From: a virus
Direction: 5' to 3' (one strand)
IMG/VR virus record: IMGVR_UViG_3300023184_000096
Coordinates: 1 to 64,000 of that record
DNA: 64,000 bases
A program made the translations under genes and the position numbers. This document shows positions 1 through 64,000 of this stretch, one piece after another; the first letter of the stretch is position 1, and every line of letters begins with the position of its first letter. The notes under the pieces are model-generated. The model was not told the origin of the DNA and did not search any database. It saw only the letters and a program-made list of their open reading frames with translations.

Positions 1-1
1 C

Positions 2-106
2 AAACAAACTACTGCATCCGAAGCGGTTGCAGAACGTATAGAAGATCTGTTAAAATCTGACTATAAAGGTTCATCTGTAGGAACAAAGAATGTTAAAATT
101 ACTTGA
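2..106 (+). CDS. C-terminal end of an upstream gene (partial)
   Basis: An open frame enters from the left edge and stops with TGA at 104-106. The readable tail is about 34 residues, polar and helix-like (it contains AERIEDLLKSDYKGSS), as expected of a real protein C-terminus. It overlaps the start of the next gene by 17 bases, which matches the overlapping style of this genome. Too little is visible to name a family. Confidence 0.5.
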   Translation, partial: KQTTASEAVAERIEDLLKSDYKGSSVGTKNVKIT

Positions 107-560
107 ACAGTTGGGGCGTAAACGTATCATCAATGATCGAATCAACAACGAGCCATATATGGAACGTTACTATTTGTTCTTGAAAGATCGTCAGCGTTTT
201 CCGTTTAATGTTTTCTTGCACAAGTTCCTTAAGGGTGATCCAGATGATGTACACGATCATCCGTGGCCTTATGCAACACTGATCTTGAAAGGCGGTTACT
301 ATGAATGGGTTCCAGAGTTTAATTCAAAGAATGAAATGGTGGGTCAGCGGCGTTATTGGCGTGGCCCCGGACATTTCCGCATTTGTGCTCCTACTTCTTA
401 TCATCGCATTGAGCTAGAGCCAGGAGTAACTGCATGGACTTTGTTTGTGCCAGGCCCACACAAGCGTGAATGGGGTTTCTTGACAGGCAAGGGTAAAAAT
501 CAAAAATGGGAACACAATGAAGATTATCTCACCCGGCGTAGTAGCATTAAGGCCGTTTAA
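90..560 (+). CDS. Cupin-fold protein
   Basis: A 156-residue protein with a cupin-like metal-site pattern: HDHPW near residue 56, a glycine turn (LKGGYYEW) about ten residues later, and a second histidine in PTSYHRIEL near residue 105. Cupins of this size include small dioxygenases, sugar epimerases and isomerases. The H-x-H...H pattern suggests a bound metal, but nothing seen fixes the substrate. The ATG at 90 is the first in frame and lies in the end of the preceding gene. The following genes encode a phosphoribosyltransferase, a nucleotidyltransferase and an epimerase, so a role in sugar or nucleotide metabolism is a reasonable guess, not a demonstration. Confidence 0.7.
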   Translation: MLKLLEQLGRKRIINDRINNEPYMERYYLFLKDRQRFPFNVFLHKFLKGDPDDVHDHPWPYATLILKGGYYEWVPEFNSKNEMVGQRRYWRGPGHFRICAPTSYHRIELEPGVTAWTLFVPGPHKREWGFLTGKGKNQKWEHNEDYLTRRSSIKAV

Positions 561-849
561 GATTCATACCAATGCTCTTTCTCAAGAGATGGTAGACTTT
601 TGGGTCATGATGGGAGCAGAAGCACAGGTGATCGGCGACACATATCACAGTCGCAAAGGTCTTGTGCATGAGACAAACTATCGCATACGCATGGGCCGTG
701 GCGACTGGAGTCACATGTTCAATGATGGTAGTGGACACTATATCATTCACCTGCGTGAAGAATTTGCACCCGAAGCTAGTCTTTTTATCATGAAGTACAT
801 AGACAATATTATCAACCACGACTGTAAGGTACCGGAGCCTCAACTATGA
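517..849 (+). CDS. Unknown protein, 110 residues
   Basis: I do not recognise this family. The ATG at 517 has a GGGA ribosome-binding sequence about 7 bases upstream and lies 44 bases inside the previous gene, so translation is probably coupled. The protein is soluble and mixed alpha/beta, with a His-rich central part (TYHSRKGLVHETNYRIRMG) and no signal peptide or membrane segment. The stop codon overlaps the start of the phosphoribosyltransferase gene as ATGA. It is compositionally like its neighbours. Confidence 0.6.
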   Translation: MKIISPGVVALRPFKIHTNALSQEMVDFWVMMGAEAQVIGDTYHSRKGLVHETNYRIRMGRGDWSHMFNDGSGHYIIHLREEFAPEASLFIMKYIDNIINHDCKVPEPQL

Positions 850-1406
850 AACTGATTCACAACAACAAACATCTAAACACCTGGGTGCATAAGATCATCC
901 GCGAAATGGCGCAGGATAACTGGCGCCCAGACTACATTGTGGGTATCACACGTGGCGGGCTTGTGCCTGCTACCATGCTGAGCCATTATCTTGATGTGCC
1001 CATGCACACCTTGAACATCAGCTTCCGAGATGCTGATGTTGGACCTGAAAGCAATCTTTGGATGGCAGAAGATGCCTTTGGCTATGTGCCATACGAAGGT
1101 ACAGAGTTGCCGGCTCCCTTGGATCGTGAGGTAACTGATCCTGCACAGCGCAAAAAGATTCTAATTGTAGACGACATCAATGATTCAGGCCGCACACTGA
1201 ACTGGATCAAGGAAGACTGGCCCAGTGGTTGTTTACCACATGCACCTGCGTGGAAAGCGATTTGGCACGATAGTGTGCGCTTTGCTGTGATGGTAGATAA
1301 TTTGAGCAGTGGATTTCAAGATGTAGACTACTGTGGCACAGAAATTAACAAAGAGGAAACACCATGTTGGATTGTGTTTCCGTGGGAAAATTGGTGGGAG
1401 AACTAA
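846..1406 (+). CDS. Type I phosphoribosyltransferase
   Basis: A 186-residue protein with the PRPP-binding signature ILIVDDINDSGRT at residues 105-117 (two acidic residues then a D-S-G-R-T loop) and the pyrophosphate loop TRGGLVPA around residues 35-42. Both are hallmarks of type I phosphoribosyltransferases such as xanthine/guanine or hypoxanthine phosphoribosyltransferase, which transfer ribose-5-phosphate from PRPP to a base. The specificity hood is too divergent to read. It starts at an ATGA overlap with the previous gene, with CGGAG upstream as ribosome-binding site. A nucleotide-salvage role fits the folA-thyA pair elsewhere in the window; a role with the 7-deazapurine genes is only a possibility. 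Confidence 0.85.
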   Translation: MKLIHNNKHLNTWVHKIIREMAQDNWRPDYIVGITRGGLVPATMLSHYLDVPMHTLNISFRDADVGPESNLWMAEDAFGYVPYEGTELPAPLDREVTDPAQRKKILIVDDINDSGRTLNWIKEDWPSGCLPHAPAWKAIWHDSVRFAVMVDNLSSGFQDVDYCGTEINKEETPCWIVFPWENWWEN

Positions 1407-1407
1407 A

Positions 1408-1899
1408 ATGATAGAAGGTAAAAAAGTTGGCTTCACAGCCTCAACGTTTGATTTGCTACACGCAGGGCATATTGCCATGCTTCGTGAATCAAAACAAAAA
1501 TGCGAGTACTTGATTTGTGCTTTGCAAAACGATCCAACACTGGATCGTCCTAACAAAAATCGTCCTGTTCAGAGTGTTGTAGAACGACAACTGCAACTGG
1601 TAGGTTGCAAGTATGTGGATGAAGTATGGGTCTACAACACAGAAAAGGATCTAGAAGATTTGCTTCTAGTGCTTCCAATTGATGTGCGTATCCTTGGTGT
1701 TGAATACGAAGGCAAAGAATTCACAGGTCGTGAAATCTGTCACAAACGAAACATTGATCTATACTTCAATGGGCGTGATCATAGTTTTTCTAGCAGTGAG
1801 CTACGCCAGCGTGTGGCCAATGCAGAAGATTTGAAAAAGAAACTACAGGCCTTTGAGCCAGTGGGTGCAGATGATACAGGTGGTCCTAGCCCACGATAA
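1408..1899 (+). CDS. HIGH-type nucleotidyltransferase (TagD / HldE C-domain-like)
   Basis: The ATG at 1408 follows the previous stop by one base and gives 163 residues, the size of single-domain cytidylyl- or adenylyltransferases. It begins with the beta strand VGFTASTFDLLHAGH, whose HAGH (residues 18-21) is the family's nucleotide-binding motif, and carries SSSELRQRV near residue 130, equivalent to the ISSTxxR motif. Members activate glycerol-3-phosphate (TagD) or D-glycero-beta-D-manno-heptose-1-phosphate (HldE C-domain). The HldD-like epimerase about 2 kb downstream makes the heptose reaction attractive, but sequence alone does not separate the two. The C-terminal 20 residues (proline/glycine rich) look disordered. 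Confidence 0.85.
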   Translation: MIEGKKVGFTASTFDLLHAGHIAMLRESKQKCEYLICALQNDPTLDRPNKNRPVQSVVERQLQLVGCKYVDEVWVYNTEKDLEDLLLVLPIDVRILGVEYEGKEFTGREICHKRNIDLYFNGRDHSFSSSELRQRVANAEDLKKKLQAFEPVGADDTGGPSPR

Positions 1900-1902
1900 A
1901 TA
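1895..1902 (+). promoter_or_regulatory. Possible T4-type late promoter box GATAAATA
   Basis: GATAAATA differs by one base from the T4 late consensus TATAAATA and overlaps the stop of the nucleotidyltransferase gene. It lies 84 bases before the first QueD-like gene, which also has a sigma70-like promoter. Single copy of a short motif, so weak support. Confidence 0.25.
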
Positions 1903-1936
1903 ATTCCCAAGCGGCCTTTTCTGGCATTCATCCCGC

Positions 1937-1966
1937 TATACAAACTCTGCAGGCCTATGCTATAAT
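1937..1966 (+). promoter_or_regulatory. Sigma70-like promoter before QueD-like gene 1
   Basis: An extended -10 (TGC then TATAAT at 1961-1966) is preceded at 18 bases by TATACA (1937-1942), four of six matches to TTGACA. A strong ribosome-binding site AGGAGA (1974-1979) follows, 6 bases before the ATG at 1986. The perfect extended -10 compensates for the weak -35. Confidence 0.65.
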
Positions 1967-1985
1967 CTAACATAGGAGAAACAGC

Positions 1986-2492
1986 ATGTCAACACTACAC
2001 CCAGTGGTATACAAATACCAAAGCACCAAAGAGTATCATGACGCATTCCCATGCGCTTATCGTCAATGGAGAAGTGACAGTCATTGTAATCTAATACATG
2101 GCTACTCATTCTCAATGAAGTTCTATTTTGGAACCAATGACCTAGACGTTCGCAACTGGGCCGCGGACTACGGTGGACTCAAAGAACTCAAGAAGATACT
2201 TGAAGATCAATTTGATCATACTCTAATTGTAGCACAAGATGATCCAGAAATGGCCACATACAAGCTACTGCAAGAACGGAACATGGCCAAGGTTGTGGTT
2301 CTACCACGACTAGGTTGCGAAGGCCTAAGCGACATGCTGTACAAGTATGTGAATGGTGTGTACATTCCGGACATGTGGGGTCCAAGCGAAGCCGCCCGTT
2401 TATGGTGTTATCGTGTGGAAGTTCGAGAAACCCAAAGTAACATGGCTTTCCGTGAAGGTCATCGCGAATGGAATGAAAATCTACTTGACTAA
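1986..2492 (+). CDS. QueD / 6-pyruvoyl-tetrahydropterin synthase-like protein 1
   Basis: A 168-residue protein of the tunnelling-fold QueD/PTPS family, which converts dihydroneopterin triphosphate to 6-carboxytetrahydropterin (queuosine and 7-deazaguanine route) or to pyruvoyl-tetrahydropterin. Seen: HCNLIHGYSF with Cys34 and His38 at the spacing of the family's KCxxLHGH motif, and DH in FDHT (Asp77, His78). Against a normal reaction: the first zinc histidine (AAHR in E. coli QueD) is Tyr25, and the last histidine of HGH is Tyr40. Only one canonical zinc ligand remains. A paralogue with matching substitutions follows directly. The own promoter and AGGAGA site define the start. Confidence 0.75.
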   Translation: MSTLHPVVYKYQSTKEYHDAFPCAYRQWRSDSHCNLIHGYSFSMKFYFGTNDLDVRNWAADYGGLKELKKILEDQFDHTLIVAQDDPEMATYKLLQERNMAKVVVLPRLGCEGLSDMLYKYVNGVYIPDMWGPSEAARLWCYRVEVRETQSNMAFREGHREWNENLLD

Positions 2493-2513
2493 CATCTAGT
2501 GTTGTGTTACACT
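2485..2513 (+). promoter_or_regulatory. Sigma70-like promoter before QueD-like gene 2
   Basis: TTGACT (2485-2490), a 17-base spacer and TACACT (2508-2513). The -35 overlaps the last codons of the preceding gene. TTGGAG (2533-2538) is the ribosome-binding site for the ATG at 2545. Confidence 0.65.
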
Positions 2514-2544
2514 GTATTACTTTCAATCACTCTTGGAGTTTTCA

Positions 2545-3090
2545 ATGGCACGTAGATTTAGCACAAAAACTTATGGTAACGAACGTGGTCTAAGCTGTAC
2601 CTTTCGACAACATGCCGCAACGCATAGTCATTGCAGTCTGTTACATGGATACAGTTTAGGTTTCAAATTTGTGTTCGAAGCAGAACAACTTGATGCACGT
2701 AACTGGGTACAAGACTTTGGCGGCCTAGGTGAGCTCAAAGAGTTCCTTGAAAAAACATTTGATCATACCACTATTGTTGCAGAAGACGATCCACTAATCA
2801 AGCATTTCCAGAAGATGGCTGGCTGGAGTGCAGTCAAAGACATGCATGGCAAGCCTGAAGAAGTTCAAGGCCACCCTGTAGGCAACAAGGGTGTGATCAA
2901 ACTGATCACAATGCCTGCTGTGGGTTGCGAAGCGTTTGCTGAGTATGTGTGGCGCTGGACTGATCAATGGTTAAAAGAAGATCCAACCAACAAGTATCAA
3001 AACTTGTTGGGAGATGACATGCAACGTGTCAAGATTCTAACAGTTGAAGTGTTTGAGCACGGTAGCAATTCAGCAATCTACGAAGGGTAA
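2545..3090 (+). CDS. QueD / 6-pyruvoyl-tetrahydropterin synthase-like protein 2
   Basis: A 181-residue paralogue of the preceding protein. Shared features: an F/Y-R-Q element, HC(N/S)L(I/L)HGYS, a W-x-x-D-(Y/F)-G-G-L segment, FDHT followed by I-V-A, and a late GCE. It carries an insertion near residues 95-120 that the first copy lacks. Cys30, His34 and the DH pair are kept, but the canonical zinc histidines are Phe20 and Tyr36. The start is the ATG at 2545, 6 bases after TTGGAG; the in-frame TTG at 2533 is part of that ribosome-binding site. The stop is one base before the HIT gene start. A tandem pair suggests duplication with specialisation, or a heteromer. Confidence 0.75.
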   Translation: MARRFSTKTYGNERGLSCTFRQHAATHSHCSLLHGYSLGFKFVFEAEQLDARNWVQDFGGLGELKEFLEKTFDHTTIVAEDDPLIKHFQKMAGWSAVKDMHGKPEEVQGHPVGNKGVIKLITMPAVGCEAFAEYVWRWTDQWLKEDPTNKYQNLLGDDMQRVKILTVEVFEHGSNSAIYEG

Positions 3091-3091
3091 T

Positions 3092-3493
3092 ATGCAACAA
3101 CAAATCTTTGAACATCTCCCAGAAACGATTGAAGAAAGCGAAGCACCTTGGAATGACAGCGTAAGGCAGGATTTCCATGTTGCAGTATTTCGTGACAAGT
3201 ACCCGTGTACACCAGGACATCTACTGTTTGTACCCAAGTACAATGCTGTGGGTGTGCTCAAGGATGCATTTGAGGATGCATTCAATTATGGAAAAGAGAA
3301 AGTAGATGATGGAGAATGGGACGGTTTCAACATTGGACTTAATTATGGCCAGGCTGCGGGACAGACTGTGTCTTGGCCTCATATACATCTTATTCCCCGT
3401 AAAACGGGCGACGTCGAGGATCCTGTGGGCGGTGTACGACACACGATTCCGGGCAAGGGTAATTATAGAAAGGCACCAGAGGGAACATGGTAA
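3092..3493 (+). CDS. HIT-family nucleotide hydrolase/transferase
   Basis: A 133-residue histidine-triad protein. It shows the early PGHLLFVPK segment (residues 41-49) and the active-site strand GQTVSWPHIHLIPR (residues 90-103). The middle catalytic histidine (His97) and last histidine (His99) are present, while the first of the triad is Trp95. HIT proteins cleave nucleotide phosphoramidates or dinucleoside polyphosphates such as Ap4A. The ATG at 3092 directly follows the previous stop. The stop overlaps the epimerase start by 7 bases. The link to the deazapurine genes around it is positional only. Confidence 0.8.
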   Translation: MQQQIFEHLPETIEESEAPWNDSVRQDFHVAVFRDKYPCTPGHLLFVPKYNAVGVLKDAFEDAFNYGKEKVDDGEWDGFNIGLNYGQAAGQTVSWPHIHLIPRKTGDVEDPVGGVRHTIPGKGNYRKAPEGTW

Positions 3494-4353
3494 TAATAAC
3501 AGGTGATCGCGGCCTGATTGGCAGCGAACTCAAGGCTCGGCTACTAGCACAAGGCATCCGAGTCCACTCACTAGACTGGAGTGATCGTGGTAAAACATAC
3601 ACCTTGGAAGAGCCGCTGGAGTGGATTTTCCACATGGGTGCTATCAGCGAAACTATTGCCAGTGACTGGCAAGAGTTGGTCAAGAAGAATATCGAAGACA
3701 CGCAGAACTGGATTCAGTTTGCACAACAAAACAACTGCGGCATTACCTACGCAAGTTCAGCAAGCCTATACGGCACTTGGTCAAACAGTCCAGAATGGGG
3801 GCCGGTACAACCCATGCACATGTATGGGGTGAGCAAGCTGGCAGTGGACAACTGGTGTGCCACACAACAATTCACAGTACCAGTACAAGGTGTGCGTTTC
3901 TTCAATGTGTACGGACGCAACGAAGGGCACAAACAACAACCAAGTCCCATACGCCGTTACATTGAACAAGGTATTGTGCAACGCAAGCTAACAGTATTCC
4001 AGCATGAAGGTAGACTAGGCTCACGTGACTTCATAAGTATAGATGACTGTATAAATGCCATGCTTCGTCTAAAGGACGCAGGTGTAAGCGGTGTATACAA
4101 CGTTGGCACAGGTGTGCAACTGACATTCAAAGATATTGCAGAATCAATACAAAAACGATTTGGTGTTGAAAATGTACAGGTACTTGTTGTGCCCATGCCT
4201 GATCATATGGTCAAAACATATCAGTGGGAAAGTCAAGCAAACTTAAATAAACTCAAAGCCGCCATTGGCGAGTGGAATCCACTTTCGGTTGATGACTGGC
4301 TTGAAGAAAATTTTGAAACTCTATATAATAAGATACAGAAGGAAATATTATGA
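3487..4353 (+). CDS. NAD(P)-dependent sugar epimerase, HldD-like
   Basis: A 288-residue extended short-chain dehydrogenase. Residues 2-12 hold the GxxGxxG dinucleotide-binding loop (ITGDRGLIG), residues 89-93 the catalytic serine region (ASSAS), and Tyr113-x3-Lys117 the catalytic pair (MYGVSK). HldD-like hallmarks are FHMGAISET at residues 48-56, RFFNVYGRNEGHK, and GVYNVGTG near the C-terminus, where ADP-L-glycero-D-manno-heptose-6-epimerase has closely similar words. The family interconverts nucleotide-linked heptoses or other sugars. With the HldE-like nucleotidyltransferase upstream, this suggests late steps of ADP-heptose supply, though the earlier isomerase and kinase genes are not in the window. 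Confidence 0.85.
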   Translation: MVIITGDRGLIGSELKARLLAQGIRVHSLDWSDRGKTYTLEEPLEWIFHMGAISETIASDWQELVKKNIEDTQNWIQFAQQNNCGITYASSASLYGTWSNSPEWGPVQPMHMYGVSKLAVDNWCATQQFTVPVQGVRFFNVYGRNEGHKQQPSPIRRYIEQGIVQRKLTVFQHEGRLGSRDFISIDDCINAMLRLKDAGVSGVYNVGTGVQLTFKDIAESIQKRFGVENVQVLVVPMPDHMVKTYQWESQANLNKLKAAIGEWNPLSVDDWLEENFETLYNKIQKEIL

Positions 4354-5243
4354 AACTAAAAGTAAGTGAAATGTTCTACAGCCTACAAGGTGAAGGTCGC
4401 TTTGTAGGCGTGCCTAGCGTGTTCTTGCGTACATTTGGTTGTAACTTCAAATGCGAAGGGTTTGGCATGCCACGTGGTGAGGCCAGTCAAGAACGCAATC
4501 TAGTAGATGCTACCAAGTATGAAAAGTTTACAGACCTACCACTTGTACACACCGGTTGCGACAGCTATGCTTCATGGGATCCCAAGTTCAAAGATCTAAG
4601 TCCTGCAAAAGACATCGACGCTATTGTTACTGAAATGCTGGCAATGACTCCGAATGGTCGTTGGCAACAATACAATGGTAACCCAGTACACTTGGTTATC
4701 ACAGGTGGTGAGCCACTGTTGGGTTGGCAAAAGGTGTATCCTGACTTGCTAGAACACCCAGCCATGATTGGGCTAGATAACATCACGTTTGAGACCAATG
4801 GCACCCAGCCGCTGACGGATGAGTTCCAGGACTACATTGAACACTGGCATACACAATGGCGTGGTACCCATGAAGATGATCATCAAGAGTACATTGGTCG
4901 TTTCCGTGAAATGCAATTCTCTGTTAGTCCCAAGCTGAGTGCGTCGGGCGAAAAGTGGGAAGAAGCTATCTGTCCAGAGATCATTGCTGAGTATCAGCGT
5001 GTGGGAGTCACATACTTGAAGTTTGTGGTTGAAAAGCCAGAAGACTTTGCAGAAATTAACCAAGCCGTGGGAGAATACCGCTTGGCAGGCTTCTTAGGGC
5101 AAGTGTATGTTATGCCAGTTGGTGGTACCACACAAGGTTACGATGCCAACAAACTTGCCATCGCCAATGAATGTTTGCGCCAAGGTTATGCCTATAGTCC
5201 ACGTCTACATGTAGACTTGTGGGGCAATGGCTGGGGCAAGTGA
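4350..5243 (+). CDS. queE: QueE-like radical-SAM enzyme (7-carboxy-7-deazaguanine synthase)
   Basis: A 297-residue radical-SAM protein with the QueE start (SEMFYSLQGEGRFVGVPSVF, then FLRTFGCNFKC) and GGEPLLGWQ. QueE converts 6-carboxytetrahydropterin to 7-carboxy-7-deazaguanine using a 4Fe-4S cluster, AdoMet and Mg2+. The iron-sulfur cysteines are unusual: Cys31-x3-Cys35, then 34 residues, then Cys70 in TGCDSYASW, instead of a compact CxxxCxxC. I remember comparable sequences from T4-like marine phages annotated as organic radical activating enzymes. It overlaps the epimerase as ATGA and the next gene as TGATG. The two QueD-like genes just upstream would supply its substrate. Confidence 0.85.
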   Translation: MKLKVSEMFYSLQGEGRFVGVPSVFLRTFGCNFKCEGFGMPRGEASQERNLVDATKYEKFTDLPLVHTGCDSYASWDPKFKDLSPAKDIDAIVTEMLAMTPNGRWQQYNGNPVHLVITGGEPLLGWQKVYPDLLEHPAMIGLDNITFETNGTQPLTDEFQDYIEHWHTQWRGTHEDDHQEYIGRFREMQFSVSPKLSASGEKWEEAICPEIIAEYQRVGVTYLKFVVEKPEDFAEINQAVGEYRLAGFLGQVYVMPVGGTTQGYDANKLAIANECLRQGYAYSPRLHVDLWGNGWGK

Positions 5244-5665
5244 TGGCTACTAAAAAACCGCCAGCCAAGAAGGTTGTTGCCAAAAAAGTTGTAGCAAAGC
5301 CGGTGCCTGCTAAAAAAGTCGTAACTCCCAAAGCGGAACCTAAATTAAAAGTCAAAGCTACTGCACCAAAAGAGGCCGCTACCAAACGTGGAGAGCCTTA
5401 TGTTGCTATCATTGGTATAGAGCTAGACGAGGACAATGTAGGCAATGGCGCATTTGAACTAGACTGGAATGATGCGTTCTTGGCCAAGTTGGTCAAGGCT
5501 GGTTACGAAGGCAAAACAGATGCAGACATTGTGGATCGGTGGTTCCAAACCATTTGCCGCAATGTTCTGCAAGAAAACTTTGAACAATGGGCGGCCAACC
5601 AAACCGAAAGTCCTAGAGTTATCAACCGCAAGGATATTGGAAACGGGCGCACAGAAGTATCGTAA
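5243..5665 (+). CDS. Conserved phage protein with Lys/Ala-rich N-terminal tail
   Basis: The ATG at 5243 overlaps the QueE stop and gives 140 residues. Residues 1-50 are a basic, disordered tail built from AKKVV and AK-V-P repeats, resembling histone H1-type or bacterial nucleoid-protein tails. Residues 52-140 form an acidic, folded-looking domain (VAIIGIELDEDN, then GKTDADIVDRWFQ) ending in RKDIGNGRTEVS. I recall that ending from conserved hypothetical proteins of marine T4-like phages, but not a function. A basic tail on an acidic domain suggests nucleic-acid contact; this is inference. A strong promoter follows. Confidence 0.7.
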   Translation: MATKKPPAKKVVAKKVVAKPVPAKKVVTPKAEPKLKVKATAPKEAATKRGEPYVAIIGIELDEDNVGNGAFELDWNDAFLAKLVKAGYEGKTDADIVDRWFQTICRNVLQENFEQWAANQTESPRVINRKDIGNGRTEVS

Positions 5666-5681
5666 AACGGACTGATCCTGC

Positions 5682-5710
5682 TTGACACAGGGATAAATAT
5701 ATGCTATTAT
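5682..5710 (+). promoter_or_regulatory. Strong sigma70-like promoter at the FEN-type nuclease gene
   Basis: TTGACA (5682-5687), a 17-base spacer ending in the extended -10 TGC, and TATTAT (5705-5710). Only 6 bases separate the -10 from the ATG at 5717, so the expected start of transcription is the A of the start codon. A late-type GATAAATA box (5692-5699) lies inside the spacer. Confidence 0.8.
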
Positions 5711-5716
5711 ATCTCT

Positions 5717-6718
5717 ATGAACTATCTAATCGTCGATACCGCAAATACATTCTTTCGTGCCCGCCATGCCGCGCACAGAGCCGCAAGCCTTGATGAAAAA
5801 GTAGGCTTTGCTATCCATGTGACCTTAGCCAGCATCAACAAAGCCTGGCGTGACCAAAAGGGTAGTCATGTGGTAATCTGTTTAGAGGGGCGTTCATGGC
5901 GCAAGGATTTCTATGCTCCATACAAAGCAAACCGTGCGGTTGCCCGTGCGGCACTTACTGACGCACAACAAGAAGAAGACACAGCTTTTTGGGAAGCCTT
6001 TGACGACCTTAAAACGTTCTTTAACGAGAAGTCCAATTGTACTGTGCTCCAGCACAAAGAGCTTGAAGCAGATGATTTGGTGGCAGGATGGATACAGAGT
6101 CACCCTCATGACCACCACACAATCGTGAGCACAGACACAGACTTCCACCAGCTACTGGCACACAATGTGAATCAGTACAACGGTGTTGCAGATGAACTAC
6201 ACACACTGAAAGGTATCTTTGACAAGAATGGCAAGCCTGTCAAAGACAACAAGACCAAGGAACCCAAGGTAATACCTGATCCCAAGTGGATCTTGTTTGA
6301 GAAGTGTATGCGTGGTGATCCCACTGACAACGTGTTTTCTGCTTATCCAGGTGTGCGTACCAAAGGGTCAAGCAAGAAAGTTGGCTTGCAAGAAGCATTT
6401 GCTGACAAGGATAAAAAAGGCTACTCGTGGAACAATCTCATGCTCCAACGGTGGACCGACCATAATGGAGAAGAGCATCGTGTATTGGATGATTATGAGC
6501 GTAACGTACAGTTGGTGGACCTTACAGCACAGCCTGATGACATTAAAGTCAAAATTGCTGAATGTATTGCTGACAATAGTATACCAAAAACAGTTGGACA
6601 AGTTGGCGTCAAATTTATGAAGTTTTGTGGCAAGCACAACTTGGTCAAGATTGGCGAGCAGGCCACATCCTATGCTGATTGGTTGAGTGCCGAATATCCT
6701 GAGGCAGTTGCAGTATGA
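5717..6718 (+). CDS. rnh: 5'-3' exonuclease / RNase H of FEN type (T4 RNase H-like)
   Basis: A 333-residue FEN-family nuclease that would remove RNA primers and 5' flaps during lagging-strand synthesis. Metal-binding acidic residues appear in order: Asp7 in LIVDTANTFFRA, CLEGRSWRKDFYAPYK, ELEADD, STDTDFHQLL and CMRGDPTDNVFSAYPGVRTKG, the last like the helix-turn-helix that grips duplex DNA. The layout matches phage T4 RNase H. The start is fixed because LIVDTAN is the family's first strand. No Shine-Dalgarno sequence precedes the ATG, and the promoter predicts a leaderless transcript. The stop overlaps the next gene as ATGA. Confidence 0.88.
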   Translation: MNYLIVDTANTFFRARHAAHRAASLDEKVGFAIHVTLASINKAWRDQKGSHVVICLEGRSWRKDFYAPYKANRAVARAALTDAQQEEDTAFWEAFDDLKTFFNEKSNCTVLQHKELEADDLVAGWIQSHPHDHHTIVSTDTDFHQLLAHNVNQYNGVADELHTLKGIFDKNGKPVKDNKTKEPKVIPDPKWILFEKCMRGDPTDNVFSAYPGVRTKGSSKKVGLQEAFADKDKKGYSWNNLMLQRWTDHNGEEHRVLDDYERNVQLVDLTAQPDDIKVKIAECIADNSIPKTVGQVGVKFMKFCGKHNLVKIGEQATSYADWLSAEYPEAVAV

Positions 6719-6891
6719 CACCATGTAAATATCAAGAGCTTGAATCAACACCCAAGGACCTTTATGAAGGTCGACGGGTAATTATACCCCATGACATTGA
6801 TCATGCTCACCAAATGTTGCACGTGGCCATGTGTTACATCAATCAAGACCAGCAAGATGTACTGGATGCTCTAAAGAAGGATTACGCATGA
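6715..6891 (+). CDS. Small unknown protein, 58 residues
   Basis: Short gene between the nuclease and the next gene, bounded by ATGA overlaps at both ends; GCAGT upstream is the only ribosome-binding hint. The product is soluble, acidic in its second half and rich in His and Gln (HDIDHAHQMLHVAM, then NQDQQDVLDALKKDYA), probably two helices. I do not recognise it. The perfect coupling at both ends supports a real gene despite its size. Confidence 0.65.
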   Translation: MTPCKYQELESTPKDLYEGRRVIIPHDIDHAHQMLHVAMCYINQDQQDVLDALKKDYA

Positions 6892-7076
6892 GTAAAATGA
6901 AAAACTCTAAATTTTTTGATATCGCACTAGCAGTGGGTGGATCACACTATCCTGATGTGAATAGCGAGCTGTTGGAAAAGTTTGCCACTGAACTGGTCAA
7001 ACAATGTGCAGAAATTGCACTGCGTGAAGACCACGACCCTAGTGAATGTATCCTTTCTCACTTTGGGATCAAATGA
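6888..7076 (+). CDS. Small unknown protein, 62 residues
   Basis: ATG at 6888 with a good AAGAAGGA ribosome-binding site inside the previous gene; a second ATG at 6897 is a weaker alternative. The product is soluble and helical in its second half (ELLEKFATELVKQCAEIAL), with an N-terminal Gly-Gly-Ser-His-Tyr-Pro turn. Conserved-looking but unnamed. The stop overlaps the following glycosyltransferase-like gene as ATGA. Confidence 0.65.
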   Translation: MSKMKNSKFFDIALAVGGSHYPDVNSELLEKFATELVKQCAEIALREDHDPSECILSHFGIK

Positions 7077-8071
7077 GAAAAATAGCCATTGTTACCAATG
7101 CCGCTGTACATTGTGGAATACATCAGTACGGCCAAGCAGTGTATCGTGTGTTGTCTGGCTCAAACAAATACAAGTATGAGTTTGTGACCACTCCGCACGA
7201 ATATGTTAACCCATTTCTTCCTAGCGAAAAAGTCGAGTGGACTGCATGGCTAAACACAATTGACTGTGATGCTATCTTGTACAATCATTGTCCTGGTACC
7301 ATGGGCTGGTTGGATGATGAAATAGTTGGTGCTGTGAACAAGCCACAATGGTTGATAACCGGACACGACGAACTCAAAATACTCAAAAACATCCAGCATC
7401 ATTTTGTGACAAATCCCTTGTTTGAAAACACCAGCACACATTCAGCTTTACTGCGTCCGTTGTTGCTGGGCCAAACATTGGATCATGCTCCGCCTAGCAA
7501 TGTGATCAAAGTAGGTACCTTTGGACTGGTATACAATTCAAAGAACTTGCCACTGTTGGTGAAATATGTCAATGACAGTTTTCCTCCAGATCAACTCATT
7601 GAGTTGAACATACACGCAACTGTTGGTCGATATATCATTGATGGGCATCATCATTTGAACCGTGCTGTCATGACTTGTCGTGCATTTGCCAATCCCAATG
7701 TCACAGTCAATATCACTACGGATTTTATTGAATCGTTGGATGAGGTTGTGGTCAAGTTGCACAACAACGATATCAACGTATTCCTTTACAATGACGAGCC
7801 CAACCGTTTTGCTGTGAGTAGTGCTCTGGACCTGGCACTGAGCGCACGTAAGCCTGTTGCTATCAGCAGATCCAGCATGTTTGCACATGCTAGACATGTG
7901 GAAGATATTGTTGTTGACCTAGATGAATTACAGCACTATACTGGTAAACGGTTCAATTGGTTACCGGATATACTCAAGCTAGGTATGGCTCCGTTGGAAC
8001 AATTCTATGTAGATTGGGCGCCAGATAAATTTTGTAAAGTAGTTGAGGAGAAATTTGATGAGTTTTGTTGA
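7073..8071 (+). CDS. Glycosyltransferase-like protein (GT-B fold, GT4-like)
   Basis: A 332-residue protein starting at an ATGA overlap. The N-terminal part begins KIAIVTNAAVHCGIHQYGQAV, like the first Rossmann strand and glycine loop of GT4/GT1 enzymes. The centre has VGTFGLVYNSKNLPLLVKYV, which matches the start of the C-terminal GT4 domain (G-x-x-G-x-x-x-x-KN). It continues with NVFLYNDEPNRFAVSSALDLALSARKPVAIS, where GT4 enzymes have the E-x(7)-E sugar-nucleotide motif; here the glutamates are not in the usual places. No membrane segment is visible. Likely a cytoplasmic sugar transferase; acceptor unknown. Confidence 0.6.
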   Translation: MRKIAIVTNAAVHCGIHQYGQAVYRVLSGSNKYKYEFVTTPHEYVNPFLPSEKVEWTAWLNTIDCDAILYNHCPGTMGWLDDEIVGAVNKPQWLITGHDELKILKNIQHHFVTNPLFENTSTHSALLRPLLLGQTLDHAPPSNVIKVGTFGLVYNSKNLPLLVKYVNDSFPPDQLIELNIHATVGRYIIDGHHHLNRAVMTCRAFANPNVTVNITTDFIESLDEVVVKLHNNDINVFLYNDEPNRFAVSSALDLALSARKPVAISRSSMFAHARHVEDIVVDLDELQHYTGKRFNWLPDILKLGMAPLEQFYVDWAPDKFCKVVEEKFDEFC

Positions 8072-8285
8072 GCACAAGAGCCTGGTCCGCAAGATCCGCG
8101 CAGGCGAACCTGACTTTACCATTGTGGATGGCTTGACTGTGCATCCTCGTGCTTCATTGGAAGTCACACCAGGTGCGCCGTCTAATATTGCTAGCACACT
8201 GGACTGGGCCATTGCACAAGGTTATATTCGTTGTGTGGCACATGTCAAAGACTATGAACTAATGATGGACAAGTTAACAGCATGA
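8058..8285 (+). CDS. Small unknown protein, 75 residues
   Basis: The ATG at 8058 has GAGGAG about 8 bases upstream and overlaps the previous gene by 14 bases. A TTG at 8043 in frame lies upstream of that site and is less likely. The protein has a KIRAGEPDFTIVDGLTVHPRA segment and a helical end (SNIASTLDWAIAQGYIRCVAHV). Soluble, no recognised domain. It ends in an ATGA overlap. Confidence 0.65.
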   Translation: MSFVEHKSLVRKIRAGEPDFTIVDGLTVHPRASLEVTPGAPSNIASTLDWAIAQGYIRCVAHVKDYELMMDKLTA

Positions 8286-8851
8286 AAGAACTAGCATCCA
8301 GCCCAGATCGTGGCACCTTTCAAAGAGACGCTTATATCCAGCGAGCATTAGAAGCTGGTAAAAGCATGGACGATCCTGATGTGCAACGCATGGTCAAGTT
8401 CTACAACGACTGGGCAGAGAATGCCAAACAGCGTGAAGTAGACCCAGAATGGCAACAACAAAATCTAGAGTGGGACCTACGTACCACTCCATGGATAATT
8501 GAAAAGTGTGGTGCAGACTACTATGCACAAAATCTCTATGCTGCCATGTGTAACATACGCTGGCAGAAGCGCGAAGTAATTCCTATCCTCAAGGACGAAC
8601 ATTGGTCATGTTCATGGCGTTCAGCAGGCGGAATCGTTGCAGATCTGCAAGGCAAGGGTGACTATATTGACTGGTACTGCTCTGGTATAGGCAACTACAT
8701 GAGTGACGACGATACTAGTGATGGCAGTGAAAATCTGCTTGCAAAAGGATTTGTACCGGAAGGCACGGTAACAGAAGAGATCGAGAACGACTTGTATGTG
8801 CTCGGTTGGGTACACAGCGGGTGGCCAGACGATTGCAAGGATACTGTATGA
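8282..8851 (+). CDS. Conserved phage protein of unknown function, 189 residues
   Basis: A soluble protein with an N-terminal helical third (residues 1-60, charged) and a distinctive second half: NLYAAMCNIRWQKREVIPIL, then WSCSWRSAGGIVADLQ and DYIDWYCSGI. The Trp/Cys-rich words look strongly conserved and resemble a small conserved family I recall in T4-like phages without known function. Start and stop both sit in ATGA overlaps, so it belongs to the same transcription unit as its neighbours. Confidence 0.7.
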   Translation: MKELASSPDRGTFQRDAYIQRALEAGKSMDDPDVQRMVKFYNDWAENAKQREVDPEWQQQNLEWDLRTTPWIIEKCGADYYAQNLYAAMCNIRWQKREVIPILKDEHWSCSWRSAGGIVADLQGKGDYIDWYCSGIGNYMSDDDTSDGSENLLAKGFVPEGTVTEEIENDLYVLGWVHSGWPDDCKDTV

Positions 8852-9072
8852 CTAAAGGTTTAGAAATTCCATTTGAGGTCGCTGACGGCATTGTACTTGC
8901 ATCACTACAAGAACATCGTGCGTATCTGAAGAAAGAACTTAAATCATGGGAGAAAAATCCCAAGACTGATAACAATCCTGACGGTGTCTGGTTACATCCT
9001 GAAGATGTGGTCAAGAACACAGTGCTGATCAGAGCCATGACTGAGATTATAAAGTACTACGGTGCAGAATGA
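8848..9072 (+). CDS. Small unknown helical protein, 74 residues
   Basis: Begins at an ATGA overlap. The sequence is mostly helical and charged (VLASLQEHRAYLKKELKSWE), followed by an asparagine/aspartate/proline loop and VWLHPEDVVKNTVLIRAMTE. It resembles small helical accessory proteins of phage replication regions, but I cannot name it. Confidence 0.65.
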   Translation: MTKGLEIPFEVADGIVLASLQEHRAYLKKELKSWEKNPKTDNNPDGVWLHPEDVVKNTVLIRAMTEIIKYYGAE

Positions 9073-9092
9073 AAAACAAAAAGGAATCAAAT

Positions 9093-9560
9093 ATGACTGA
9101 ACTCAAAGCAACACCTGTTGTCAAGAATAAATTTTGGATTGTCGAACGTGATGGCGAAAAGGTTGCCACTATACAAACCACAGACGACGGAATTGTTTGG
9201 GTAGACGATGCACGTCGTGAAAAGTATCCAACTATCAAGATGCTCAAGGACCGACACAATGTTGACTTTGTCAAAGCAGCCAAGGCCAAACTATTGTCTG
9301 GGCATGAGGTAAGTGGATTTCCCACCAGTGGTAAGCCACACAATCCCTTGTATGATGTCAGCCGTCGACTGCCAATCTACACAAAAGATGAAAAGAGCAA
9401 GAGCTTTTACTGTGCTGGTTACTACCTGGTCAAGCTGGGCAACAACTGGAGCAAGGCCTACTGTCCTAAACTTATCACACTACAGCGTTATGAGTTCCGT
9501 GGTCCATTCAAGACCACAGAGGACCAGCTGGTACAGCAAAAGGTTGCCAATGGACTATAA
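9093..9560 (+). CDS. Unknown protein, 155 residues
   Basis: I start it at the ATG at 9093, 6 bases after AAGGAA (9081-9086). The in-frame ATG at 9069 overlaps the previous stop as ATGA and would add eight residues; both are possible. The product has an N-terminal beta-rich part (KNKFWIVERDGEKVATIQT), a Lys-rich middle, and a C-terminal KSFYCAGYYLVKLGNNWSKAY element that looks conserved. Soluble, no catalytic motif seen. I have an impression of similar proteins in marine T4-like phages but no function. Confidence 0.7.
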   Translation: MTELKATPVVKNKFWIVERDGEKVATIQTTDDGIVWVDDARREKYPTIKMLKDRHNVDFVKAAKAKLLSGHEVSGFPTSGKPHNPLYDVSRRLPIYTKDEKSKSFYCAGYYLVKLGNNWSKAYCPKLITLQRYEFRGPFKTTEDQLVQQKVANGL

Positions 9561-9771
9561 ACCAACATTGCACATCACTAGTTTTAGTGATCGTGTGCGT
9601 GGCCTTAACCAATTGAAGAGTCAAGAGCTACGACTGACAGCGCAGGACGCCAACAACCTACTGAGCGATATCACTACCATGCTGGCAGAAATTGCACGCC
9701 TTAGTATTGAATTGCATGATCAAAATAATCAATCTGTCCAAATTGAAGTAGATGGCGGTGGCTTTAAGTAA
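9550..9771 (+). CDS. Small unknown protein, 73 residues
   Basis: ATG at 9550, 11 bases inside the previous gene. A helix-rich middle (AQDANNLLSDITTMLAEIAR) is followed by a polar end IEVDGGGFK. Possibly an oligomeric coiled coil. Not recognised. Confidence 0.65.
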   Translation: MDYKPTLHITSFSDRVRGLNQLKSQELRLTAQDANNLLSDITTMLAEIARLSIELHDQNNQSVQIEVDGGGFK

Positions 9772-9788
9772 TATACCCAGATATTATT

Positions 9789-9796
9789 GATAAATA
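9789..9796 (+). promoter_or_regulatory. Possible T4-type late promoter box GATAAATA
   Basis: One mismatch to TATAAATA. The expected transcription start about six bases downstream falls just before the ribosome-binding sequence GTGAGGAA (9801-9808), leaving a short leader to the ATG at 9818. No good sigma70 promoter is seen here, which makes a late-type signal more plausible than at the other GATAAATA sites. Confidence 0.4.
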
Positions 9797-9817
9797 TTAT
9801 GTGAGGAAATATCAACC

Positions 9818-10105
9818 ATGAGTAGACCAAAGCCAGTTGTGCTACTTGAACATGTCAACAAATCCACGTTCAAGAGCGATCAAGTTCTAAATTCAGAAGG
9901 CATCTGGGCGGTGTTCTACGACTCAAAGCCCATCAACCTTAAGAACCAATCTTTATTGGTTGCTTACCCAGGACCCAAATACAAAAAGGTCAGTTTTTCT
10001 AATCCAGGCCATGCTATCAACTTGGCCAAGAAACTAAACAGTCTTTTCAAGACTGACAAATTCTCAGTGGCAATCCTAAAACAAGGTGATCAGATCTACC
10101 CGTAA
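9818..10105 (+). CDS. Small unknown protein, 95 residues
   Basis: ATG with GAGGAA upstream. The protein is basic and mostly beta in prediction by eye (KPVVLLEHVNK, GIWAVFYDSKPINL), then a helix (HAINLAKKLNSLFKTDKF). It lacks a signal peptide or membrane segment. Not recognised. Its 3' end overlaps the following GTG-started gene by 20 bases. Confidence 0.65.
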   Translation: MSRPKPVVLLEHVNKSTFKSDQVLNSEGIWAVFYDSKPINLKNQSLLVAYPGPKYKKVSFSNPGHAINLAKKLNSLFKTDKFSVAILKQGDQIYP

Positions 10106-10436
10106 ATCAGGACTACAACGTGAATGGGAACAACGCCTGTTTCCAAATGAAACACACTCTCCTGATACCATATGGCGTAACATACTAAATCCTGATAGCC
10201 TACGACTCACTGTTGGCGCATACAATAAATTACGTGGAGTCAAGGGTACCACGTTCTACCAATTCAAATTAGATGAAATGACCAACTTACAATTATTACA
10301 GTTGGATCATTTGTTCAAGTCTCCTTACTTTGTTAAGAACCGTAAACAAATTCTCCTCATGGGAGAGCAGGACGCAATCATGCTACAACTAAATGGTAGC
10401 AATTTGAAACAATACCTGGAACACCTGGATGACTGA
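10086..10436 (+). CDS. Unknown protein, 116 residues (GTG start)
   Basis: The frame has no ATG before residue 65, so the GTG at 10086, overlapping the previous gene, is the best start. The protein is basic at its N-terminus (RSTRKSGLQREWEQRLF), then helical with leucine-rich stretches (NLQLLQLDHLFKSPYF). Not recognised; a small nucleic-acid-binding role is conceivable from the charge but not shown. Confidence 0.6.
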   Translation: MIRSTRKSGLQREWEQRLFPNETHSPDTIWRNILNPDSLRLTVGAYNKLRGVKGTTFYQFKLDEMTNLQLLQLDHLFKSPYFVKNRKQILLMGEQDAIMLQLNGSNLKQYLEHLDD

Positions 10437-10719
10437 TAGATATACATTAGATGGGCGGGTGGCAGTACTGTGCCATCCTGACGGATGGTATACCAAACAC
10501 GGCAATGAGTCCATGGTATTCAGTCCACGACTGGTAGACCAAGTGCTGAAAGGCCAAAGTTCCGTCCCAGGACTGTGTGTAGAATGGGTCATGCCCGGAG
10601 ATCTTTTCCGTCCAGAATTATTTCGTGGCAAAGAAGTTATCACAGTATTGATCCTAGGGTCTAGTCCTATTCAAGGATCCACAATGGTTGAACGACATGG
10701 TAATTGGTTGACAGCTTAA
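10429..10719 (+). CDS. Small unknown protein, 96 residues
   Basis: Overlaps the previous gene by 8 bases. Beta-rich (GRVAVLCHPDGWYTKHG), with VEWVMPGDLFRPELF near the middle. No membrane segment and no recognised motif. It ends just before a strong promoter, closing the run of overlapping genes that began near 5717. Confidence 0.65.
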   Translation: MTDRYTLDGRVAVLCHPDGWYTKHGNESMVFSPRLVDQVLKGQSSVPGLCVEWVMPGDLFRPELFRGKEVITVLILGSSPIQGSTMVERHGNWLTA

Positions 10720-10737
10720 ATCATTTCATGCTATAAT
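10708..10737 (+). promoter_or_regulatory. Sigma70-like promoter
   Basis: TTGACA (10708-10713), an 18-base spacer ending in TGC, and TATAAT (10732-10737). Both hexamers are perfect. The -35 lies in the last codons of the upstream gene. AGGAGA follows as ribosome-binding site, before the ATG at 10760. Confidence 0.8.
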
Positions 10738-10759
10738 TTCCTTAACTAGGAGAATTTAC

Positions 10760-11251
10760 ATGAAAATTGGTTTCAGCTTTGGTCGGTGTCTTGGTAGCAT
10801 TGTGCGTGGCGAAGTGGCTCTAGAAGATGTGTTAGTTATCATTGCACGTACACGCATGGCAACAGAAGATCATGTGCGTGGCGTAATTTCAGAATACATG
10901 CATCGCCCAGGATACCTGCAGGGACTAGATCAAGACGAATGCGAGCGTGTGGGCATTGACTTGTTCAATACAGGGCGCATCCTGGAACCACGTGCCAACA
11001 ATGTAGGTGCTGGTATGAGCGTTCCACGTGATTACATCTGGATGGATCTGTTTCCTACTGCACCACATGGTGTGCAGTCTGATTCTGTAAAACTAGCATG
11101 GGAACAATATCGACTGTTGATCACACTGACTGAACAACTGCCCGAAGAAGGCTTTGTCCCTGAGCATGGAGTAAAAGCAGTTCCGCTCTCTCCCGAAGAA
11201 CTTGAAGCACAGAAAAAAGCATTTGACATGCTGGGTGCATTCGTTATCTAG
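10760..11251 (+). CDS. Conserved phage protein of unknown function, 163 residues
   Basis: Begins MKIGFSFGRCLGSIVRGEV and continues VLVIIARTRMATEDHV, a characteristic opening I recall from conserved hypothetical proteins of T4-like marine phages. The rest is soluble, with a helical C-terminus rich in Glu. A strong dedicated promoter and a good ribosome-binding site suggest early, high expression. No enzymatic motif is visible. Confidence 0.7.
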   Translation: MKIGFSFGRCLGSIVRGEVALEDVLVIIARTRMATEDHVRGVISEYMHRPGYLQGLDQDECERVGIDLFNTGRILEPRANNVGAGMSVPRDYIWMDLFPTAPHGVQSDSVKLAWEQYRLLITLTEQLPEEGFVPEHGVKAVPLSPEELEAQKKAFDMLGAFVI

Positions 11252-11259
11252 GAGTTGAC

Positions 11260-11421
11260 ATGAGCTTTAGATATTGGTTAAGACAAAAATGGTACGAGTA
11301 CACAGCTGAATGCGAAGCATACGGACAGGCGCCTGTGCTGGATCCCAATCAATATTTTCAAATGTACAAGTACTGGCTCAAGCGTGAATACCGGCATTAC
11401 CATGGCAAAACAAAAACATAA
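11260..11421 (+). CDS. Small unknown protein, 53 residues
   Basis: ATG at 11260 with TAGGAG about 6 bases upstream. The product is highly aromatic and basic (SFRYWLRQKWYEYTAECEAY, then QYFQMYKYWLKREYRHYHG), with about 11 tyrosines. It overlaps the next gene by 20 bases. Not recognised, but the ribosome-binding site and coupling support it. Confidence 0.6.
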   Translation: MSFRYWLRQKWYEYTAECEAYGQAPVLDPNQYFQMYKYWLKREYRHYHGKTKT

Positions 11422-11791
11422 TGTGTTCTTGCTCAGTTGGGACATGACTGGCCTAGAGTCTCTCATTGATCTCACAACCTTGGAAAAGCTACACGAGCAA
11501 GAAGAGAAAGTGCGTATGATGGCAATCCTTAGTGATCCAGATGCACGTGATCCAGGAGATCAAACAGGGTCTTTGCTGAACCAGATTGTGCAGAATATCC
11601 TGCTACGGGCTCGTGTTAACCAACAACGCCACTACGAAGTTTACACCATTCAAACCACCCCAGGCATAACCGAAAAAGATCTGTGGGATATGTTCAACAA
11701 CGATCCGCAGTACGCCGCTGAACTGATCCGAGAACGTGGTAATCAGCTGTACAGTGATCGTGTGAACAAGCGTACACAAGTAATTGTATGA
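11402..11791 (+). CDS. Unknown protein, 129 residues
   Basis: The ATG at 11402 starts MAKQKHNVFLLSWDMTGLES. The chain continues with helices (TTLEKLHEQEEKVRMMAIL) and a Gln/Asn-rich stretch. Soluble, acidic C-terminal half. I recall similar small proteins in T4-like phages, function unknown. It ends in an ATGA overlap with the nuclease-like gene. Confidence 0.65.
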   Translation: MAKQKHNVFLLSWDMTGLESLIDLTTLEKLHEQEEKVRMMAILSDPDARDPGDQTGSLLNQIVQNILLRARVNQQRHYEVYTIQTTPGITEKDLWDMFNNDPQYAAELIRERGNQLYSDRVNKRTQVIV

Positions 11792-12324
11792 CGCCCGAAG
11801 AACTACGTGATGGCATCTTTGCCCTGAACACTCGGCGCTTTGGTACTGTGGCCGAGATCATGGTCAAGAAGCTGAAAGGCCTGGGCAAGGCACAGAGCAT
11901 GTTTCATGACTTGTTTGATGCCGCAGACAACCAGCGTGTGGAAGTGAAATTCAGCAGGGTTGGCCAGAACCTGGACCGGCTCACAGAGCACAATCTACTG
12001 GAATGCATACTCAAAGAACAAGGCACAGATCGTCGTGTGCGGTTTGCAGACTGGACCAATCATAAATTCCTGTGCAACATCCAGCAGGTCAAACGGTCAG
12101 AGTTTGAAGTGCTCTACTACGGCATGTTCTTTGATGACTGCATCAAGATCTTTCGCATTGAGCCCCAGGACATTGATGCCAGCATTGGCTACGGTGACAA
12201 ACAGCACAAGGGCAATGTGGGCGAAGGACAGTTCCATATCACAGAAAAGACCCTGCAGGTGCACCTGGATAGATTCTTAATACAAACGTTAACATATAGT
12301 GAATTGTTGATACTTTTGCAGTAG
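11788..12324 (+). CDS. Candidate PD-(D/E)XK nuclease, 178 residues
   Basis: Residues 18-60 fit a restriction-endonuclease-like core: a helix with Glu23 (RRFGTVAEIMVKKL), then Asp44 and Asp47 in LFDAADNQ, then Glu52-Val-Lys54 in RVEVKFSRV. That is the E...D...ExK order of PD-(D/E)XK nucleases. The rest is alpha/beta with FEVLYYGMFFDDCIKIFRI. A role as a free-standing or restriction-type endonuclease is inferred from the motif only. The next gene encodes a second protein of the same motif layout. Confidence 0.55.
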   Translation: MTPEELRDGIFALNTRRFGTVAEIMVKKLKGLGKAQSMFHDLFDAADNQRVEVKFSRVGQNLDRLTEHNLLECILKEQGTDRRVRFADWTNHKFLCNIQQVKRSEFEVLYYGMFFDDCIKIFRIEPQDIDASIGYGDKQHKGNVGEGQFHITEKTLQVHLDRFLIQTLTYSELLILLQ

Positions 12325-12366
12325 TGTTGTGTTTCTGTAACATTGTTCTTTGATTGCTACAATGCA

Positions 12367-12396
12367 TTGACAGGAAATACCTTTTCCGCATACAAT
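12367..12396 (+). promoter_or_regulatory. Sigma70-like promoter of the second nuclease-like gene
   Basis: TTGACA (12367-12372), an 18-base spacer and TACAAT (12391-12396). A further TGCTACAAT just upstream (ending near 12364) could be a second -10. The gap from 12325 to 12463 otherwise holds only the inverted repeat described next. Confidence 0.65.
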
Positions 12397-12397
12397 G

Positions 12398-12428
12398 GTC
12401 CAACCGTTGCAGATTTGCATGGTTGGAC
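12398..12428. repeat. Inverted repeat at the transcription start (operator-like)
   Basis: GTCCAACC (12398-12405) and GGTTGGAC (12421-12428) are perfect 8-base arms separated by 15 bases. They lie right at and after the predicted transcription start of the 12367-12396 promoter. No T-run follows, so this is not a simple terminator; an operator or leader hairpin fits better. Confidence 0.55.
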
Positions 12429-12463
12429 ACTGGATAAACATTATCAACATTTTGGAGTTTGAA

Positions 12464-12994
12464 ATGACTAACGATCTTACTGTATCTGTATTCGGCCACA
12501 AGTGGCTAAAAACTACAATGACAGCGGGCGAGGTATTGTCTCATTTGAATAAACTGAATTTATTGCACTTAGGAAATCTTGGAGAACAGGCTCTTGAGAA
12601 AAAAGGTGTTAAACTATGTGCTGTAAATGAACCTGGTATTGACACCACAAATGGTGTACAAATCAAAACGGCGCAAACACATCGACGTCAGTTAGATAAA
12701 GATCCTAACACGCTCAAGGCACATATTTCAGTAAAAAATGCGTGTGGACCAATTGCCGCGCAAGTGCTAGAGGAAACAACAGGCAAGACTTATTATTTCT
12801 GGATTCCAGAGGCAGTACATGAATATGTTCAGGCCAATACTTTCTGTATTCCATTTGAATCAAGCGGTGCGCCAAGAACCATACCTAAGAGAAATACTGG
12901 TATAAATCCAAATTGGTGGAACTACGAAATTAAAAATTATACAGAATTTTCTAAACTTGTAAAAGAACACAAGGCACGACATGGATCTAAATAG
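12464..12994 (+). CDS. Candidate restriction-endonuclease-like protein, 176 residues
   Basis: ATG at 12464 follows TTGGAG. The motif layout is Glu41 in LGNLGEQALEKKG, Asp60 in EPGIDTTNG and Gln66-Ile-Lys68 in VQIKTAQTH, that is E...D...QxK, a known variant of the PD-(D/E)XK core. The C-terminal half contains KTYYFWIPEAV and WWNYEIKNYTEFSKL. By eye its DNA is more AT-rich than its neighbours, and it has a private promoter with an inverted repeat, which suggests a separately acquired gene. The 3' end overlaps the next gene by 14 bases. No closer function can be read. Confidence 0.55.
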   Translation: MTNDLTVSVFGHKWLKTTMTAGEVLSHLNKLNLLHLGNLGEQALEKKGVKLCAVNEPGIDTTNGVQIKTAQTHRRQLDKDPNTLKAHISVKNACGPIAAQVLEETTGKTYYFWIPEAVHEYVQANTFCIPFESSGAPRTIPKRNTGINPNWWNYEIKNYTEFSKLVKEHKARHGSK

Positions 12995-13403
12995 ATTAAA
13001 ACGATTTGACAAAGCCAAGCACGACCAATTGGAAGGTCTACTAGAGTGGTGCCAACTAATGGGCCTGACAGGCAAAGACCTGGTCAGCTTGGGTGGCCAC
13101 ATTGAACGTTCCCAGCAGGCCGCTGAGGCCAAGAGCAACCGCACACTTGCAGAAACTATCACGTTTGATACAGTAGGCGGCGATAGCGACATGAGCAACA
13201 AGTGGAGCTATCTCACTCCCAATGGTCGCTACACATTCCAGGACGCCAGGTGGGGGCAGGTCACTGTGGTCAGCAACAAGACCAAGGTACGTAAAAGCTT
13301 CAGGACAGAAATGTACCAGCTGGGTCGAATGCACTGGGGCAAGCGAGATCGCTTGCAGTGTGCCTTGAACATCATCAACGGCCGAATTGTGCTGGATTTT
13401 TAA
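12981..13403 (+). CDS. Unknown protein, 140 residues
   Basis: N-terminal basic helix (MDLNRLKRFDKAKHDQLEG), then a helical domain around LMGLTGKDLVSLGGHIERS, and a C-terminal basic beta-rich part (GQVTVVSNKTKVRKSFR). The overall basic character suggests nucleic-acid contact. Not recognised. It ends directly before the intrinsic terminator at 13413. Confidence 0.6.
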   Translation: MDLNRLKRFDKAKHDQLEGLLEWCQLMGLTGKDLVSLGGHIERSQQAAEAKSNRTLAETITFDTVGGDSDMSNKWSYLTPNGRYTFQDARWGQVTVVSNKTKVRKSFRTEMYQLGRMHWGKRDRLQCALNIINGRIVLDF

Positions 13404-13412
13404 GCAGAAAAG

Positions 13413-13436
13413 TGTTGCAGAAATGCAACATTTTTT
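13413..13436 (+). terminator. Rho-independent terminator
   Basis: A 7-base stem TGTTGCA / TGCAACA (13413-13419 and 13424-13430) with a GAAA tetraloop, followed by six Ts. It closes the transcription unit ending at 13403, and a new promoter starts 4 bases later. Confidence 0.85.
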
Positions 13437-13439
13437 CGG

Positions 13440-13468
13440 TTGACTAGAAATGCCCGTTTTGCTACAAT
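13440..13468 (+). promoter_or_regulatory. Sigma70-like promoter, copy 1 of a repeated family
   Basis: TTGACT (13440-13445), a 17-base spacer containing GCCCGTTTTGC, and TACAAT (13463-13468). The ATG at 13475 is exactly 6 bases after the -10, so the transcript may begin at the start codon. The spacer is nearly identical to that of the promoter at 13644. Confidence 0.8.
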
Positions 13469-13474
13469 AATGGC

Positions 13475-13651
13475 ATGGTTAAAGAAATAAACGAATTTGA
13501 AGCAATGCTGGTGATTGAGGATCTGCGTAAGCAGGGCATCACCCACTACACCATGCGCCCAGGCAACGACTGCATTTGGGTCAGTTTTGGTGTAGTAGAT
13601 TTGTATTACATTTTTAACCATGGCAAGATTGTGGATATTCAGGTTGACTGA
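13475..13651 (+). CDS. Small unknown protein, 58 residues (possibly leaderless)
   Basis: Translates to a coherent 58-residue protein: a helical start (KEINEFEAMLVIEDLRKQGI), then THYTMRPGNDCIWVSFG and VVDLYYIFNHGKIVDIQVD. No Shine-Dalgarno sequence precedes the ATG, which coincides with the predicted transcription start. Its final codons and stop contain the -35 of the next promoter. Function not recognised. Confidence 0.65.
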   Translation: MVKEINEFEAMLVIEDLRKQGITHYTMRPGNDCIWVSFGVVDLYYIFNHGKIVDIQVD

Positions 13652-13672
13652 AAATGCCCGTTTTGCTATACT
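13644..13672 (+). promoter_or_regulatory. Sigma70-like promoter, copy 2 of a repeated family
   Basis: TTGACT (13644-13649), a 17-base spacer identical in 15 positions to copy 1, and TATACT (13667-13672). The leader carries AAAAAGGAGCT, the same ribosome-binding block as before the gene at 15730. Confidence 0.85.
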
Positions 13673-13703
13673 AGAGGCTAAGTTAAACAAAAAGGAGCTC
13701 AAG

Positions 13704-13985
13704 ATGTCATACGCAACCATTCAAGAAGTTAACACTTCTATCATGTTCAGCAACTTCACCAACGAACAACTGACCAGCATCAGCGATGCTGTGAACTATG
13801 CTCGTGCCCAGCTTCGTGCAACCAAAATCCGTCAGTTCACCAAAGGTGATGCAGTCAAGTTCCACAGCACCAAACGTGGTGTCACAATGACTGGTACCGT
13901 GAACAAGGTTGCTATCAAATACGTCACAGTGGCCACACAACAAGGCCTGTGGAAGGTGCCTGCTAACATGTTGGAGGCAGTATGA
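13704..13985 (+). CDS. Small protein with SH3-like/KOW-like C-terminal part, 93 residues
   Basis: ATG with AAGGAG upstream. The first half is helical (SNFTNEQLTSISDAVNYARA). The second half (FTKGDAVKFHSTKRG, TGTVNKVAIKYVTVAT, LWKVPANML) has the pattern of small SH3-like beta barrels found in nucleic-acid-binding proteins. A strong family promoter drives it. Its last codons (Glu-Ala-Val) contain GGAGG for the next gene. Function unknown. Confidence 0.65.
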   Translation: MSYATIQEVNTSIMFSNFTNEQLTSISDAVNYARAQLRATKIRQFTKGDAVKFHSTKRGVTMTGTVNKVAIKYVTVATQQGLWKVPANMLEAV

Positions 13986-14134
13986 GCAAGAACGTTCGTG
14001 CCCTGAGCACCACCGAGCTCCGCAAGCAACTGGCTTTGTACCGTTCATTGAAGAGCCGTGGTGTGTATGATGAGATCATGATTTCGATCATGGAACATGA
14101 ACTTGAAGCTCGTAAAGAACTGGAGGCCGCATAA
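13982..14134 (+). CDS. Small basic helical protein, 50 residues
   Basis: ATGA overlap at its start, with GGAGG 5 bases upstream inside the previous gene. The product is one or two helices rich in Leu, Arg and Glu (TTELRKQLALYRSLKSRG, then MEHELEARKELEAA). Possibly a small DNA-binding or coiled-coil protein. Its stop TAA overlaps the next ATG by one base. Confidence 0.6.
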   Translation: MSKNVRALSTTELRKQLALYRSLKSRGVYDEIMISIMEHELEARKELEAA

Positions 14135-14394
14135 TGAGATACGGTAACATGCCTTACAAATACCGAGTGGTCACCGAGGTGTCTTCCAAGGAAGATGCAG
14201 ATGTTGACTTCTTGGGTCGACAAGTGTTGTTGACTACCAACAACTTTCAAACAGCTCGCAAAGAGTGCATTGAGTGGGCCGCTTATGATGACATCCTTGT
14301 GCATGTTATCAACCAGTTTGGCTCTAGTAAATTTTCCTGCGACGGTGCCAGCGAGGCTTACGATCGTTTTCCTAAAACAGCGGAGGCAGTATGA
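14134..14394 (+). CDS. Small unknown protein, 86 residues
   Basis: Translationally coupled to both neighbours. Beta-rich start (YKYRVVTEVSSKEDADVDF), then a helix around QTARKECIEWAAYDDI. Soluble, no motif recognised. Its C-terminal Glu-Ala-Val again encodes the GGAGG ribosome-binding site of the next gene. Confidence 0.65.
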   Translation: MRYGNMPYKYRVVTEVSSKEDADVDFLGRQVLLTTNNFQTARKECIEWAAYDDILVHVINQFGSSKFSCDGASEAYDRFPKTAEAV

Positions 14395-14528
14395 AAGTGG
14401 TGTATAATGCTATACTAGGTGGTTGGTACATTGTGCGTGGCGCACATCAGACACCCATCTCGGGTCGCTTTGACAGCAAAGAATCCGCACTTGCACATCT
14501 GCGCCGTCGCAACCCATTACACGTTTGA
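14391..14528 (+). CDS. Small unknown protein, 45 residues
   Basis: ATGA overlap with GGAGG 5 bases upstream. The protein (VVYNAILGGWYIVRGAHQTP, then GRFDSKESALAHLRRRN) looks like a single beta-beta-alpha unit. Its arrangement, a W-Y-(I/V) strand then F-D-S-K-E-x-A helix, resembles small domains that read a modified or hypothetical ligand, but I cannot assign it. Support comes mainly from coupling and ribosome-binding site. Confidence 0.6.
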   Translation: MKVVYNAILGGWYIVRGAHQTPISGRFDSKESALAHLRRRNPLHV

Positions 14529-14536
14529 GAAACACC

Positions 14537-14812
14537 ATGGCGAACATGTACCTAGATCCAACTTCATACTTTGACGAGAAGCACGTGAGAGGTGTGTTGG
14601 CCTTGCACCCTGCTGAATGTATATTTGAACTGGACGCACCCAGAAAGATTGCACAACGCCTGTCAAGTAAAACAGTGAGTTGGTGGACCAAACCAGAAAA
14701 TGGCAAAGAATTCAGAGCGTGTTGGACAGCCAGCGAAATCTACTGCCCGCATGAGAACATTGACAGACTGGCCGAGTGTGGCGTACGAACATTAGATTGG
14801 GAGATGATATGA
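14537..14812 (+). CDS. Small unknown protein, 91 residues
   Basis: I use the ATG at 14537; the in-frame TTG at 14525 would add four residues. Soluble protein with YLDPTSYFDEKHVRGVLAL and a Trp-rich middle (TVSWWTKPENGKEFRACW), ending ECGVRTLDWEMI. Not recognised. It overlaps the next gene by 4 bases. Confidence 0.65.
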   Translation: MANMYLDPTSYFDEKHVRGVLALHPAECIFELDAPRKIAQRLSSKTVSWWTKPENGKEFRACWTASEIYCPHENIDRLAECGVRTLDWEMI

Positions 14813-15024
14813 ACGCATGGGTCTTGGTTATTGCAATGTCGGCTCCGTCCGGCGACTTCATTGGCAAGCGGGAAATAGAATTCAAAACCCACAAGGAATG
14901 CCAAGCAGTTCGAGCTCAGTTGCCGGTACTGAATTCACCGTTTGGTATAAAACATGAAGGAGTCTGTGTTACAATGGCTCATTGGACAGGCAAGAAAGTT
15001 GACAAAGGTGTAGCCCTTGATTAA
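14809..15024 (+). CDS. Small unknown protein, 71 residues
   Basis: ATGA overlap at the start. A hydrophobic first strand (AWVLVIAMSAP) and a central EIEFKTHKECQAVRAQL helix resemble small ferredoxin-like units of phage accessory proteins. Too short to be a confident signal peptide. Its 3' end overlaps the following membrane-protein gene by 8 bases. Confidence 0.6.
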   Translation: MNAWVLVIAMSAPSGDFIGKREIEFKTHKECQAVRAQLPVLNSPFGIKHEGVCVTMAHWTGKKVDKGVALD

Positions 15025-15241
15025 CAATGTGCTACAATGGACAGGTACTGCCTGCTTCATCACCATGTACTCTATAATGAGTTTCTTTCCACACTTGCAT
15101 CCGTGGAACATTGTGATGGGCTGTGCCGGCGGTGCGCTGTTTTTTGTATGGAGTATTAGGGTAGCCAATCGCCCGCAACTGATTGTGAACTCAGTTGGTG
15201 TGTTGGTTTGTGTGGCAGGTTTAGTAAAAGCATGGAGTTGA
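15017..15241 (+). CDS. Small membrane protein, 74 residues (TTG start)
   Basis: The best start is TTG at 15017, with AAGGTG about 7 bases upstream; the next ATG would remove the first membrane segment. Three hydrophobic segments are visible: WTGTACFITMYSIMSFF, IVMGCAGGALFFVWSI and LIVNSVGVLVCVAGLV, separated by LHPWN and VANRPQ turns. I recall a small membrane protein with this HPWN and NRPQ pattern in T4-like marine phages. Probable inner-membrane protein of the infected cell, function unknown. Confidence 0.65.
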   Translation: MINNVLQWTGTACFITMYSIMSFFPHLHPWNIVMGCAGGALFFVWSIRVANRPQLIVNSVGVLVCVAGLVKAWS

Positions 15242-15242
15242 T

Positions 15243-15638
15243 ATGGGACTAGATATGTATGCGTATGTGGCCAAGAAAAAAGGCCAAATGAGAGACTACT
15301 ATGAAAGCTATGACTACAAAACGGACTCTGGTCCTGTGGTCAAGCCACGTGAGATAGCCTACTGGCGCAAGCATCCTAACCTGCATGGTTGGATGCACCG
15401 TCTGTGGAACGAAAAAGGCCACTTAGGTGACTTCAACGGCGATGAGCTGGAGCTCACAACAGAAGATCTAGACAGACTAGAGTTTGTGGTGGAAAAAGGC
15501 AAGCTACCTGGAACATCAGGATTCTTTTTTGGCAACGATGCTGATGAACACTACAGGGCCGACGACTTGAAGTTTATCCAAGATGCCAGGGCTGAGCTTG
15601 CGGCAGGTAATCTAGTGTTTTACAATTCCAGCTGGTAA
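15243..15638 (+). CDS. MGLDMY-family conserved protein, 131 residues
   Basis: Starts MGLDMYAYVAKKKGQ and contains EIAYWRKHPNLHGWMHRLW, the pattern of a small family spread among phages and bacteria whose start (MGLDMY) and YWRK-x-N-x-(I/L)-H-x-W core are strongly conserved. Function is unknown to me. The C-terminal half is acidic with GTSGFFFGNDADEHY. It ends before an inverted repeat and promoter. Confidence 0.75.
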   Translation: MGLDMYAYVAKKKGQMRDYYESYDYKTDSGPVVKPREIAYWRKHPNLHGWMHRLWNEKGHLGDFNGDELELTTEDLDRLEFVVEKGKLPGTSGFFFGNDADEHYRADDLKFIQDARAELAAGNLVFYNSSW

Positions 15639-15639
15639 C

Positions 15640-15666
15640 AATACCCTGGCTAGCGGTGTGGGTATT
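15640..15666. repeat. Inverted repeat after the MGLDMY gene
   Basis: AATACCC (15640-15646) and GGGTATT (15660-15666), perfect 7-base arms with a 13-base loop, just after the stop codon and 4 bases before a -35 box. No T-run follows. Weak terminator or operator. Confidence 0.4.
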
Positions 15667-15669
15667 TGG

Positions 15670-15698
15670 TTGACTCGAAAGTCCGTTTTTGCTATACT
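15670..15698 (+). promoter_or_regulatory. Sigma70-like promoter, copy 3 of a repeated family
   Basis: TTGACT (15670-15675), a 17-base spacer ending in GTTTTTGC and TATACT (15693-15698). The spacer matches copies 1 and 2 in about 12 of 17 positions, and the leader shares AAAAAGGAGCT with copy 2. Confidence 0.85.
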
Positions 15699-15729
15699 AT
15701 GTATTCAATAGTAAAAAAGGAGCTTAAAA

Positions 15730-16014
15730 ATGCAATTCAATACTGCGCCCGCAAACACTCTGTTTGCCAAAGTAACTGTAAAAACAAAACCCTACAGTTC
15801 CGAGCCTGTTAGCATACGCATCATTGCCGATGTGTTTGCCGATGTAACTTCAAACAAAGCCTTGTATTATACGGAGCTCCCTTTGCAAAACACCAGTCTC
15901 ATGTGCATAGAATCTGCAATCTCAGATCTGCAAGCTCTTGCCAACGCCGACAACGTCAGCGTCAAAATGCAACCCAAAGTTCTCAAAGTGCTTGCAGATT
16001 TTGAGGTCGCATAA
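15730..16014 (+). CDS. Small unknown protein, 94 residues
   Basis: ATG with AAGGAG at 15717-15722. Beta-rich and soluble (AKVTVKTKPYSSEPVSIRII, YYTELPLQNTSLMCIESAI), with a helical end. Not recognised. It has its own strong promoter and is followed by the MoxR promoter, so it appears to be a single-gene unit. Confidence 0.65.
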   Translation: MQFNTAPANTLFAKVTVKTKPYSSEPVSIRIIADVFADVTSNKALYYTELPLQNTSLMCIESAISDLQALANADNVSVKMQPKVLKVLADFEVA

Positions 16015-16037
16015 AAGCAACAAAGCAAAAAAAGTAT

Positions 16038-16066
16038 TTGACGGAAAAGACATTCCGTCTTATACT
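16038..16066 (+). promoter_or_regulatory. Promoter of the MoxR gene with an inverted repeat in the spacer
   Basis: TTGACG (16038-16043), 17-base spacer, TATACT (16061-16066). Perfect arms GACGGAA (16040-16046) and TTCCGTC (16053-16059) span the -35 and spacer, the place where a repressor dimer would block polymerase. The rest of the gap 16015-16109 is AT-rich and featureless. Confidence 0.75.
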
Positions 16067-16109
16067 AAACACTCATTAAACAAATTTCTTTTTTTATCAG
16101 GAGTATTTT

Positions 16110-17231
16110 ATGGTCGCAAAGACAAGTGAAAATCGTACGATCACAGCAACAGAAGCTCGCAAAAGTATTCTGCGCTGTTTCAAGAAACAACGCCCAGTTT
16201 TTCTTTGGGGCCCTCCTGGTATCGGCAAGAGTGAACTGGTTGAAGGCATTACCAATGAGCTGGGTGGCTTCATGATTGATATGCGGTTGGGGCAATGCGA
16301 GCCCACTGACATCCGAGGCATTCCTTTTTACAACAAAGACCGAGGCGTGATGGATTGGGCGGCTCCAGTCGAACTGCCAGACGCAGAACTGGCCAGCCAG
16401 TATCCTATCATCGTCCTGTTCCTGGACGAGATGAACTCTGCGCCACCTGCTGTACAGAGTGCGGCATATCAGCTGATCTTGAACCGTCGTGTGGGCAAGT
16501 ATGTGCTACCTAAGAACGTGGTAATGGTTGCCGCTGGTAACCGCGAAAGCGACAAGGGTGTGACCTTCCGCATGCCTACTCCGCTTGCAAACCGTTTTGT
16601 TCACCAAGAGATCCGTGTGGATCATGCCGCATGGGAGAACTGGGCTGTCAACCGCAAGATCCACAAAGACGTGGTAGGTTACATTGGCTTTGCCAAACAA
16701 GACTTGTTTGACTTTGATGCACGTTCAACCAGCCGTGCATTTGCTACTCCACGCTCTTGGAGCTTCGTAAGTGACTTCTGCGAAGATGACGACTGTACAG
16801 ATGCAGAGTTGACCAACCTGATTGCAGGCACTGTGGGCGAAGGTATTGCCATCAAGTTCATGGCACACCGTAAGGTTGCTGGCAAAATGCCCAAGCCCGG
16901 CGATGTGTTGAGCGGCAAGGTTACTACACTGGACACCAAAGAAGTCAGTGCTCAGTACTCGCTTGCAGTCAGCCTGTGCTACAGTTTGCAAGAGGTCTAC
17001 CAAAACTGCAAAGGTGACAAAGCAGAGTTGGACAAGTACCACCCAATGGCTGATAACTTCCTCAAGTACATGATGGATAATTTCAACACTGAGTTGGTTG
17101 TTATGGGTGCTCGTGTTGCACTTACCACCTACAACTTGCCACTGATTCCAAACAAGCTCAAACACTTTGATGAGTTCCACAAGCGTTTTGGCAAGTACAT
17201 TTTGGCAGCAAGTGCCAAAGACAGCCGTTAA
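16110..17231 (+). CDS. MoxR-family AAA+ ATPase
   Basis: A 373-residue AAA+ protein: Walker A GPPGIGKS at residues 34-41, Walker B VLFLDEMN, sensor-1 region VMVAAGNRESDKG and an arginine-finger-like NRF in TPLANRFVHQEI, typical of MoxR/RavA ATPases. These act as chaperones that remodel or load metal into partner proteins, usually together with a VWA-domain protein, which is exactly the next gene. It starts with ATG after TCAGGAG. The C-terminal 130 residues are helical and divergent. It is probably cytoplasmic. Its promoter carries an operator-like repeat. Confidence 0.88.
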   Translation: MVAKTSENRTITATEARKSILRCFKKQRPVFLWGPPGIGKSELVEGITNELGGFMIDMRLGQCEPTDIRGIPFYNKDRGVMDWAAPVELPDAELASQYPIIVLFLDEMNSAPPAVQSAAYQLILNRRVGKYVLPKNVVMVAAGNRESDKGVTFRMPTPLANRFVHQEIRVDHAAWENWAVNRKIHKDVVGYIGFAKQDLFDFDARSTSRAFATPRSWSFVSDFCEDDDCTDAELTNLIAGTVGEGIAIKFMAHRKVAGKMPKPGDVLSGKVTTLDTKEVSAQYSLAVSLCYSLQEVYQNCKGDKAELDKYHPMADNFLKYMMDNFNTELVVMGARVALTTYNLPLIPNKLKHFDEFHKRFGKYILAASAKDSR

Positions 17232-17239
17232 ACGGTAAT

Positions 17240-17265
17240 GGATGGGTTTGACAACAAACCCATCC
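17240..17265. repeat. Perfect 11-base inverted repeat overlapping a -35 box
   Basis: GGATGGGTTTG (17240-17250) and CAAACCCATCC (17255-17265) with loop ACAA. It lies after the MoxR stop and encloses the -35 of the next promoter. It is followed by CTGTCTTATAATT, not a T-run, so an operator role is likelier than termination, though attenuation of upstream transcripts is possible. Confidence 0.7.
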
Positions 17266-17276
17266 TGTCTTATAAT
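17248..17276 (+). promoter_or_regulatory. Sigma70-like promoter of the VWA gene
   Basis: TTGACA (17248-17253), a 17-base spacer and TATAAT (17271-17276), both perfect. The -35 sits in the loop and arm of the 17240-17265 repeat. GTCTTATA is shared with the MoxR promoter, suggesting co-regulation. Confidence 0.85.
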
Positions 17277-17299
17277 TATTGCATACACAAGGAGCCCGA

Positions 17300-18598
17300 A
17301 TGTCTACTGCAAAAACAACTACCTTAAACGAAAAAGTTAAAAAGAAAGACTTGCCTGTTATTGAGTTTGATCAAAAGCGAGACAATGCTGTTCGCGAAAA
17401 ACTCATTACTGCACGTATTTCACTCTTGCTCAAGGCACCGTTCTTTGGCAATCTAGCCACCCGCATGAAGTTGATCAACGCCGATGACTGGTGTCCTACT
17501 GCGGCTACAGATGGTCGTAATTTTTACTACAATACCCTGTTCGTCGAGAAGCTTCCGCCCAAGCAGTTGGAATTCTTGGTTGGGCATGAAGTGCTTCATG
17601 CTGTATACGACCATATGGGTCGTAGAGGCGATCGCGACCATCAGATCTTTAACATTGCCAACGACTTTGCAGTCAACGCAGACTTGATTGATCAGAAAGT
17701 TGGTGAGCGTATTAGTGTGGTAGGCATGCTGTACGATCCCAAATACCGCGGCATGATGAGTGAAGAAATCTATGACGACTTGATGAAGAATGTCAAGAAG
17801 ATCAACTTGCAAGACTTGATTGACCAGATGCTGGATGAGCACTTGGATGGCGACGGTGATGGCGACGGTGACGAAGAAGACGAAAACGGCAACAAAAAAG
17901 GCAATGGTCGTCCCAAGCTCACTGAAGAAGAAAAGCAAGCAATCAAAGATGAATTGCGTGAGGCTGTGCTCAATGCCGCACAACAAGCAGGTGCAGGTAA
18001 CTTGCCTGCAGGTGTCAAGCGACTGATTAGCGACTTGACTGATCCAGTGATTGACTGGCGCACCCTGTTGGAGCAACAGATCCAGAGCACTATCAAGAGT
18101 GACTTTAGCTGGATGAAGCCTAGCCGACGCGGTTGGCACATGGATGCAGTCATGCCAGGTATGTTGCCGGGCAATCAGATTGATGTATTCATTGGCATGG
18201 ACACTTCGGGTAGTATCAGCGAGCGTGACATCAAGGACTTCCTGAGCGAGATCAAAGGCATCATGGAAAGCTACGATGAGTACAAGATCCATGTGGTCAC
18301 TTGGGATACTGAAGTGTACAATCATCAGATCTTCACAAGCGACAACCTCAGTGACATCGAGTCATACGAGCCACAAGGTGGTGGCGGTACTGATCCCATG
18401 TGCGTGTGGCAGTTCTTGAAAGAAAACGACATTGAGCCTAAAAAGCTGATCATGTTCACTGACTACTGTTTCTTTGGTTGGAATCCTGAAGAAGTTGAGC
18501 CATATGCTGATACAGTTTGGATCATCAAAGGCAACCCTAGTGCTGAGCCAGAGTTTGGTGTGTGGGCACACTACGACGAAGCCAAGAAAGGTCGATAA
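17300..18598 (+). CDS. Metallopeptidase-like protein with C-terminal VWA domain (MoxR partner)
   Basis: The ATG at 17300 follows AAGGAG and gives 432 residues. Residues 95-105 hold GHEVLHAVYDH, a zinc-peptidase HExxH motif. A helical linker follows with a very acidic tract, DGDGDGDGDEEDE, near residue 183. The C-terminal domain from about residue 290 has the MIDAS motif DTSGS (GMDTSGSIS), then GGGGTD and IMFTDYCFFGW, as in von Willebrand A domains. The order matches proteins I know as putative metallopeptidase plus VWA-like domain, usually beside a MoxR ATPase. It probably works in complex with the upstream ATPase; the substrate in a phage is unknown. Confidence 0.85.
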   Translation: MSTAKTTTLNEKVKKKDLPVIEFDQKRDNAVREKLITARISLLLKAPFFGNLATRMKLINADDWCPTAATDGRNFYYNTLFVEKLPPKQLEFLVGHEVLHAVYDHMGRRGDRDHQIFNIANDFAVNADLIDQKVGERISVVGMLYDPKYRGMMSEEIYDDLMKNVKKINLQDLIDQMLDEHLDGDGDGDGDEEDENGNKKGNGRPKLTEEEKQAIKDELREAVLNAAQQAGAGNLPAGVKRLISDLTDPVIDWRTLLEQQIQSTIKSDFSWMKPSRRGWHMDAVMPGMLPGNQIDVFIGMDTSGSISERDIKDFLSEIKGIMESYDEYKIHVVTWDTEVYNHQIFTSDNLSDIESYEPQGGGGTDPMCVWQFLKENDIEPKKLIMFTDYCFFGWNPEEVEPYADTVWIIKGNPSAEPEFGVWAHYDEAKKGR

Positions 18599-18756
18599 TG
18601 AACACTGACATGAAATGGGCGGCGCTGGCGTTTTTCTTTGTTCTAGGTATTCCAATGGCAGGGCTGGCTTTGAAAGAATATCATATCCACCAATGCCGTG
18701 TTGAAGGTATTCGAGCCAACATGGAACCTGACAAGATTTCTCAAGTGTGCAAATAA
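18598..18756 (+). CDS. Small membrane-anchored protein, 52 residues
   Basis: ATG overlaps the previous stop by one base (TAATG). Residues 5-24 (MKWAALAFFFVLGIPMAGLA) form one hydrophobic segment, followed by a short polar tail with two cysteines (HQCRVEG, SQVCK). Likely a single-pass inner-membrane protein with the tail in the periplasm, where the two cysteines could pair. Not recognised. Confidence 0.6.
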   Translation: MNTDMKWAALAFFFVLGIPMAGLALKEYHIHQCRVEGIRANMEPDKISQVCK

Positions 18757-19016
18757 TGAAAAAAGTACTAAACTTTATCATATGGTGGTGGCGTAGGCTG
18801 GACACATGGCAAAAGGGTTGGATGGCCGCTGCCTTTGTGTTTGGAGCAGGACTTTCAGCTTCAGAGCCTTATAAAATCTATCTACTGGCAGTATTGCCAG
18901 TGTTTGTACTGCTGTCCGTGCTCAAGTGGGCATTTTGGGACAGTGTCAGAAACGAGTGGATCCGATTCAACAAAGAGCAAGAACGTATTGTGGAGATCAT
19001 GCGAGACGGTAAGTAA
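18756..19016 (+). CDS. Small membrane protein, 86 residues
   Basis: Coupled to the previous gene by TAATG. Tryptophan-rich basic start (FIIWWWRRLDTWQKGWM), then two hydrophobic segments (AAAFVFGAGLSAS, IYLLAVLPVFVLLSVLKWAF), then a charged helix (NEWIRFNKEQERIVEIMRDG). Probably a two-pass inner-membrane protein. With the preceding 52-residue protein it forms a small membrane pair of unknown role. Confidence 0.6.
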   Translation: MKKVLNFIIWWWRRLDTWQKGWMAAAFVFGAGLSASEPYKIYLLAVLPVFVLLSVLKWAFWDSVRNEWIRFNKEQERIVEIMRDGK

Positions 19017-19019
19017 TAA

Positions 19020-19664
19020 ATGATTCCACTAAGCATTAGACCTGGGCTGTTTGATACTGCTACACTAGCATCTCTTGAAGAACATGTTCTAAAATGCAGT
19101 GAAGTAGTCAATTATCATGACCACGAAGGTGTGTGGAAAGACCGTGGAACTGTAGCAAACATCACACATTGGGAATGGGATCATCCTGATGCGGGATACA
19201 TTCGTGACACACTAGGTGCTGTACTAGAACCAATCATTGGATCTTTTGTCAGCGTCAAGAGTCACATACTAGACAGTAGGCTTCCGTGGGATGTGCATAA
19301 CGACTATGTAATTGAATGCAGTCAAAATCAGCTCAAGCCCTATTGTGTTGTTATGATTCCGCTTGACGCCACACCTGCCAAAACAATTTTCTTCAAGCAA
19401 AGTGCAGAGTACAAAGAGTTTGGTCGCTACAAAGAACAACATGCGCCCATATCAGATCATGTGGCACATGAAGAGTGGAACAGTATGCTGGATCATTGTC
19501 GTGTTAAAGATCGTTTTTGGTTAAGTATCGATCAGGTGTACAACTGGAAGCAAGGCGATTTGATTATTTTTGATCGCCGACAATGGCACTCTAGCGATAA
19601 CTATCTCACAAATGGCATTGAACAAAAACGAGCCATTGTCCTGTTTACAAGTCACCCTGAGTAA
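19020..19664 (+). CDS. 2-oxoglutarate/Fe(II)-dependent oxygenase-like protein
   Basis: A 214-residue protein with the double-stranded-beta-helix iron-site pattern: HND in PWDVHNDYVIEC (H-x-D), a distal histidine in DRRQWHSSDNYL, and an arginine in QKRAIVLF that would hold the 2-oxoglutarate carboxylate. The strand GDLIIFDRRQWH before the distal histidine is typical. Such enzymes hydroxylate proteins, nucleic acids or small molecules; many T4-like marine phages carry members. No substrate can be read. The start at 19020 has no strong ribosome-binding site. A promoter for the next gene lies in its 3' end. Confidence 0.7.
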   Translation: MIPLSIRPGLFDTATLASLEEHVLKCSEVVNYHDHEGVWKDRGTVANITHWEWDHPDAGYIRDTLGAVLEPIIGSFVSVKSHILDSRLPWDVHNDYVIECSQNQLKPYCVVMIPLDATPAKTIFFKQSAEYKEFGRYKEQHAPISDHVAHEEWNSMLDHCRVKDRFWLSIDQVYNWKQGDLIIFDRRQWHSSDNYLTNGIEQKRAIVLFTSHPE

Positions 19665-19672
19665 AGTATAAT
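19644..19672 (+). promoter_or_regulatory. Sigma70-like promoter inside the oxygenase 3' end
   Basis: TTTACA (19644-19649), a 17-base spacer and TATAAT (19667-19672). Only 5 bases separate the -10 from the ATG at 19678, so the transcript is nearly leaderless. Confidence 0.65.
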
Positions 19673-19677
19673 ACATT

Positions 19678-19854
19678 ATGATTTCCTGGACTTACACTAT
19701 CATCCCAATGGTTCCTGCCAGCGACGAGATCAATGCCAATGCTACCAAGTTTTTAGATCTCATGAACGAACTTGGTAACATTGGTTACGAACTTGTTTGC
19801 GTACACAACGATTGTCTTATATTCAAAAAACCATGTCCTACATCCGAGACCTGA
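19678..19854 (+). CDS. DUF4177-like small protein, 58 residues
   Basis: A short protein with the pattern of DUF4177-type domains: WTYTIIPM at the start, a helix (NATKFLDLMNELGNIGYELV) containing the L-N-x-L-G-x-x-G-Y/W-E-L-V core, then CVHNDCLIFKKP. These small alpha/beta proteins are widespread in bacteria and phages with unknown function. No ribosome-binding site precedes the ATG. The 3' end overlaps the next gene by 22 bases. Confidence 0.65.
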   Translation: MISWTYTIIPMVPASDEINANATKFLDLMNELGNIGYELVCVHNDCLIFKKPCPTSET

Positions 19855-20123
19855 ATCCGTTAAGTGTACATGGCATGCGCCGCATGGAGCATTGTCCTCC
19901 TCATTTTGAACGTGTTGAATTTGATCTAGCAACTGACGAGAAAAACATCACTGACTGGATATATGTCAACTGTGCTGGCCGCTTTTACTTTGGTGATTAT
20001 TTTATCATAGACAGTAACAGTAAGAGGCAAATGTGTAAAGTGGTGGCATTTGAAAATCACAGTGAAGCCAGTTACTTTGGATTGTTTGCTGATCAAATCA
20101 ACAAACGTAACGACCTTTGGTAA
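19833..20123 (+). CDS. Small unknown protein, 96 residues
   Basis: ATG at 19833 inside the preceding gene. Contains HCPPHFERVEFDL, ITDWIYVNCAGRFYFGDYF and a C-terminal ENHSEASYFGLFADQIN. Aromatic-rich and soluble; the words look conserved but I do not recognise the family. Upstream in-frame non-ATG starts are possible but lack a ribosome-binding site. Confidence 0.65.
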   Translation: MSYIRDLNPLSVHGMRRMEHCPPHFERVEFDLATDEKNITDWIYVNCAGRFYFGDYFIIDSNSKRQMCKVVAFENHSEASYFGLFADQINKRNDLW

Positions 20124-20145
20124 AGAAAAATATTCGATCATATAC

Positions 20146-20186
20146 GTGCTCTTAAATAATAGTAACAGATTTTACTTGGAGAGCAC
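20146..20186 (+). promoter_or_regulatory. Leader hairpin that can cover the ribosome-binding site
   Basis: GTGCTCT (20146-20152) and AGAGCAC (20180-20186) are perfect 7-base arms. The right arm overlaps the ribosome-binding sequence GGAGAG and ends at the ATG at 20187, so the folded RNA would hide the site. The loop contains TTAAATAATA, a weak late-promoter-like sequence. Confidence 0.4.
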
Positions 20187-20438
20187 ATGAGCGAAGCCGA
20201 AGAAACAACCACGCAAGAGCAACCAAAAACACCTAGCCTAGGTGTACAGGACTTGGTTACTATTGCCCAAATTATCCAAATAGCCACACAACGTGGTTCA
20301 TGGAAACCTGAAGAATTGAGCACAGTAGGCCTTACCTATGACAAGCTGATTGCTTTCCTAGATGCAGCCGGCGCTGTAGCCAAACCAGACGACACCGCAA
20401 CGTCAGAAGAACAACATGCGGTAGCCCTAGGAGAATAA
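20187..20438 (+). CDS. Conserved T4-like-phage protein, 83 residues
   Basis: An acidic, Thr/Gln-rich start followed by VQDLVTIAQIIQIATQRGSW and PEELSTVGLTYDKLIAFLDA. I recall nearly this wording from small conserved proteins of marine T4-like phages, annotated hypothetical. Helical and soluble. A strong GGAGAG ribosome-binding site precedes the ATG. It forms a unit with the next two genes, which have the same phylogenetic flavour. Confidence 0.75.
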   Translation: MSEAEETTTQEQPKTPSLGVQDLVTIAQIIQIATQRGSWKPEELSTVGLTYDKLIAFLDAAGAVAKPDDTATSEEQHAVALGE

Positions 20439-20439
20439 A

Positions 20440-21153
20440 ATGTTAAAGCACGTAGTCAAACACAATAACCGCAAAGCGGCTCTATTATATCGTCAAGTGC
20501 CTGGTGAAGATCACATGTGCCTTTTGGTATATAGTGACTTGCTACCACGCATGATCCACGATGAAATCATGAAGGTACTAGAAAGTGCAGTTGGCCAACA
20601 AGCCAATGATCTAGCTGATGCACTATTTCGCAACATCATGCCCGATGGTAAGAATACCTTACATGTATTACATACAGATGGCATGATTCAAAAGGTGCCA
20701 TGCAACCAAGTGGTTGTACAAGCAAACGCCAAATCAAATGTTCGATTGGATGAGCTGAACGGCATCCTAAACGAAATGGCTCAAGGCCAGGAAGCAGTAC
20801 AACGTCTTGCTGAACTTGATGCTAAAGTAACTGGTTGGACACCTGCACAGCAAACTGAGCAGAATGCCAAGAATGCCGCAAAGAAAAGAGCCAAGCAAGA
20901 TGAAGGCCGCGAAGTTGGAGTGCCACCAAATGCGGCCCGGCCTGTCGACCTTCCTACTGTGACAGAAAGTGCATTGTCAAACATTGATATTGCACAAAAT
21001 CTTCTAGACCAAGCAGAACGCATGAAGCAACAAGCCGCTAGCATGTTAGCCGAAGTCACAAAATTAACCAACCAAGCAATCGCGTTAACTCCAGCGCCAG
21101 CCGTGAAGGTAACAAAAGCAAATGGCACGAAAACCAAAGTCAAAGCGAATTAA
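20440..21153 (+). CDS. Conserved T4-like-phage protein, 237 residues
   Basis: ATG after AGGAGA. The N-terminal 100 residues look folded (AALLYRQVPGEDHMCLLVY, PRMIHDEIMKVLESAVG), followed by a long basic helical region (NAKNAAKKRAKQDEGRE), a Pro/Ala linker and a predicted coiled coil (NIDIAQNLLDQAERMKQQAA), ending in a Lys/Ala/Thr tail. This layout resembles a conserved protein of marine T4-like phages of unknown role. The 3' end overlaps the next gene by 32 bases. Confidence 0.7.
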   Translation: MLKHVVKHNNRKAALLYRQVPGEDHMCLLVYSDLLPRMIHDEIMKVLESAVGQQANDLADALFRNIMPDGKNTLHVLHTDGMIQKVPCNQVVVQANAKSNVRLDELNGILNEMAQGQEAVQRLAELDAKVTGWTPAQQTEQNAKNAAKKRAKQDEGREVGVPPNAARPVDLPTVTESALSNIDIAQNLLDQAERMKQQAASMLAEVTKLTNQAIALTPAPAVKVTKANGTKTKVKAN

Positions 21154-21448
21154 CGTAGACACAAGAGATCGTTGGAAACAAATTCTTAAAACAGTAAGCA
21201 AGGATGAAGTTCCTGTATCGCTACTAGAGAAAGTTCATGTTAATTTAATTGATGGCAGTACAGTAGAAGTAGACATAGCTCAGTTGTTATCAGAAGGGAT
21301 GCACCCAGATGAAATCAAAGATGAGTTAAATGACCGACTCAAGAAGATGGATGAAATTATCAAGGACGTTGATTTCTTCATCTCCATTGAGAACGTGGCA
21401 AAAACTGTACAACCTGTCACCGACGATATCTTAAAAACTCTCACATGA
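21122..21448 (+). CDS. Conserved T4-like-phage protein, 108 residues
   Basis: Starts MARKPKSKRINVDTRDRWKQ, then SKDEVPVSLLEKVHVNLIDG and DEIIKDVDFFISIENVAKTV. A basic start with an acidic, helical remainder. The combination is familiar to me from conserved marine T4-like phage proteins placed next to the previous gene. No function known. Ends in an ATGA overlap with the dihydrofolate reductase gene. Confidence 0.75.
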   Translation: MARKPKSKRINVDTRDRWKQILKTVSKDEVPVSLLEKVHVNLIDGSTVEVDIAQLLSEGMHPDEIKDELNDRLKKMDEIIKDVDFFISIENVAKTVQPVTDDILKTLT

Positions 21449-21960
21449 TCCGCAGTATATTTTCTATAGACCAGCGGGGAGGCCTAGGCAACAAAGGCTC
21501 TCTGCCATGGGCCAGTGACTCAGAAGATATGGCATGGTTCAAAGAAGCCACGACTAATGGCGTGGTTATCATGGGGCGGCGTACCTGGAACGATCCCAAG
21601 ATGCCCAAGCCGTTACCAGATAGAATCAATGTTGTATTGAGCAGTATGCCAGTTGTATCTGCCAGCAAGAGTGTGTTCACCCGTTCAGGCGATATACGTA
21701 GTATATTGTTAGACGTACAAGGTCGTTGGCCCGGAAAAGATGTCTGGATCATTGGCGGTTCCGAACTGCTGATGGAAAGCAAAGACTACTGTGATGAAAT
21801 GTGGATTGCACATCGCAAAGGCGCATACTTTACAGATGTGCGTGTTGACCTAAACAAATACATGACAGGAACTAGAATATTAAGTTCTGTTCCCAATCAA
21901 GCTCGCACCATCAACTGGTGTACTTATAGAAACATAGATTTATTTAGACCATACCTATGA
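21445..21960 (+). CDS. folA: Dihydrofolate reductase
   Basis: A 171-residue reductase that would regenerate tetrahydrofolate after thymidylate synthesis. Family motifs are clear: IFSIDQRGGLGNKGSLPWAS at the start (substrate and NADPH site, with the acidic residue in DSEDMAWF), VIMGRRTWND, and VWIIGGSELLM. Length is normal. The gene overlaps thymidylate synthase as ATGA, the same pairing as T4 frd-td. Together they raise dTMP supply for phage DNA synthesis. Confidence 0.92.
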   Translation: MIRSIFSIDQRGGLGNKGSLPWASDSEDMAWFKEATTNGVVIMGRRTWNDPKMPKPLPDRINVVLSSMPVVSASKSVFTRSGDIRSILLDVQGRWPGKDVWIIGGSELLMESKDYCDEMWIAHRKGAYFTDVRVDLNKYMTGTRILSSVPNQARTINWCTYRNIDLFRPYL

Positions 21961-22865
21961 AAACATACCTTGATGCACTACAACAAGTATTAGATACAGG
22001 TGTTACTCGCAAGGATCGTACCGGTACTGGTACTATTGGTGTATTTGGTATGCAACAACGCTATGATCTGAGCACGGGCTTTCCTGCTGTGACTACCAAG
22101 AAGCTGGCATGGCGAAGTGTTGTGTCCGAGTTGCTGTGGTTCATTGAAGGGTCAGGGGACGAAAATAGGCTGCGAGAGATATTACATGGTAGCACCGAGT
22201 CTAGCAAGACAACCATCTGGTCTGCCAATGCCACAGCACCATATTGGACACCCCGAGCAAAGTATCCAGGCGACCTGGGTCGTGTGTATGGTGTACAATG
22301 GCGCCACTGGCGCACCCCTATGGAAACTGGTGGATCATTTACGAATGACTTTGGTCATTCGTTTAGTGTAAGAGAAGGTATCAATATAGTAGAAGTTGAT
22401 CAGATCAAACAGCTGATCGAGGGTATAAAAGCAGACCCATACGGAAGACGACATATATTATCAGCGTGGAACCCAGGTGAATTAAACTTGATGGCCCTGC
22501 CACCGTGTCATTGCTTTGCACAATTTTATGTAGCAGATGGTCGACTCAGTTGCCAGATGTATCAAAGAAGTTGCGACATGTTTTTAGGTGTCCCCTTTAA
22601 TATCGCTAGCTACAGCCTGTTAACGGCCATGATAGCTCAAGTGTGCGGCCTTGAGGTCGGGGAGTTCGTTCACGTTCTCGGCGATGCACACATCTACCTA
22701 AATCATGTTGATCAGGTAAAAGAACAACTCACACGTGAACCCTTGCCTGCGCCAACTCTTTGGTTGAATCCTGACGTAACTGATATCACCCGGTTCAGTA
22801 TGGACGATATTCGGTTAAATGACTACCAGTCACTCTCTAGTATATCTGCATCAATGGCTGTATAA
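21957..22865 (+). CDS. thyA: Thymidylate synthase
   Basis: A 302-residue ThyA-type enzyme that methylates dUMP with methylene-tetrahydrofolate. Seen in order: DRTGTGTIGVFGMQQRYDLS, ELLWFIEGSG, GRVYGVQWRHW, PYGRRHILSAWNP (arginines for dUMP phosphate), LPPCHCFAQFYV with the catalytic cysteine, YQRSCDMFLGVPFNIASYSL, and HVLGDAHIYLNHVDQ. No intron or truncation. A small insertion between the GVQWRHW and PYGRR motifs is within family variation. Its stop overlaps a TATAAT sequence that precedes the next gene. Confidence 0.95.
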   Translation: MKTYLDALQQVLDTGVTRKDRTGTGTIGVFGMQQRYDLSTGFPAVTTKKLAWRSVVSELLWFIEGSGDENRLREILHGSTESSKTTIWSANATAPYWTPRAKYPGDLGRVYGVQWRHWRTPMETGGSFTNDFGHSFSVREGINIVEVDQIKQLIEGIKADPYGRRHILSAWNPGELNLMALPPCHCFAQFYVADGRLSCQMYQRSCDMFLGVPFNIASYSLLTAMIAQVCGLEVGEFVHVLGDAHIYLNHVDQVKEQLTREPLPAPTLWLNPDVTDITRFSMDDIRLNDYQSLSSISASMAV

Positions 22866-22872
22866 TACAGAC

Positions 22873-23106
22873 ATGATACTGTTCAAAGAAATTGCCATGG
22901 GCGATGTCGAGGATCCAGAGCTCTACGCGGCCTTCCCAATCAATGAGTGGGAAAAAAGCGAAGTAGGTCAATGGGTCATGGCCCATGCTGTTGAGACTCC
23001 TAGTTTTCGTATTGTAATTAACCATCAAAGTTATGGTTACATGGTACAGATCTACGGCAAGCTTCGCGAGCAGGACGAAATAATTTATAGGTTAAAATAC
23101 ACATGA
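22873..23106 (+). CDS. Small conserved phage protein, 77 residues
   Basis: Starts MILFKEIAMGDVEDPELYAA, then INEWEKSEVGQWVMAHAVET and QIYGKLREQDEIIYRLK. The GDVEDPELYAA and WVMAHA words are familiar from small marine T4-like phage proteins without known function. No Shine-Dalgarno sequence; TATAAT (22861-22866) ends 6 bases before the ATG but has no clear -35. Ends in an ATGA overlap. Confidence 0.7.
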   Translation: MILFKEIAMGDVEDPELYAAFPINEWEKSEVGQWVMAHAVETPSFRIVINHQSYGYMVQIYGKLREQDEIIYRLKYT

Positions 23107-24080
23107 ACATTTTAGTAACAGGTGGGTGTGGTCTTATTGGACACAATGTTGTTAGTCAGCTGGAGCAACTGGGACACACGGTTGCTGTAACAGATACCAA
23201 AACAAACTACGGTATCATTCCGCAAGAGGAAATTGATTACCTCATGAGCGAACGTCTTAAAAAGATCACGTCACCGGTGTACGGTGCAGACATTGCCAGT
23301 GACTCAATGGATTACTTGTGCAAGAAGCACAGCATAGAAACTATTGTACATCTGGCCAGCTTGCCCAGACAAAAAGTTGTTAATGCAAATCCCATGTTGG
23401 GTGCAAGAACAATGATGGAAGGCCTACTTAATCTACTGGAAACTGCACGTACAAACAATGTTAAAAAGTTTGTGTACGTCAGTAGTTCAATGGTATACGG
23501 TGACTTTGATAATAATGTGACCGAAGATGCGCTGTGCAAGCCAATTGGGCAGTATGGCATTATGAAACTTGCAGGAGAAGACCTTGTCAAAGATTATACC
23601 CGTCGTGGTTGTTTTGATCACACTATTATCCGTCCCAGTGCTGTTTATGGGCCACTTGATGTTGAAGACCGAGTCGTTGCCAAATTCATGCTCACAGCAA
23701 TGCGCGGCGGAGTGCTCCGAGTTAATGGAGCAAACGAAACCCTAGACTTTACCTACAGCGAAGATGCGGCCCGAGGCATTGTTGCTGCCACACTGTGTGA
23801 TGCCGCAAACAACAAAACCTATAACATCACAAAAAGTCACTCTGTCAGCTTGTTAGAAGCCGCACAAAAGATCATGAATATTGCGTGTAACGGTACTATC
23901 GAAGTGCGTGACAAAGATGCAGACTTCCCGAGTCGTGGCGCTCTAAATATTGATGCGGCTCGAGAAGACTTTGGATTTGATCCGCAAGTGGATGTGCAAG
24001 AAGGATTCCACAAATACTATGAATGGTTAAAACACAGCCCATACTGGCAGAAGAAACTAAATGAAGATTCCATTCACTAA
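23103..24080 (+). CDS. NAD-dependent sugar epimerase/dehydratase
   Basis: A 325-residue extended short-chain dehydrogenase. It starts MNILVTGGCGLIGHNVV (GxxGxxG), has VYVSSSMVYGD with the catalytic serine region, Tyr-x3-Lys in QYGIMKLAGED, and RPSAVYGP plus TLDFTYSEDAARGI typical of UDP-glucose 4-epimerase-like enzymes. It would act on a nucleotide sugar, as an epimerase or 4,6-dehydratase; I cannot separate these. It overlaps the aminotransferase gene by 20 bases, forming a sugar-modification trio with the next two genes. Confidence 0.85.
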   Translation: MNILVTGGCGLIGHNVVSQLEQLGHTVAVTDTKTNYGIIPQEEIDYLMSERLKKITSPVYGADIASDSMDYLCKKHSIETIVHLASLPRQKVVNANPMLGARTMMEGLLNLLETARTNNVKKFVYVSSSMVYGDFDNNVTEDALCKPIGQYGIMKLAGEDLVKDYTRRGCFDHTIIRPSAVYGPLDVEDRVVAKFMLTAMRGGVLRVNGANETLDFTYSEDAARGIVAATLCDAANNKTYNITKSHSVSLLEAAQKIMNIACNGTIEVRDKDADFPSRGALNIDAAREDFGFDPQVDVQEGFHKYYEWLKHSPYWQKKLNEDSIH

Positions 24081-25146
24081 TCTATATCAGCAGTACCTGG
24101 ACTGCAAACCAGAAATTGATTCGGCCATTGCAAAGGTCATTGCTTCCAGCAGTTTCATTACAGGACCAGACGTCACAAAGTTTGAATCAGAATTTGCACA
24201 ATACGTAGGCGCCGAGGATTGTGCCAGCACAGGTTCGGGTACCACAGCATTGCTGTGTGCCATGCGAGCCTTAGGCATTGGGGAAGGTGACGAAGTGCTG
24301 ACTACCCCACATACGTTTGTGGCCACAACAGAAGCCATTGTTAGTGTGGGTGCCACGCCGGTGTTTGTGGACATTGATCCAGACACACATCTAATAGATC
24401 TAGATCTATTGGAACAGGCAATCACTCCTTATACTTGTGCTATCTTGTTTGTGGATATCTACGGACAATGTCCAGACATGCAACGACTGAATGCTATCCG
24501 TGAAAAATACGACTTGTACATTGTGGAAGATGCCGCACATAGCCTAGGCAATACATTCATGGGTCGTACTGTCGGCAGCTTTGCCGACATCACTTGTTTC
24601 AGTTTCAATCCTGTGAAAAACTTGGGTGCCATGGGCGATGCAGGTTGTGCAGTAGGACAGAAGATACTGATGGATCAGGTACGTATGTATCGCGATCACG
24701 GACGTACAGGGCGCTACGACATCGTGGAGATAGGATATAATGCACGTATCGACAACATGCAAAGCAATATCGTACTGGCCAAACTGCCTAAACTATACAC
24801 CTGGTTAGAACGCAAGCGTACAATCTGTGCCTACTACAATCATCATCTCAAAGATGTGGTCAAGACTGTTAAAAGAGTGCAAGGTAACAGTCACAGTTAC
24901 TATGTGTACGTTATACAAACGCCACAGCGTGACGGTCTCCGCAAGTTCTTGGAAGCCAAAGGTATTGGTACCAACATACACTATGCTACCACCACACACC
25001 AACAACCTGCATACCTGCCTTGGTATCGTCCTTGCCCGGTAGCAGAACGTACAGTAAACGAAATCCTCAGCTTGCCGTGTTGGCCAAGCATGACCGACGA
25101 AGAAGTCAACTATGTGGTCGACTGTGTCAAGGAGTTCTTTCAATGA
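24061..25146 (+). CDS. DegT/DnrJ/EryC1/StrS-family sugar aminotransferase
   Basis: A 361-residue PLP enzyme. Family marks: IPFTNLYQQYLDCKPEIDSA at the start, GSGTTALLCAMRALGIGEGDEV, the PLP-stacking TPHTFVAT region, VEDAAHSLG with the Asp that binds pyridine nitrogen, and FSFNPVKNLGAMGDAG with the Schiff-base lysine near residue 188. These enzymes transfer an amino group from glutamate to a keto sugar nucleotide. The neighbouring epimerase/dehydratase and oxidoreductase could supply the keto sugar. Ends in an ATGA overlap. Confidence 0.9.
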   Translation: MKIPFTNLYQQYLDCKPEIDSAIAKVIASSSFITGPDVTKFESEFAQYVGAEDCASTGSGTTALLCAMRALGIGEGDEVLTTPHTFVATTEAIVSVGATPVFVDIDPDTHLIDLDLLEQAITPYTCAILFVDIYGQCPDMQRLNAIREKYDLYIVEDAAHSLGNTFMGRTVGSFADITCFSFNPVKNLGAMGDAGCAVGQKILMDQVRMYRDHGRTGRYDIVEIGYNARIDNMQSNIVLAKLPKLYTWLERKRTICAYYNHHLKDVVKTVKRVQGNSHSYYVYVIQTPQRDGLRKFLEAKGIGTNIHYATTTHQQPAYLPWYRPCPVAERTVNEILSLPCWPSMTDEEVNYVVDCVKEFFQ

Positions 25147-26033
25147 ACATGTGGCTGGTTGGTGCAGGCTACTGGGGTAGTAAACTGCTATCTGGGTTAG
25201 AAAAGCTAGGCGTAAATGGCCAAGTGATTGATATCAAAAACGGACAGACCATTGATGATATCAACGACCAAGGCCCTGTGATGCTGGCCACACCCTTGTG
25301 GGAACACTTTGGTCAGACCATGGAACTGCTGAGTCGTGGACACGATGTGTATGTAGAAAAGCCAGCGGCAGAATCCTGTGTTGAGGTCAGCAAGATGTCA
25401 GCAATGCTGAGAGAAGACCAACTGCTCATGGTAGGACATATCTTTATACATCATCCGCAGTTGGCTGAAATTAAAAATCTTATTGCTTCAGATAAAATAG
25501 GAAAGTTAGAACATGTTACTAGCCGACGACTCAATTGGGGCATTTACCAAACACGCACCACACCTGTGCTAAGCCTTGCCGCACATGATATTAGTATTAT
25601 CCTAGACGTGTGCGGCAACGAAGCCAGCATCTACGATGCCCACGGTTATTGTCACAGCGAGAATACACAATTTGATCGTGTGGTATTCCGCGGCGCCGCT
25701 GGCGGAATTACGTTTGATATTGATGTAAGCTGGACATGGCCTGTACGCACACGTGAAACAATTTTTCATGGCACTAAAGGACAAATTGTTTGGGACCAGG
25801 ATGCTAATACTGTGACTTTGTTTGGCAATCATATTGCAAACAATCGTGCTGTTGCTGATCCTAGTCCTGTTGTTAGCACATACCACTGGGACCTAACGCC
25901 ACTGGAGTTTGAATTAAAGCACTGGGTACACTGTGTCAACACACGCACTAGGCCACTGACAGGCGTGAGTAGTGCTTATCATGTGGCACGAGTTATTGAT
26001 CAGGTTCATAACGAGATTGGAAGAAGGCCCTGA
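25143..26033 (+). CDS. Gfo/Idh/MocA-family oxidoreductase
   Basis: ATG at 25143 in an ATGA overlap; 296 residues. N-terminal NAD(P) loop GAGYWGSKLL, the family EKP motif in DVYVEKPAAES, and the conserved histidine segment LSLAAHDISIILDV. Members oxidise or reduce sugars, inositols or nucleotide sugars at C3 or similar positions. In a trio with the epimerase and aminotransferase it most likely helps make a keto or amino sugar nucleotide. The last 41 bases overlap the convergent gene on the other strand, and no terminator is visible between them. Confidence 0.85.
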   Translation: MNMWLVGAGYWGSKLLSGLEKLGVNGQVIDIKNGQTIDDINDQGPVMLATPLWEHFGQTMELLSRGHDVYVEKPAAESCVEVSKMSAMLREDQLLMVGHIFIHHPQLAEIKNLIASDKIGKLEHVTSRRLNWGIYQTRTTPVLSLAAHDISIILDVCGNEASIYDAHGYCHSENTQFDRVVFRGAAGGITFDIDVSWTWPVRTRETIFHGTKGQIVWDQDANTVTLFGNHIANNRAVADPSPVVSTYHWDLTPLEFELKHWVHCVNTRTRPLTGVSSAYHVARVIDQVHNEIGRRP

Positions 26034-27321
26034 GCCATTCCCAACGAAACGCTTTTTTGAGCTCATGGTTGTTTGAAATATTGTCATCAAAGAATTGTGC
26101 GCCATCGTTTGCACCTCTTAGAACCCACTCAGCATTTGCTCCTGTTGCGTGGGTTCGCCATACATGTATGCGATAGTCTGTTTCTACACTAGGTTCATCC
26201 AGTTGCCACTGGCACAGTTTACTCACTTCACGGAATGCTGTGCGCCACGCATGGTAAGGAGTAATAGCAAACTCTCCGTACACACTGGTCAGTGGAATTG
26301 ATTCTGTAGCAAAGCTCATGGTAAAGTCCATACCGCCAATCTGTTCCCAAGGCTTGGAATTCAATATTGATTCCTTATGGTACATGATGATGCCCATGTG
26401 TCCATAACACAACCCATTGCTGGCATTTAGTGCGTTGAAGATATATTGCTTGGGTGCTTGCCAACGATCAGGTACAAAAGAGAAGTCCCAGCCTTCGTGT
26501 AGTCTTGTTTTGGCAAAGGTAGCATAAAACCAAGGTGTGGTACTTGTTGCGGCTGCGGCCTTTAAGGCATGTTCCATTCCTTCTACACCATGCACTCTTT
26601 GAGCTGTAGGAAAACGGGCAACAAGTCTAGCCCAATTTTCATCTGCTTGTGGTTCATCGTAACTGATGAACACAATGTCTTGCTGTATACTTTGTACAGA
26701 GTTTACACGTACTAGATGCAGGTAATCATAAACCTGTGTCTTGAGGTAGTTTTGTGCTACTTTAGGCACAAGGCTGACACTATTATCCGCAGAAAAACTA
26801 ATCAGCTGGTGGTGTTTTTCTCCCCACAGGCTAGGTTCAGTGTCTATGTGTGCTGTATATGTATTGCAGTTGAATAATTGATATTCGGATTGGAATTCCG
26901 TTGCCATAATTGTAGTGACCAAATCATTGTTGCCCACATGTACTTCGGGCCAGGCAACTCTTTTCGGGCCAGGGGAGTGATAGTTGACATCTTCGAACCA
27001 TTCTAATAGTTCTGGCACCTGACGCTTGTATTCAGCAACAGGCACCAGCAGTATGTCTCCAAACTTTTGATCACCTGCGGCCCAACAATGTATTTGAGCA
27101 GCCTCCCATGGCACTGGATCCCAATCAAATTCAAAGCCTACACAGTCTGAACAACTCATCACAATCCACACATGGCTTGTGCGAGAACGTTCTACACAAC
27201 GCATGACAGTTGCCAGGACGCTGTGATAGTAGCGTGTGACTTGTGCATGTGGGTAACGCTGTTTGATTGACAGAATGTTTTGAGTGTGACTGCCTAGATC
27301 AACAACAAACATGTCATGCAT
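25993..27321 (-). CDS. Two-domain glycosyltransferase-like protein
   Basis: The ATG at 27321 (MHDMFVVDLGSHTQN) overlaps the upstream gene by 8 bases; 442 residues. The first half contains HVWIVMSCSDC and a WEAAQIHCWAAGDQKFGDI segment that resembles a domain I recall in marine T4-like phage proteins. The second half is clearly homologous to the protein at 34821-35735: DIVFISYDEPQADENWARL, AQRVHGVEGMEHALKAAAAT, YHAWRTAFREVSKLC. Where that relative has a metal-binding DGDN, this one has ATFAKTRL, so the second domain has probably lost the catalytic DxD. It is the last gene of the twelve-gene operon. Confidence 0.6.
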   Translation of the reverse strand: MHDMFVVDLGSHTQNILSIKQRYPHAQVTRYYHSVLATVMRCVERSRTSHVWIVMSCSDCVGFEFDWDPVPWEAAQIHCWAAGDQKFGDILLVPVAEYKRQVPELLEWFEDVNYHSPGPKRVAWPEVHVGNNDLVTTIMATEFQSEYQLFNCNTYTAHIDTEPSLWGEKHHQLISFSADNSVSLVPKVAQNYLKTQVYDYLHLVRVNSVQSIQQDIVFISYDEPQADENWARLVARFPTAQRVHGVEGMEHALKAAAATSTTPWFYATFAKTRLHEGWDFSFVPDRWQAPKQYIFNALNASNGLCYGHMGIIMYHKESILNSKPWEQIGGMDFTMSFATESIPLTSVYGEFAITPYHAWRTAFREVSKLCQWQLDEPSVETDYRIHVWRTHATGANAEWVLRGANDGAQFFDDNISNNHELKKAFRWEWLRAFFQSRYEPDQ

Positions 27322-28393
27322 CTTCGTTTCTCCACGTGTACTCGTATGTGCGTGTGTGCTCGCTAGTCTCAATTGAATAGATATTAAGATGCTTGGTCAA
27401 CAAGTCCCATACTGCATACGGGTCAGTTGTTCCAAATGCTTGCTCTACATCAACATCACCAATGTGTAAGTATCCTAGACTGTTGTTGATATCTGTGGAA
27501 TCAATATTGTTGTCAGCAAGCCATTGCTTGAACTCTGTCATCTGTTTGTCGTGCCAATCAAACACACCATCCACAATAGTCTTACCCCATTCAATATCAA
27601 ACTCGCCTGAGTAGTATTTGAGTTGTGTGATTGCTTCGCACACGGTTTCTGTTAACACAGGGGCATTTTCATCTCTAAATACTTCAAAGTAGGTTTTACC
27701 TATTTGCGCCCAGTGCATGTACACTCCACCGAGCTTGCGGTTGAATCCATTTTGTGCAAATCCCACACGGTGTTCATCTGTTAGTTCATAACGTGGTGCA
27801 TTATGGAATGTGGTGATCTGTACAGGGCGTGTCCACTCAGGCAATAGCATGTGTTTGCGTTGGCTCAGTACCAAGTTTTCTATTTCGTGGCATAGTGTGT
27901 TAAGGCGTCCCATTGCTTGACGTATGTGTGCAGGTGCCGCACGAAAGTAATTGCTAGGAGATTCAACTGTGCCTTGCAGTCTTTCAAAGTGATTGTGTAT
28001 GCGATTCATTATTTCATGCTTGGTGCTATGAAACAACATCTCCGGAAACATCTGTAGTGGTGCAACATACTCTGGTCCATAGCGTACCACATCTGGTGCG
28101 AACCAATCCTCAATACGATATTGCGGAAGATCATGCTGTTGCCAGTTGTAAGTGTTGAGCGTATAGATGGCTCGATTCATCTGCTCGCACAAGTATTCTA
28201 TGTCGCGAGGTGTGTCTGGAAAGCCCAAAAAGCAGTAGCTCTTGTTAAGGCGTAGTCCACGTTTGAGTATGTCGTTTAGTCCTGCTAGCCAATCCTTTGC
28301 AAGTGCATGATCTGCGGCTGTGATTGTGTATACCAGATCATTGTTTGTGTCTGGATCTCTTAGCGTTACTCTGATTTGATTTGTTTCCACCAT
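27314..28393 (-). CDS. Conserved phage protein of unknown function, 359 residues
   Basis: A soluble protein with KSYCFLGFPDTPRDIEYLCE, then ERLQGTVESPSNYFRAAPAH, LNTLCHEIENLVLSQRK, PVQITTFHNAPRYELTDEHR and GGVYMHWAQIGKTYFEVFRD. These words look strongly conserved and I recall similar ones from marine T4-like phages; no function is known to me and no cofactor motif is evident. It sits between the glycosyltransferase-like gene and the first radical-SAM gene, overlapping both (8 and 28 bases), so it probably works in the same process. Confidence 0.7.
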   Translation of the reverse strand: MVETNQIRVTLRDPDTNNDLVYTITAADHALAKDWLAGLNDILKRGLRLNKSYCFLGFPDTPRDIEYLCEQMNRAIYTLNTYNWQQHDLPQYRIEDWFAPDVVRYGPEYVAPLQMFPEMLFHSTKHEIMNRIHNHFERLQGTVESPSNYFRAAPAHIRQAMGRLNTLCHEIENLVLSQRKHMLLPEWTRPVQITTFHNAPRYELTDEHRVGFAQNGFNRKLGGVYMHWAQIGKTYFEVFRDENAPVLTETVCEAITQLKYYSGEFDIEWGKTIVDGVFDWHDKQMTEFKQWLADNNIDSTDINNSLGYLHIGDVDVEQAFGTTDPYAVWDLLTKHLNIYSIETSEHTRTYEYTWRNEDA

Positions 28394-29679
28394 GCTAATA
28401 CTTCTGGCCTTTGTGCTAATATGTGTTCTAGTGTGTATGTATCTCTGCGGTATGCTTCCAGATTGGAAACTGTATACTTGGCTTTGCGTTGACCTGCAAG
28501 GTATGTGTCAGGCCAGTGTTCTTCAAATGTAGACTGTGTACGTAGTTGATCGAACAAGTCTGCCACATAGTGTGCATCTGTTCCTAGCTCTGCTTCGATG
28601 TCATTGATCCAGGCGTTTAGCAGTTCACGCGGCAGTATCTGTGGACTCATGCTAATGGCAGGATCAAACGCAAAACACAATTTGGTAAGCAAGTCTACAT
28701 CGTACTCTTTGGCCAGCTTAACAATGTTCACAACTTCTGTCAAGCCGGGTAAAGTAAGAGTAAAGTCAATTCTCATCTGCCTTTTATGTCGTTGGATTGC
28801 AAGCCCTGCTTCGAAGTTGGTTCGCCATTGACTGTAGTCAAGACCTGTTCTGATGTATTCGCCGGTTTGCGATGTTCCGTCAAGACTTGCACATATTTGA
28901 TAATCTCGGAGATTAACAAGTATATCCCTGTACAGATTACTACCCCGGTAATCAATGCGGCTAAGATTTGTATTATATCTACTATAAACATTACGTCCAT
29001 CTCCTAATTCAATGATGCGTAGCATGTACTTCCAATGCTGTTCGTACATGAGTGGCTCTCCACCTACCCAATACACTTCTTCTACCCTGTGTTCTTCTAC
29101 TGCTGTGGCAAACTCTTGTTCTACCGTGCTGTCTTGGAACGCTGTGATTTCTGCCTTGACATCCGGTTTCATCCAAAGATTATCAGGGTGCTCCCAATAG
29201 TCCTTGGTCACTGCATTCATACCTTTGAGTTCAGTTTCCCAACTGCTACTCAACTTGTCACCACACATGCGGCATTTGAAGTTGCACAGGTTACTGAAGC
29301 GGTAATCCCAGCTCACGGGCTTCATTGTTGTACTACCATCCGGTGCAGTGGACGCTTGTACTTGCGCCCACTTGTGACCAAATAGATTGGTAAAGTAATC
29401 GCGGTATACAGATGAATTTAACAGTTTGTTGTTACATACGTCACACTCCGGTATTGTTTCTCCGCTGAGCATACGCTGGCGCACGGATCGCATGTGTTCT
29501 CCGTTCCAATGATCTTCTAGCGTGATAGGTATGTATCGACCAGTGCCGGCACTGGTATCAATATACTGCATGAAGTTTTGTGCAGGTTCACGACTTGCAC
29601 AACACAGCCTACGCTCAGTTTGTGGACTTAGGTATGTGTGCGTCCACGGAGCAAGGCATAGATTATTAGGTTTTTCCAT
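28366..29679 (-). CDS. Radical-SAM protein with N-terminal Cys-rich twitch-like domain (1 of 5)
   Basis: 437 residues. The N-terminal domain has C8-LAPW, then C26-C27, then C79-x2-C82, a pattern like an auxiliary iron-sulfur (twitch/SPASM-type) site but placed before the catalytic domain. The radical-SAM cluster motif is C132-x3-C136-x2-C139 (SNLCNFKCRMCG), followed by a VGGEPL AdoMet motif near residue 205. The C-terminus is helical. Such enzymes cleave AdoMet to start radical chemistry on peptides, sugars or lipids. It shares the tail-to-head overlap of the array (14 bases with the gene above). No small precursor peptide is visible nearby. Confidence 0.8.
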   Translation of the reverse strand: MEKPNNLCLAPWTHTYLSPQTERRLCCASREPAQNFMQYIDTSAGTGRYIPITLEDHWNGEHMRSVRQRMLSGETIPECDVCNNKLLNSSVYRDYFTNLFGHKWAQVQASTAPDGSTTMKPVSWDYRFSNLCNFKCRMCGDKLSSSWETELKGMNAVTKDYWEHPDNLWMKPDVKAEITAFQDSTVEQEFATAVEEHRVEEVYWVGGEPLMYEQHWKYMLRIIELGDGRNVYSRYNTNLSRIDYRGSNLYRDILVNLRDYQICASLDGTSQTGEYIRTGLDYSQWRTNFEAGLAIQRHKRQMRIDFTLTLPGLTEVVNIVKLAKEYDVDLLTKLCFAFDPAISMSPQILPRELLNAWINDIEAELGTDAHYVADLFDQLRTQSTFEEHWPDTYLAGQRKAKYTVSNLEAYRRDTYTLEHILAQRPEVLAWWKQIKSE

Positions 29680-30859
29680 ATCCCATTGCCTCGGCTATTT
29701 CGGTGTGTGTGTCTGCAAAGTTTTCTTTACGGTTAGCATCTGTTCTTTTCATGAACTCACAGAACCCTGTGCCATCTGTGCTTGTTCCGTTTTGTATAAA
29801 GCGGATAATACCTTCAACATCGTTGTGATACTTAGGATGGAAGATTCCATCACGTAGTTTTTCAATGACTGTTTCTTTTGCACAATCTCGCATGTGCCCA
29901 ATATTCATATGAGGAGGATCGTGTAACATGTTTACGTAGGCCATGTTGAATCCTTGCGTGTCAACCCAACGGCATAGGTCTTCAAAGTAGTACACGTTCT
30001 GTACATTGATTGTCATGCAGACTTGTAGTGTAATATTTCGTGACTCACGGCGTAGTTGTTTAGCATGTTCTATGTTGGCGCAAACCTCATTCCACTTTGC
30101 ACCACTGCGTTCTATTTCAAACTTAGTACCAATGTTGTCTATGCTAAATGCAATTTCTACATTCTTGAAATGTCTCCAAATATCCACAAGCTCTGCGTCC
30201 CATGTGGTGCCATTTGTATTGTAATGTATACTGATGTCTTTGGCGCAACCTAAGTCAACTGCTTGCTGAAGTAAATTAAAGTGTTCTTTAATAAGAAAAG
30301 GTTCACCACCTGTAAATTCAAAATACTTCACCTGTGGTAACAATGTTCCTAGATCTGTCCAGAATGTGTCTGATTTGCGTGGCCATTCACCTGCTCGTAA
30401 TTGCAAGTATGCGCGAGTAGTTTTAGGATCACTGATTGTTTGATAATCCATTTCTTCTTGTGCCCACTTGCTACTTGACCATGTGCCGCATATACGACAT
30501 TTCAAATTGCAGATGTTGCCTAGTTTCAAATCAAGGAACCATAGTTGGTCAGGACTGGTATTGTACCAGTCTACTTGTGCTGTTTGATTTGCGAACTTTC
30601 GTAGGTGCCATTGTCGTTTGCTAGTACGACCAGCATCCTCTTCCGACCAACAGCGTTGACAAGTTTCAGGGCGTTCGGCATTTAAGAACTGCTGTCGTAG
30701 CTGTTGCATACTTTCACTCTTGTATGCTGTGGTCAAACCATCTGCAACTGTCAACCCGGGTATTTCCTCTGTGGCAAGACAACAAGGACGCAATGCACCC
30801 GTTGGTGTGGTCTCCATTGAGATCCAAGGTAATATACAGATCTTAGGGTGTGGGAGCAT
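29666..30859 (-). CDS. Radical-SAM protein with N-terminal Cys-rich twitch-like domain (2 of 5)
   Basis: 397 residues, the shortest of the five. N-terminal motif C8-ILPW, C26-C27 (RPCC), C67-x2-C70 (ETCQRCWSEED). Radical-SAM motif C117-x3-C121-x2-C124 (GNICNLKCRICG) and FTGGEPF. It also has a beta-strand with IHYNTNGT and FSIDNIG, as in the AdoMet barrel. It belongs to the same subfamily as 1 and 3 (CxxPW start). Overlaps the upstream gene by 17 bases. Substrate unknown. Confidence 0.8.
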   Translation of the reverse strand: MLPHPKICILPWISMETTPTGALRPCCLATEEIPGLTVADGLTTAYKSESMQQLRQQFLNAERPETCQRCWSEEDAGRTSKRQWHLRKFANQTAQVDWYNTSPDQLWFLDLKLGNICNLKCRICGTWSSSKWAQEEMDYQTISDPKTTRAYLQLRAGEWPRKSDTFWTDLGTLLPQVKYFEFTGGEPFLIKEHFNLLQQAVDLGCAKDISIHYNTNGTTWDAELVDIWRHFKNVEIAFSIDNIGTKFEIERSGAKWNEVCANIEHAKQLRRESRNITLQVCMTINVQNVYYFEDLCRWVDTQGFNMAYVNMLHDPPHMNIGHMRDCAKETVIEKLRDGIFHPKYHNDVEGIIRFIQNGTSTDGTGFCEFMKRTDANRKENFADTHTEIAEAMGYGKT

Positions 30860-32153
30860 GTTTACGTAGTGCTTCTAGTTCTGGAAATGTAGCAAAAAAA
30901 TCTTCATCTCGCAATTTATCTAGCTCTGTAGTACGACTAAAGAATGTACTAAGCCAATGGTCATCAACAGTCTGTGCATCCATGAAGCTTAACATACCTC
31001 GGTACCCACTGGTGGCACGAGTTAGTTTGTCCTGCGGTTCCAACCATTTGATATGTTCTTCAATCTTCACACGTATCTGATCTTTTACTTCTTGCGGCAG
31101 GCAATCAATGCGGAACCAATTTGGGCTTTGCAAAATGTTGATGTTAAAATCGTGTGGTTTGATCAATCCTAATTCAACCCATTCGCGATGAAAGTCTGCA
31201 ATGTGCATTGCATTGTATATGCTGACTGTTGCACTAACATAGAAATCCACTTTGGGACAAATCTCTAACATGCGTTGACGATTCTTGACTGTTTCTTCCC
31301 AGTCTTGTCCTTTGCGAATATACTCGCCGCGGGCGCCGCTTGCGTCTAGACTAGCACCAACACTTACCACATCAAATTTCTTCCACAGTTCAAGTACGTC
31401 TTGATCTTTGTATGCCAGCTTGCTGAAGTTTGTGTTATAGATTAGTCGGACATGAAACATTTCACGCTTGACTAATTCGTTGAGCAAACGATAGTGTTCT
31501 TCCATGATAAGTGGTTCACCACCAGCAAAGTAAATTTGGTCCAGATGCGGAATATGCTCTTGCATTTGTTCCCACATGTCTTCATCTGTTTTACCAGCAA
31601 ACATAATGCGCGGATGACCACGATCGCCGTAGAGTTTGACTTCATCGTTGTACCAGTTGCTGGAAAAAATACTTCCACAACTGCGACAACGGAAGTTACA
31701 CACGTTGGAGAAACGAATATCGTAGTAGCGAAGTTTGAAATCTTCTACTGTGCCATCTTCTAATGTGTCGTCTACCAGTGCAATATGTTGTCCAAAGTTT
31801 TGACTAGTGCTGTGGCGCATACTAACAAATCCTGCTTTTTCTTGTTCGTAACACCGACCACACTCTTTGCTGGGTTTGCGATTAAGCATGTTCACACGCA
31901 TGTCTCGCATGCCTTGGCTGTTCCAAACTTGTTTCATTGACTGTTCTTTAAGGTTACCAATGGGCATGTTGTATTCGCCCATACAGCAAGGATATGCACG
32001 ACCATCTGGAAAGGCGTGCATGTGGATCCAGGGTATCATGCAAAAGTGTGGGTCTGTGGTCAACAGATCTTGATGCCGTTCTGGCATGGCATGTAAATTA
32101 GCATGGATAGGAATCCTGCTGTTGTAAGTGTAGTCTTTAGGGTATTTGCTCAT
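30843..32153 (-). CDS. Radical-SAM protein with N-terminal Cys-rich twitch-like domain (3 of 5)
   Basis: 436 residues with a 36-residue extra N-terminal extension. Motifs: C38-MIPW, C56-C57 (AYPCC), C98-x2-C101 (KECGRCYEQE), radical-SAM C152-x3-C156-x2-C159 (SNVCNFRCRSCG), FAGGEPL. A segment after the PCC motif, NLKEQSMKQVWNSQGMRDMR, is typical of SPASM-type domains. Conserved spacing with 1 and 2 points to one subfamily. Overlaps the upstream gene by 17 bases. Confidence 0.8.
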   Translation of the reverse strand: MSKYPKDYTYNSRIPIHANLHAMPERHQDLLTTDPHFCMIPWIHMHAFPDGRAYPCCMGEYNMPIGNLKEQSMKQVWNSQGMRDMRVNMLNRKPSKECGRCYEQEKAGFVSMRHSTSQNFGQHIALVDDTLEDGTVEDFKLRYYDIRFSNVCNFRCRSCGSIFSSNWYNDEVKLYGDRGHPRIMFAGKTDEDMWEQMQEHIPHLDQIYFAGGEPLIMEEHYRLLNELVKREMFHVRLIYNTNFSKLAYKDQDVLELWKKFDVVSVGASLDASGARGEYIRKGQDWEETVKNRQRMLEICPKVDFYVSATVSIYNAMHIADFHREWVELGLIKPHDFNINILQSPNWFRIDCLPQEVKDQIRVKIEEHIKWLEPQDKLTRATSGYRGMLSFMDAQTVDDHWLSTFFSRTTELDKLRDEDFFATFPELEALRKHAPTP

Positions 32154-33474
32154 AGAATTCCTTTAGCTCAGGGAAAGTTTCGATAAAGTTCTTTCCTCTG
32201 CGTTGATCATATTGTGTGTAAAATTGTTTGAAGTCGTTTTGCATCCTGGGCAACTCTGGTCCAGTCACTGGCTCTTGCAAGTAGTCGTGCAGGCGAGTCA
32301 GTTGATTGATTTCGTGTTCGTGCCATAGCTCGCTACCTTTGTGGTTATCCAGGAATGTTGCAATTTCCATTGCATACAGTTTGCGGTCTGCCAGCGAAAG
32401 CACGTACACGCCTTGGAAACTTGGAAAGCGTAAAATGTTAAAGCTCATGCTAGGAAAATCTCTACCATATGTTTTCTTAAGCATCATCATTGTGGTCAAG
32501 AAAACAGGCAGGCCTGGCAAACATAATGCGTTGATTGTACACATAACATGCAGTCCGCGGATGCCACTGGTCGCTAGTTTCTCTACATTTGCCAACCAGG
32601 CTTTCCAGTCTAGTCCATCACGAATGTATTCAGCGTGTAAGCCAACTGCCTCACAACTGGTGTACACGTCTAGTTCAATGCCCTGGGTAGATTCAATCAA
32701 GCGGTCCACATCAACTTCCCGACCAAGATTTGTGTTGATAGCTAGACGTGTGCTCGAACGTCCTTGGTTTTGTTTGAACCAGTCAATGAGTTGCCAGGTG
32801 TGAGCTGACATGAGTGGCTCTCCTCCGGTGATGCGGAGTTCTGTAAGGGTGCGGTGTAGGTCAGTTTCCCACCACTTGAAAAAAGCCTCCACATACGGAT
32901 TAGTTTCACCGAATTTATAAAGTTGACTACTATCATGAGCATGAGTAAAATGACCGCGCCCGTCTGATACCAGGTTAATGTAGGGTCCGTTTTTACGTAT
33001 GTCATTAACCCAAGTACTACTAAAAGCAGGGTTGCAATAAGAACAAGCAAACTGGCAAGTTCTGTCAAAAGCAATTTCCAACGTGCGAAGGTTGAAGTCG
33101 GTATAACTTGGTCTGGCGAATGCAACATTTAGGTCCTCCTCGGAATGTATCACAGTTTTATAAACACGATCGGAAATGGCATCCTTGTTCATGTCTTCGA
33201 TCTTCCAGCAGTAATCGCAGCCTGCTGGGCGTTCACCACGTTGCATCTGTTCACGCTCTTTTTTCTTTTGCGTGGTATTGTGCAATGCGGCAGGGTTAGT
33301 TTTAATTTCATCCAAGTCAATGGCATGTGGTAACGGATGATGACAACTGGTTGTTTGTCCGCTACCCAACCATATGGTAGCATTGTACCACTTGGCTCCA
33401 CAGAAGCTTGACGACTTGATGTCGATTACTCTGCGTTTGTATTCAAGGTCTGTTTCGTTATTCTGTTTCGGCAT
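32137..33474 (-). CDS. Radical-SAM protein with N-terminal Cys-rich domain, second subfamily (4 of 5)
   Basis: 445 residues. Here the first motif reads C25-GAKW and the second G-Q-T-T-S-C44-HHP, with C86-x2-C89 (AGCDYCWKIED). Radical-SAM motif C140-x3-C144-x2-C147 (DRTCQFACSYCNP) and ITGGEPL. It shares an ALHNT-x-x-K-K segment with protein 5, so 4 and 5 form a subfamily distinct from 1-3. Overlaps by 17 bases with both neighbours in the array. Confidence 0.8.
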   Translation of the reverse strand: MPKQNNETDLEYKRRVIDIKSSSFCGAKWYNATIWLGSGQTTSCHHPLPHAIDLDEIKTNPAALHNTTQKKKEREQMQRGERPAGCDYCWKIEDMNKDAISDRVYKTVIHSEEDLNVAFARPSYTDFNLRTLEIAFDRTCQFACSYCNPAFSSTWVNDIRKNGPYINLVSDGRGHFTHAHDSSQLYKFGETNPYVEAFFKWWETDLHRTLTELRITGGEPLMSAHTWQLIDWFKQNQGRSSTRLAINTNLGREVDVDRLIESTQGIELDVYTSCEAVGLHAEYIRDGLDWKAWLANVEKLATSGIRGLHVMCTINALCLPGLPVFLTTMMMLKKTYGRDFPSMSFNILRFPSFQGVYVLSLADRKLYAMEIATFLDNHKGSELWHEHEINQLTRLHDYLQEPVTGPELPRMQNDFKQFYTQYDQRRGKNFIETFPELKEFYEQIP

Positions 33475-34831
33475 GGTATTTACACAGGCTCCAAAATTCT
33501 TTCATCTCACCAAATGTTGCCAGGAAGTCAGTAGACCTACGTCTGTCATGTTCTGCAAAGAAACGATAAAAGTCTGCACGATCATGTTTCAATGATGTAG
33601 TGTCTTGTGGTTCGCGCATCCAAGCAAGGTTGCGTTCCATACGTTGTATTTCATAATCCTTGAAGCCAACAAAGCCGTCATCTTTAAGTTCGTTTTCACG
33701 CATCCACTCAATGACTTTTTCTAGCTTGTAGGCATAGCTCTCGGGCAGGATTTGTAAACTCTGCCAGCGTGGTTGTCTCAGCAGTGGTGTGTCGAACCAC
33801 ACACGTTGATATGTTCTACTGTGTCTAGCACGTAGTTCAAGAATGTAATCTAACAAGTCTTGTAAGCCTGTGATGTTTAGATTGTTCATTGTGATAATGA
33901 ATGTAAGGCTGTTCTTGTACGGAATGTCTGTGAGATAACTATCCACATTGTTCAAGCAACGTTCAAATTCTAATCCATCTCGTAGATATTCAGCTTGGTC
34001 GGCCACACCAGTATCCAGGCTCACATACTGCATGAAGTGTTCTATTTGTGTGTTACACAGACGTTTGACATAGCCAAGATACTTGTCCATTAGCTTTTGT
34101 TCTACACTAAAATTACTTGTAACGTCAAGATGTAGATCTGGCTTGGGCAATGCCAACACATAGTCAAATACTCTGTATGTGTTGTAATCCATCAGCGGCT
34201 CGCCGCCTGTCATTCGGAAGTGTTTGAGCCGGGGATAGAGACTAGGCCACCACTCCCAAAATGCGTCAACATAAGGGTTATGCTCTCTGGCAGGAATAGG
34301 ACGACGGCTACCAGTAAAATGCTCAGGGGCATTGTGAGGTACACGAGTAGGCCAAGCACCGAAGGTGTTTGTTTCTCCTGCCCATGCACTACTAAACTGT
34401 GGACTACAGTAACTACATTTAAGATTGCAAGCATGATTAAAATTAACTTCAACATAACTTGGAACGACATCTTCATCTCCTATGGCATTTTTAATTGGAT
34501 GTAAATATTCGGCGGCCCAGGGCTCACCGCTACGATAATGCCTGTCACTCAATTGCCCATTGTCCTCGGCTGACCAGCAATAGCTACATTCGTCTGGACG
34601 TTCATTCTTCAGCATGATCACACGCTGTTGTTTCTTGTATGGCGTATTGTGTAGAGCACTAGGATTGTCTGCCAACAGCTCTGTAGGAATCTTGTGCAGT
34701 GGCGGGTGATAGCATGAGTTAGTCATGCCTGTTGTTAGGTGCAGACTGACCTGTTGCCATTTGGCCAAACAGAGACTAGGACCCAGTATGTCCTTCATTT
34801 CTTCGGCGGCGTATTTGAACTCACTGGTCAC
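33458..34831 (-). CDS. Radical-SAM protein with N-terminal Cys-rich domain, second subfamily (5 of 5)
   Basis: 457 residues, the first of the array in transcription order. Motifs: C21-LAKW, SC40-YHP, C82-x2-C85 (DECSYCWSAED), radical-SAM C135-x3-C139-x2-C142 (NHACNLKCSYCSP), MTGGEPLMDY. About 100 residues follow in the AdoMet-barrel style with VTSNFSVEQK and VSLDTGVADQ. Overlaps the glycosyltransferase-like gene upstream by 11 bases. Five intact cluster motifs in five genes argue that all are active enzymes. Confidence 0.8.
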   Translation of the reverse strand: MTSEFKYAAEEMKDILGPSLCLAKWQQVSLHLTTGMTNSCYHPPLHKIPTELLADNPSALHNTPYKKQQRVIMLKNERPDECSYCWSAEDNGQLSDRHYRSGEPWAAEYLHPIKNAIGDEDVVPSYVEVNFNHACNLKCSYCSPQFSSAWAGETNTFGAWPTRVPHNAPEHFTGSRRPIPAREHNPYVDAFWEWWPSLYPRLKHFRMTGGEPLMDYNTYRVFDYVLALPKPDLHLDVTSNFSVEQKLMDKYLGYVKRLCNTQIEHFMQYVSLDTGVADQAEYLRDGLEFERCLNNVDSYLTDIPYKNSLTFIITMNNLNITGLQDLLDYILELRARHSRTYQRVWFDTPLLRQPRWQSLQILPESYAYKLEKVIEWMRENELKDDGFVGFKDYEIQRMERNLAWMREPQDTTSLKHDRADFYRFFAEHDRRRSTDFLATFGEMKEFWSLCKYHAETE

Positions 34832-35735
34832 GTGTCATTATCCCTTTGTTTTGAAAATTGCTTTTGTAATGATGTTTGAAGAACGCACTAGGCTCTGGAT
34901 CTAGATCTACAATATTCAAGTCTAGTTGTTTGCGAAGTTTTTCTCCTAGTTCATTACACTCATCAGGGCCGTGATTTTGATACATAGCCCACATGCGTTC
35001 TAGTTCATCAAAGTCTTGTACCTGTGTGTAGTCCCAGTTGCTTAACATAGTTAAACTGGTTCCACGGCGTGCGCCATAGATGGCCCAGAAGCCATTAGGA
35101 TCATCTGCGCCAACGCTTTGCCATATGGTCAAGTTATCTAGATTACGACTATGCACACGCTGTTTGAAATCACTTAGGCTAGGTCGTGCTCCGCGATCCA
35201 GACACATCTTTACACCTTCACGGAATCCTGCTCTCCATGCTTGAAAAGGAGTTTGATTGGGATATGTTGTTGAATAACAATCGTGCATGGCCCAGTAGCG
35301 TGGATCAAAGCAAAACTCTACCTGTGTTTCTGCACGACCATCTGTTGCTTCGTGTGTACGCATGGCGTTGACAAAGTCTTTGGTCCAACAACTTAATCCA
35401 CCATTGCCATACATCAGTCCATTAACCACATTACGTGCTCGCCAGCGAAATACACAATCACGATTGCTGTCGTCCAATTCAAGTTGGAGATTAAAAAAGC
35501 CAACATCAGGAATGTTGTCACCGTCAATAAGAATAAATCTATCAGTGCTACTGGCAGACGCCGCGGCTTTGTGTGCCGCATCACTTCCTTTGATACCGTC
35601 AACTCGTTTTGCCCAAGGAACCATGTTTTTAATTTTGATCCAAAACTCATCTTTTTTAGGCTCGTCGTAGGTCAGGAACACGACATCTAAGTCAGCTATG
35701 TCTACTAGTTTTTGAGTACTGTTTGATTGTGTCAT
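34821..35735 (-). CDS. GT-A-like glycosyltransferase
   Basis: 304 residues, a single-domain homologue of the second half of the protein at 25993-27321. It starts DLDVVFLTYDEPKKDEFW, has RVDGIKGSDAAHKAAASASS and the metal-binding FILIDGDNIPD (DGD) absent from its relative. Later come GLMYGNGGLSCWTKDFV and PFQAWRAGFREGVKMC. The order strand-DGDN-acceptor region matches GT-A glycosyltransferases using a nucleotide sugar and Mn2+ or Mg2+. It is inserted upstream of the five radical-SAM genes. Acceptor unknown. Confidence 0.65.
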   Translation of the reverse strand: MTQSNSTQKLVDIADLDVVFLTYDEPKKDEFWIKIKNMVPWAKRVDGIKGSDAAHKAAASASSTDRFILIDGDNIPDVGFFNLQLELDDSNRDCVFRWRARNVVNGLMYGNGGLSCWTKDFVNAMRTHEATDGRAETQVEFCFDPRYWAMHDCYSTTYPNQTPFQAWRAGFREGVKMCLDRGARPSLSDFKQRVHSRNLDNLTIWQSVGADDPNGFWAIYGARRGTSLTMLSNWDYTQVQDFDELERMWAMYQNHGPDECNELGEKLRKQLDLNIVDLDPEPSAFFKHHYKSNFQNKGIMTRDQ

Positions 35736-36075
35736 ATTCTTCCCCTGCCTCTAATAGCAACGCCATATGGTTAGCGACAGCTTGATATTCACCTTCAGAG
35801 GTTTGATGTAATTTTACTATATGTGTCCGTGTTTTGTCAAGTTTTATTAACTTTCCACTGACTATTTTATACTGGGTGACATTACGGGCTTGGTCACTTG
35901 TTATGTCAATCCATGAGTATTCTAAATCAGGCCAGTCTGGGCCATTGGCCACAGTTACAAAACGGTCAGCATCGTGATACACTCGCCATTGGTCACGTGG
36001 GGGATGTTGTGCCAGCTGTTGCTCTATGACAGCATACTCAAGTATTGCTTGTTCAAATGGCGTTGGCATAGTCAT
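35692..36075 (-). CDS. Small unknown protein, 127 residues
   Basis: A soluble protein beginning PTPFEQAILEYAVIEQQLAQ, with WRVYHDADRFVTVANG and QYKIVSGKLIKLDKT in a beta-rich middle and a helical C-terminus. Not recognised. It lies between glycosyltransferase-like genes with overlaps of 44 and 23 bases. I saw no peptide-leader or RiPP-like pattern, so its role as a substrate is only speculation. Confidence 0.65.
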   Translation of the reverse strand: MTMPTPFEQAILEYAVIEQQLAQHPPRDQWRVYHDADRFVTVANGPDWPDLEYSWIDITSDQARNVTQYKIVSGKLIKLDKTRTHIVKLHQTSEGEYQAVANHMALLLEAGEEYDTIKQYSKTSRHS

Positions 36076-36862
36076 CTATTATCTGGTCTGTTACCCATTC
36101 TTTGTTGTGATAATGAACTGGGTATAACTGTTCATGACCATTTATGCGTATGACAGGCGGAACTAGTTCTACATTTAGATCAGCAATACTGCGTGTCTGG
36201 ATGGCCTGTTTCATATGTACAAAATTAAAAAAATCTGCAGCCGGTAGTGTTACTTTGTCTACTCCAACCAATACTGCTGCCAGTGCAAATACCATGTCAT
36301 TGCTGCCAGGGTCGTCGCATCGCACAAGTTCTGTTTGCACTGTTGACCATTGTTGATACAGTTGTTTACACTTGCCAAAGAAATGTGCGGCCAGTTGACT
36401 TTTTCGCCAGTACATGAGACCAGAGTATGTGTCTGGTAAATCGTTGGCATCAAATGTTTTTCTGTATGCACGACTAGTTGCACAGCGGCCCCGATAGTCT
36501 CTACATCCCAGGCTAAGAACAACATCACGATGTTCTAACATTCGCCACCAGTGCGAGATACTGCAAGTAAACAGCAGGTCTGATTCAACTTTGATTGTTT
36601 GTGTAAACGGACTTAGTGCAAACAACTGCCAGTCGTTGCGCTGTTTCCACTCTTGATCTTTTGCCCAATCAATTGGCAGTACTATAATATAGTCAAACAC
36701 CACACGTTGTTTGTCTGTTAGTTTATCTGCGCTTGATTGGTCTGTTACCAGCGCATAAGGTAAATCAGGATTGGTCAGTTTCAAGCTCAACCTTTGCAAA
36801 TATGCAAGACGTATATAGTCAGTGGACTCATTGTTTTGCGCCATGCAAATCACGCCTCGCAT
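36053..36862 (-). CDS. GT8-like glycosyltransferase paralogue A
   Basis: 269 residues. The opening GVICMAQNNESTDYIRLAYL and the central SPFTQTIKVESDLLFTCSIS correspond to GT8-like and related GT-A enzymes. In its neighbour (36850-37626) the same place reads SPFEQTLVIDVDYLITTQ, so here the metal-binding DxD is E-S-D. The C-terminus has GHEQLYPVHYHNKEWV. The pair looks like a duplication with divergence at the active site. Probably a nucleotide-sugar transferase, or a regulatory partner of its paralogue. Confidence 0.6.
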   Translation of the reverse strand: MRGVICMAQNNESTDYIRLAYLQRLSLKLTNPDLPYALVTDQSSADKLTDKQRVVFDYIIVLPIDWAKDQEWKQRNDWQLFALSPFTQTIKVESDLLFTCSISHWWRMLEHRDVVLSLGCRDYRGRCATSRAYRKTFDANDLPDTYSGLMYWRKSQLAAHFFGKCKQLYQQWSTVQTELVRCDDPGSNDMVFALAAVLVGVDKVTLPAADFFNFVHMKQAIQTRSIADLNVELVPPVIRINGHEQLYPVHYHNKEWVTDQIIDDYANAI

Positions 36863-37626
36863 ATAAACTTCTCCAGCTTAGTGCTTTGTAACCATTCCTT
36901 GCTCATCACATGCAGATCTGTACGTGGCAATACCAGTGCATTGTCTTGTGTTCGTACTGTGATCCAATCCTTGTTGATTTGAACATCTGTCAGTGCTTGA
37001 TCTGCTGTGACAATTCCAAACGGCATGTTTGTTGCGCTACTACGATTGTATCCACCAATGATAATTTCTGCCATGGCAAAAGCATAGTCGTTACGAAAAC
37101 GCAATTCAACAATGCCAAACAACACACGATAGTATTCCCAGTTGCGCTGTATGCGCCCTACCAGTTCAAAGAACAATCTTGTGCGTTCAGTTTTGCGAAA
37201 ATAAAAAACTGTGGCCCACACAGGAGTAAGTGCAGTAACATCCAGTGTGGGACGGAATAACATTTCGTTTTTATGACAAAGTAGCAGGTCTTGTGTGCTG
37301 TCAAATAAATTTAGTAACCGTTGGGTGGTGATCAAATAGTCAACATCAATTACCAGCGTTTGTTCAAAAGGTGACAGTTCCCAGGCCTGGTAACGATTGA
37401 AGTTGTTCCATACCACTGTTTTTTGTTGATCAACGTCAAATCGTGTGTTACGCCAGTTGTCTTGTTTTTGCCCAATCACCAAATGCACAGGTAGTCCTAG
37501 AGACTTTGATGCCAATTGTAAAGTTTTGTTAGCTATACGTTCGTAGTCCACTGTGGGACTGTTATTGGCAAAGGCCAGTATGCCTTTAGATTTTTCTGAC
37601 ACGCTGAAGTTCTTCATGTAAGCCAT
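36850..37626 (-). CDS. GT8-like glycosyltransferase paralogue B
   Basis: 258 residues. It has a first strand GILAFANNSPTVDYERIANK, the catalytic DVD in TLVIDVDYLITTQ, and GLPVHLVIGQ between them, as in GT-A enzymes of GT8 type. An ATG nine bases downstream is an alternative start. Its closest relative in the window is the next gene of the operon. Overlaps the upstream small gene by 41 bases. Confidence 0.65.
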   Translation of the reverse strand: MAYMKNFSVSEKSKGILAFANNSPTVDYERIANKTLQLASKSLGLPVHLVIGQKQDNWRNTRFDVDQQKTVVWNNFNRYQAWELSPFEQTLVIDVDYLITTQRLLNLFDSTQDLLLCHKNEMLFRPTLDVTALTPVWATVFYFRKTERTRLFFELVGRIQRNWEYYRVLFGIVELRFRNDYAFAMAEIIIGGYNRSSATNMPFGIVTADQALTDVQINKDWITVRTQDNALVLPRTDLHVMSKEWLQSTKLEKFICEA

Positions 37627-37897
37627 GCCATCTATTTAGGACTCGTTGATATTGTTGTTTACATTTTTCGAGCAATGCTGTGCGGTTGCAGTGTATAGGA
37701 TTACCGTATTGATCTTCTACAAACAGCTCATCGTCTGTCCATGCGTTTAGAAAACCAATCAGTTCAGGAGTTACAATAAACAAGCCATCATTATGATGTA
37801 CCACAAGGTCAGCTTTTGTTTGCTCTCGTAACAGAGTACGATTGCGTTGAATGTCTGTGGCTTGTTTTATTTCAAGTGCAAGTGCAGTTAGGGTCAT
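37586..37897 (-). CDS. Small unknown protein, 103 residues (first gene of the operon)
   Basis: Helical start (LTALALEIKQATDIQRNRTL) and a conserved-looking second half: LVVHHNDGLFIVTPELIGFL, VEDQYGNPIHCNRTALLEKC and a helical RWHGLHEELQRV. The YGNPI-x-x-NR pattern is familiar from small marine T4-like phage proteins without known function. It opens the 11.9-kb operon. The 36-base gap upstream holds the sequence CAAAATAAGTA but no promoter I can support. Confidence 0.65.
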   Translation of the reverse strand: MTLTALALEIKQATDIQRNRTLLREQTKADLVVHHNDGLFIVTPELIGFLNAWTDDELFVEDQYGNPIHCNRTALLEKCKQQYQRVLNRWHGLHEELQRVRKI

Positions 37898-37933
37898 ACT
37901 AGTACTTATTTTGCACTAGCACGAGTCCTAAAA

Positions 37934-39022
37934 TTAAGGCGACTGAGCGATTAGTGCAATAGATCCAACTGTTGGATTAGACCATGTTTTAGTAACTGTT
38001 GCCCCTGCGCCTGACTGATCGATCAAGTCAATTGCTATCCCGGTTCGAACATCAAGATTATCTGTGTTCCAGGCAGGCAATGCACCGGTACTACCAAATC
38101 CTGATGATATTCTAAACACAATTACAATGCTTTTACCAACTGCTCCGTTATCAAGGCCGTTGCCTGTTACATCTGCGCGATAGGCATAAACCGTGATGAA
38201 ACTGTCTGAATATGCGCCACTTCCAAGTGAGTTCGATCCCAGCTGTAGTGAACTGGTTCCCAAGGTCCAATATCCTTTACCTGCACCTGTATTACTGCCC
38301 GAATCATTGCCAGCAAAACCAGTGTTGTTGTATGCAGAGATATAACATTCGCCTATACCATTGATAGTACTCACAAGAGCCGCTGATCGATCATTTGCTG
38401 GGCTACCAATGGTAGATCCAGCAAAACTTATTCTTAGTTGGCCGCCGGCGTTAAAGAACCAGCGAGCGTGATCTCCAGTGGGCCAGGATATTTTGCAACT
38501 GTACTCTCTCATGACAGTACCAGCGTAAGTTGCAGTGTTCAAGTCCACAGTTCTGGTTGCGCTAACTGATGTAGTAGCTATTCCAAAAGTTGGAACTGGG
38601 CTGTCAAACCAAACATTGGCAGAAGTCATTTTGGCTGCAACAGAAGCAAATGTTGAGATAGTTCGTCCTTGAGCCGGAGTCGGACTCATTGAAAGATTGC
38701 CGGTTGCGCCTTCCTGGTAATATCTCATGCGATTCAATGCTGAAAAGAAGCCAATCCACGACTGTGCTTCAACAAGATCGCCTGTGTTGACTGGTTGTAG
38801 TTTGCCTTTTCGATCAGACAGCACAGCCGAAACTGGGTTCTGTGGCAGTCCTGGAATTTCTAAACTTTCCATGTCCTGATTCAGACCTCGATTGGCTTTT
38901 CCTGGTCCCCATATGTAGTTGATATTGTTACCTACAACAACTCCATTGTTGCCCGTTGGATCTCCCCAAACAAAGTTGTTGTAGTCTTCGTTGTCGATCA
39001 GTGAACCAGTTAGATACGTCAT
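37934..39022 (-). CDS. Virion structural protein, 362 residues
   Basis: Beta-rich, Gly/Ser/Thr/Asn-rich protein beginning MTYLTGSLIDNEDYNNFVWG, with NRMRYYQEGATGN, WPTGDHARWFFNAGGQLRIS and a repetitive C-terminal region. Composition and position right behind the fibre genes suggest a tail or fibre-tip component. No enzymatic motif. The start is one base after the stop of the preceding fibre gene. Confidence 0.65.
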   Translation of the reverse strand: MTYLTGSLIDNEDYNNFVWGDPTGNNGVVVGNNINYIWGPGKANRGLNQDMESLEIPGLPQNPVSAVLSDRKGKLQPVNTGDLVEAQSWIGFFSALNRMRYYQEGATGNLSMSPTPAQGRTISTFASVAAKMTSANVWFDSPVPTFGIATTSVSATRTVDLNTATYAGTVMREYSCKISWPTGDHARWFFNAGGQLRISFAGSTIGSPANDRSAALVSTINGIGECYISAYNNTGFAGNDSGSNTGAGKGYWTLGTSSLQLGSNSLGSGAYSDSFITVYAYRADVTGNGLDNGAVGKSIVIVFRISSGFGSTGALPAWNTDNLDVRTGIAIDLIDQSGAGATVTKTWSNPTVGSIALIAQSP

Positions 39023-39023
39023 G

Positions 39024-41633
39024 TTAGATACCTGCCCTTACAGTAGCCTCAACCAGGCCTTCTTGTGTAGTTAATTTATCTGCTAGTGCGCGACCCAGAA
39101 CATTCCACGGTGTTGCAACACCATCATGATCAGCTTTGGCACAACCATTGCCGGCACTGATCAAACGGTCGCCTTTGGCACATGGCCCGATCACGCGAAC
39201 TGGTACTCGACCAACTTGAGCCACTGGTGGGTGAGTTATATCATTGCCAGCTTCGCTGTTCATTAAGTAAGCTGGATTTGTTGAAATAACCCCAAACACT
39301 TGTTCACTGGCTATTTCTGTTTCCATAGTGATTTCTTTGGTTCCGCCAATGCGTACCACTGTGCCGGGCACATACTCTGCATCTGTTTCAAAACGTTCTG
39401 CAACGTCGGCGTATTTTGCAGTTGATGATACACCATAGAAGTTAGTGGCATAGACCGCACGGAACACTGACCCAACAGCACCAATATCTAGTGTATTAGT
39501 ACTTGCTCCAGCTGACAGAGCAATACCTGTTGAGCTTAATGTTACAGAATTAAGAATGTTTACGCCAGTTACATAAGCAACTTCAAAACGTTTGCTTGAC
39601 GAACCAATTGGTTGTGGTGTACTAAACTGATTAGTAATACCACTGGCATTCAATGTAACATAGTTTGAACTTTCAAACGAAGAAGCATATACTGTGTTCC
39701 AACGTTTGAAAACACCACCACTGGCAAAACCAACATTGTAAGTTGCGTCAACACCTGGCATTATATCGCCACCAGATGTAATACTTCCGCCAAAGGTAGC
39801 TGCCGCACTGGTTGATACGCCACCTGTTAGATTCAATGAAGCCGCATTGACTGTTTTGACATAAAGATTATTAAACCTGCGAGTATTGCTTGTGCCGATA
39901 TCAATTGCTTCGTTGTAATTCACACTGTCCGGCATGGTGATGCCACCGGTCACTTGTACAGTACCAGTGATACGCATGTCACCCTTCACACCCCATGGCG
40001 TGCCTTGTGCCAAGGTAGTGTCAAAATTTTCGTTGAAAATAATGTTACCTGTGATTTGCAAAGGGTTTGCCGCAATCATCATTGGGTATGCAGCCAATAC
40101 CTTTGTTGCATTAGTAACTGAACGATCACCGTAGCGGTTGATCCAACGCACGTTATCTAGTCGTCCAGTTGGTAAAGAATCACCATCAACAGCCGCTGAG
40201 CCCAATGTAACTGTGTCTGTAAATGTTGTGGCAAAACGTGCATCTGATTTACCAAGATTACGCACGTGGTCTGAGTCAGGATATAACACACCAGTAATAG
40301 TCAAAGTACCGTCACGGCGTAGGTCATCGTTTTCTAAGTTACTAACTTTGCCTTGTAGCAGTTTAACGTTAGCGTACATGGATGAAGTGTTTGTACCACC
40401 TGCGCCGCCATCACCTGTGCGTGTCAGCACGTTAGAAACAATACTTGCTACGTTACTCCATAGCACGTACAAGTTACTAACCAGACTTTCATTACGTGTG
40501 ACAAATATTTCTGTATACCTCAAATCGTCATCACTGCCCGGACCGCCCTTACGGAATCCCAGGTGTGACTGGATTGTACGAACGTTAGAGTAGTTGGATG
40601 CGGCGTTGGAATTTAATGTACTGACGTTGGAGTTGATGGCAACAACGTTGTTTTGCAACATGGTACGTGTTGTGTTGTCGCGTGTGTCAACATAGTTCTT
40701 GGTAGCAACGCCAGTTGGATCTGTTGGATCGTTCAGAACAGTGACTAGACCAGTAACTTTATCAATTTGTAAAACTGTTTGGAATGCACCACCAGCGTTA
40801 TCTGGTTTTGTACGGATGATCAAACCGTTACCACGAATCAAACTTACCAATTGGATGTTGTTGTTACTGATGTTCAACTGGAAGTTGGTAATACCTGTAC
40901 CTGCTTGGTCTTCTAGTTCTAAACCAGAATCATTACGAATAACCAACTTGGATGTTAGCAACGCATTGTTCTTGGTCAAGTATTGATCGGCTGATACTTG
41001 TCCCAAGTAAGAGGCATTGTTTGCGTTTTCATAAAACACCAGCTCAGGTGTCGTGTCACGTGCTAGGTTGAAACCTGGTTTGATTGTAGAAAAGCCAGGA
41101 ATAGTAGTAGCAGGTTGGAATGAAGCGTCTTTAGAAAGCACAGCAACCAATTGGTTCTGTACAAAGAATTTGACCACGACGTGACTGAACTGACTAGAGT
41201 CAATGACTGTGTCAGCAACAGCACCAGATGTACCAGTAGTACTTGTGAAGCTTGGGCCAATAACAACCCAGCCTGCTCCAGACCAGACTTTTAGTTGTTG
41301 GTTAACTGAGTCAAACCACAGATCACCAGCCACACGATAGGTTGGTTCGTCTGCAACAGATTGTGCACCTGAAATTGATTTCCAAGCATTACCGTTGTAA
41401 ACTTGCAGGACTTTGGTACTGGTTTGATACCAAACTTGACCAGATTTGGGATTAGAAGGTTGGTTTGCACTAGCAAAGTGCTCTAGCAACTTTACAAAGT
41501 TTTCATTTAAGAACGTTCCGTAACCGGCAAAGTTCTTACCAACTAGTGTAAGGCTAGTTGCTGTACTGTTGGTTTGACCATCGCTGATTGTTGCCAACGG
41601 TGTGCCATCTGATTTTACTATGTTATACGCCAT
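39024..41633 (-). CDS. Tail-fibre-like virion protein A, 869 residues
   Basis: Starts MAYNIVKSDGTPLATISDGQ, then LVGKNFAGYGTFLNENFVKL, a module shared with the next gene. A GQVWYQTSTKVLQVYNGNAW element follows, then heptad-like Asn/Val-rich stretches (NAASNYSNVRTIQSHLG, TSSMYANVKLLQGKVSNLE) suitable for a trimeric fibre shaft. The C-terminal about 130 residues (KYADVAERFETDAEYVPGTV, VFGVISTNPAYLMN, GRALADK) form a terminal domain I recall on other phage fibres. A TATAAATAC late-promoter box precedes the gene. Confidence 0.8.
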   Translation of the reverse strand: MAYNIVKSDGTPLATISDGQTNSTATSLTLVGKNFAGYGTFLNENFVKLLEHFASANQPSNPKSGQVWYQTSTKVLQVYNGNAWKSISGAQSVADEPTYRVAGDLWFDSVNQQLKVWSGAGWVVIGPSFTSTTGTSGAVADTVIDSSQFSHVVVKFFVQNQLVAVLSKDASFQPATTIPGFSTIKPGFNLARDTTPELVFYENANNASYLGQVSADQYLTKNNALLTSKLVIRNDSGLELEDQAGTGITNFQLNISNNNIQLVSLIRGNGLIIRTKPDNAGGAFQTVLQIDKVTGLVTVLNDPTDPTGVATKNYVDTRDNTTRTMLQNNVVAINSNVSTLNSNAASNYSNVRTIQSHLGFRKGGPGSDDDLRYTEIFVTRNESLVSNLYVLWSNVASIVSNVLTRTGDGGAGGTNTSSMYANVKLLQGKVSNLENDDLRRDGTLTITGVLYPDSDHVRNLGKSDARFATTFTDTVTLGSAAVDGDSLPTGRLDNVRWINRYGDRSVTNATKVLAAYPMMIAANPLQITGNIIFNENFDTTLAQGTPWGVKGDMRITGTVQVTGGITMPDSVNYNEAIDIGTSNTRRFNNLYVKTVNAASLNLTGGVSTSAAATFGGSITSGGDIMPGVDATYNVGFASGGVFKRWNTVYASSFESSNYVTLNASGITNQFSTPQPIGSSSKRFEVAYVTGVNILNSVTLSSTGIALSAGASTNTLDIGAVGSVFRAVYATNFYGVSSTAKYADVAERFETDAEYVPGTVVRIGGTKEITMETEIASEQVFGVISTNPAYLMNSEAGNDITHPPVAQVGRVPVRVIGPCAKGDRLISAGNGCAKADHDGVATPWNVLGRALADKLTTQEGLVEATVRAGI

Positions 41634-41654
41634 TTACCTGGACTCCGATTTGTT

Positions 41655-41663
41655 GTATTTATA
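41655..41663 (-). promoter_or_regulatory. T4-type late promoter TATAAATAC
   Basis: On the minus strand the sequence reads TATAAATAC, the exact T4 late -10 consensus, 23 bases before the ATG at 41633 and inside a 53-base gap. CGGAG and CAGG follow as ribosome-binding sequences. Position and match make this the best late promoter in the window. Confidence 0.7.
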
Positions 41664-41686
41664 CATGGTTATTTTCTGGGTGTTTA

Positions 41687-44272
41687 TTATGGGGTATACT
41701 GGAACCAGATATCACCATTGTTGCCGTCACTAGAAATTGGTGCGGCAGCTGATATGAATTTACCACTTCCGTCCCAAGTCGGAACGTTGGCAACTGCAAT
41801 ACGACCTCTTACCCATGCAGTGGTTGCGGCAATGTTAGCATTGCTGTTATCCGATGGGTTGGGTATTGTTACTGTGCCGATGAATGTTGGTTCAGTTTTT
41901 GGCGCCAAATTAGCGGCAATGTTAGCCACCCAACGTGTTGTTGCAATCCAAAGACTTGATTGTCCAACAGGAGGATCAGCATACAACTGAGCTTGACCAG
42001 TGAAAGTTGGACTAGCAAGTGGTGCCGCGCCAGCAATGTCACCTACTGCCAGTACCACGTTACCAGTTTGTGTGTTGACACTCAGTACAGGGCTACGTTC
42101 AGCAACAAACTTAGTTGTTGCAATCTTTGTGCTGTTGTCTCCTACATTGGGTGTAGGAGCAGTAGGTACGCCTTCCAACGCAGGACTCACTTTTGTTGCA
42201 TATGGTGTTAGGTTTGCACTTGGCATTGTTGCCACAATATTTGCAACAAAACCAACCGTGGCCAATTGTGTAGGATATGGATGACTTACAACAATGCCCA
42301 GTGGAGCACTGGTTGTAGATAATGTGCCATATGTTAAATTGGCCGCAGTAAATGCGCTAACTGGGTATCCAGTAAAGCTCGGATTGTTAATCGGTGCTTT
42401 AGAGCTTAGTCCGTTGTCGATACCATTTGTTGCGGTGGCAACCAAGTTACCAACAAATGATGTTGTGGCAATTCTACGTGAGCGATCTGTGTCCGAAACG
42501 TGTGTGGTTTGCGGTGTGCCAGAAAAATCTGGACTTGAAATATTGGCCCGGAGTGCAATCTCTGCAGATTGTGTCAGGGCATTTGCCTGCCATGCTGTAG
42601 TACTGGTGTTTATTGCGCCTGTAACAAATGCTGTAGTGGCAATTTGTGTGTTACTTGTACCCGCCGGAGCAGTGGCAGCTTTGGGAACACCGGTAAATGT
42701 TTGTCCATCAATATTTGCTTTTGTATCAAGCACATTGTTGACAGTTGTAAAATTGCCCGAGTATGTGTCAAGCACCGTTTCAATGTTACCAAAATCTCGA
42801 CGACTAACACTTGCACCATTGATCAGTGCAGTGACATTTTGACTGATTTCGTTCAGTACCGTTGCTGTTGAATTATCAACATAGCCTTTGGTAGCAACAC
42901 CGTTTGCAGAAATTGGGTTACCGCGTACTTCTGCAAGTCCGGTATTGCCTGTAATTTTTAGCACTTCAACTGGCGTGCCACTCACAAGGCTGACCACTGT
43001 ACGCAGGCTAATGTTACCATTACCCTGTGTGTTGATTAAATTAAAGTCTCGACTGTTTTGCCACAGCACAGTACTGTCTGTGAATAACGTGCTTTGACCT
43101 ACACCAAGATTGCCTGTCACACTTACATTGGCCAGGAACAATTGATCTGTATCTAGTGTTGCAAATCGGTCAGCAGTGATTCCATTCAACCGTTGTGCAT
43201 TTGAAACTGTTCCGTGGAACATGTTGCTTTGGTCACTGCCACGTTGGAACACAATGACATCATTTGTCATTAGGCTAGTTGTGGCATTGATACGAATGCT
43301 ACCGTTGGCATAGATTTCTTGGATTGTTTTTAACGAACTATAAGCAATGTCGTCGGTGATAACATAATCCCCAACTGCCAGTCCTTCGGTTTGTGTGACA
43401 GCAATAACTGTATTACCTGAGCTGCCTGTGGTATTTGATAACACACTGCGAACCAATTGCGGTGCGGCATCATCAACCAGCGTGATGCCAGGTTTGATAA
43501 TTGGCAAACGCTCAATTGTGTCTGCGGCGCCCGGCGCATATTCGTTTTCACGACTGATGGACCCAATCACAGAACCCTTTTGATAAATCAGCCCAACCAC
43601 ACGAGTGATTGATTGTGAGTCTGTAATGGTGCGAGGAAAGATACCAGTCAGCTGTTGATCTTTTGTGTAGCTAGGCCCAATTAGGTTCCATCCGCTGCCA
43701 CGAGTAAACGTGACTGTTTCACCTGGAAAAATTGATGCTGTTGTACCAACACGAACATTGCTGGTACTTAAAATTTGTGTGACTGTGACTGCGGCATTGC
43801 TCAGAATGTTTGCTGTTGTGAGTACATCGCCGACACGAACTGCTGTGGCACTGACCAGTGATACTTCATAACTGGTTGTACGATAAACTGATGGACTTGT
43901 TGTTGTAGTTTCGCCTGCCCATGTTTTCAACTGTTGATTGGTAGTATCCCACCACTGGTCGCCAACATTGCGTCCACTTGCTGTGGGTGCATTACCCGAT
44001 GCAGTAACATGTCCAACTTTCTTCCAAACATCACCTGTCCAAATTTGTAAATCATTATCTGAATTGTTCCACCATAGCTGACCTTCCAATGGTGTTGCTG
44101 GTGCTGTGCTTTTGGAAAAGTTTTCCATTAGCGCAACAAAGTTGTCGTTTAGATAGATGCCGTAGCCAGAGTAATTACGCCCTACTAGGAATAAGCCATA
44201 GTCGGTATTAAGTTCTGTATCCGGAATGGTTACTAATGAATCACCGTTAGTTTTTGTTATTGTGTATGCCAT
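41687..44272 (-). CDS. Tail-fibre-like virion protein B, 861 residues
   Basis: Paralogue of fibre protein A at its N-terminus: MAYTITKTNGDSLVTIPDTE, LVGRNYSGYGIYLNDNFVAL, GQLWWNNSDNDLQIWTGDVW. The C-terminal half is a run of lambda/T4-type fibre repeats with the core T-x-IATT-x-(F/W)V, for example TQIATTAFV, RRIATTSFV, TKIATTKFV, SLWIATTRWV and NIAATTAWV, separated by P-x-F-x-G-x-P segments. Such repeats form long fibres that end in a receptor-binding tip. The chain ends SDGNNGDIWFQYTP. Confidence 0.8.
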   Translation of the reverse strand: MAYTITKTNGDSLVTIPDTELNTDYGLFLVGRNYSGYGIYLNDNFVALMENFSKSTAPATPLEGQLWWNNSDNDLQIWTGDVWKKVGHVTASGNAPTASGRNVGDQWWDTTNQQLKTWAGETTTTSPSVYRTTSYEVSLVSATAVRVGDVLTTANILSNAAVTVTQILSTSNVRVGTTASIFPGETVTFTRGSGWNLIGPSYTKDQQLTGIFPRTITDSQSITRVVGLIYQKGSVIGSISRENEYAPGAADTIERLPIIKPGITLVDDAAPQLVRSVLSNTTGSSGNTVIAVTQTEGLAVGDYVITDDIAYSSLKTIQEIYANGSIRINATTSLMTNDVIVFQRGSDQSNMFHGTVSNAQRLNGITADRFATLDTDQLFLANVSVTGNLGVGQSTLFTDSTVLWQNSRDFNLINTQGNGNISLRTVVSLVSGTPVEVLKITGNTGLAEVRGNPISANGVATKGYVDNSTATVLNEISQNVTALINGASVSRRDFGNIETVLDTYSGNFTTVNNVLDTKANIDGQTFTGVPKAATAPAGTSNTQIATTAFVTGAINTSTTAWQANALTQSAEIALRANISSPDFSGTPQTTHVSDTDRSRRIATTSFVGNLVATATNGIDNGLSSKAPINNPSFTGYPVSAFTAANLTYGTLSTTSAPLGIVVSHPYPTQLATVGFVANIVATMPSANLTPYATKVSPALEGVPTAPTPNVGDNSTKIATTKFVAERSPVLSVNTQTGNVVLAVGDIAGAAPLASPTFTGQAQLYADPPVGQSSLWIATTRWVANIAANLAPKTEPTFIGTVTIPNPSDNSNANIAATTAWVRGRIAVANVPTWDGSGKFISAAAPISSDGNNGDIWFQYTP

Positions 44273-44277
44273 TTACT

Positions 44278-44982
44278 TTATCCTATTGCGCTCAAGTTGG
44301 TCAGTGTTTGAATACGCACAGTATAGTCGATTTGGATCAAGCGATTCAGTGACTTTTGCACTGGATGGAAAATCACATGTGTAAGCAATTTGCCTGCGCC
44401 TGCTGTGCTATCAAGAGCACGAGCTTTGATACCTAGTTCATCAAATGTATAGGTATCGTTGAGTGTTGTACTATTATCAAATACTGATTGGGTGGCCGGT
44501 TCACCGTAGTCTAGCAAGCAAGTGATAATGATATCAGAGTATGGATTACCAGCAATATGGCGGACTTCCATTTTATTATGGGCGGTATCCGGGTTGTTGC
44601 TAGTATCAGTATCGTCTACAATTTTATAATATGTTGGGTTGTACAAATCAGCAGACTGACTTGTTGTGTTTGGAATCAAGTATGTGATAACACCTGTGCT
44701 GTCAACGGCTGTGCCGCCGTTGCCAAAGTGCATTTCGTACATGTATTGTTGATCACGGTGACTCAGTGCATACGCAATCGCTTCACTCATGTTTTCATAA
44801 TGAATAGCGTTGGGTTTGTCTACAAACACTTCGCCAGTTTCAGGGTTGTGAATCTTGATGTGACCACGCACATAAATGCCCGCTACAACGTCTGGCTGTT
44901 TGGTGTCTTTTTCCATTGGTTTTTCCGCCTGATTCTTCATCTGTGTCTGTTCTTTTTCTGTGTCCATATCCTTATTTAGCAT
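44278..44982 (-). CDS. Virion/tail protein, 234 residues
   Basis: A charged N-terminal tail (MLNKDMDTEKEQTQMKNQAE) leads into a beta-rich domain: GIYVRGHIKIHNPETGEVFV, NAIHYENMSEAIAYALSH, MHFGNGGTAVDSTGVITYL and HPVQKSLNRLIQIDYTVR. The layout resembles a conserved baseplate or tail-fibre-associated protein of marine T4-like phages. Weak CCAGG ribosome-binding site. Small gap of 5 bases to the fibre gene below it. Confidence 0.65.
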   Translation of the reverse strand: MLNKDMDTEKEQTQMKNQAEKPMEKDTKQPDVVAGIYVRGHIKIHNPETGEVFVDKPNAIHYENMSEAIAYALSHRDQQYMYEMHFGNGGTAVDSTGVITYLIPNTTSQSADLYNPTYYKIVDDTDTSNNPDTAHNKMEVRHIAGNPYSDIIITCLLDYGEPATQSVFDNSTTLNDTYTFDELGIKARALDSTAGAGKLLTHVIFHPVQKSLNRLIQIDYTVRIQTLTNLSAIG

Positions 44983-44988
44983 GATATA

Positions 44989-45339
44989 TTACCTGGTGCC
45001 AAGTATGCTGACCACTGTGCCCACAGGGTAACTTAAATTAGCCACAGTAACATTTGCTAGTCCATAAACACCGTTTGCATTAGACGCTGTATAAGTCCAA
45101 ACATGTGCACCGATACGGAGATATCCCAACTTACCAGTAGATGGACTAGACACCAAGGTGACGTTGGATACAGAAATCCAACTGTTGGCTGAGTTATTTG
45201 CAGTCAATGTTACTAATTTGGGCAGTCTGGGATCTGCGCTGGGAACATAAGATTTAGATGCTCGCAAAAAGTCAGCTTGGAAAGTACTACTTCCAAAAAT
45301 TCCAACTCCTGCCGTAACTACGTTTGATACAATATTCAT
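44989..45339 (-). CDS. Small virion protein, 116 residues
   Basis: I start it at the ATG at 45339, which overlaps the stop of the giant gene by one base (TAATG). A beta-rich protein with NIVSNVVTAGVGIFGSSTFQ, then YVPSADPRLPKLVTLTANN and SNVTLVSSPSTGKLGYLRIG. Composition matches the repeat modules of the giant protein. Probably a tail or fibre part translated by coupling from the giant gene. Confidence 0.6.
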   Translation of the reverse strand: MNIVSNVVTAGVGIFGSSTFQADFLRASKSYVPSADPRLPKLVTLTANNSANSWISVSNVTLVSSPSTGKLGYLRIGAHVWTYTASNANGVYGLANVTVANLSYPVGTVVSILGTR

Positions 45340-48300
45340 TATAAGTCTACCCAAATAGAGCCCTGATAAATCGATGTTGTCGTAGATGACAAGTATGTTG
45401 CTGAATTTGATCCACCAACAATACCGTTTTCCACGGTTACATCTTCTGTGATAGCAGTAGTGATGTCACTGACAATCAGCTGTGATACCGTTGCATCGCT
45501 TACCAAACTACCAACAACGTGTACTGATGCTACGCTGGTACGCAATGTGCCACGGCGCAGATCTTGCAGTTTGTTATTGGCACGATCAATTGCCAAATAA
45601 ACAATCTTTTCTGCATTGACCCAAACACTACCAGAATCCGGTAAAACGTTAGCATTTGTTATTGAAATTTCTGTAGCATCATAACTCAGGTTAGACGATA
45701 ACACAGTTGTATTTGCAGAGGCCAAACGATAGTAAGTGCTTGGTAACTTGTAATCAGTGAAGATTTTATACCCAATTACATCAGTATAGTCTGGAACTCC
45801 ATTCACAGCATTGGCAGTGAACACGTTCATTTGCAAGCTATCAATCACTTGTCCTGGCACCAGCTCTTCAGGAGCATGACTAGAATATGTATCAATGAAC
45901 TTACCGCCGTCAATGACAATGTCTTCTGGACGTTGTCCTAGTACACTATCTGTAAAGTCACTGCTGATATCTGTGTCAAGTCCAAGTGCATCCTCTGTAG
46001 TATCAGTAAATGATTTACCAAGTACCTTGCTACCAGTGTATCCTGTGCCTGGAATCAGATCCGGGATGTCTTTTTCTAATCCACTCAACACTCCGCCAAT
46101 GTTATAGTTGACAAGTCTGGTGATCACTGTGCCATCCTGGATGCCTAGTGTGGCATTGCCTTGTATTGTGAATCCAACCTGCACTTGACTAATATTGGCA
46201 AAAGTCAATACTGACACATTGCCGGGCAGGTCTTGTGTTGCAGTCAATTGGCTAATAGTTCCAGTTGGGTCACTGAATGTGATTACATTGCCTGAGAACA
46301 CACCGCTTACGTTACCGGTAATTGGCAACAATGGCTTGCTAATTTCAGCCACTGTTGTGTTGACACTGACTGCACGATAGTCTAAGTTAACATTGTCAAC
46401 TGTGCCTGGAGCATACTGCCAGCTATAGTTTGCAAACTTACCAACATAACGAACACGAGCATTTGCAGGAATACCAGCACCAGCAATGATCCAATTACTT
46501 TGTACACGGTCGTCATAATCAGTTACGTAGATACGTGTGTCACCAATTGCTACATTGTCACGAACAGTCAGGGTGAGAGTATCTGTACCGTTGCTCGCAG
46601 TAATAGTATCCCCTGCAGAAATAGTATCTGTCAGTACATATGCAAACGATATAAACTTTGCGGTGCCAGTGGCAACGTTTGTCTCGCCGAATGTTACTGT
46701 GATTTCATGTGTGGTTGTACCAACTACCACGCCAGATACCACTGCATCGCTAGGCAACCCACTGGCATAACAAGTCATACCTATAACAATGCCAGAAGCG
46801 TCTAGGTCAGCTGCCGGAATACTAATTACTCTAGAAGTAATCCCAGTACCAACTGCCCAGCTTGCACTTTCGCGGCGACTAGCAACACTCATACTTGGAT
46901 CAATTGATCCAATTTCAATATAGGCTTCTGCTTCTACGCCCGGGTATCCCCACAGCACAATACTACGAGTACCAACCACAACAAACTTATCTCCGTCCCA
47001 GGTGATGTCCGTAAAGTTAATGTCTGAAATCCTATCGCGTGTTAGTGGTGCAATAAAATTGCTATCGTTAAACTTACGGAAGTTGTTGAACATGTACAGG
47101 CCGTGGTCAATAACTGTTTTACCAATTGTGTCTGGCGCAATTTCCGCACGTCCGTCTTGTATCTGTATTGGTAAGTTGAATTGGTTCCAGATCAATGTTC
47201 CTTGTGATCCAACTGCTACCACCCAATTGGTACGTTCATCGGTTACTGCAATACTGTTCAATTGCTGTCCGCTTAGATCGTCTTGCAGGCCTTTGACGTC
47301 AACTGGAACATCTAACGATCTCCATGGATAACTTAAATTATCATTTTTACCAGCATTATAATTATATCCGCTGACAAACCCTTGTAGGTAATCTTCCAGT
47401 GCGTTAAATGTAATAGCATTGATAGCACCGTTGACACCACAGGTAAAGACCACGCCGGCCTTCATGCGTTTCTTTGTCGTGCCATCTGATTCTATATAGT
47501 ATCCAGAAGTAGCTTGGATTTCAACATCATATGTTGTGCCATCAATGTCAGTTAGGTAACCTCGATCAACTGCAATAACTTTCAAATAATTTTGTGCAAT
47601 CAATTGTGATTGTACTTTAATGTTGAACCAACCTTCGAATGTTTTAGTAGTTAGATCGCTGTTGCCACGTGGGTTAGCTAGAATTGATCCGTTATTGCCA
47701 ACAACAAGAATATAATTGCTATAAGAAGTTGCAACACCAGTACCACTTGTCAAGTCAAGAGTTTGTGCGGTGTTTTCTTGTATTTTACCCAATGGGTTAT
47801 CAATACTTGCATCGTAGTAATATTGATCAATTGCTTCTTGTGTCCAATCAATGCCGTTATCAGTAGAATAAATTGCACCTTGATTGGCCACAACCACCCA
47901 GGTGTAATTGTTGTAGAAGAAAACATCGCGACCATTGATTGTGGTGTCTGTGATACGGTTTGTTATCCATGTAATGCCGTCAGCACTTACACCAATCAAA
48001 CTGCTGTCGCCAACTGCGGCATATTGGTAGCCGTGTTGTACAGGATAGAATGCTGAGTGTCGTACTGCATTCCATTGTTTACCAACTGAAATAATCTGAT
48101 TGTTAATTTCGCTTGGATCCAAACGAATTGTATTTGGAGTGCTGTAAATACGTGCGCTATCTGGACTACCTGGTTTTAGGTAGGCCGCCACACGATCAAC
48201 TGCATTGTCAAGATCGCTTCCAAATAGTTTTTCAACAATCAATGGATTTTCAAATATATTCAAGTCAATGGTACTGCGACCTGTTAGAGTTTTTAACACC

Positions 48301-51300
48301 CGGTATACAAAACTAAAGCGTGGTAAAGAACGTTCAGTGTAATTTACAAAATTACTTGCACGAACATCATCAATCACAATCAAGTCACCAGGGTGGTAAA
48401 TTTCGTATGGTTTCCATTCACGTAAAGAACTGTTATAACTCACCCGGTCAAATTTGATCTTGGTAAGAATGCCACGAATCTTTTTGTTTAGAGTGGCCGA
48501 CGTGATTGCTGTTCCAAGTGTTTGTACCAGTTGCACTGCGGCAGTTGCGCCAGTACCGTTGCCTCCTGTAAATTCCACAATAGGTGTGCTGGTGTAGCCT
48601 GAGCCAGAGTTTGTTAGTATAATATCTGTGACTACTCCATTTATAATCACCGAGCGAGCAGTAGCACCTGTACCGCCACCACCAGTAATCTTAACGCGAG
48701 GAGCTTCGGTATATCCACTTCCGCCGTAATTCAGATTCAAAGTTTGAATTTGATATGTGTAATGATTCAACCAGTCTGCGCGACCAGTGTTTTGAATCAA
48801 CTTCAAATCAGTTGAATTGTTTGGATCTAAAATACGATACGCACTAATAGTCTTGTCATACACACTCGAGAAGTCAAAGTCGCTCAGTCCTGTGCCTAGT
48901 ATTTCAGTGCCTTCGTAGTCCAACAGATATTCTCGAATCTGTGTACGATATGGTTTTACTTCGTTAATATATTTTTCGTAGTAGTCTTGGTTATCTTTGA
49001 TATAATTAGGAAATTGTTCCAGCTTACGAATCTTGTGTAACACACTGATCAAACTGGTCTTAACTGCCCAGTCAACACTTAACTGTTCACTTAAAATATA
49101 ATTAAGCAACGTAAAGAACAGATTGTTAACTTCTACAGAATCTGTTTCTATAAAAATATCATATGCCAATGATTCAAAAATATTGCGTAACTCAAGAGCT
49201 TGTGTGGTTGAGAATCCAACCTGGTCAAACGCAGAGTTATCAAACCCTGACCGAGATTGGGTGCTGTCATATAATGCTGTACTTAACGCAATAGTACCTT
49301 TTTCTACAATAATTTCTTCAAGACTGCTGTCGCTAGCCACACGGTACACAGTGTATGCACCTTTTCCAGTGTCAGTAACTTTAACAGTATCGCCAACATC
49401 TAGTGTTAATCTCAACAAGTCAGTATAACGAGCCACAGTATAGTTAATGTCAGTATAAGCATCAACATCAGTTGCATACCAATTGGCATAATTCCACCAA
49501 CGAGTAGTATCGTAACTTTGAATACGGATCATGCGGAATCCAACATATTGTTGGTATTCATATATTGTCCAGAATCCATAAAAGTCAGAGTCAGTATTTA
49601 CTAAAACTTTGTATCCAACAAACAACTCACTGCTTGGAATATATTGTAATTGTTCGACTGTGTCAACTGAGGTGTTGTAATAACCTGTCCCAGCGACCGG
49701 AACAGGTTCTTGTTTTAATAAACGTGCAAAGTTTTTTGTGTATGTAATTTTCTTTGTTGCCAACACATTGTTCACAAATGTAACAAACACTTGAACAGCG
49801 CCTGTAGAGTTTTTAATCATGCTCTGGCGTGGTAAATTGTTAATGCCATATGCGTCAGCATCGCTTAATTTCAAGTCTGGAACAACACTACCTGTTGAAT
49901 TTTCACCACTCAAACTGTCAATTAGTTTGCTAATCAACTTGCTAGGAATTTCGCTATTGTTGCTGCCTTGCTGGATTAACTCATACTCGTTGTGACTAAT
50001 AATATCGCCAAGAACTCGACTGTATTCCACACGGAATATGGTACGATCTGAATTCAATGAGTTCTTGACATTGTACAAGTTGAAAGCATTGTTGGCAATG
50101 GCCGCAAAATAAGGAATGCCTTGTGCTTGAGGATTTGTTATCAAGCGCTCAAGCGTCACAACAGAATTGGTTCTGCGTGTTTTTGTTGTGTCAATACTTT
50201 GTTTGTTAATCACCCAATAGTAGTACTTGGTTTTGATAAGACCGGATTGTATGTCAAAATATGTGTTCTCAACGTATGCGCTGTTATCAGAATACTTGGC
50301 TTGGCCGTCACCCACTTCAGCCGCATAATCACTTGGCAGATAATTGGATCCGACCCATTCACAGACCTGGATCATACTGTCCGGGAATAACTGTCCCCAA
50401 CGGTTGCTACGATAGTTGATAGGACCTTGCTCGTAGTTGATATAACGAGCCAGCGATAAATCCCACCATGTTTGTGTTTCTTGCATTTCGCCCCAGCTTG
50501 AATCCGTAGCAATAGTTACAGTTGCCAATGATCCGCGATTGTACTGTGCAGGGTCATAACTTGATTTGTAATCCAAGTCCTGATCAGCAATACCTAGAAT
50601 CTTACCTTTGGCAGGATCAAAGTAATCTAGATCTTTCAAATTAACTTGTTTCTTTTTATCATAGATCAAGCCCTTGTTGATGTAGTCAATGTCAATTTCT
50701 TCGCCGCGTTCACGCAAGCGTCCCCAGCCCTTGACATTACCGTCATTGATAAACAAGTGGGTCGCACCTGCTAGTGTGCTGTGATAACTGCTGTTTTCTG
50801 CACCAACTAATGCCCAGCCATTGTTGATATCAACTGAGCTACCAAAGTTATCTCCAGTTAGCACATAAGCATTTTGTAACACTTGGTTATACAATAACTT
50901 ACCAGGGTTTGCTAATGTTTCTCCCGGAGGATTCAAGTAATCGTACACATAAACAGCACCAGACGCATTCAAGCTGTCAATAAAGCGAGTGGTATCTTTA
51001 TCAAATAATGTTGTTTCGTTATCAAACGTAGAAGTCTTAAGAGTGTTACCACCCTCGGATGCAATCAATACAGTCTTACCAGTATCATCAATTGCCACCT
51101 TGGTACCAAATCTTTCCGGAACACCATAACGTGGGTGTTGTAAAGTTTGGGTGAGTTCATAAATTTTTAGTCCTAGTCCGTCTAGTGCAGTACCTGTACC
51201 AGGCAAAATATCTAATCGAGTCAATGCGTATTGATCACCAATTGTAATTTTAAGTAGCCCATCGACCACAGCCGTATCAACAGCAACCAATCCACCTTGT

Positions 51301-54300
51301 TCAAAATTACGAGCGATCTTGCTAAGGTTATCACCAGCACGTACAAAAGATAGTGCATCGCCTGCTGTGATTGTAACAGGTGCGCTGACTATAACGTTTG
51401 CCACCAGCGGCAATGTAGTATCAGCCCATTCTACAAACTTAACTTGGAATGCTTCAGGAATGTCGGGTCCTACCAGCGTGTCTCCCACTACCAACCCAAC
51501 GTTTGGTGTAAAACTAACTTTGGTTGATACGCTACCATATACCGCAGAGACGTTGTTTATCAAGCCAGGTACAATCTCATTGAATGTGACTGTCCTATCG
51601 TTGACTTTAATAGTGTCGCCTAATGTTAGTGCAACGTCTAGGAAAGTTTTTTCAGTTGTAGCTGTACCATAAAATAGCCCTTTGTTTACATAGCGATATA
51701 CAGTACCATTGTAATAATCGTCATCGCGATAGCCTGGACTACCAATTGCAAAACTAGTGTTGTCTGGAGCAATATCTACACTATAACCAAATCGTCCTAG
51801 ATTAACAATACTTGGACAAGGAATTACCTGTATGATATTAAAGAAGTTTGTGTCAATCTTGATTTTAGCACCGTTACGTGGTGCAACAGTAAACACTACC
51901 GAGCTTCCTTCGATAATGTAATCTACGTTCTCGGCCAATAAAATACTGTCCAAGCTCACACTTAGAACAGAACGTACTGCTTCTAGGGTGAACACGCTTA
52001 ATGTGCCAATGGATAGAATAACTTCGTAACTGCGAGAGAACACATAAGCACGTCCAGCACTTGGTATGGTTTCTAAATCTGCATTCTCTTCATCCATGTC
52101 AGGCGCCCCTACTAACAATCGGTAGCCACCTTTATCAATTTTTACACTCCACCCAAAATTGGCATCTGCATTGATTGCATCAGTTGGAACTATTGTTTCA
52201 ACCAACTGATAAAATACATCACGCTGATTGGCAACAATACTTGGCTCAGTTAAAAAGCTGTCATCCAAGAAAATTAAGTTACTACCAATAACAGTGTATT
52301 CCTTGTTGGGCACAAATACCCGGCCAGTGGCACCGTACACCAATAATTGATCTATTGTTTCAGGACGACTGGCCAATTGATATGTTCTCTGAGTTAAATT
52401 TCTAATAACAGTTGGTATGATATTTGTTTGCAAACGTTGACGTGTGATGTATATTTTGTCCTGGCTAGCAATACGTGCGTAGTCTGCCCAGTAGATACTA
52501 CCAATGGAGTCAACTGTGTAGTCAAAATTTGGTTCGTAAATTTTACCACTGCTACCAAGAACTTTTAATTCTTGAGCACTACGTAACCCAGTTAAATTTG
52601 TACTGTATGTCAGCTGATTAAGTACTGGCGTCAACGTCACACGTTGATACGCTTGTGTACGTTTACCGTAAGCATAGACTTTGTTGGCACCAGGTGCGCC
52701 CACATAGATCCATTGCTGGTCGTCACTGATTGCTACAGAATGACCAAATCGATCGCCGGGCTCGAGAGTTGGTGGAAATAGCATTTGGTAGCTGATCCAT
52801 TGAGAACCCAAGGTCTGCGAAACCAACACACCACCTTGTTCTGCATAAGTCCCAGGTGCACCAATTGCTGCAAGCGTGGTGCCTAGGTCAATACTATAGC
52901 CAAATTCTCGTGCATCGCTGTTGAATGGCTTGATTAACTGGGTTTCTTCAACACCAGTCAATGTCTGATTAGGACGTAGGAAAGTCTTGACTTGTCCGGT
53001 TGGCATAATCGCCTCAACAATGGCGCCGCTGCCTGACCCAGATAGGTCAACAACTTCGACTGTTGGCGGAACTAGATAACCTTGGCCGTAACTGAGGACC
53101 GTACCGGAAATAAAATCGCCAATACCATCAACAGTGTGTCCAATATTACCAGTTGCGCCCGATCCTCCACCATAATAGATATTGGCAGTGGCAGTGGCAG
53201 TGGCATATCCAGAACCAGTGGTGTACACTGATACGTTGCCAACAGCACCATTGGCATATACGTTTACGTTTCCAAGGAACCCGCTTCCACTGACGCTATT
53301 TTCAATAGTGATAATTGATGTGTTGCCATAACTCTTGCCACGGTTCGTAACAGTGACACTTGACACTCCACCGTTACCATAGAAATTCAATGTTGCGGCA
53401 GCATCTATTCCGCGATCGCGTGTGTCTGCTTGAATAACAAGAACTGGCTCGCGATAGTCCTGCCCTTTGTCTGAAATAATTAAATTTGCAACTGTGGTTG
53501 ATTTTAATTTCACTCGCAAATCAACTGGTGTTGCGTTGTTGGTCAATAGTGTAATCTCAGGAGTTTCGTAATATCCGCTTCCAGCGTTTGTTACTGTGAC
53601 TGATTGGATCACTCCGCCAGATATTGCGGCCACTGCTCGAGCTCCGGTGCCACCACCGCCCACAATGTCAATTTGCGGATTGATCGTGAATCCACTACCG
53701 CCATCCACAACTTGAATATAATCAATAGTTGTTGGAGTCAATCGAGCCCGTACTCCACCTGCAAGACCTCGAGAGAATGTGACTTGGGTGCCAGATCTAA
53801 CACTGAGTGCTGTGGTTACCAACCAAGAAGTGGATGACCCGGACCCGAATAAAATTTCAACATTTACTACCAACGTTTGGTCTACAAAACTTACAACATA
53901 ACCTTCCATGTATACAGTGTTGTCGTTTGTTTTATAAATTCTGATACCTTGGTCTGGCACAATGCTAGTGCTATTGGCTGTTACTGATGTGACAAATGTT
54001 TTCTCGCCAAGGCCAGCAGTCATGCTAGTGGCAGATGAAAAAGTTGGCACAGGTGGGCCATCAATTTTAATTTTGAATTGTGCCTCAGTGATATCAACCA
54101 CTTGTGATTCATCAGGAATACCACGACCAGAGATATAATCGCCAAGATACACACGGCCCATGTCACCAGCTGACAAAAATAAGTATTCGTCAGTTAATGT
54201 TTCTGCGGTAGTAACTGTGGTGTATTGATCTACAACTGTCACATTCGGAGCAAAGGTATAACCATATCCGCTGGTAATCAAGTTGGCAAGCACAAGAGTT

Positions 54301-57300
54301 CCTGTGTCTTTTAGCGCAGTAAATTGTGCCAGTTGCCCAGTGGGGCCAGTGGGATATGAAATACGTACAGCCGGACTTTCGTAGTTTGCTCCAGGGTTGA
54401 TAACACGTAACCCCAATAATGACCCAGTTGTAAATCGCGGTGTTCCGGCCAATATCAATTGGTTATCAACACTTAGTTTAACTTCAGCGCCGTATCCTTC
54501 TTGATAACGATCCTCGCCAAGACGCAGTGGTAGCACCTGATTAAATGCCCATCCGTCGGTTTTTTCAAACACACCCCAAACATCAGTTGCAGTATCGTTA
54601 TCAATCCATACGCGGTCTTTATCTCTCCAGCCGTGTGGTGGAGTAAAATCAATGATGTTGCTCACGCTGGCAAAGCGCACACTCTTCATGCGTAAGTATA
54701 CTCCGCTGCCTGTTGCTGTAGACACTTGCTGGAAGAAACTCAGGCCACGGTATCCAGTAACAGTAATACTCAAACCGTCTTCGACTGTTATCACGCGATA
54801 AAAACCATCGAATGAGTTATCGTTAAAGTTTTTAACCACAACAAATTCGCCCGGGCTGGTAACGTGCGGCTTATCAAACACAAACAATAATGTAGTTGGT
54901 GTTACTCTTGTGATTGATACCAACAGAATGTCTGTTTCTGTGGCACGATATATGTTCCACATTTTATCAGTATCAACTGCTACCCATAACTTGTACCCTG
55001 AGCCAAGGTTGGCAACTAATCCAAAATAATTTTGGTAATTGGCAATATCGTACATGGTGCCATCGATGTCATCAATGCGCGGATATCCAGCAGTGACATT
55101 GTCACTGATTCGAGGTCTGTAATCACTACGTGCCTTGACAATGTTTTTGCTGTAGATTTCTTCACTGGTACGATAGATTGTGCGTGGATTGAAATTGATG
55201 GCACCTGACACATCAGATTCGCCCAAGTTTGATAGAACAATAGTAGATGGGTCTTCTGTAAATTGTTGTTCGTCTAGGGTTACTTCAATAAATTGGTCAC
55301 TGCCAGTTGCGCCATATTCGCCAACACGTAATGCCCATTCTTCGTAGTACGAAACTTCACTAGACACGCGATCAAACTGTCCAGCAGTTAAACTAGTGAT
55401 AGCATTTTTTGTGCCTTTTTGCTTGATGTAGCCTTGGTAGAATTTAAGTTGGCTTGTGCGATCAATTCCAAGATCCTGCAAATAATCACGGTTACGGAAA
55501 CCAATCAGGCCATTACTGTATTGGTCAAATATTTCATTACGATTCATTTGGTCTGGATCGTAAAACCCGCGGAAACTATTTGCGGCGTTGGAGAAATTGG
55601 TCAACAATCCGGTCTTGATCTGATCCTTGTCAATTGGGCGCCAATAGGTAAAATCAAACTGTGTGCTTTCTGGCACACGTTGCAGGGCCATGTAATATTT
55701 GTCTTTGTATGCTACCAAACTGCCCAGGTTGTAACTGGCATTTTGCACCCAGTCTGCAACTGTTTCGTCATTGTAGATATAACCTGGGGCATTCAATTGT
55801 CCGTTCCAGTTTCCGGACTTGTATCCAATCAAACGCAAACGATATTGTCTATTGCCTAGCTCTGGTTGATAGATAACATCATTGAAAACTGTGGTATTAT
55901 CAAAGATCAGTACATGTTCGTAACTGACCAATGTTAAATCAGCCAGTGCAATCATTTTGTTATACAATGCCGTTGCAGTAAACACACCGTTGTCTCGAGT
56001 GACACTATACTCGCCGTGGCGTATCAATGAAAAGTTCTGATCTAATAATCGATTTCCATCAGACTTGTTAGAGATGTTATCAACCACGCCGTTTTCGGAC
56101 ACCACTGTAATTTTGCTACCAATCGGACTTAGAATGATTACACTGCCAGTTCTCCACCCCTGTTGCACCCATGTCAACAGTTCACGAATGCTTAGATCCC
56201 AGTCACGTGTGATGCCAAGGTCTGGATCAACATCAGAAAATACAAATCCAATTGAGCGCAGATATCTGCTGTAGCTAACGAAGAAGTCTGCGATTTGTTG
56301 TAGATTGGTAAACTCTGTGCCGTAAGGCACTGCTAGTTTTAATAATTTGTAATCTTTGTATACTGCGACACTTTGATTAACTTCTGTCAAGGTATAGGAA
56401 TTGTTGTTTGGCTCACTTGGTACTACTGTAAAGTATGGACGAGACGCATCGTAGCCGCCAACCTTGTAGCCTCGATCAGTTTTCTCAACAATAACTGCAC
56501 TGTAGGTCAAACGTTTAATCGGTGTGCTCTTGTTCAAGTACACACGATAGTTTTCGTCTGGAACTACGATATTGCGACCGCTACCGCCTGGTGAACTTTG
56601 TTCGGCAATAACTTCTAACATTTTTTTATCAGTGAACCCAGCAACTCTATAGTTTAATCGTACATCAAGTTTTGTTAAGGAATCACTCAGCTTAGATGCA
56701 CTATCAATACCTTTGTATTTCAAATAATCGCGCACCCAGTTTGCATACCCAGCTGTTAACACAGGGGTGGCCGTCCCTAGTCCAATATTTGGTACCAACA
56801 ATGAGTTTGGTGTTAGTCGTTGTCGGGTACCCGAGTAAACAATTTGTCCAATTTCTGTATCGTACTTGTAACGACTGTTATCAAACAACGTACCGATATA
56901 AAATGCCGGGCGAGCTAGCATCATTGCAATTTGCACAGCATAAGGATAGTTACTGCTACGTCTCCAGGCTGTTTCAACAGGGCCGTGGTCACCAATAGCA
57001 AAACTCAAACTAGTATCGTCAGCATTGAAATTTGCTACCAATAACTTTACAGGTTCAATTAGATTGCCGTTGTAGTCAACAGGAACAATCTTACTCAGTC
57101 CTGGACGTGCAAAACGTGTATCGATACCAGCGCGAGCTCCTTGTAAGATTCGTCCTGCTTCTAAGTCTTCCCACAAAACTTTGTTGCCGCTTGTGTATGG
57201 TGCTGGACCATAAGCGCCTTCCCACCAACTTGGTTGTTGACTAAATCCTAGCATCTCCCACGGAGCATAATGAGGACGATCGGTATCGTAGTATTGTTTA

Positions 57301-60300
57301 TAGATACCTCTCCAGTACCCAGGCAGCTCGTTACCTTGTAAATCAGTAAATCCTTTATAGTTCCACGACCATGGATCGTTTGGATTGAACCACTTGTTTT
57401 CACTATAGTCTAACTTGTTAGTGCCGATCCAGCTCAAGAAACTACGTGTCAAAAGTTGATCAAATTCATTTCGTGTGTAGTCAGATGAACGATAATGCCC
57501 TGGTAGTGTATTAAAAATTTCCAACAAGGTATCGTCGTAATTTACTTTGATATTGTTATAGATGCGAAGCTCAAGTTCCATTAACAATTGGTCGCGGTAA
57601 TCACCAAATGCCGGAGTCAAACTACCATCATGACCTTGTATTACCTGGGTTGGCACACGGTATGTGGTATCCAGTAACATTGTGGGAATAAACTTTGGAT
57701 ACAATCCAAGTTTGGTCGGAGTCTCAGGAACGTAACACTCAGTTGTGTTGGTACAATCCACAATGTCAAATTGTGTTGTGTATTTTAGCACCACGTGATC
57801 TGCAATTACAATGCTAGAAATATCTGTTGCAAATGTGTAGTCAATGCCAATTATCAGCTGACGGTATGTGCTATCTGTTGTGTCTTTCAAGTATACCAAG
57901 ACACTGCGACGGCTGAGCACAGTGGGATCAAATGTATTTGGAATCAAATATGTGCGCTGACGTGTATTCAATACTGGCAATGTTGTTTTTGTCTTGAACT
58001 TAGAGCCCCACATCAACATGTCACTGTCATACCACGGAGCCATTGAGCTCTTGCCCAACATGATGCTAGACATAATGGTATCAACTGATCCAGGAATATC
58101 TTTTACGTTAACTTGAATCTTGCCGGCCTGGTCTAAGAAACGATTCTTAAACTTCACATATTCTCGCTGTGCATATTCTGTAGCCTGTACGATATCTAGA
58201 TCTTTATCAATCATAAACAAACTAGGCATGCTCATCGAACTAGCATGTTGCAAGATGCTGCCTTGCCAGGATTTTGTATTCAGGTCGCGTAAATTATTAC
58301 TACCCAATGCTTGCCCAACAACACCATAATTGTTGTCTGTTTGTGCAACCAAGTGATTACGGATTTGTCCTAGTGTTAAAAAATTAAAACTGCTGTTTAG
58401 AGGATTGTAATCCAGATTGATTGGAGTATCGTATCGACCCAATACGCTTTGTTGTTTACTATAAACTTTAACGACCACAAGATCACCGGTTGTTAAATAA
58501 TTAGAGTTGATAACAACTGCGCGGCGGCCTCCATATTGATCAACAGTATATGCTGTTTCGGGCACACGTTTGCCTGCAACATAAACTTTTAGATACGGAA
58601 TAGTCTTAGACTCAAGTGGCGTTACATCTATCTCGAAATAATTGGTAGTGCCATCAAATTCCGAAGTAATAGATTGATACTGTTTGCTGTCTTCGGTTAT
58701 TTGAGTCCAAATATTTTTTAATTTGAATCCTGCATCAGTTTTTTGTTTTAGAACAAAGTTACTGATTGCGACAGTGTCTTCATTGAACCCATTCAAATAA
58801 TTAAAGGATTCGTTTTGGAAATAGTTAGAAAACTCAATGTCGCCAACGTTGTTGAAATTCTTGTACACCAACGGGAACTTCAGCACAGGATCTTGTGTTC
58901 CAGTACCCACGCGGTAACCAAAGATTTTTGTGCCAAAGAACTTGCTGCCAGGATATGCTGTGGCGTCGGCTGCGCTGTACCCATCGGTATTGAATGCATC
59001 AAACAACGGCTCTTGATTGATATTAGATTTTTGTTGTGCAGGCAACCACTCGGTACCGTTAAAATAGTATTGGTTGTATGCAACAATATTTGTTGCTGTT
59101 TGTGTTTTGTTAGCCGGGGTGTTTACTAGTACAGTATCCCCTGCTTCGTACGTTTCCGGGGTTGTGTCGTTTACATCAATTGCAGAATTCTCAAGATTGA
59201 TCAACGATAATGCCTCTGCGGCCAATGTAAATATTACTTCAACATCAACAAATGCAGATTGATCAATGTCTACAATAACTCGAGCTTCAAATGTATTTGA
59301 CGCTGTTTGTTCGTATACAAATCCTACTACCACAGGAATGTCTGCACCAGTTGTGATACCAATACCGTTTGAATCAAACGAACTTGTAATCTTGGATCCA
59401 ACTACGATATCAGTGAAACTAGAAACAGCCAGTACACGATTACCTGGATAAAATACATCTAATGTTCTATCATTGATATCTTTATAATTTACAAGGCCAG
59501 GTGTGCCAAGGCAAGTTGCTAACAAAGTAACAGATGGATACCGTGGCTGTATGGTAGCTACAGGTGCGCTTGCATAACCTGCACCTTCATCGCTGATGGC
59601 AATATAGTCAATTTCTGCTTGCTCTAACTCAACACTCATTACTGCATTATTAGACAGTTTAACTGGTGTTGCCGACGGCAAAGTAACAGCACGGCTCAAT
59701 GTAATTCTGTTGATATAAGAATCAACCGCAGTGACTCTAATGTCAGCCAATAGGGTATCGGCTAAAGTTTGAAACACCATGCCAGGTTGTATACCCAGCA
59801 CAGAATTTAATGTTACCACAGTTCCTTCGAGAACTTCATTCACAAGAAGGAATCCAGTTTTTGTATTTCCAGCAACCCGTGCACCACTACCACGGCCGTC
59901 GGTGGTAAAGAATCTGTTTTGTGCAGTTACAAATATGCGAGAACCAGCTGGCAAATCAATCTGCTCGCCGTCACTATCCAAGCTGTCAATGACATTGCTT
60001 AGGATCAATCGGTCGCTGTCAATACTATCTACTGTTAAAATTTGAGCATTGGTTTTGGACACGTCCATGAAAAAACGATAGTCTGCATCATACGGACCTG
60101 TTGTGTCTGTTGTGGCGTACGGAGTTTGTCCAAAATCTGTGTAGATTTCGTCTCCGTTTACTGCGGTAATCAAAAATACCAACCAACCGGGTTGTACCGG
60201 AATTAGATCATCGCTGTTGGCAAAATACAATATATCAGTACCATGTGTTACTGTTTGTGATGTTGTTAATTCTAATCCACTCACAACATCAACTGTGATG

Positions 60301-63300
60301 CCCGAACTAATAGCGTAGCCATTGCCGTTTGTGGTTACGTTGATGTAGCTAATAATGTCATCGTTGGTAATTGCCGTTGCAGTAGCAGGATTACCAGATC
60401 CGTTGTACCAAACAGCCACGTTTGGTGCAGTGGTGTATCCAGATCCTGGGTTAGTAACAGTAATGTTGTAAATGCTGTTGTTATCGCTACGTGCAAATGC
60501 TTGTGCTGTTACGCCGCCAAACACTAACTTAGTACCAGGTTTGACTCGAACTGTGCGGGTAGTTTCAAATTGGGTAGAACTGATAACTCGATTAACTGTG
60601 GTCAGTCCATAGTCTATCGTATAGGCTGTGAGCGTTCCGCCGGAAATGTAATCACCGTAATTACGAGAGTCTTGTTCGTTGCCTGTTGTCAGACCTGCAT
60701 CGGAATACAACTCAATGGCTGTTTCGCTGACTCGATAAACATAGAAACGTGCATAGTTTAGATCAGTTGTACCTAACACATCGCGAACATATACCAAGTC
60801 ACCGTTTTGTAAATTATGTTCGGTGGCAGTAATAATACGTGTTGGCACCGCGGTAATAACAATATTGCTAATTTCAATTGGTTGTAAACCACCACACACT
60901 GCCATGCCAACGTCCAGCATACCAGTATCATCAACGGTGATCACTGTGTGATCAATCACTGTTGTCTGTACAGTGGCGTAGGTGCCGGCATCAACGTTGG
61001 ACTTAAATGTCCATATGTCCCCGGCTTCGACTGCAGAAATACCAAAAACTGGTGTCTCCAAGCTTCTGTTGGCAATAACTGCTGGAGCATTGATGGTAAC
61101 CAAGTTTGCACCGTTGTCAACTGCTGTGATAATAGAGCCGCCAATGATACCATTGGCAATAATTTGCATGCCTGGTACCAAGTAATCCCACAATGTGGTA
61201 GAAGTGCTTGCAACTGTTCCGATGTTTCCAGTACTGGCAGCATAGGTATTGCCGGTGGTAGAAATTGTAAGAGTTGGGTTGGTCAGGTAACCTGACCCAG
61301 GATTCAACAAACTAATTGATTTGATTGCTCCATTGGCATGCAAGTAAACATAGTTCACTGTTGCTGTTACACCAGCTGGGGTAGTAGGAGCAGAGATTGT
61401 AGCTGTTACGTTTGACTGGAAATATCCCAGGCCAACGTTACTAAATGTAATGTTCAAGTTACCGCTGGTGGTAGCCAACGCTTTTGTTACCACAGGGTTA
61501 GGAATATTGCCGGCTGCAATTTCAAATGTTAATCCGGTGGTACTTATTTGGGCATTGGTAACTGTTGCCCAATATTCGTTAGGATTAGAAAGCACCACGT
61601 TTGCGGCGTATGAATAACTGGTTCCTCGAGAGTCGATTCGTATGTAGTCAACTTGCTTGAATGGACGATATACAATATCAAGCCCAGCAGGAGTAACGTA
61701 ATCCGTATTGATTTTGATATATGGATCAGCAACATAATTCACGCCAGAGTAACTAACAACAACGTTGGATACACCGGTTGATTTCAATACAACGTTACCT
61801 GTAGCAGTCATAGTACCAATGCCAGGCAGTGGTGCTGTGAATGTCACACTAGGTACAAAATTGTACGCTAGATTTGAAGTGATACGAGCGCCACTGACTG
61901 TGTAAATTGGCAAGTCTTGGGTGCTGGTACTGACCAAGTGCAACACTGTGCCAACATCAGTTGTGATTTCTTCCACTCGATAGATTCTTCTGCGAACTTC
62001 CGGATCAGCATCATTTGCAAAAATAATACGTGTGCCTGGAGTAAGTTCTCGGGTGATACCATTGGGCATTTGAACAATGTATTTGTTCTTGCCTTCTACT
62101 TCTTGGAATGCATCAGTCACAACAAAATCAAGAATATCAATTGGACTCTTGGCCTGGCGACCATAATCAAACAAATAAATGTCTGGGTCAAATTCAATGA
62201 TCGGACGTTTTCCACGCTGAACGCCAGTTAAATCAAGCAGTAACGGATCTTCACGGTACTGTGCGGCTAGTTCAACGGTTTGAATATGGAACCAACGATT
62301 ACTACGGCTCCAGCCGTTTAGGTCACGACTGGCACGATTGATCGTGATGTAGTCAGGCTCTGTCAGGCGTGATGTATTTGCATACTGCTCAGGTACACTG
62401 AAATTACCGATGTTAATCAGTTTGATTGCAGTACCAACGCCTTCAACAATATATGCATTGCCTGCATAACGAGCAGGAACGATTGTGTTATCGAATCGTA
62501 CATGTAGTCCGTTGGTGAATTTAACTTTGTTCGGACTTGTGTAGTTGATCTTATTCAGGATGTCGGCGACAACATCAATTGATGCTGTGCCAGGCTCTAC
62601 CAAACGAATAATACCAAAGAAATCTGGATTGCTATCGTCTTGATAATATAACTCTGTCAACGGTGCAGTAACTGGCTCAAGTTCTTGAAAGTATCCATTT
62701 GGTGCTTTGATAAACTCTACGTTTGCGTATTGTGTGCCAGCACGTACATATACTTTTTCACCAATGGCAATTTCTGTTGTGGGAACTAGTTTAATCAGTT
62801 GACGGCCATTGCCAGCATCAACGGTGTCGATACGGAACACACCAAAACGACTCTGCGATGGTACAGTAGTGCCATATTCAAAACCTTCGCCGGTGTAATC
62901 AAAACTGCCAGTTGCACCAGTAGTACTGCCTGTGTCAAAGTTGCCAGGGTCTGTCCACTGGTCTGCAACAGAGTCTTGATTCAAGAAGATAATTGTTTTG
63001 CCATTGAGGCCTTCGCTGACACCATCAAAGCCGCCAATGTTTTTAATAACATTGTTCAAATGACTCTGCACTTGGTTGTAGCTGAGTGTGGTTGCAAAAT
63101 CCACTGTGGCGGCCAATTGAGCACGAGTTGCACTACCTTGAGCATCTGTCGTGGGCACTGTAAATTCAATCGTACCATTGTCAATGCCGTTGTTTCGCAA
63201 ACCATAAATTTGTCGATTTAATATTTCTGATGCCACGCTGGATGTACCAGTTACCCCTGGGCGAATCTGAATCCAGAATGGATTGTTGGCTTGGTTAACA

Positions 63301-63869
63301 CGGAACTTGTATGTTGTTCCTTTGACCAATGTAATGATAGGATTACGGTCAGTTCCAAATTCTGTAAACTGGTAACTTTGACTTGCACTAGAACGAGTAA
63401 CATTATATTCTAACGCAATATCAACAGTTGATGCTGTTACTGTGACTTCAGGTGGACCGTCGGGCAACCATAGGTATTGTGTGAAGTTAACAAATTTATC
63501 AAAATCAAACACCCCATCAAAACTGTAACTTTGATTTGTAAACAAACGACTATGGTCATTTGTGAAACCACCGTAGTATGCAATCTGTTGCAACAGGTCT
63601 TGATAGTTTGCATAAAAGCTAGTCTTGCCTTGCCCTGCATCAACAATGGTGCCTGCCTCAACTTGATAGTTCTGACGTTCAGTGCTGATCTCTGTTACGT
63701 ATGTGTCTCCAGTTTTCCATGTGGGAGTGTCTTGTCGACCAACATACGAATCAAGGCGCACTGAAGAATCTGCTTCACTGACCAATTGGTCAATAGTTGC
63801 CGCCAAGAACTTACGGTTAGAATCGCTTCTAAATATCTCGGGTAAGTAGTTAATGCTTTTGGTTACCAT
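45339..63869 (-). CDS. Giant virion structural protein, 6,176 residues
   Basis: One uninterrupted 18.5-kb frame. The N-terminus (KSINYLPEIFRSDSNRKFLA, then DQLVSEADSSVRLDSYVGR, NFTQYLWLPDGPP) matches very large structural proteins I recall from marine T4-like phages. Most of the chain is beta-rich Thr/Val/Asn/Gly modules with G-(S/A/N)-GY motifs. Special regions: a GSGY-type array near residues 3380-3630, FG-GAP-like repeats near residues 3640-4380 (FGYSID, FGHSVAISDDQQ, FGWSVKID, FGSSVDIN), a second GSGY array near 5040-5115, and BNR-like repeats near 5270-5640 (GVSADGITW, IYSTDNGIDW). Likely a baseplate or long-tail component that contacts the cell. No frameshift is visible. Confidence 0.9.
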   Translation of the reverse strand: MVTKSINYLPEIFRSDSNRKFLAATIDQLVSEADSSVRLDSYVGRQDTPTWKTGDTYVTEISTERQNYQVEAGTIVDAGQGKTSFYANYQDLLQQIAYYGGFTNDHSRLFTNQSYSFDGVFDFDKFVNFTQYLWLPDGPPEVTVTASTVDIALEYNVTRSSASQSYQFTEFGTDRNPIITLVKGTTYKFRVNQANNPFWIQIRPGVTGTSSVASEILNRQIYGLRNNGIDNGTIEFTVPTTDAQGSATRAQLAATVDFATTLSYNQVQSHLNNVIKNIGGFDGVSEGLNGKTIIFLNQDSVADQWTDPGNFDTGSTTGATGSFDYTGEGFEYGTTVPSQSRFGVFRIDTVDAGNGRQLIKLVPTTEIAIGEKVYVRAGTQYANVEFIKAPNGYFQELEPVTAPLTELYYQDDSNPDFFGIIRLVEPGTASIDVVADILNKINYTSPNKVKFTNGLHVRFDNTIVPARYAGNAYIVEGVGTAIKLINIGNFSVPEQYANTSRLTEPDYITINRASRDLNGWSRSNRWFHIQTVELAAQYREDPLLLDLTGVQRGKRPIIEFDPDIYLFDYGRQAKSPIDILDFVVTDAFQEVEGKNKYIVQMPNGITRELTPGTRIIFANDADPEVRRRIYRVEEITTDVGTVLHLVSTSTQDLPIYTVSGARITSNLAYNFVPSVTFTAPLPGIGTMTATGNVVLKSTGVSNVVVSYSGVNYVADPYIKINTDYVTPAGLDIVYRPFKQVDYIRIDSRGTSYSYAANVVLSNPNEYWATVTNAQISTTGLTFEIAAGNIPNPVVTKALATTSGNLNITFSNVGLGYFQSNVTATISAPTTPAGVTATVNYVYLHANGAIKSISLLNPGSGYLTNPTLTISTTGNTYAASTGNIGTVASTSTTLWDYLVPGMQIIANGIIGGSIITAVDNGANLVTINAPAVIANRSLETPVFGISAVEAGDIWTFKSNVDAGTYATVQTTVIDHTVITVDDTGMLDVGMAVCGGLQPIEISNIVITAVPTRIITATEHNLQNGDLVYVRDVLGTTDLNYARFYVYRVSETAIELYSDAGLTTGNEQDSRNYGDYISGGTLTAYTIDYGLTTVNRVISSTQFETTRTVRVKPGTKLVFGGVTAQAFARSDNNSIYNITVTNPGSGYTTAPNVAVWYNGSGNPATATAITNDDIISYINVTTNGNGYAISSGITVDVVSGLELTTSQTVTHGTDILYFANSDDLIPVQPGWLVFLITAVNGDEIYTDFGQTPYATTDTTGPYDADYRFFMDVSKTNAQILTVDSIDSDRLILSNVIDSLDSDGEQIDLPAGSRIFVTAQNRFFTTDGRGSGARVAGNTKTGFLLVNEVLEGTVVTLNSVLGIQPGMVFQTLADTLLADIRVTAVDSYINRITLSRAVTLPSATPVKLSNNAVMSVELEQAEIDYIAISDEGAGYASAPVATIQPRYPSVTLLATCLGTPGLVNYKDINDRTLDVFYPGNRVLAVSSFTDIVVGSKITSSFDSNGIGITTGADIPVVVGFVYEQTASNTFEARVIVDIDQSAFVDVEVIFTLAAEALSLINLENSAIDVNDTTPETYEAGDTVLVNTPANKTQTATNIVAYNQYYFNGTEWLPAQQKSNINQEPLFDAFNTDGYSAADATAYPGSKFFGTKIFGYRVGTGTQDPVLKFPLVYKNFNNVGDIEFSNYFQNESFNYLNGFNEDTVAISNFVLKQKTDAGFKLKNIWTQITEDSKQYQSITSEFDGTTNYFEIDVTPLESKTIPYLKVYVAGKRVPETAYTVDQYGGRRAVVINSNYLTTGDLVVVKVYSKQQSVLGRYDTPINLDYNPLNSSFNFLTLGQIRNHLVAQTDNNYGVVGQALGSNNLRDLNTKSWQGSILQHASSMSMPSLFMIDKDLDIVQATEYAQREYVKFKNRFLDQAGKIQVNVKDIPGSVDTIMSSIMLGKSSMAPWYDSDMLMWGSKFKTKTTLPVLNTRQRTYLIPNTFDPTVLSRRSVLVYLKDTTDSTYRQLIIGIDYTFATDISSIVIADHVVLKYTTQFDIVDCTNTTECYVPETPTKLGLYPKFIPTMLLDTTYRVPTQVIQGHDGSLTPAFGDYRDQLLMELELRIYNNIKVNYDDTLLEIFNTLPGHYRSSDYTRNEFDQLLTRSFLSWIGTNKLDYSENKWFNPNDPWSWNYKGFTDLQGNELPGYWRGIYKQYYDTDRPHYAPWEMLGFSQQPSWWEGAYGPAPYTSGNKVLWEDLEAGRILQGARAGIDTRFARPGLSKIVPVDYNGNLIEPVKLLVANFNADDTSLSFAIGDHGPVETAWRRSSNYPYAVQIAMMLARPAFYIGTLFDNSRYKYDTEIGQIVYSGTRQRLTPNSLLVPNIGLGTATPVLTAGYANWVRDYLKYKGIDSASKLSDSLTKLDVRLNYRVAGFTDKKMLEVIAEQSSPGGSGRNIVVPDENYRVYLNKSTPIKRLTYSAVIVEKTDRGYKVGGYDASRPYFTVVPSEPNNNSYTLTEVNQSVAVYKDYKLLKLAVPYGTEFTNLQQIADFFVSYSRYLRSIGFVFSDVDPDLGITRDWDLSIRELLTWVQQGWRTGSVIILSPIGSKITVVSENGVVDNISNKSDGNRLLDQNFSLIRHGEYSVTRDNGVFTATALYNKMIALADLTLVSYEHVLIFDNTTVFNDVIYQPELGNRQYRLRLIGYKSGNWNGQLNAPGYIYNDETVADWVQNASYNLGSLVAYKDKYYMALQRVPESTQFDFTYWRPIDKDQIKTGLLTNFSNAANSFRGFYDPDQMNRNEIFDQYSNGLIGFRNRDYLQDLGIDRTSQLKFYQGYIKQKGTKNAITSLTAGQFDRVSSEVSYYEEWALRVGEYGATGSDQFIEVTLDEQQFTEDPSTIVLSNLGESDVSGAINFNPRTIYRTSEEIYSKNIVKARSDYRPRISDNVTAGYPRIDDIDGTMYDIANYQNYFGLVANLGSGYKLWVAVDTDKMWNIYRATETDILLVSITRVTPTTLLFVFDKPHVTSPGEFVVVKNFNDNSFDGFYRVITVEDGLSITVTGYRGLSFFQQVSTATGSGVYLRMKSVRFASVSNIIDFTPPHGWRDKDRVWIDNDTATDVWGVFEKTDGWAFNQVLPLRLGEDRYQEGYGAEVKLSVDNQLILAGTPRFTTGSLLGLRVINPGANYESPAVRISYPTGPTGQLAQFTALKDTGTLVLANLITSGYGYTFAPNVTVVDQYTTVTTAETLTDEYLFLSAGDMGRVYLGDYISGRGIPDESQVVDITEAQFKIKIDGPPVPTFSSATSMTAGLGEKTFVTSVTANSTSIVPDQGIRIYKTNDNTVYMEGYVVSFVDQTLVVNVEILFGSGSSTSWLVTTALSVRSGTQVTFSRGLAGGVRARLTPTTIDYIQVVDGGSGFTINPQIDIVGGGGTGARAVAAISGGVIQSVTVTNAGSGYYETPEITLLTNNATPVDLRVKLKSTTVANLIISDKGQDYREPVLVIQADTRDRGIDAAATLNFYGNGGVSSVTVTNRGKSYGNTSIITIENSVSGSGFLGNVNVYANGAVGNVSVYTTGSGYATATATANIYYGGGSGATGNIGHTVDGIGDFISGTVLSYGQGYLVPPTVEVVDLSGSGSGAIVEAIMPTGQVKTFLRPNQTLTGVEETQLIKPFNSDAREFGYSIDLGTTLAAIGAPGTYAEQGGVLVSQTLGSQWISYQMLFPPTLEPGDRFGHSVAISDDQQWIYVGAPGANKVYAYGKRTQAYQRVTLTPVLNQLTYSTNLTGLRSAQELKVLGSSGKIYEPNFDYTVDSIGSIYWADYARIASQDKIYITRQRLQTNIIPTVIRNLTQRTYQLASRPETIDQLLVYGATGRVFVPNKEYTVIGSNLIFLDDSFLTEPSIVANQRDVFYQLVETIVPTDAINADANFGWSVKIDKGGYRLLVGAPDMDEENADLETIPSAGRAYVFSRSYEVILSIGTLSVFTLEAVRSVLSVSLDSILLAENVDYIIEGSSVVFTVAPRNGAKIKIDTNFFNIIQVIPCPSIVNLGRFGYSVDIAPDNTSFAIGSPGYRDDDYYNGTVYRYVNKGLFYGTATTEKTFLDVALTLGDTIKVNDRTVTFNEIVPGLINNVSAVYGSVSTKVSFTPNVGLVVGDTLVGPDIPEAFQVKFVEWADTTLPLVANVIVSAPVTITAGDALSFVRAGDNLSKIARNFEQGGLVAVDTAVVDGLLKITIGDQYALTRLDILPGTGTALDGLGLKIYELTQTLQHPRYGVPERFGTKVAIDDTGKTVLIASEGGNTLKTSTFDNETTLFDKDTTRFIDSLNASGAVYVYDYLNPPGETLANPGKLLYNQVLQNAYVLTGDNFGSSVDINNGWALVGAENSSYHSTLAGATHLFINDGNVKGWGRLRERGEEIDIDYINKGLIYDKKKQVNLKDLDYFDPAKGKILGIADQDLDYKSSYDPAQYNRGSLATVTIATDSSWGEMQETQTWWDLSLARYINYEQGPINYRSNRWGQLFPDSMIQVCEWVGSNYLPSDYAAEVGDGQAKYSDNSAYVENTYFDIQSGLIKTKYYYWVINKQSIDTTKTRRTNSVVTLERLITNPQAQGIPYFAAIANNAFNLYNVKNSLNSDRTIFRVEYSRVLGDIISHNEYELIQQGSNNSEIPSKLISKLIDSLSGENSTGSVVPDLKLSDADAYGINNLPRQSMIKNSTGAVQVFVTFVNNVLATKKITYTKNFARLLKQEPVPVAGTGYYNTSVDTVEQLQYIPSSELFVGYKVLVNTDSDFYGFWTIYEYQQYVGFRMIRIQSYDTTRWWNYANWYATDVDAYTDINYTVARYTDLLRLTLDVGDTVKVTDTGKGAYTVYRVASDSSLEEIIVEKGTIALSTALYDSTQSRSGFDNSAFDQVGFSTTQALELRNIFESLAYDIFIETDSVEVNNLFFTLLNYILSEQLSVDWAVKTSLISVLHKIRKLEQFPNYIKDNQDYYEKYINEVKPYRTQIREYLLDYEGTEILGTGLSDFDFSSVYDKTISAYRILDPNNSTDLKLIQNTGRADWLNHYTYQIQTLNLNYGGSGYTEAPRVKITGGGGTGATARSVIINGVVTDIILTNSGSGYTSTPIVEFTGGNGTGATAAVQLVQTLGTAITSATLNKKIRGILTKIKFDRVSYNSSLREWKPYEIYHPGDLIVIDDVRASNFVNYTERSLPRFSFVYRVLKTLTGRSTIDLNIFENPLIVEKLFGSDLDNAVDRVAAYLKPGSPDSARIYSTPNTIRLDPSEINNQIISVGKQWNAVRHSAFYPVQHGYQYAAVGDSSLIGVSADGITWITNRITDTTINGRDVFFYNNYTWVVVANQGAIYSTDNGIDWTQEAIDQYYYDASIDNPLGKIQENTAQTLDLTSGTGVATSYSNYILVVGNNGSILANPRGNSDLTTKTFEGWFNIKVQSQLIAQNYLKVIAVDRGYLTDIDGTTYDVEIQATSGYYIESDGTTKKRMKAGVVFTCGVNGAINAITFNALEDYLQGFVSGYNYNAGKNDNLSYPWRSLDVPVDVKGLQDDLSGQQLNSIAVTDERTNWVVAVGSQGTLIWNQFNLPIQIQDGRAEIAPDTIGKTVIDHGLYMFNNFRKFNDSNFIAPLTRDRISDINFTDITWDGDKFVVVGTRSIVLWGYPGVEAEAYIEIGSIDPSMSVASRRESASWAVGTGITSRVISIPAADLDASGIVIGMTCYASGLPSDAVVSGVVVGTTTHEITVTFGETNVATGTAKFISFAYVLTDTISAGDTITASNGTDTLTLTVRDNVAIGDTRIYVTDYDDRVQSNWIIAGAGIPANARVRYVGKFANYSWQYAPGTVDNVNLDYRAVSVNTTVAEISKPLLPITGNVSGVFSGNVITFSDPTGTISQLTATQDLPGNVSVLTFANISQVQVGFTIQGNATLGIQDGTVITRLVNYNIGGVLSGLEKDIPDLIPGTGYTGSKVLGKSFTDTTEDALGLDTDISSDFTDSVLGQRPEDIVIDGGKFIDTYSSHAPEELVPGQVIDSLQMNVFTANAVNGVPDYTDVIGYKIFTDYKLPSTYYRLASANTTVLSSNLSYDATEISITNANVLPDSGSVWVNAEKIVYLAIDRANNKLQDLRRGTLRTSVASVHVVGSLVSDATVSQLIVSDITTAITEDVTVENGIVGGSNSATYLSSTTTSIYQGSIWVDL
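48520..48745 (-). repeat. GSGY-type tandem module pair in the giant protein
   Basis: Two adjacent copies of GGSGYTEAPRVKITGGGGTG and SGSGYTSTPIVEFTGGNGTG, each followed by an Ala-rich strand. Direct repetition at protein level, with diverged DNA. Confidence 0.6.
52960..53730 (-). repeat. Array of GSGY/GxGY beta modules in the giant protein
   Basis: At least six consecutive modules with a GSG(F/Y)-x(4)P-x-(I/V) core (for example DGGSGFTINPQIDI, NAGSGYYETPEITL, TTGSGYATA, SYGQGYLVPPTVEV) spaced about 40-50 residues. They suggest a beta-helix or tandem beta-sandwich shaft. Confidence 0.6.
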
Positions 63870-63879
63870 GCTCTAATCT

Positions 63880-64000
63880 TTATAGTTGTACTGCGGTAAT
63901 AGCTGTGATGATTTCAACGTCGTCTACGGTTGCACAGCTGATTGTAATTTCGTCAGGCTCTGCGTTAATTTGATATAAGCTACCAAAAATTAGTTGTGTG
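63880..64000 (-). CDS. C-terminal end of an upstream virion-type gene (partial)
   Basis: On the minus strand a frame enters from the right edge and stops with TAA at 63882-63880. The readable 39 residues (IFGSLYQINAEPDEITISCA, then VDDVEIITAITAVQL) are beta-rich like the giant protein. The stop is 10 bases before the giant gene's ATG, so the two are in one transcription unit. The linker CTATAAAGA is only a weak late-promoter resemblance. Confidence 0.6.
   Translation of the reverse strand, partial: TQLIFGSLYQINAEPDEITISCATVDDVEIITAITAVQL

Follow-up and report, generated by a model that had tools for sequence, protein, structure and literature searches.

A fixed row of five radical-SAM enzymes beside the tail-fibre region of uncultured phages, a candidate pathway for surface glycan tailoring

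Phages rich in radical-SAM genes have been reported before. An environmental viral genome of T4-like type, carrying 12 radical-SAM genes along with Fe-S carrier genes, was read as a case of Fe-S auxiliary metabolism (PMC5332604, 2017), and radical-SAM cassettes were noted in the tail-fibre/glycosyltransferase region of pelagimyophages, the "host recognition cluster" bounded by VrlC and the neck gene gp14 (PMC7029224, 2020). The arrangement and target of the radical-SAM genes were left unanalysed in the first study, and the second touches on its cassettes only briefly, giving neither their number nor their sub-types, order or function. An initial annotation of the locus described here knew of no phage system with this arrangement. 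T4-like phages with multiple radical-SAM genes and radical-SAM cassettes in the tail-fibre region were known earlier, but we found no account in the literature of the five-part cassette R1-R5 with its partners GTx and P.

The window, that is, the whole stretch of 64,000 nucleotides that was analysed (IMGVR_UViG_3300023184_000096), carries the row on its minus strand at 28366-34831. It consists of R1 (33458-34831, 457 aa; CNLKCSYC, N-terminal C21, C40, C82 and C85), R2 (32137-33474, 445 aa; CQFACSYC, C25, C44, C86 and C89), R3 (30843-32153, 436 aa; CNFRCRSC, C38, C56/57, C98 and C101), R4 (29666-30859, 397 aa; CNLKCRIC, C8, C26/27, C67 and C70) and R5 (28366-29679, 437 aa; CNFKCRMC, C8, C26/27, C79 and C82). 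Each protein has one CxxxCxxC motif and a GGEP motif, and its N-terminus carries four or five cysteines spaced as C-x17/18-C(C)-x40-51-C-x2-C, features that the initial annotation had named in general terms. In an NCBIfam profile search all five are matched end to end by NF033640 (N_Twi_rSAM), the radical-SAM enzymes whose N-terminus bears a twitch domain for an auxiliary Fe-S cluster, with whole-protein scores of 305.5, 279.0, 410.9, 342.0 and 279.1 bits for R1 to R5; the N-terminus of R3 also matches Pfam SPASM. Because these scores (279-411 bits) exceed by far the family's curated cut-off (170 bits), chance or misread motifs can be rejected. Adjacent genes of the row overlap by 11-28 nucleotides, which is compatible with a single polycistronic unit.

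The five genes look intact and under selection, in agreement with the earlier impression that all are apparently active. CxxxCxxC and GGE(P) are kept in every orthologue counted, all cluster cysteines are invariant, with counts of 24/24 for R1, 25/25 for R2, 25/25 for R3 and 27/27 for R5, and the N-terminal cysteine pattern is invariant in all aligned orthologues. Values of dN/dS were 0.06-0.17 in the eight comparisons with measurable dS, indicating purifying selection. In a phylogenetic tree R1-R5 form five separate orthologous groups, each monophyletic (SH-aLRT 100, 99, 99, 100 and 100 for R1 to R5), so that the paralogues are old and distinct, and a recent tandem duplication is rejected.

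The order GTx-R1-R2-R3-R4-R5-P is conserved in uncultured viral contigs. A gene-neighbourhood survey, which the initial annotation had proposed as its own check, found R2-R5 in 102 of the 103 scorable loci with P and R1 in 95 of the 96 scorable loci with GTx, bearing out a stable multi-gene unit that other phages share, together with these glycosyltransferases. R3 and R4 are fused in frame in seven related loci, so the two enzymes are likely to work one after the other or within one complex; an apparent R1-R2 fusion in one contig (L013/L042) was left out of the evidence, since R1 and R2 are separate in the near-identical L012 and the difference probably stems from the assembly or the frame. 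Relatives of the virus hold five to fifteen members of the N_Twi family in some cases, including scattered extras, and the extra copies vary among relatives but R1-R5 are constant. The cassette is absent from every cultured phage in the collection searched. Bacterial homologues are found as single genes in Bacteroidota and elsewhere. Sub-types of the R enzymes are common to these phages and Bdellovibrionota, where an R4-R5-R3 cluster occurs; one Bdellovibrionales genome has an R1-type gene after a pair of genes for an ABC-2 permease and an ATPase, which we read as serving polysaccharide export, and in two Bdellovibrionota genomes (L194, L256) the same enzyme types stand amid housekeeping genes with no evident glycan cluster.

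Immediately after R5 lies P (27314-28393, minus strand, 359 aa), a member of an undescribed family with no match in NCBIfam, Pfam or PHROG and with relatives at 209 stretches of the viral_contigs collection. One scan for bacterial homologues, using two peptide patterns only, returned none. When its AlphaFold model (pLDDT 88) was compared with the PDB by Foldseek, no match was significant; in a structure comparison with VIA-align the top 23 rows were all of cyclophilin type, either cyclophilins or ribosomal chains resembling them (Z 6.6-8.9), with about 137 of 165 residues covered at 3.5 A, a consistent though modest signal, and comparison with E. coli PpiB gave no sequence or profile support. 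The model thus weakly suggests that P is perhaps a cyclophilin-like barrel with a helical insert. Nine viral proteins, all uncharacterised, share the fold, one of them from the cultured phage Atu_ph07; AUZ94948, matched to the latter by length and by its place beside radical-SAM genes, was not confirmed by profile comparison.

The conserved unit begins with GTx (34821-35735, minus strand, 304 aa), a probable glycosyltransferase with the DxD-like motif DGDN, found in at least 596 viral stretches. The motif is invariant, and the relatives are 55-78% identical to one another. The predicted structure (pLDDT 79) yields weak but consistent matches to GT-A glycosyltransferases and nucleotidyltransferases (Z 5.6-7.5), none of the fold or family matches being significant (best Foldseek E 0.03). 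GTx is preceded in nearly all loci examined by a gene for a small protein without a family or PHROG match, here h127 (35692-36075, minus strand); 96 of the 100 upstream ORFs examined fall below 200 aa and can be aligned to one common consensus. Further upstream on the minus strand are two proteins classed as GT8-like by reading of the sequence, of 269 aa (36053-36862, with a weak match to PHROG 1903, function unknown) and 258 aa (36850-37626), whose genes keep their order in relatives. On the other side of the cassette GTy (25993-27372, minus strand; start probably at ATG 27321 or 27312) follows in most relatives; a relationship to GTx is seen in its C-terminal half (E 9e-21, with 29% identity across 230 aa), which lacks DGDN. 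Beyond it, on the plus strand and thus opposite to R1-R5, are a Gfo/Idh/MocA-type oxidoreductase (25143-26033, start inferred within the longer ORF 25020-26033; Pfam PF22725 and PF01408), a DegT/DnrJ/EryC1/StrS sugar aminotransferase (24061-25146; Pfam E 3e-107, nearest to PseC at 247 bits in NCBIfam, below the equivalog cut-off) and an NAD-dependent nucleotide-sugar epimerase/dehydratase (23103-24080; Pfam PF01370, E 1e-38, nearest in NCBIfam to dTDP-glucose 4,6-dehydratase, below cut-off). The DegT gene, the epimerase gene or both adjoin the cassette in most relatives, a carbamoyltransferase lies downstream of P in 64 of 70 loci, and some have a PIG-L deacetylase.

Upstream of the cassette and on the same strand are three large tail-fibre-like proteins (362, 869 and 861 aa; 37934-44272), assigned by repeat composition and position and without family matches, the large repeat-rich ones at 39024-44272. 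Together with the GT8-like pair at 36053-37626 and the weak GT-A match of GTx, they uphold the initial description of the neighbours as glycosyltransferase-like and tail-fibre genes. The tail-fibre region is preceded by a virion structural protein of 6176 aa (45339-63869, minus strand; PHROG 10938 "virion structural protein", E 3e-259, and baseplate-wedge PHROGs), and further on in this record come baseplate proteins with matches to wedge and hub families of PHROG; judged by these baseplate matches, the virus is T4-like. An Fe-S carrier (PF01521) was present in all five records of at least 230 kb and an IscU-type scaffold in three of the five, indicating that these phages invest in the loading of Fe-S enzymes.

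We consider it somewhat probable that the locus encodes a pathway in which a surface glycan is tailored by radical chemistry in several steps; the sequence context favours a glycan as the target. The epimerase/dehydratase, the PLP aminotransferase and the Gfo/Idh enzyme would produce an amino-deoxy nucleotide sugar. In each R enzyme a reduced [4Fe-4S] cluster would split AdoMet, and the second, N-terminal Fe-S cluster may serve substrate binding or electron transfer. R1-R5 would then catalyse radical reactions of different kinds, such as dehydrogenation, epimerisation, deoxygenation or the formation of C-C or C-S bonds, either on the amino-deoxy sugar itself or after its attachment, with GTx and the neighbouring glycosyltransferases placing the sugar; in many relatives the carbamoyltransferase and probable SGNH-type acyl enzymes may attach further groups. 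On tail fibres the product could form a coat that can be changed and that binds receptors or shields the virion; on the envelope of the infected host it could instead block other phages. The family assignment with its intact motifs, the five old groups in fixed order, the R3-R4 fusions and the purifying selection argue for this reading, as do the nucleotide-sugar genes, the carbamoyltransferase, PIG-L, the export-like pair of Bdellovibrionales and the Fe-S carriers; the place of the cassette after the giant virion gene and tail fibres fits the host recognition cluster (PMC7029224). Counted against it are the enzymes of L194 and L256 among housekeeping genes, the lack of a significant match for GTx, the assignment of the two GT8-like proteins by reading only, and the orientation of the nucleotide-sugar genes, which could serve glycosyltransferases without the radical-SAM enzymes. 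A bolder proposal is a new class of virion modification: with P as their own partner, the five enzymes would act in succession by radical chemistry to make a glycan, or a bond between glycan and protein, on tail fibres that has no chemical precedent, and abundant uncultured T4-like phages would thereby wear a radical-made coat without parallel among known phage decorations. This seems to us unlikely.

Well-studied SPASM/twitch relatives mostly modify peptides, and R1-R5 might likewise modify a virion protein, likeliest a tail fibre or baseplate protein. P would then assist by binding peptides or by acting like a prolyl isomerase, and the glycosyltransferases would belong to another function housed in this variable region. 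The predicted cyclophilin-like barrel of P would suit a peptide ligand equally well, and the R genes lie directly downstream of the tail-fibre genes on the same strand. In the cultured jumbo phage Atu_ph07 three radical-SAM genes flank a structural-looking protein that ends in a C-H-x-S repeat tail, which makes virion-protein targeting plausible elsewhere. Within the loci of the present clade, however, no such tail is found, and motif and tail searches near the cassette gave no precursor-like or Cys/Ser-tailed protein, although an unusual precursor could escape them; h127 was rejected as a precursor, as it has no conserved core-like tail. The few hits to a CHxS DNA pattern in this record and 18 relative records are unlike the Atu_ph07 tail: the single hit in the window does not share the strand of the giant structural gene, with 6 of 100 shuffles also giving a hit, and two overlapping hits in relatives read as Ala/Thr repeats in another frame. 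The marine contigs that hold R1-R5 without P, and the strong co-occurrence of sugar-modifying genes, also speak against a protein target, which we regard as possible but somewhat unlikely.

Alternatively, the array could be an auxiliary metabolic island acting on host physiology, for example through cofactor or lipid chemistry during infection, its position by the tail fibres reflecting only an insertion-prone region. The Fe-S metabolism interpretation given to multi-radical-SAM T4-like genomes (PMC5332604), the scattered extra family members and the single bacterial homologues are in line with this. An insertion-prone region, however, would not hold five distinct genes in order with GTx and P over such divergence, and the extras vary where R1-R5 do not, so that we find this explanation quite doubtful. 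That the genes are mobile or redundant duplicates of little collective meaning (a gene-dosage array), as tandem paralogues in a hypervariable region might suggest, is very improbable and already contradicted by the mere 20-29% identity of the paralogues to R3, the five old groups, the purifying selection and the retention of all cluster cysteines. Production of viperin-like chain-terminating nucleotides for inter-phage warfare or counter-defence is hardly credible, since the weak viperin/pVip matches in the radical-SAM core reach at best 36 bits against the NCBIfam cut-off of 180 (NF038283) and 41 bits in PADLOC, the proteins carry an N-terminal twitch domain and score 279-411 bits as N_Twi_rSAM, and prokaryotic viperin (pVip) identity is thus rejected.

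Five non-redundant, ordered radical-SAM enzymes in many viral genomes imply long radical biosynthesis by phages during infection, for which the larger genomes bring their own Fe-S assembly genes. If the product is displayed on tail fibres or the host surface, it bears on host recognition, hiding from hosts and the exclusion of rivals. Bdellovibrionota, also attackers of bacteria, share the sub-types and offer a second place to seek the substrate, and the divergent cluster of Vibrio phage K566 provides a cultured model.

Among described systems, the genome of PMC5332604 resembles the larger records here in combining many radical-SAM genes with an A-type carrier or IscU. The pelagimyophage cluster is likewise T4-like, with its cassette beside tail fibres and GT8 in a variable island of the structural region, and the row in the window occupies the same place, after a large baseplate-linked structural gene and beside tail fibres and glycosyltransferases. 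As to its boundaries, the giant structural gene matches PHROG 10938 and not a family named VrlC, and no gp14 neck gene was identified in the 64-kb window, the record being a 71.7-kb fragment. Marine contigs binned with Pelagibacter and Rickettsiales MAGs differ from the present cassette in lacking P and in having R4 and R5 swapped (GTx-R1-R2-R3-R5-R4). The large cultured Vibrio phages K566 and K567 (OZ196521, OZ196593) have five N_Twi-type genes beside GT8 and GT4-like genes, but these are only about 21% identical to R3, differ in order and number, and are without P by profile search. Profile matches in the PDB are weak and confined to the core (best E 2e-4), with cytosylglucuronate decarboxylase (BlsE-type) among the weak ones. 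SPASM/twitch RiPP maturases and BtrN-/BlsE-type sugar enzymes likewise join a radical-SAM core to an auxiliary Fe-S cluster; R1-R5 differ from them in that the auxiliary domain is N-terminal. NF033640 itself is a subfamily model without an assigned reaction, and its definition does not extend to five distinct orthologous sub-types arranged in a constant order alongside GTx and P.

The five tandem radical-SAM genes described in the initial annotation are present on the minus strand at 28366-34831; by motif position, each protein carries one CxxxCxxC, one GGEP and, at the N-terminus, auxiliary-cluster cysteines. All five score 279-411 bits with NCBIfam NF033640 (N_Twi_rSAM), whose curated cut-off is 170 bits. 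Numbered in order of transcription, they run from R1 (33458-34831) to R5 (28366-29679), with a 304-aa probable glycosyltransferase (GTx) before R1 and a 359-aa protein (P) after R5. The N-terminal cysteine spacing is C-x17-CC-x39/51-C-x2-C in R3-R5, with a single cysteine in place of the CC pair in R1 and R2, and the other four proteins share 20-29% identity with R3. Adjacent genes from GTx through P overlap by 11-28 nt, and thus probably form one translationally coupled unit.

The source virus record comprises 71,665 bases, and past the window end it encodes proteins with matches among the baseplate wedge and hub PHROG families of T4-like phages. Preceding the array on the same strand are large tail-fibre-like genes and the gene for a 6176-aa virion structural protein (45339-63869, a single open frame matching PHROG 10938 and baseplate-wedge PHROGs). 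Convergent to the array, family matches identify an epimerase/dehydratase, a DegT-type aminotransferase (nearest PseC) and a Gfo/Idh oxidoreductase. Elsewhere on the plus strand, PTPS/QueD-like genes (1986-2492 and, weaker, 2533-3090) and a QueE-like gene (4350-5243, PHROG 2076), a sixth radical-SAM gene of the window and outside the array, point to a probable 7-deazaguanine pathway. Also on this strand, an AAA ATPase (PHROG 1297) adjoins a DUF2201 metallopeptidase/VWA-like protein, labelled HNH endonuclease by PHROG 1314 (16110-18598), a MoxR/VWA-like pair in a phage.

Because P has no family match, it served as an independent anchor for relatives. P was found in 32 viral loci in a first scan, and 30 of the 32 records searched contained at least five N_Twi genes (maximum 15). 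Clustered neighbourhoods share the order GT8b, GT8a, h127, GTx, R1-R5, P, optional genes and GTy, where GT8a/GT8b are GT8-like genes, h127 encodes a small protein and GTy has a C-terminal half related to GTx; Gfo/Idh, DegT, epimerase and ThyA genes occupy the opposite strand. The co-occurrence with the same glycosyltransferases in other phages, which the initial annotation had named as the support to look for, is thereby borne out. An independent scan anchored on GTx matched at least ~600 stretches with identical order, and a P profile scan matched 209. Where P is accompanied by at least 9 kb of upstream sequence (103 loci), R2, R3, R4 and R5 are each present in 102 loci; R1 is present in 94 of the 103, a count lowered by the flank limit. 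Where GTx has 9 kb of sequence downstream of it (96 loci), 95 loci contain R1. Some contigs are near-duplicates (e.g., L012/L013, L017/L018, L037/L038), so that the loci counted do not all represent independent cases. As judged from sequence comparison, R1-R5 with GTx and P are a conserved cassette.

R1-R5 resolve as five separate groups, one per gene, in a 133-sequence tree (SH-aLRT 99-100), and the cluster cysteines are invariant within each (24-27 sequences per group). Compared with the two closest relatives, dN/dS values are 0.06-0.17 wherever dS could be measured; dS was saturated in 6 of 14 comparisons. The five enzymes are distinct, and all are apparently in use. In-frame R3-R4 fusions in seven loci suggest that these two act together; one further locus has a fusion of P with an SGNH-like domain.

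The P model (pLDDT 88) had no significant PDB match by Foldseek. By VIA-align its top 23 matches are cyclophilin-type chains (Z 6.6-8.9), followed by a Pictet-Spenglerase with a related domain and then by unrelated chains near 5; P is possibly a cyclophilin-like barrel carrying a long helical insert, and its fold is common to uncharacterised viral proteins. GTx was modelled at lower confidence (pLDDT 79), and its best fold matches, all weak, are GT-A glycosyltransferases and nucleotidyltransferases. Its DGDN motif is invariant, and has been lost from the related half of GTy.

Of 70 loci in relatives, 64 have a gene for a NodU-type carbamoyltransferase after P, and 49 have candidate, probably SGNH, enzymes, so named from GDSx and GHPxxxxH motifs because they have no Pfam match. 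Both are absent from the window and are therefore regarded as accessory. Relatives also carry PIG-L deacetylases and genes resembling APS kinases and cytidylyltransferases; amidinotransferase-like and fucosyltransferase-like genes, which have no family matches, are impressions only. All five searched records of at least 230 kb encode Fe-S carriers (PF01521), and three an IscU-type scaffold; neither was found in the window's own record, which is only a fragment.

An ordered, selected and conserved set of five enzyme types thus sits in a sugar-rich, tail-fibre-linked island. We propose that the radical reactions of R1-R5 would differ from enzyme to enzyme and take place on a sugar or glycan, and that the glycosyltransferases would place this sugar or glycan on fibres or the host surface. 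The main alternative is that R1-R5 modify a virion protein. It is weakened by a search of the cassette clade for a C-H-x-S repeat tail like that of Agrobacterium phage Atu_ph07, which found none, and by h127, which has no precursor-like core.

The Atu_ph07 locus itself (MF403008, 116.0-123.6 kb; L128 20998-28647) holds three radical-SAM genes and a JmjC/cupin gene, and adjoins a 13-kb T4-like structural gene. The structural-looking protein AUZ94952 of this locus has DFCHSSCHASCHNSRSRR at its end, and this C-H-x-S repeat tail resembles a modification target. Between the radical-SAM genes, the 300-aa AUZ94948 (L128 22996-23898) probably corresponds, by length only, to A0A2L0UZJ4, a viral protein that matched P in fold; profile comparison gave no confirmation.

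GTx, P and R1 were not found in any INPHARED phage. R3 relatives (21-22% identity) occur in four Vibrio phages, including the large, cultured Vibrio phage K566, where five divergent N_Twi-type genes cluster amid GT8 and GT4-like genes (L123 11989-18725), offering a tractable laboratory model. Single R3-like genes occur in bacterial genomes of Bacteroidota and others. Several phage sub-types, sometimes clustered amid housekeeping genes, are found in Bdellovibrionota and one deltaproteobacterium (L194, L256, L259, L245, L262), which suggests gene exchange between these bacteria and phages: R1, R2 and R3 together in L194 and R3, R4 and R5 together in L256, both Bdellovibrionota, and an R1-type gene after an ABC-2 permease and ATPase in L259. 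In the tree, the Bdellovibrionota copies branch close to the phage groups. Phage-like contigs in Flavobacterium, Pelagibacter and Rickettsiales MAGs (L190, L191, L192) carry the cassette without P, in the order GTx-R1-R2-R3-R5-R4 on those binned as Pelagibacter and Rickettsiales, and are possibly binning contamination.

The literature, of which few subscription papers or preprints were covered, yielded no functional study. The initial annotation knew of no described phage system of this kind, which holds for the five ordered sub-types and for P, of which no description was found, but not for radical-SAM-rich phages or cassettes as such: a T4-like environmental genome has 12 radical-SAM genes with Fe-S carriers (PMC5332604). 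The layout of the window array resembles the one known in pelagimyophages as the host recognition cluster, inside which radical-SAM cassettes also lie (PMC7029224).
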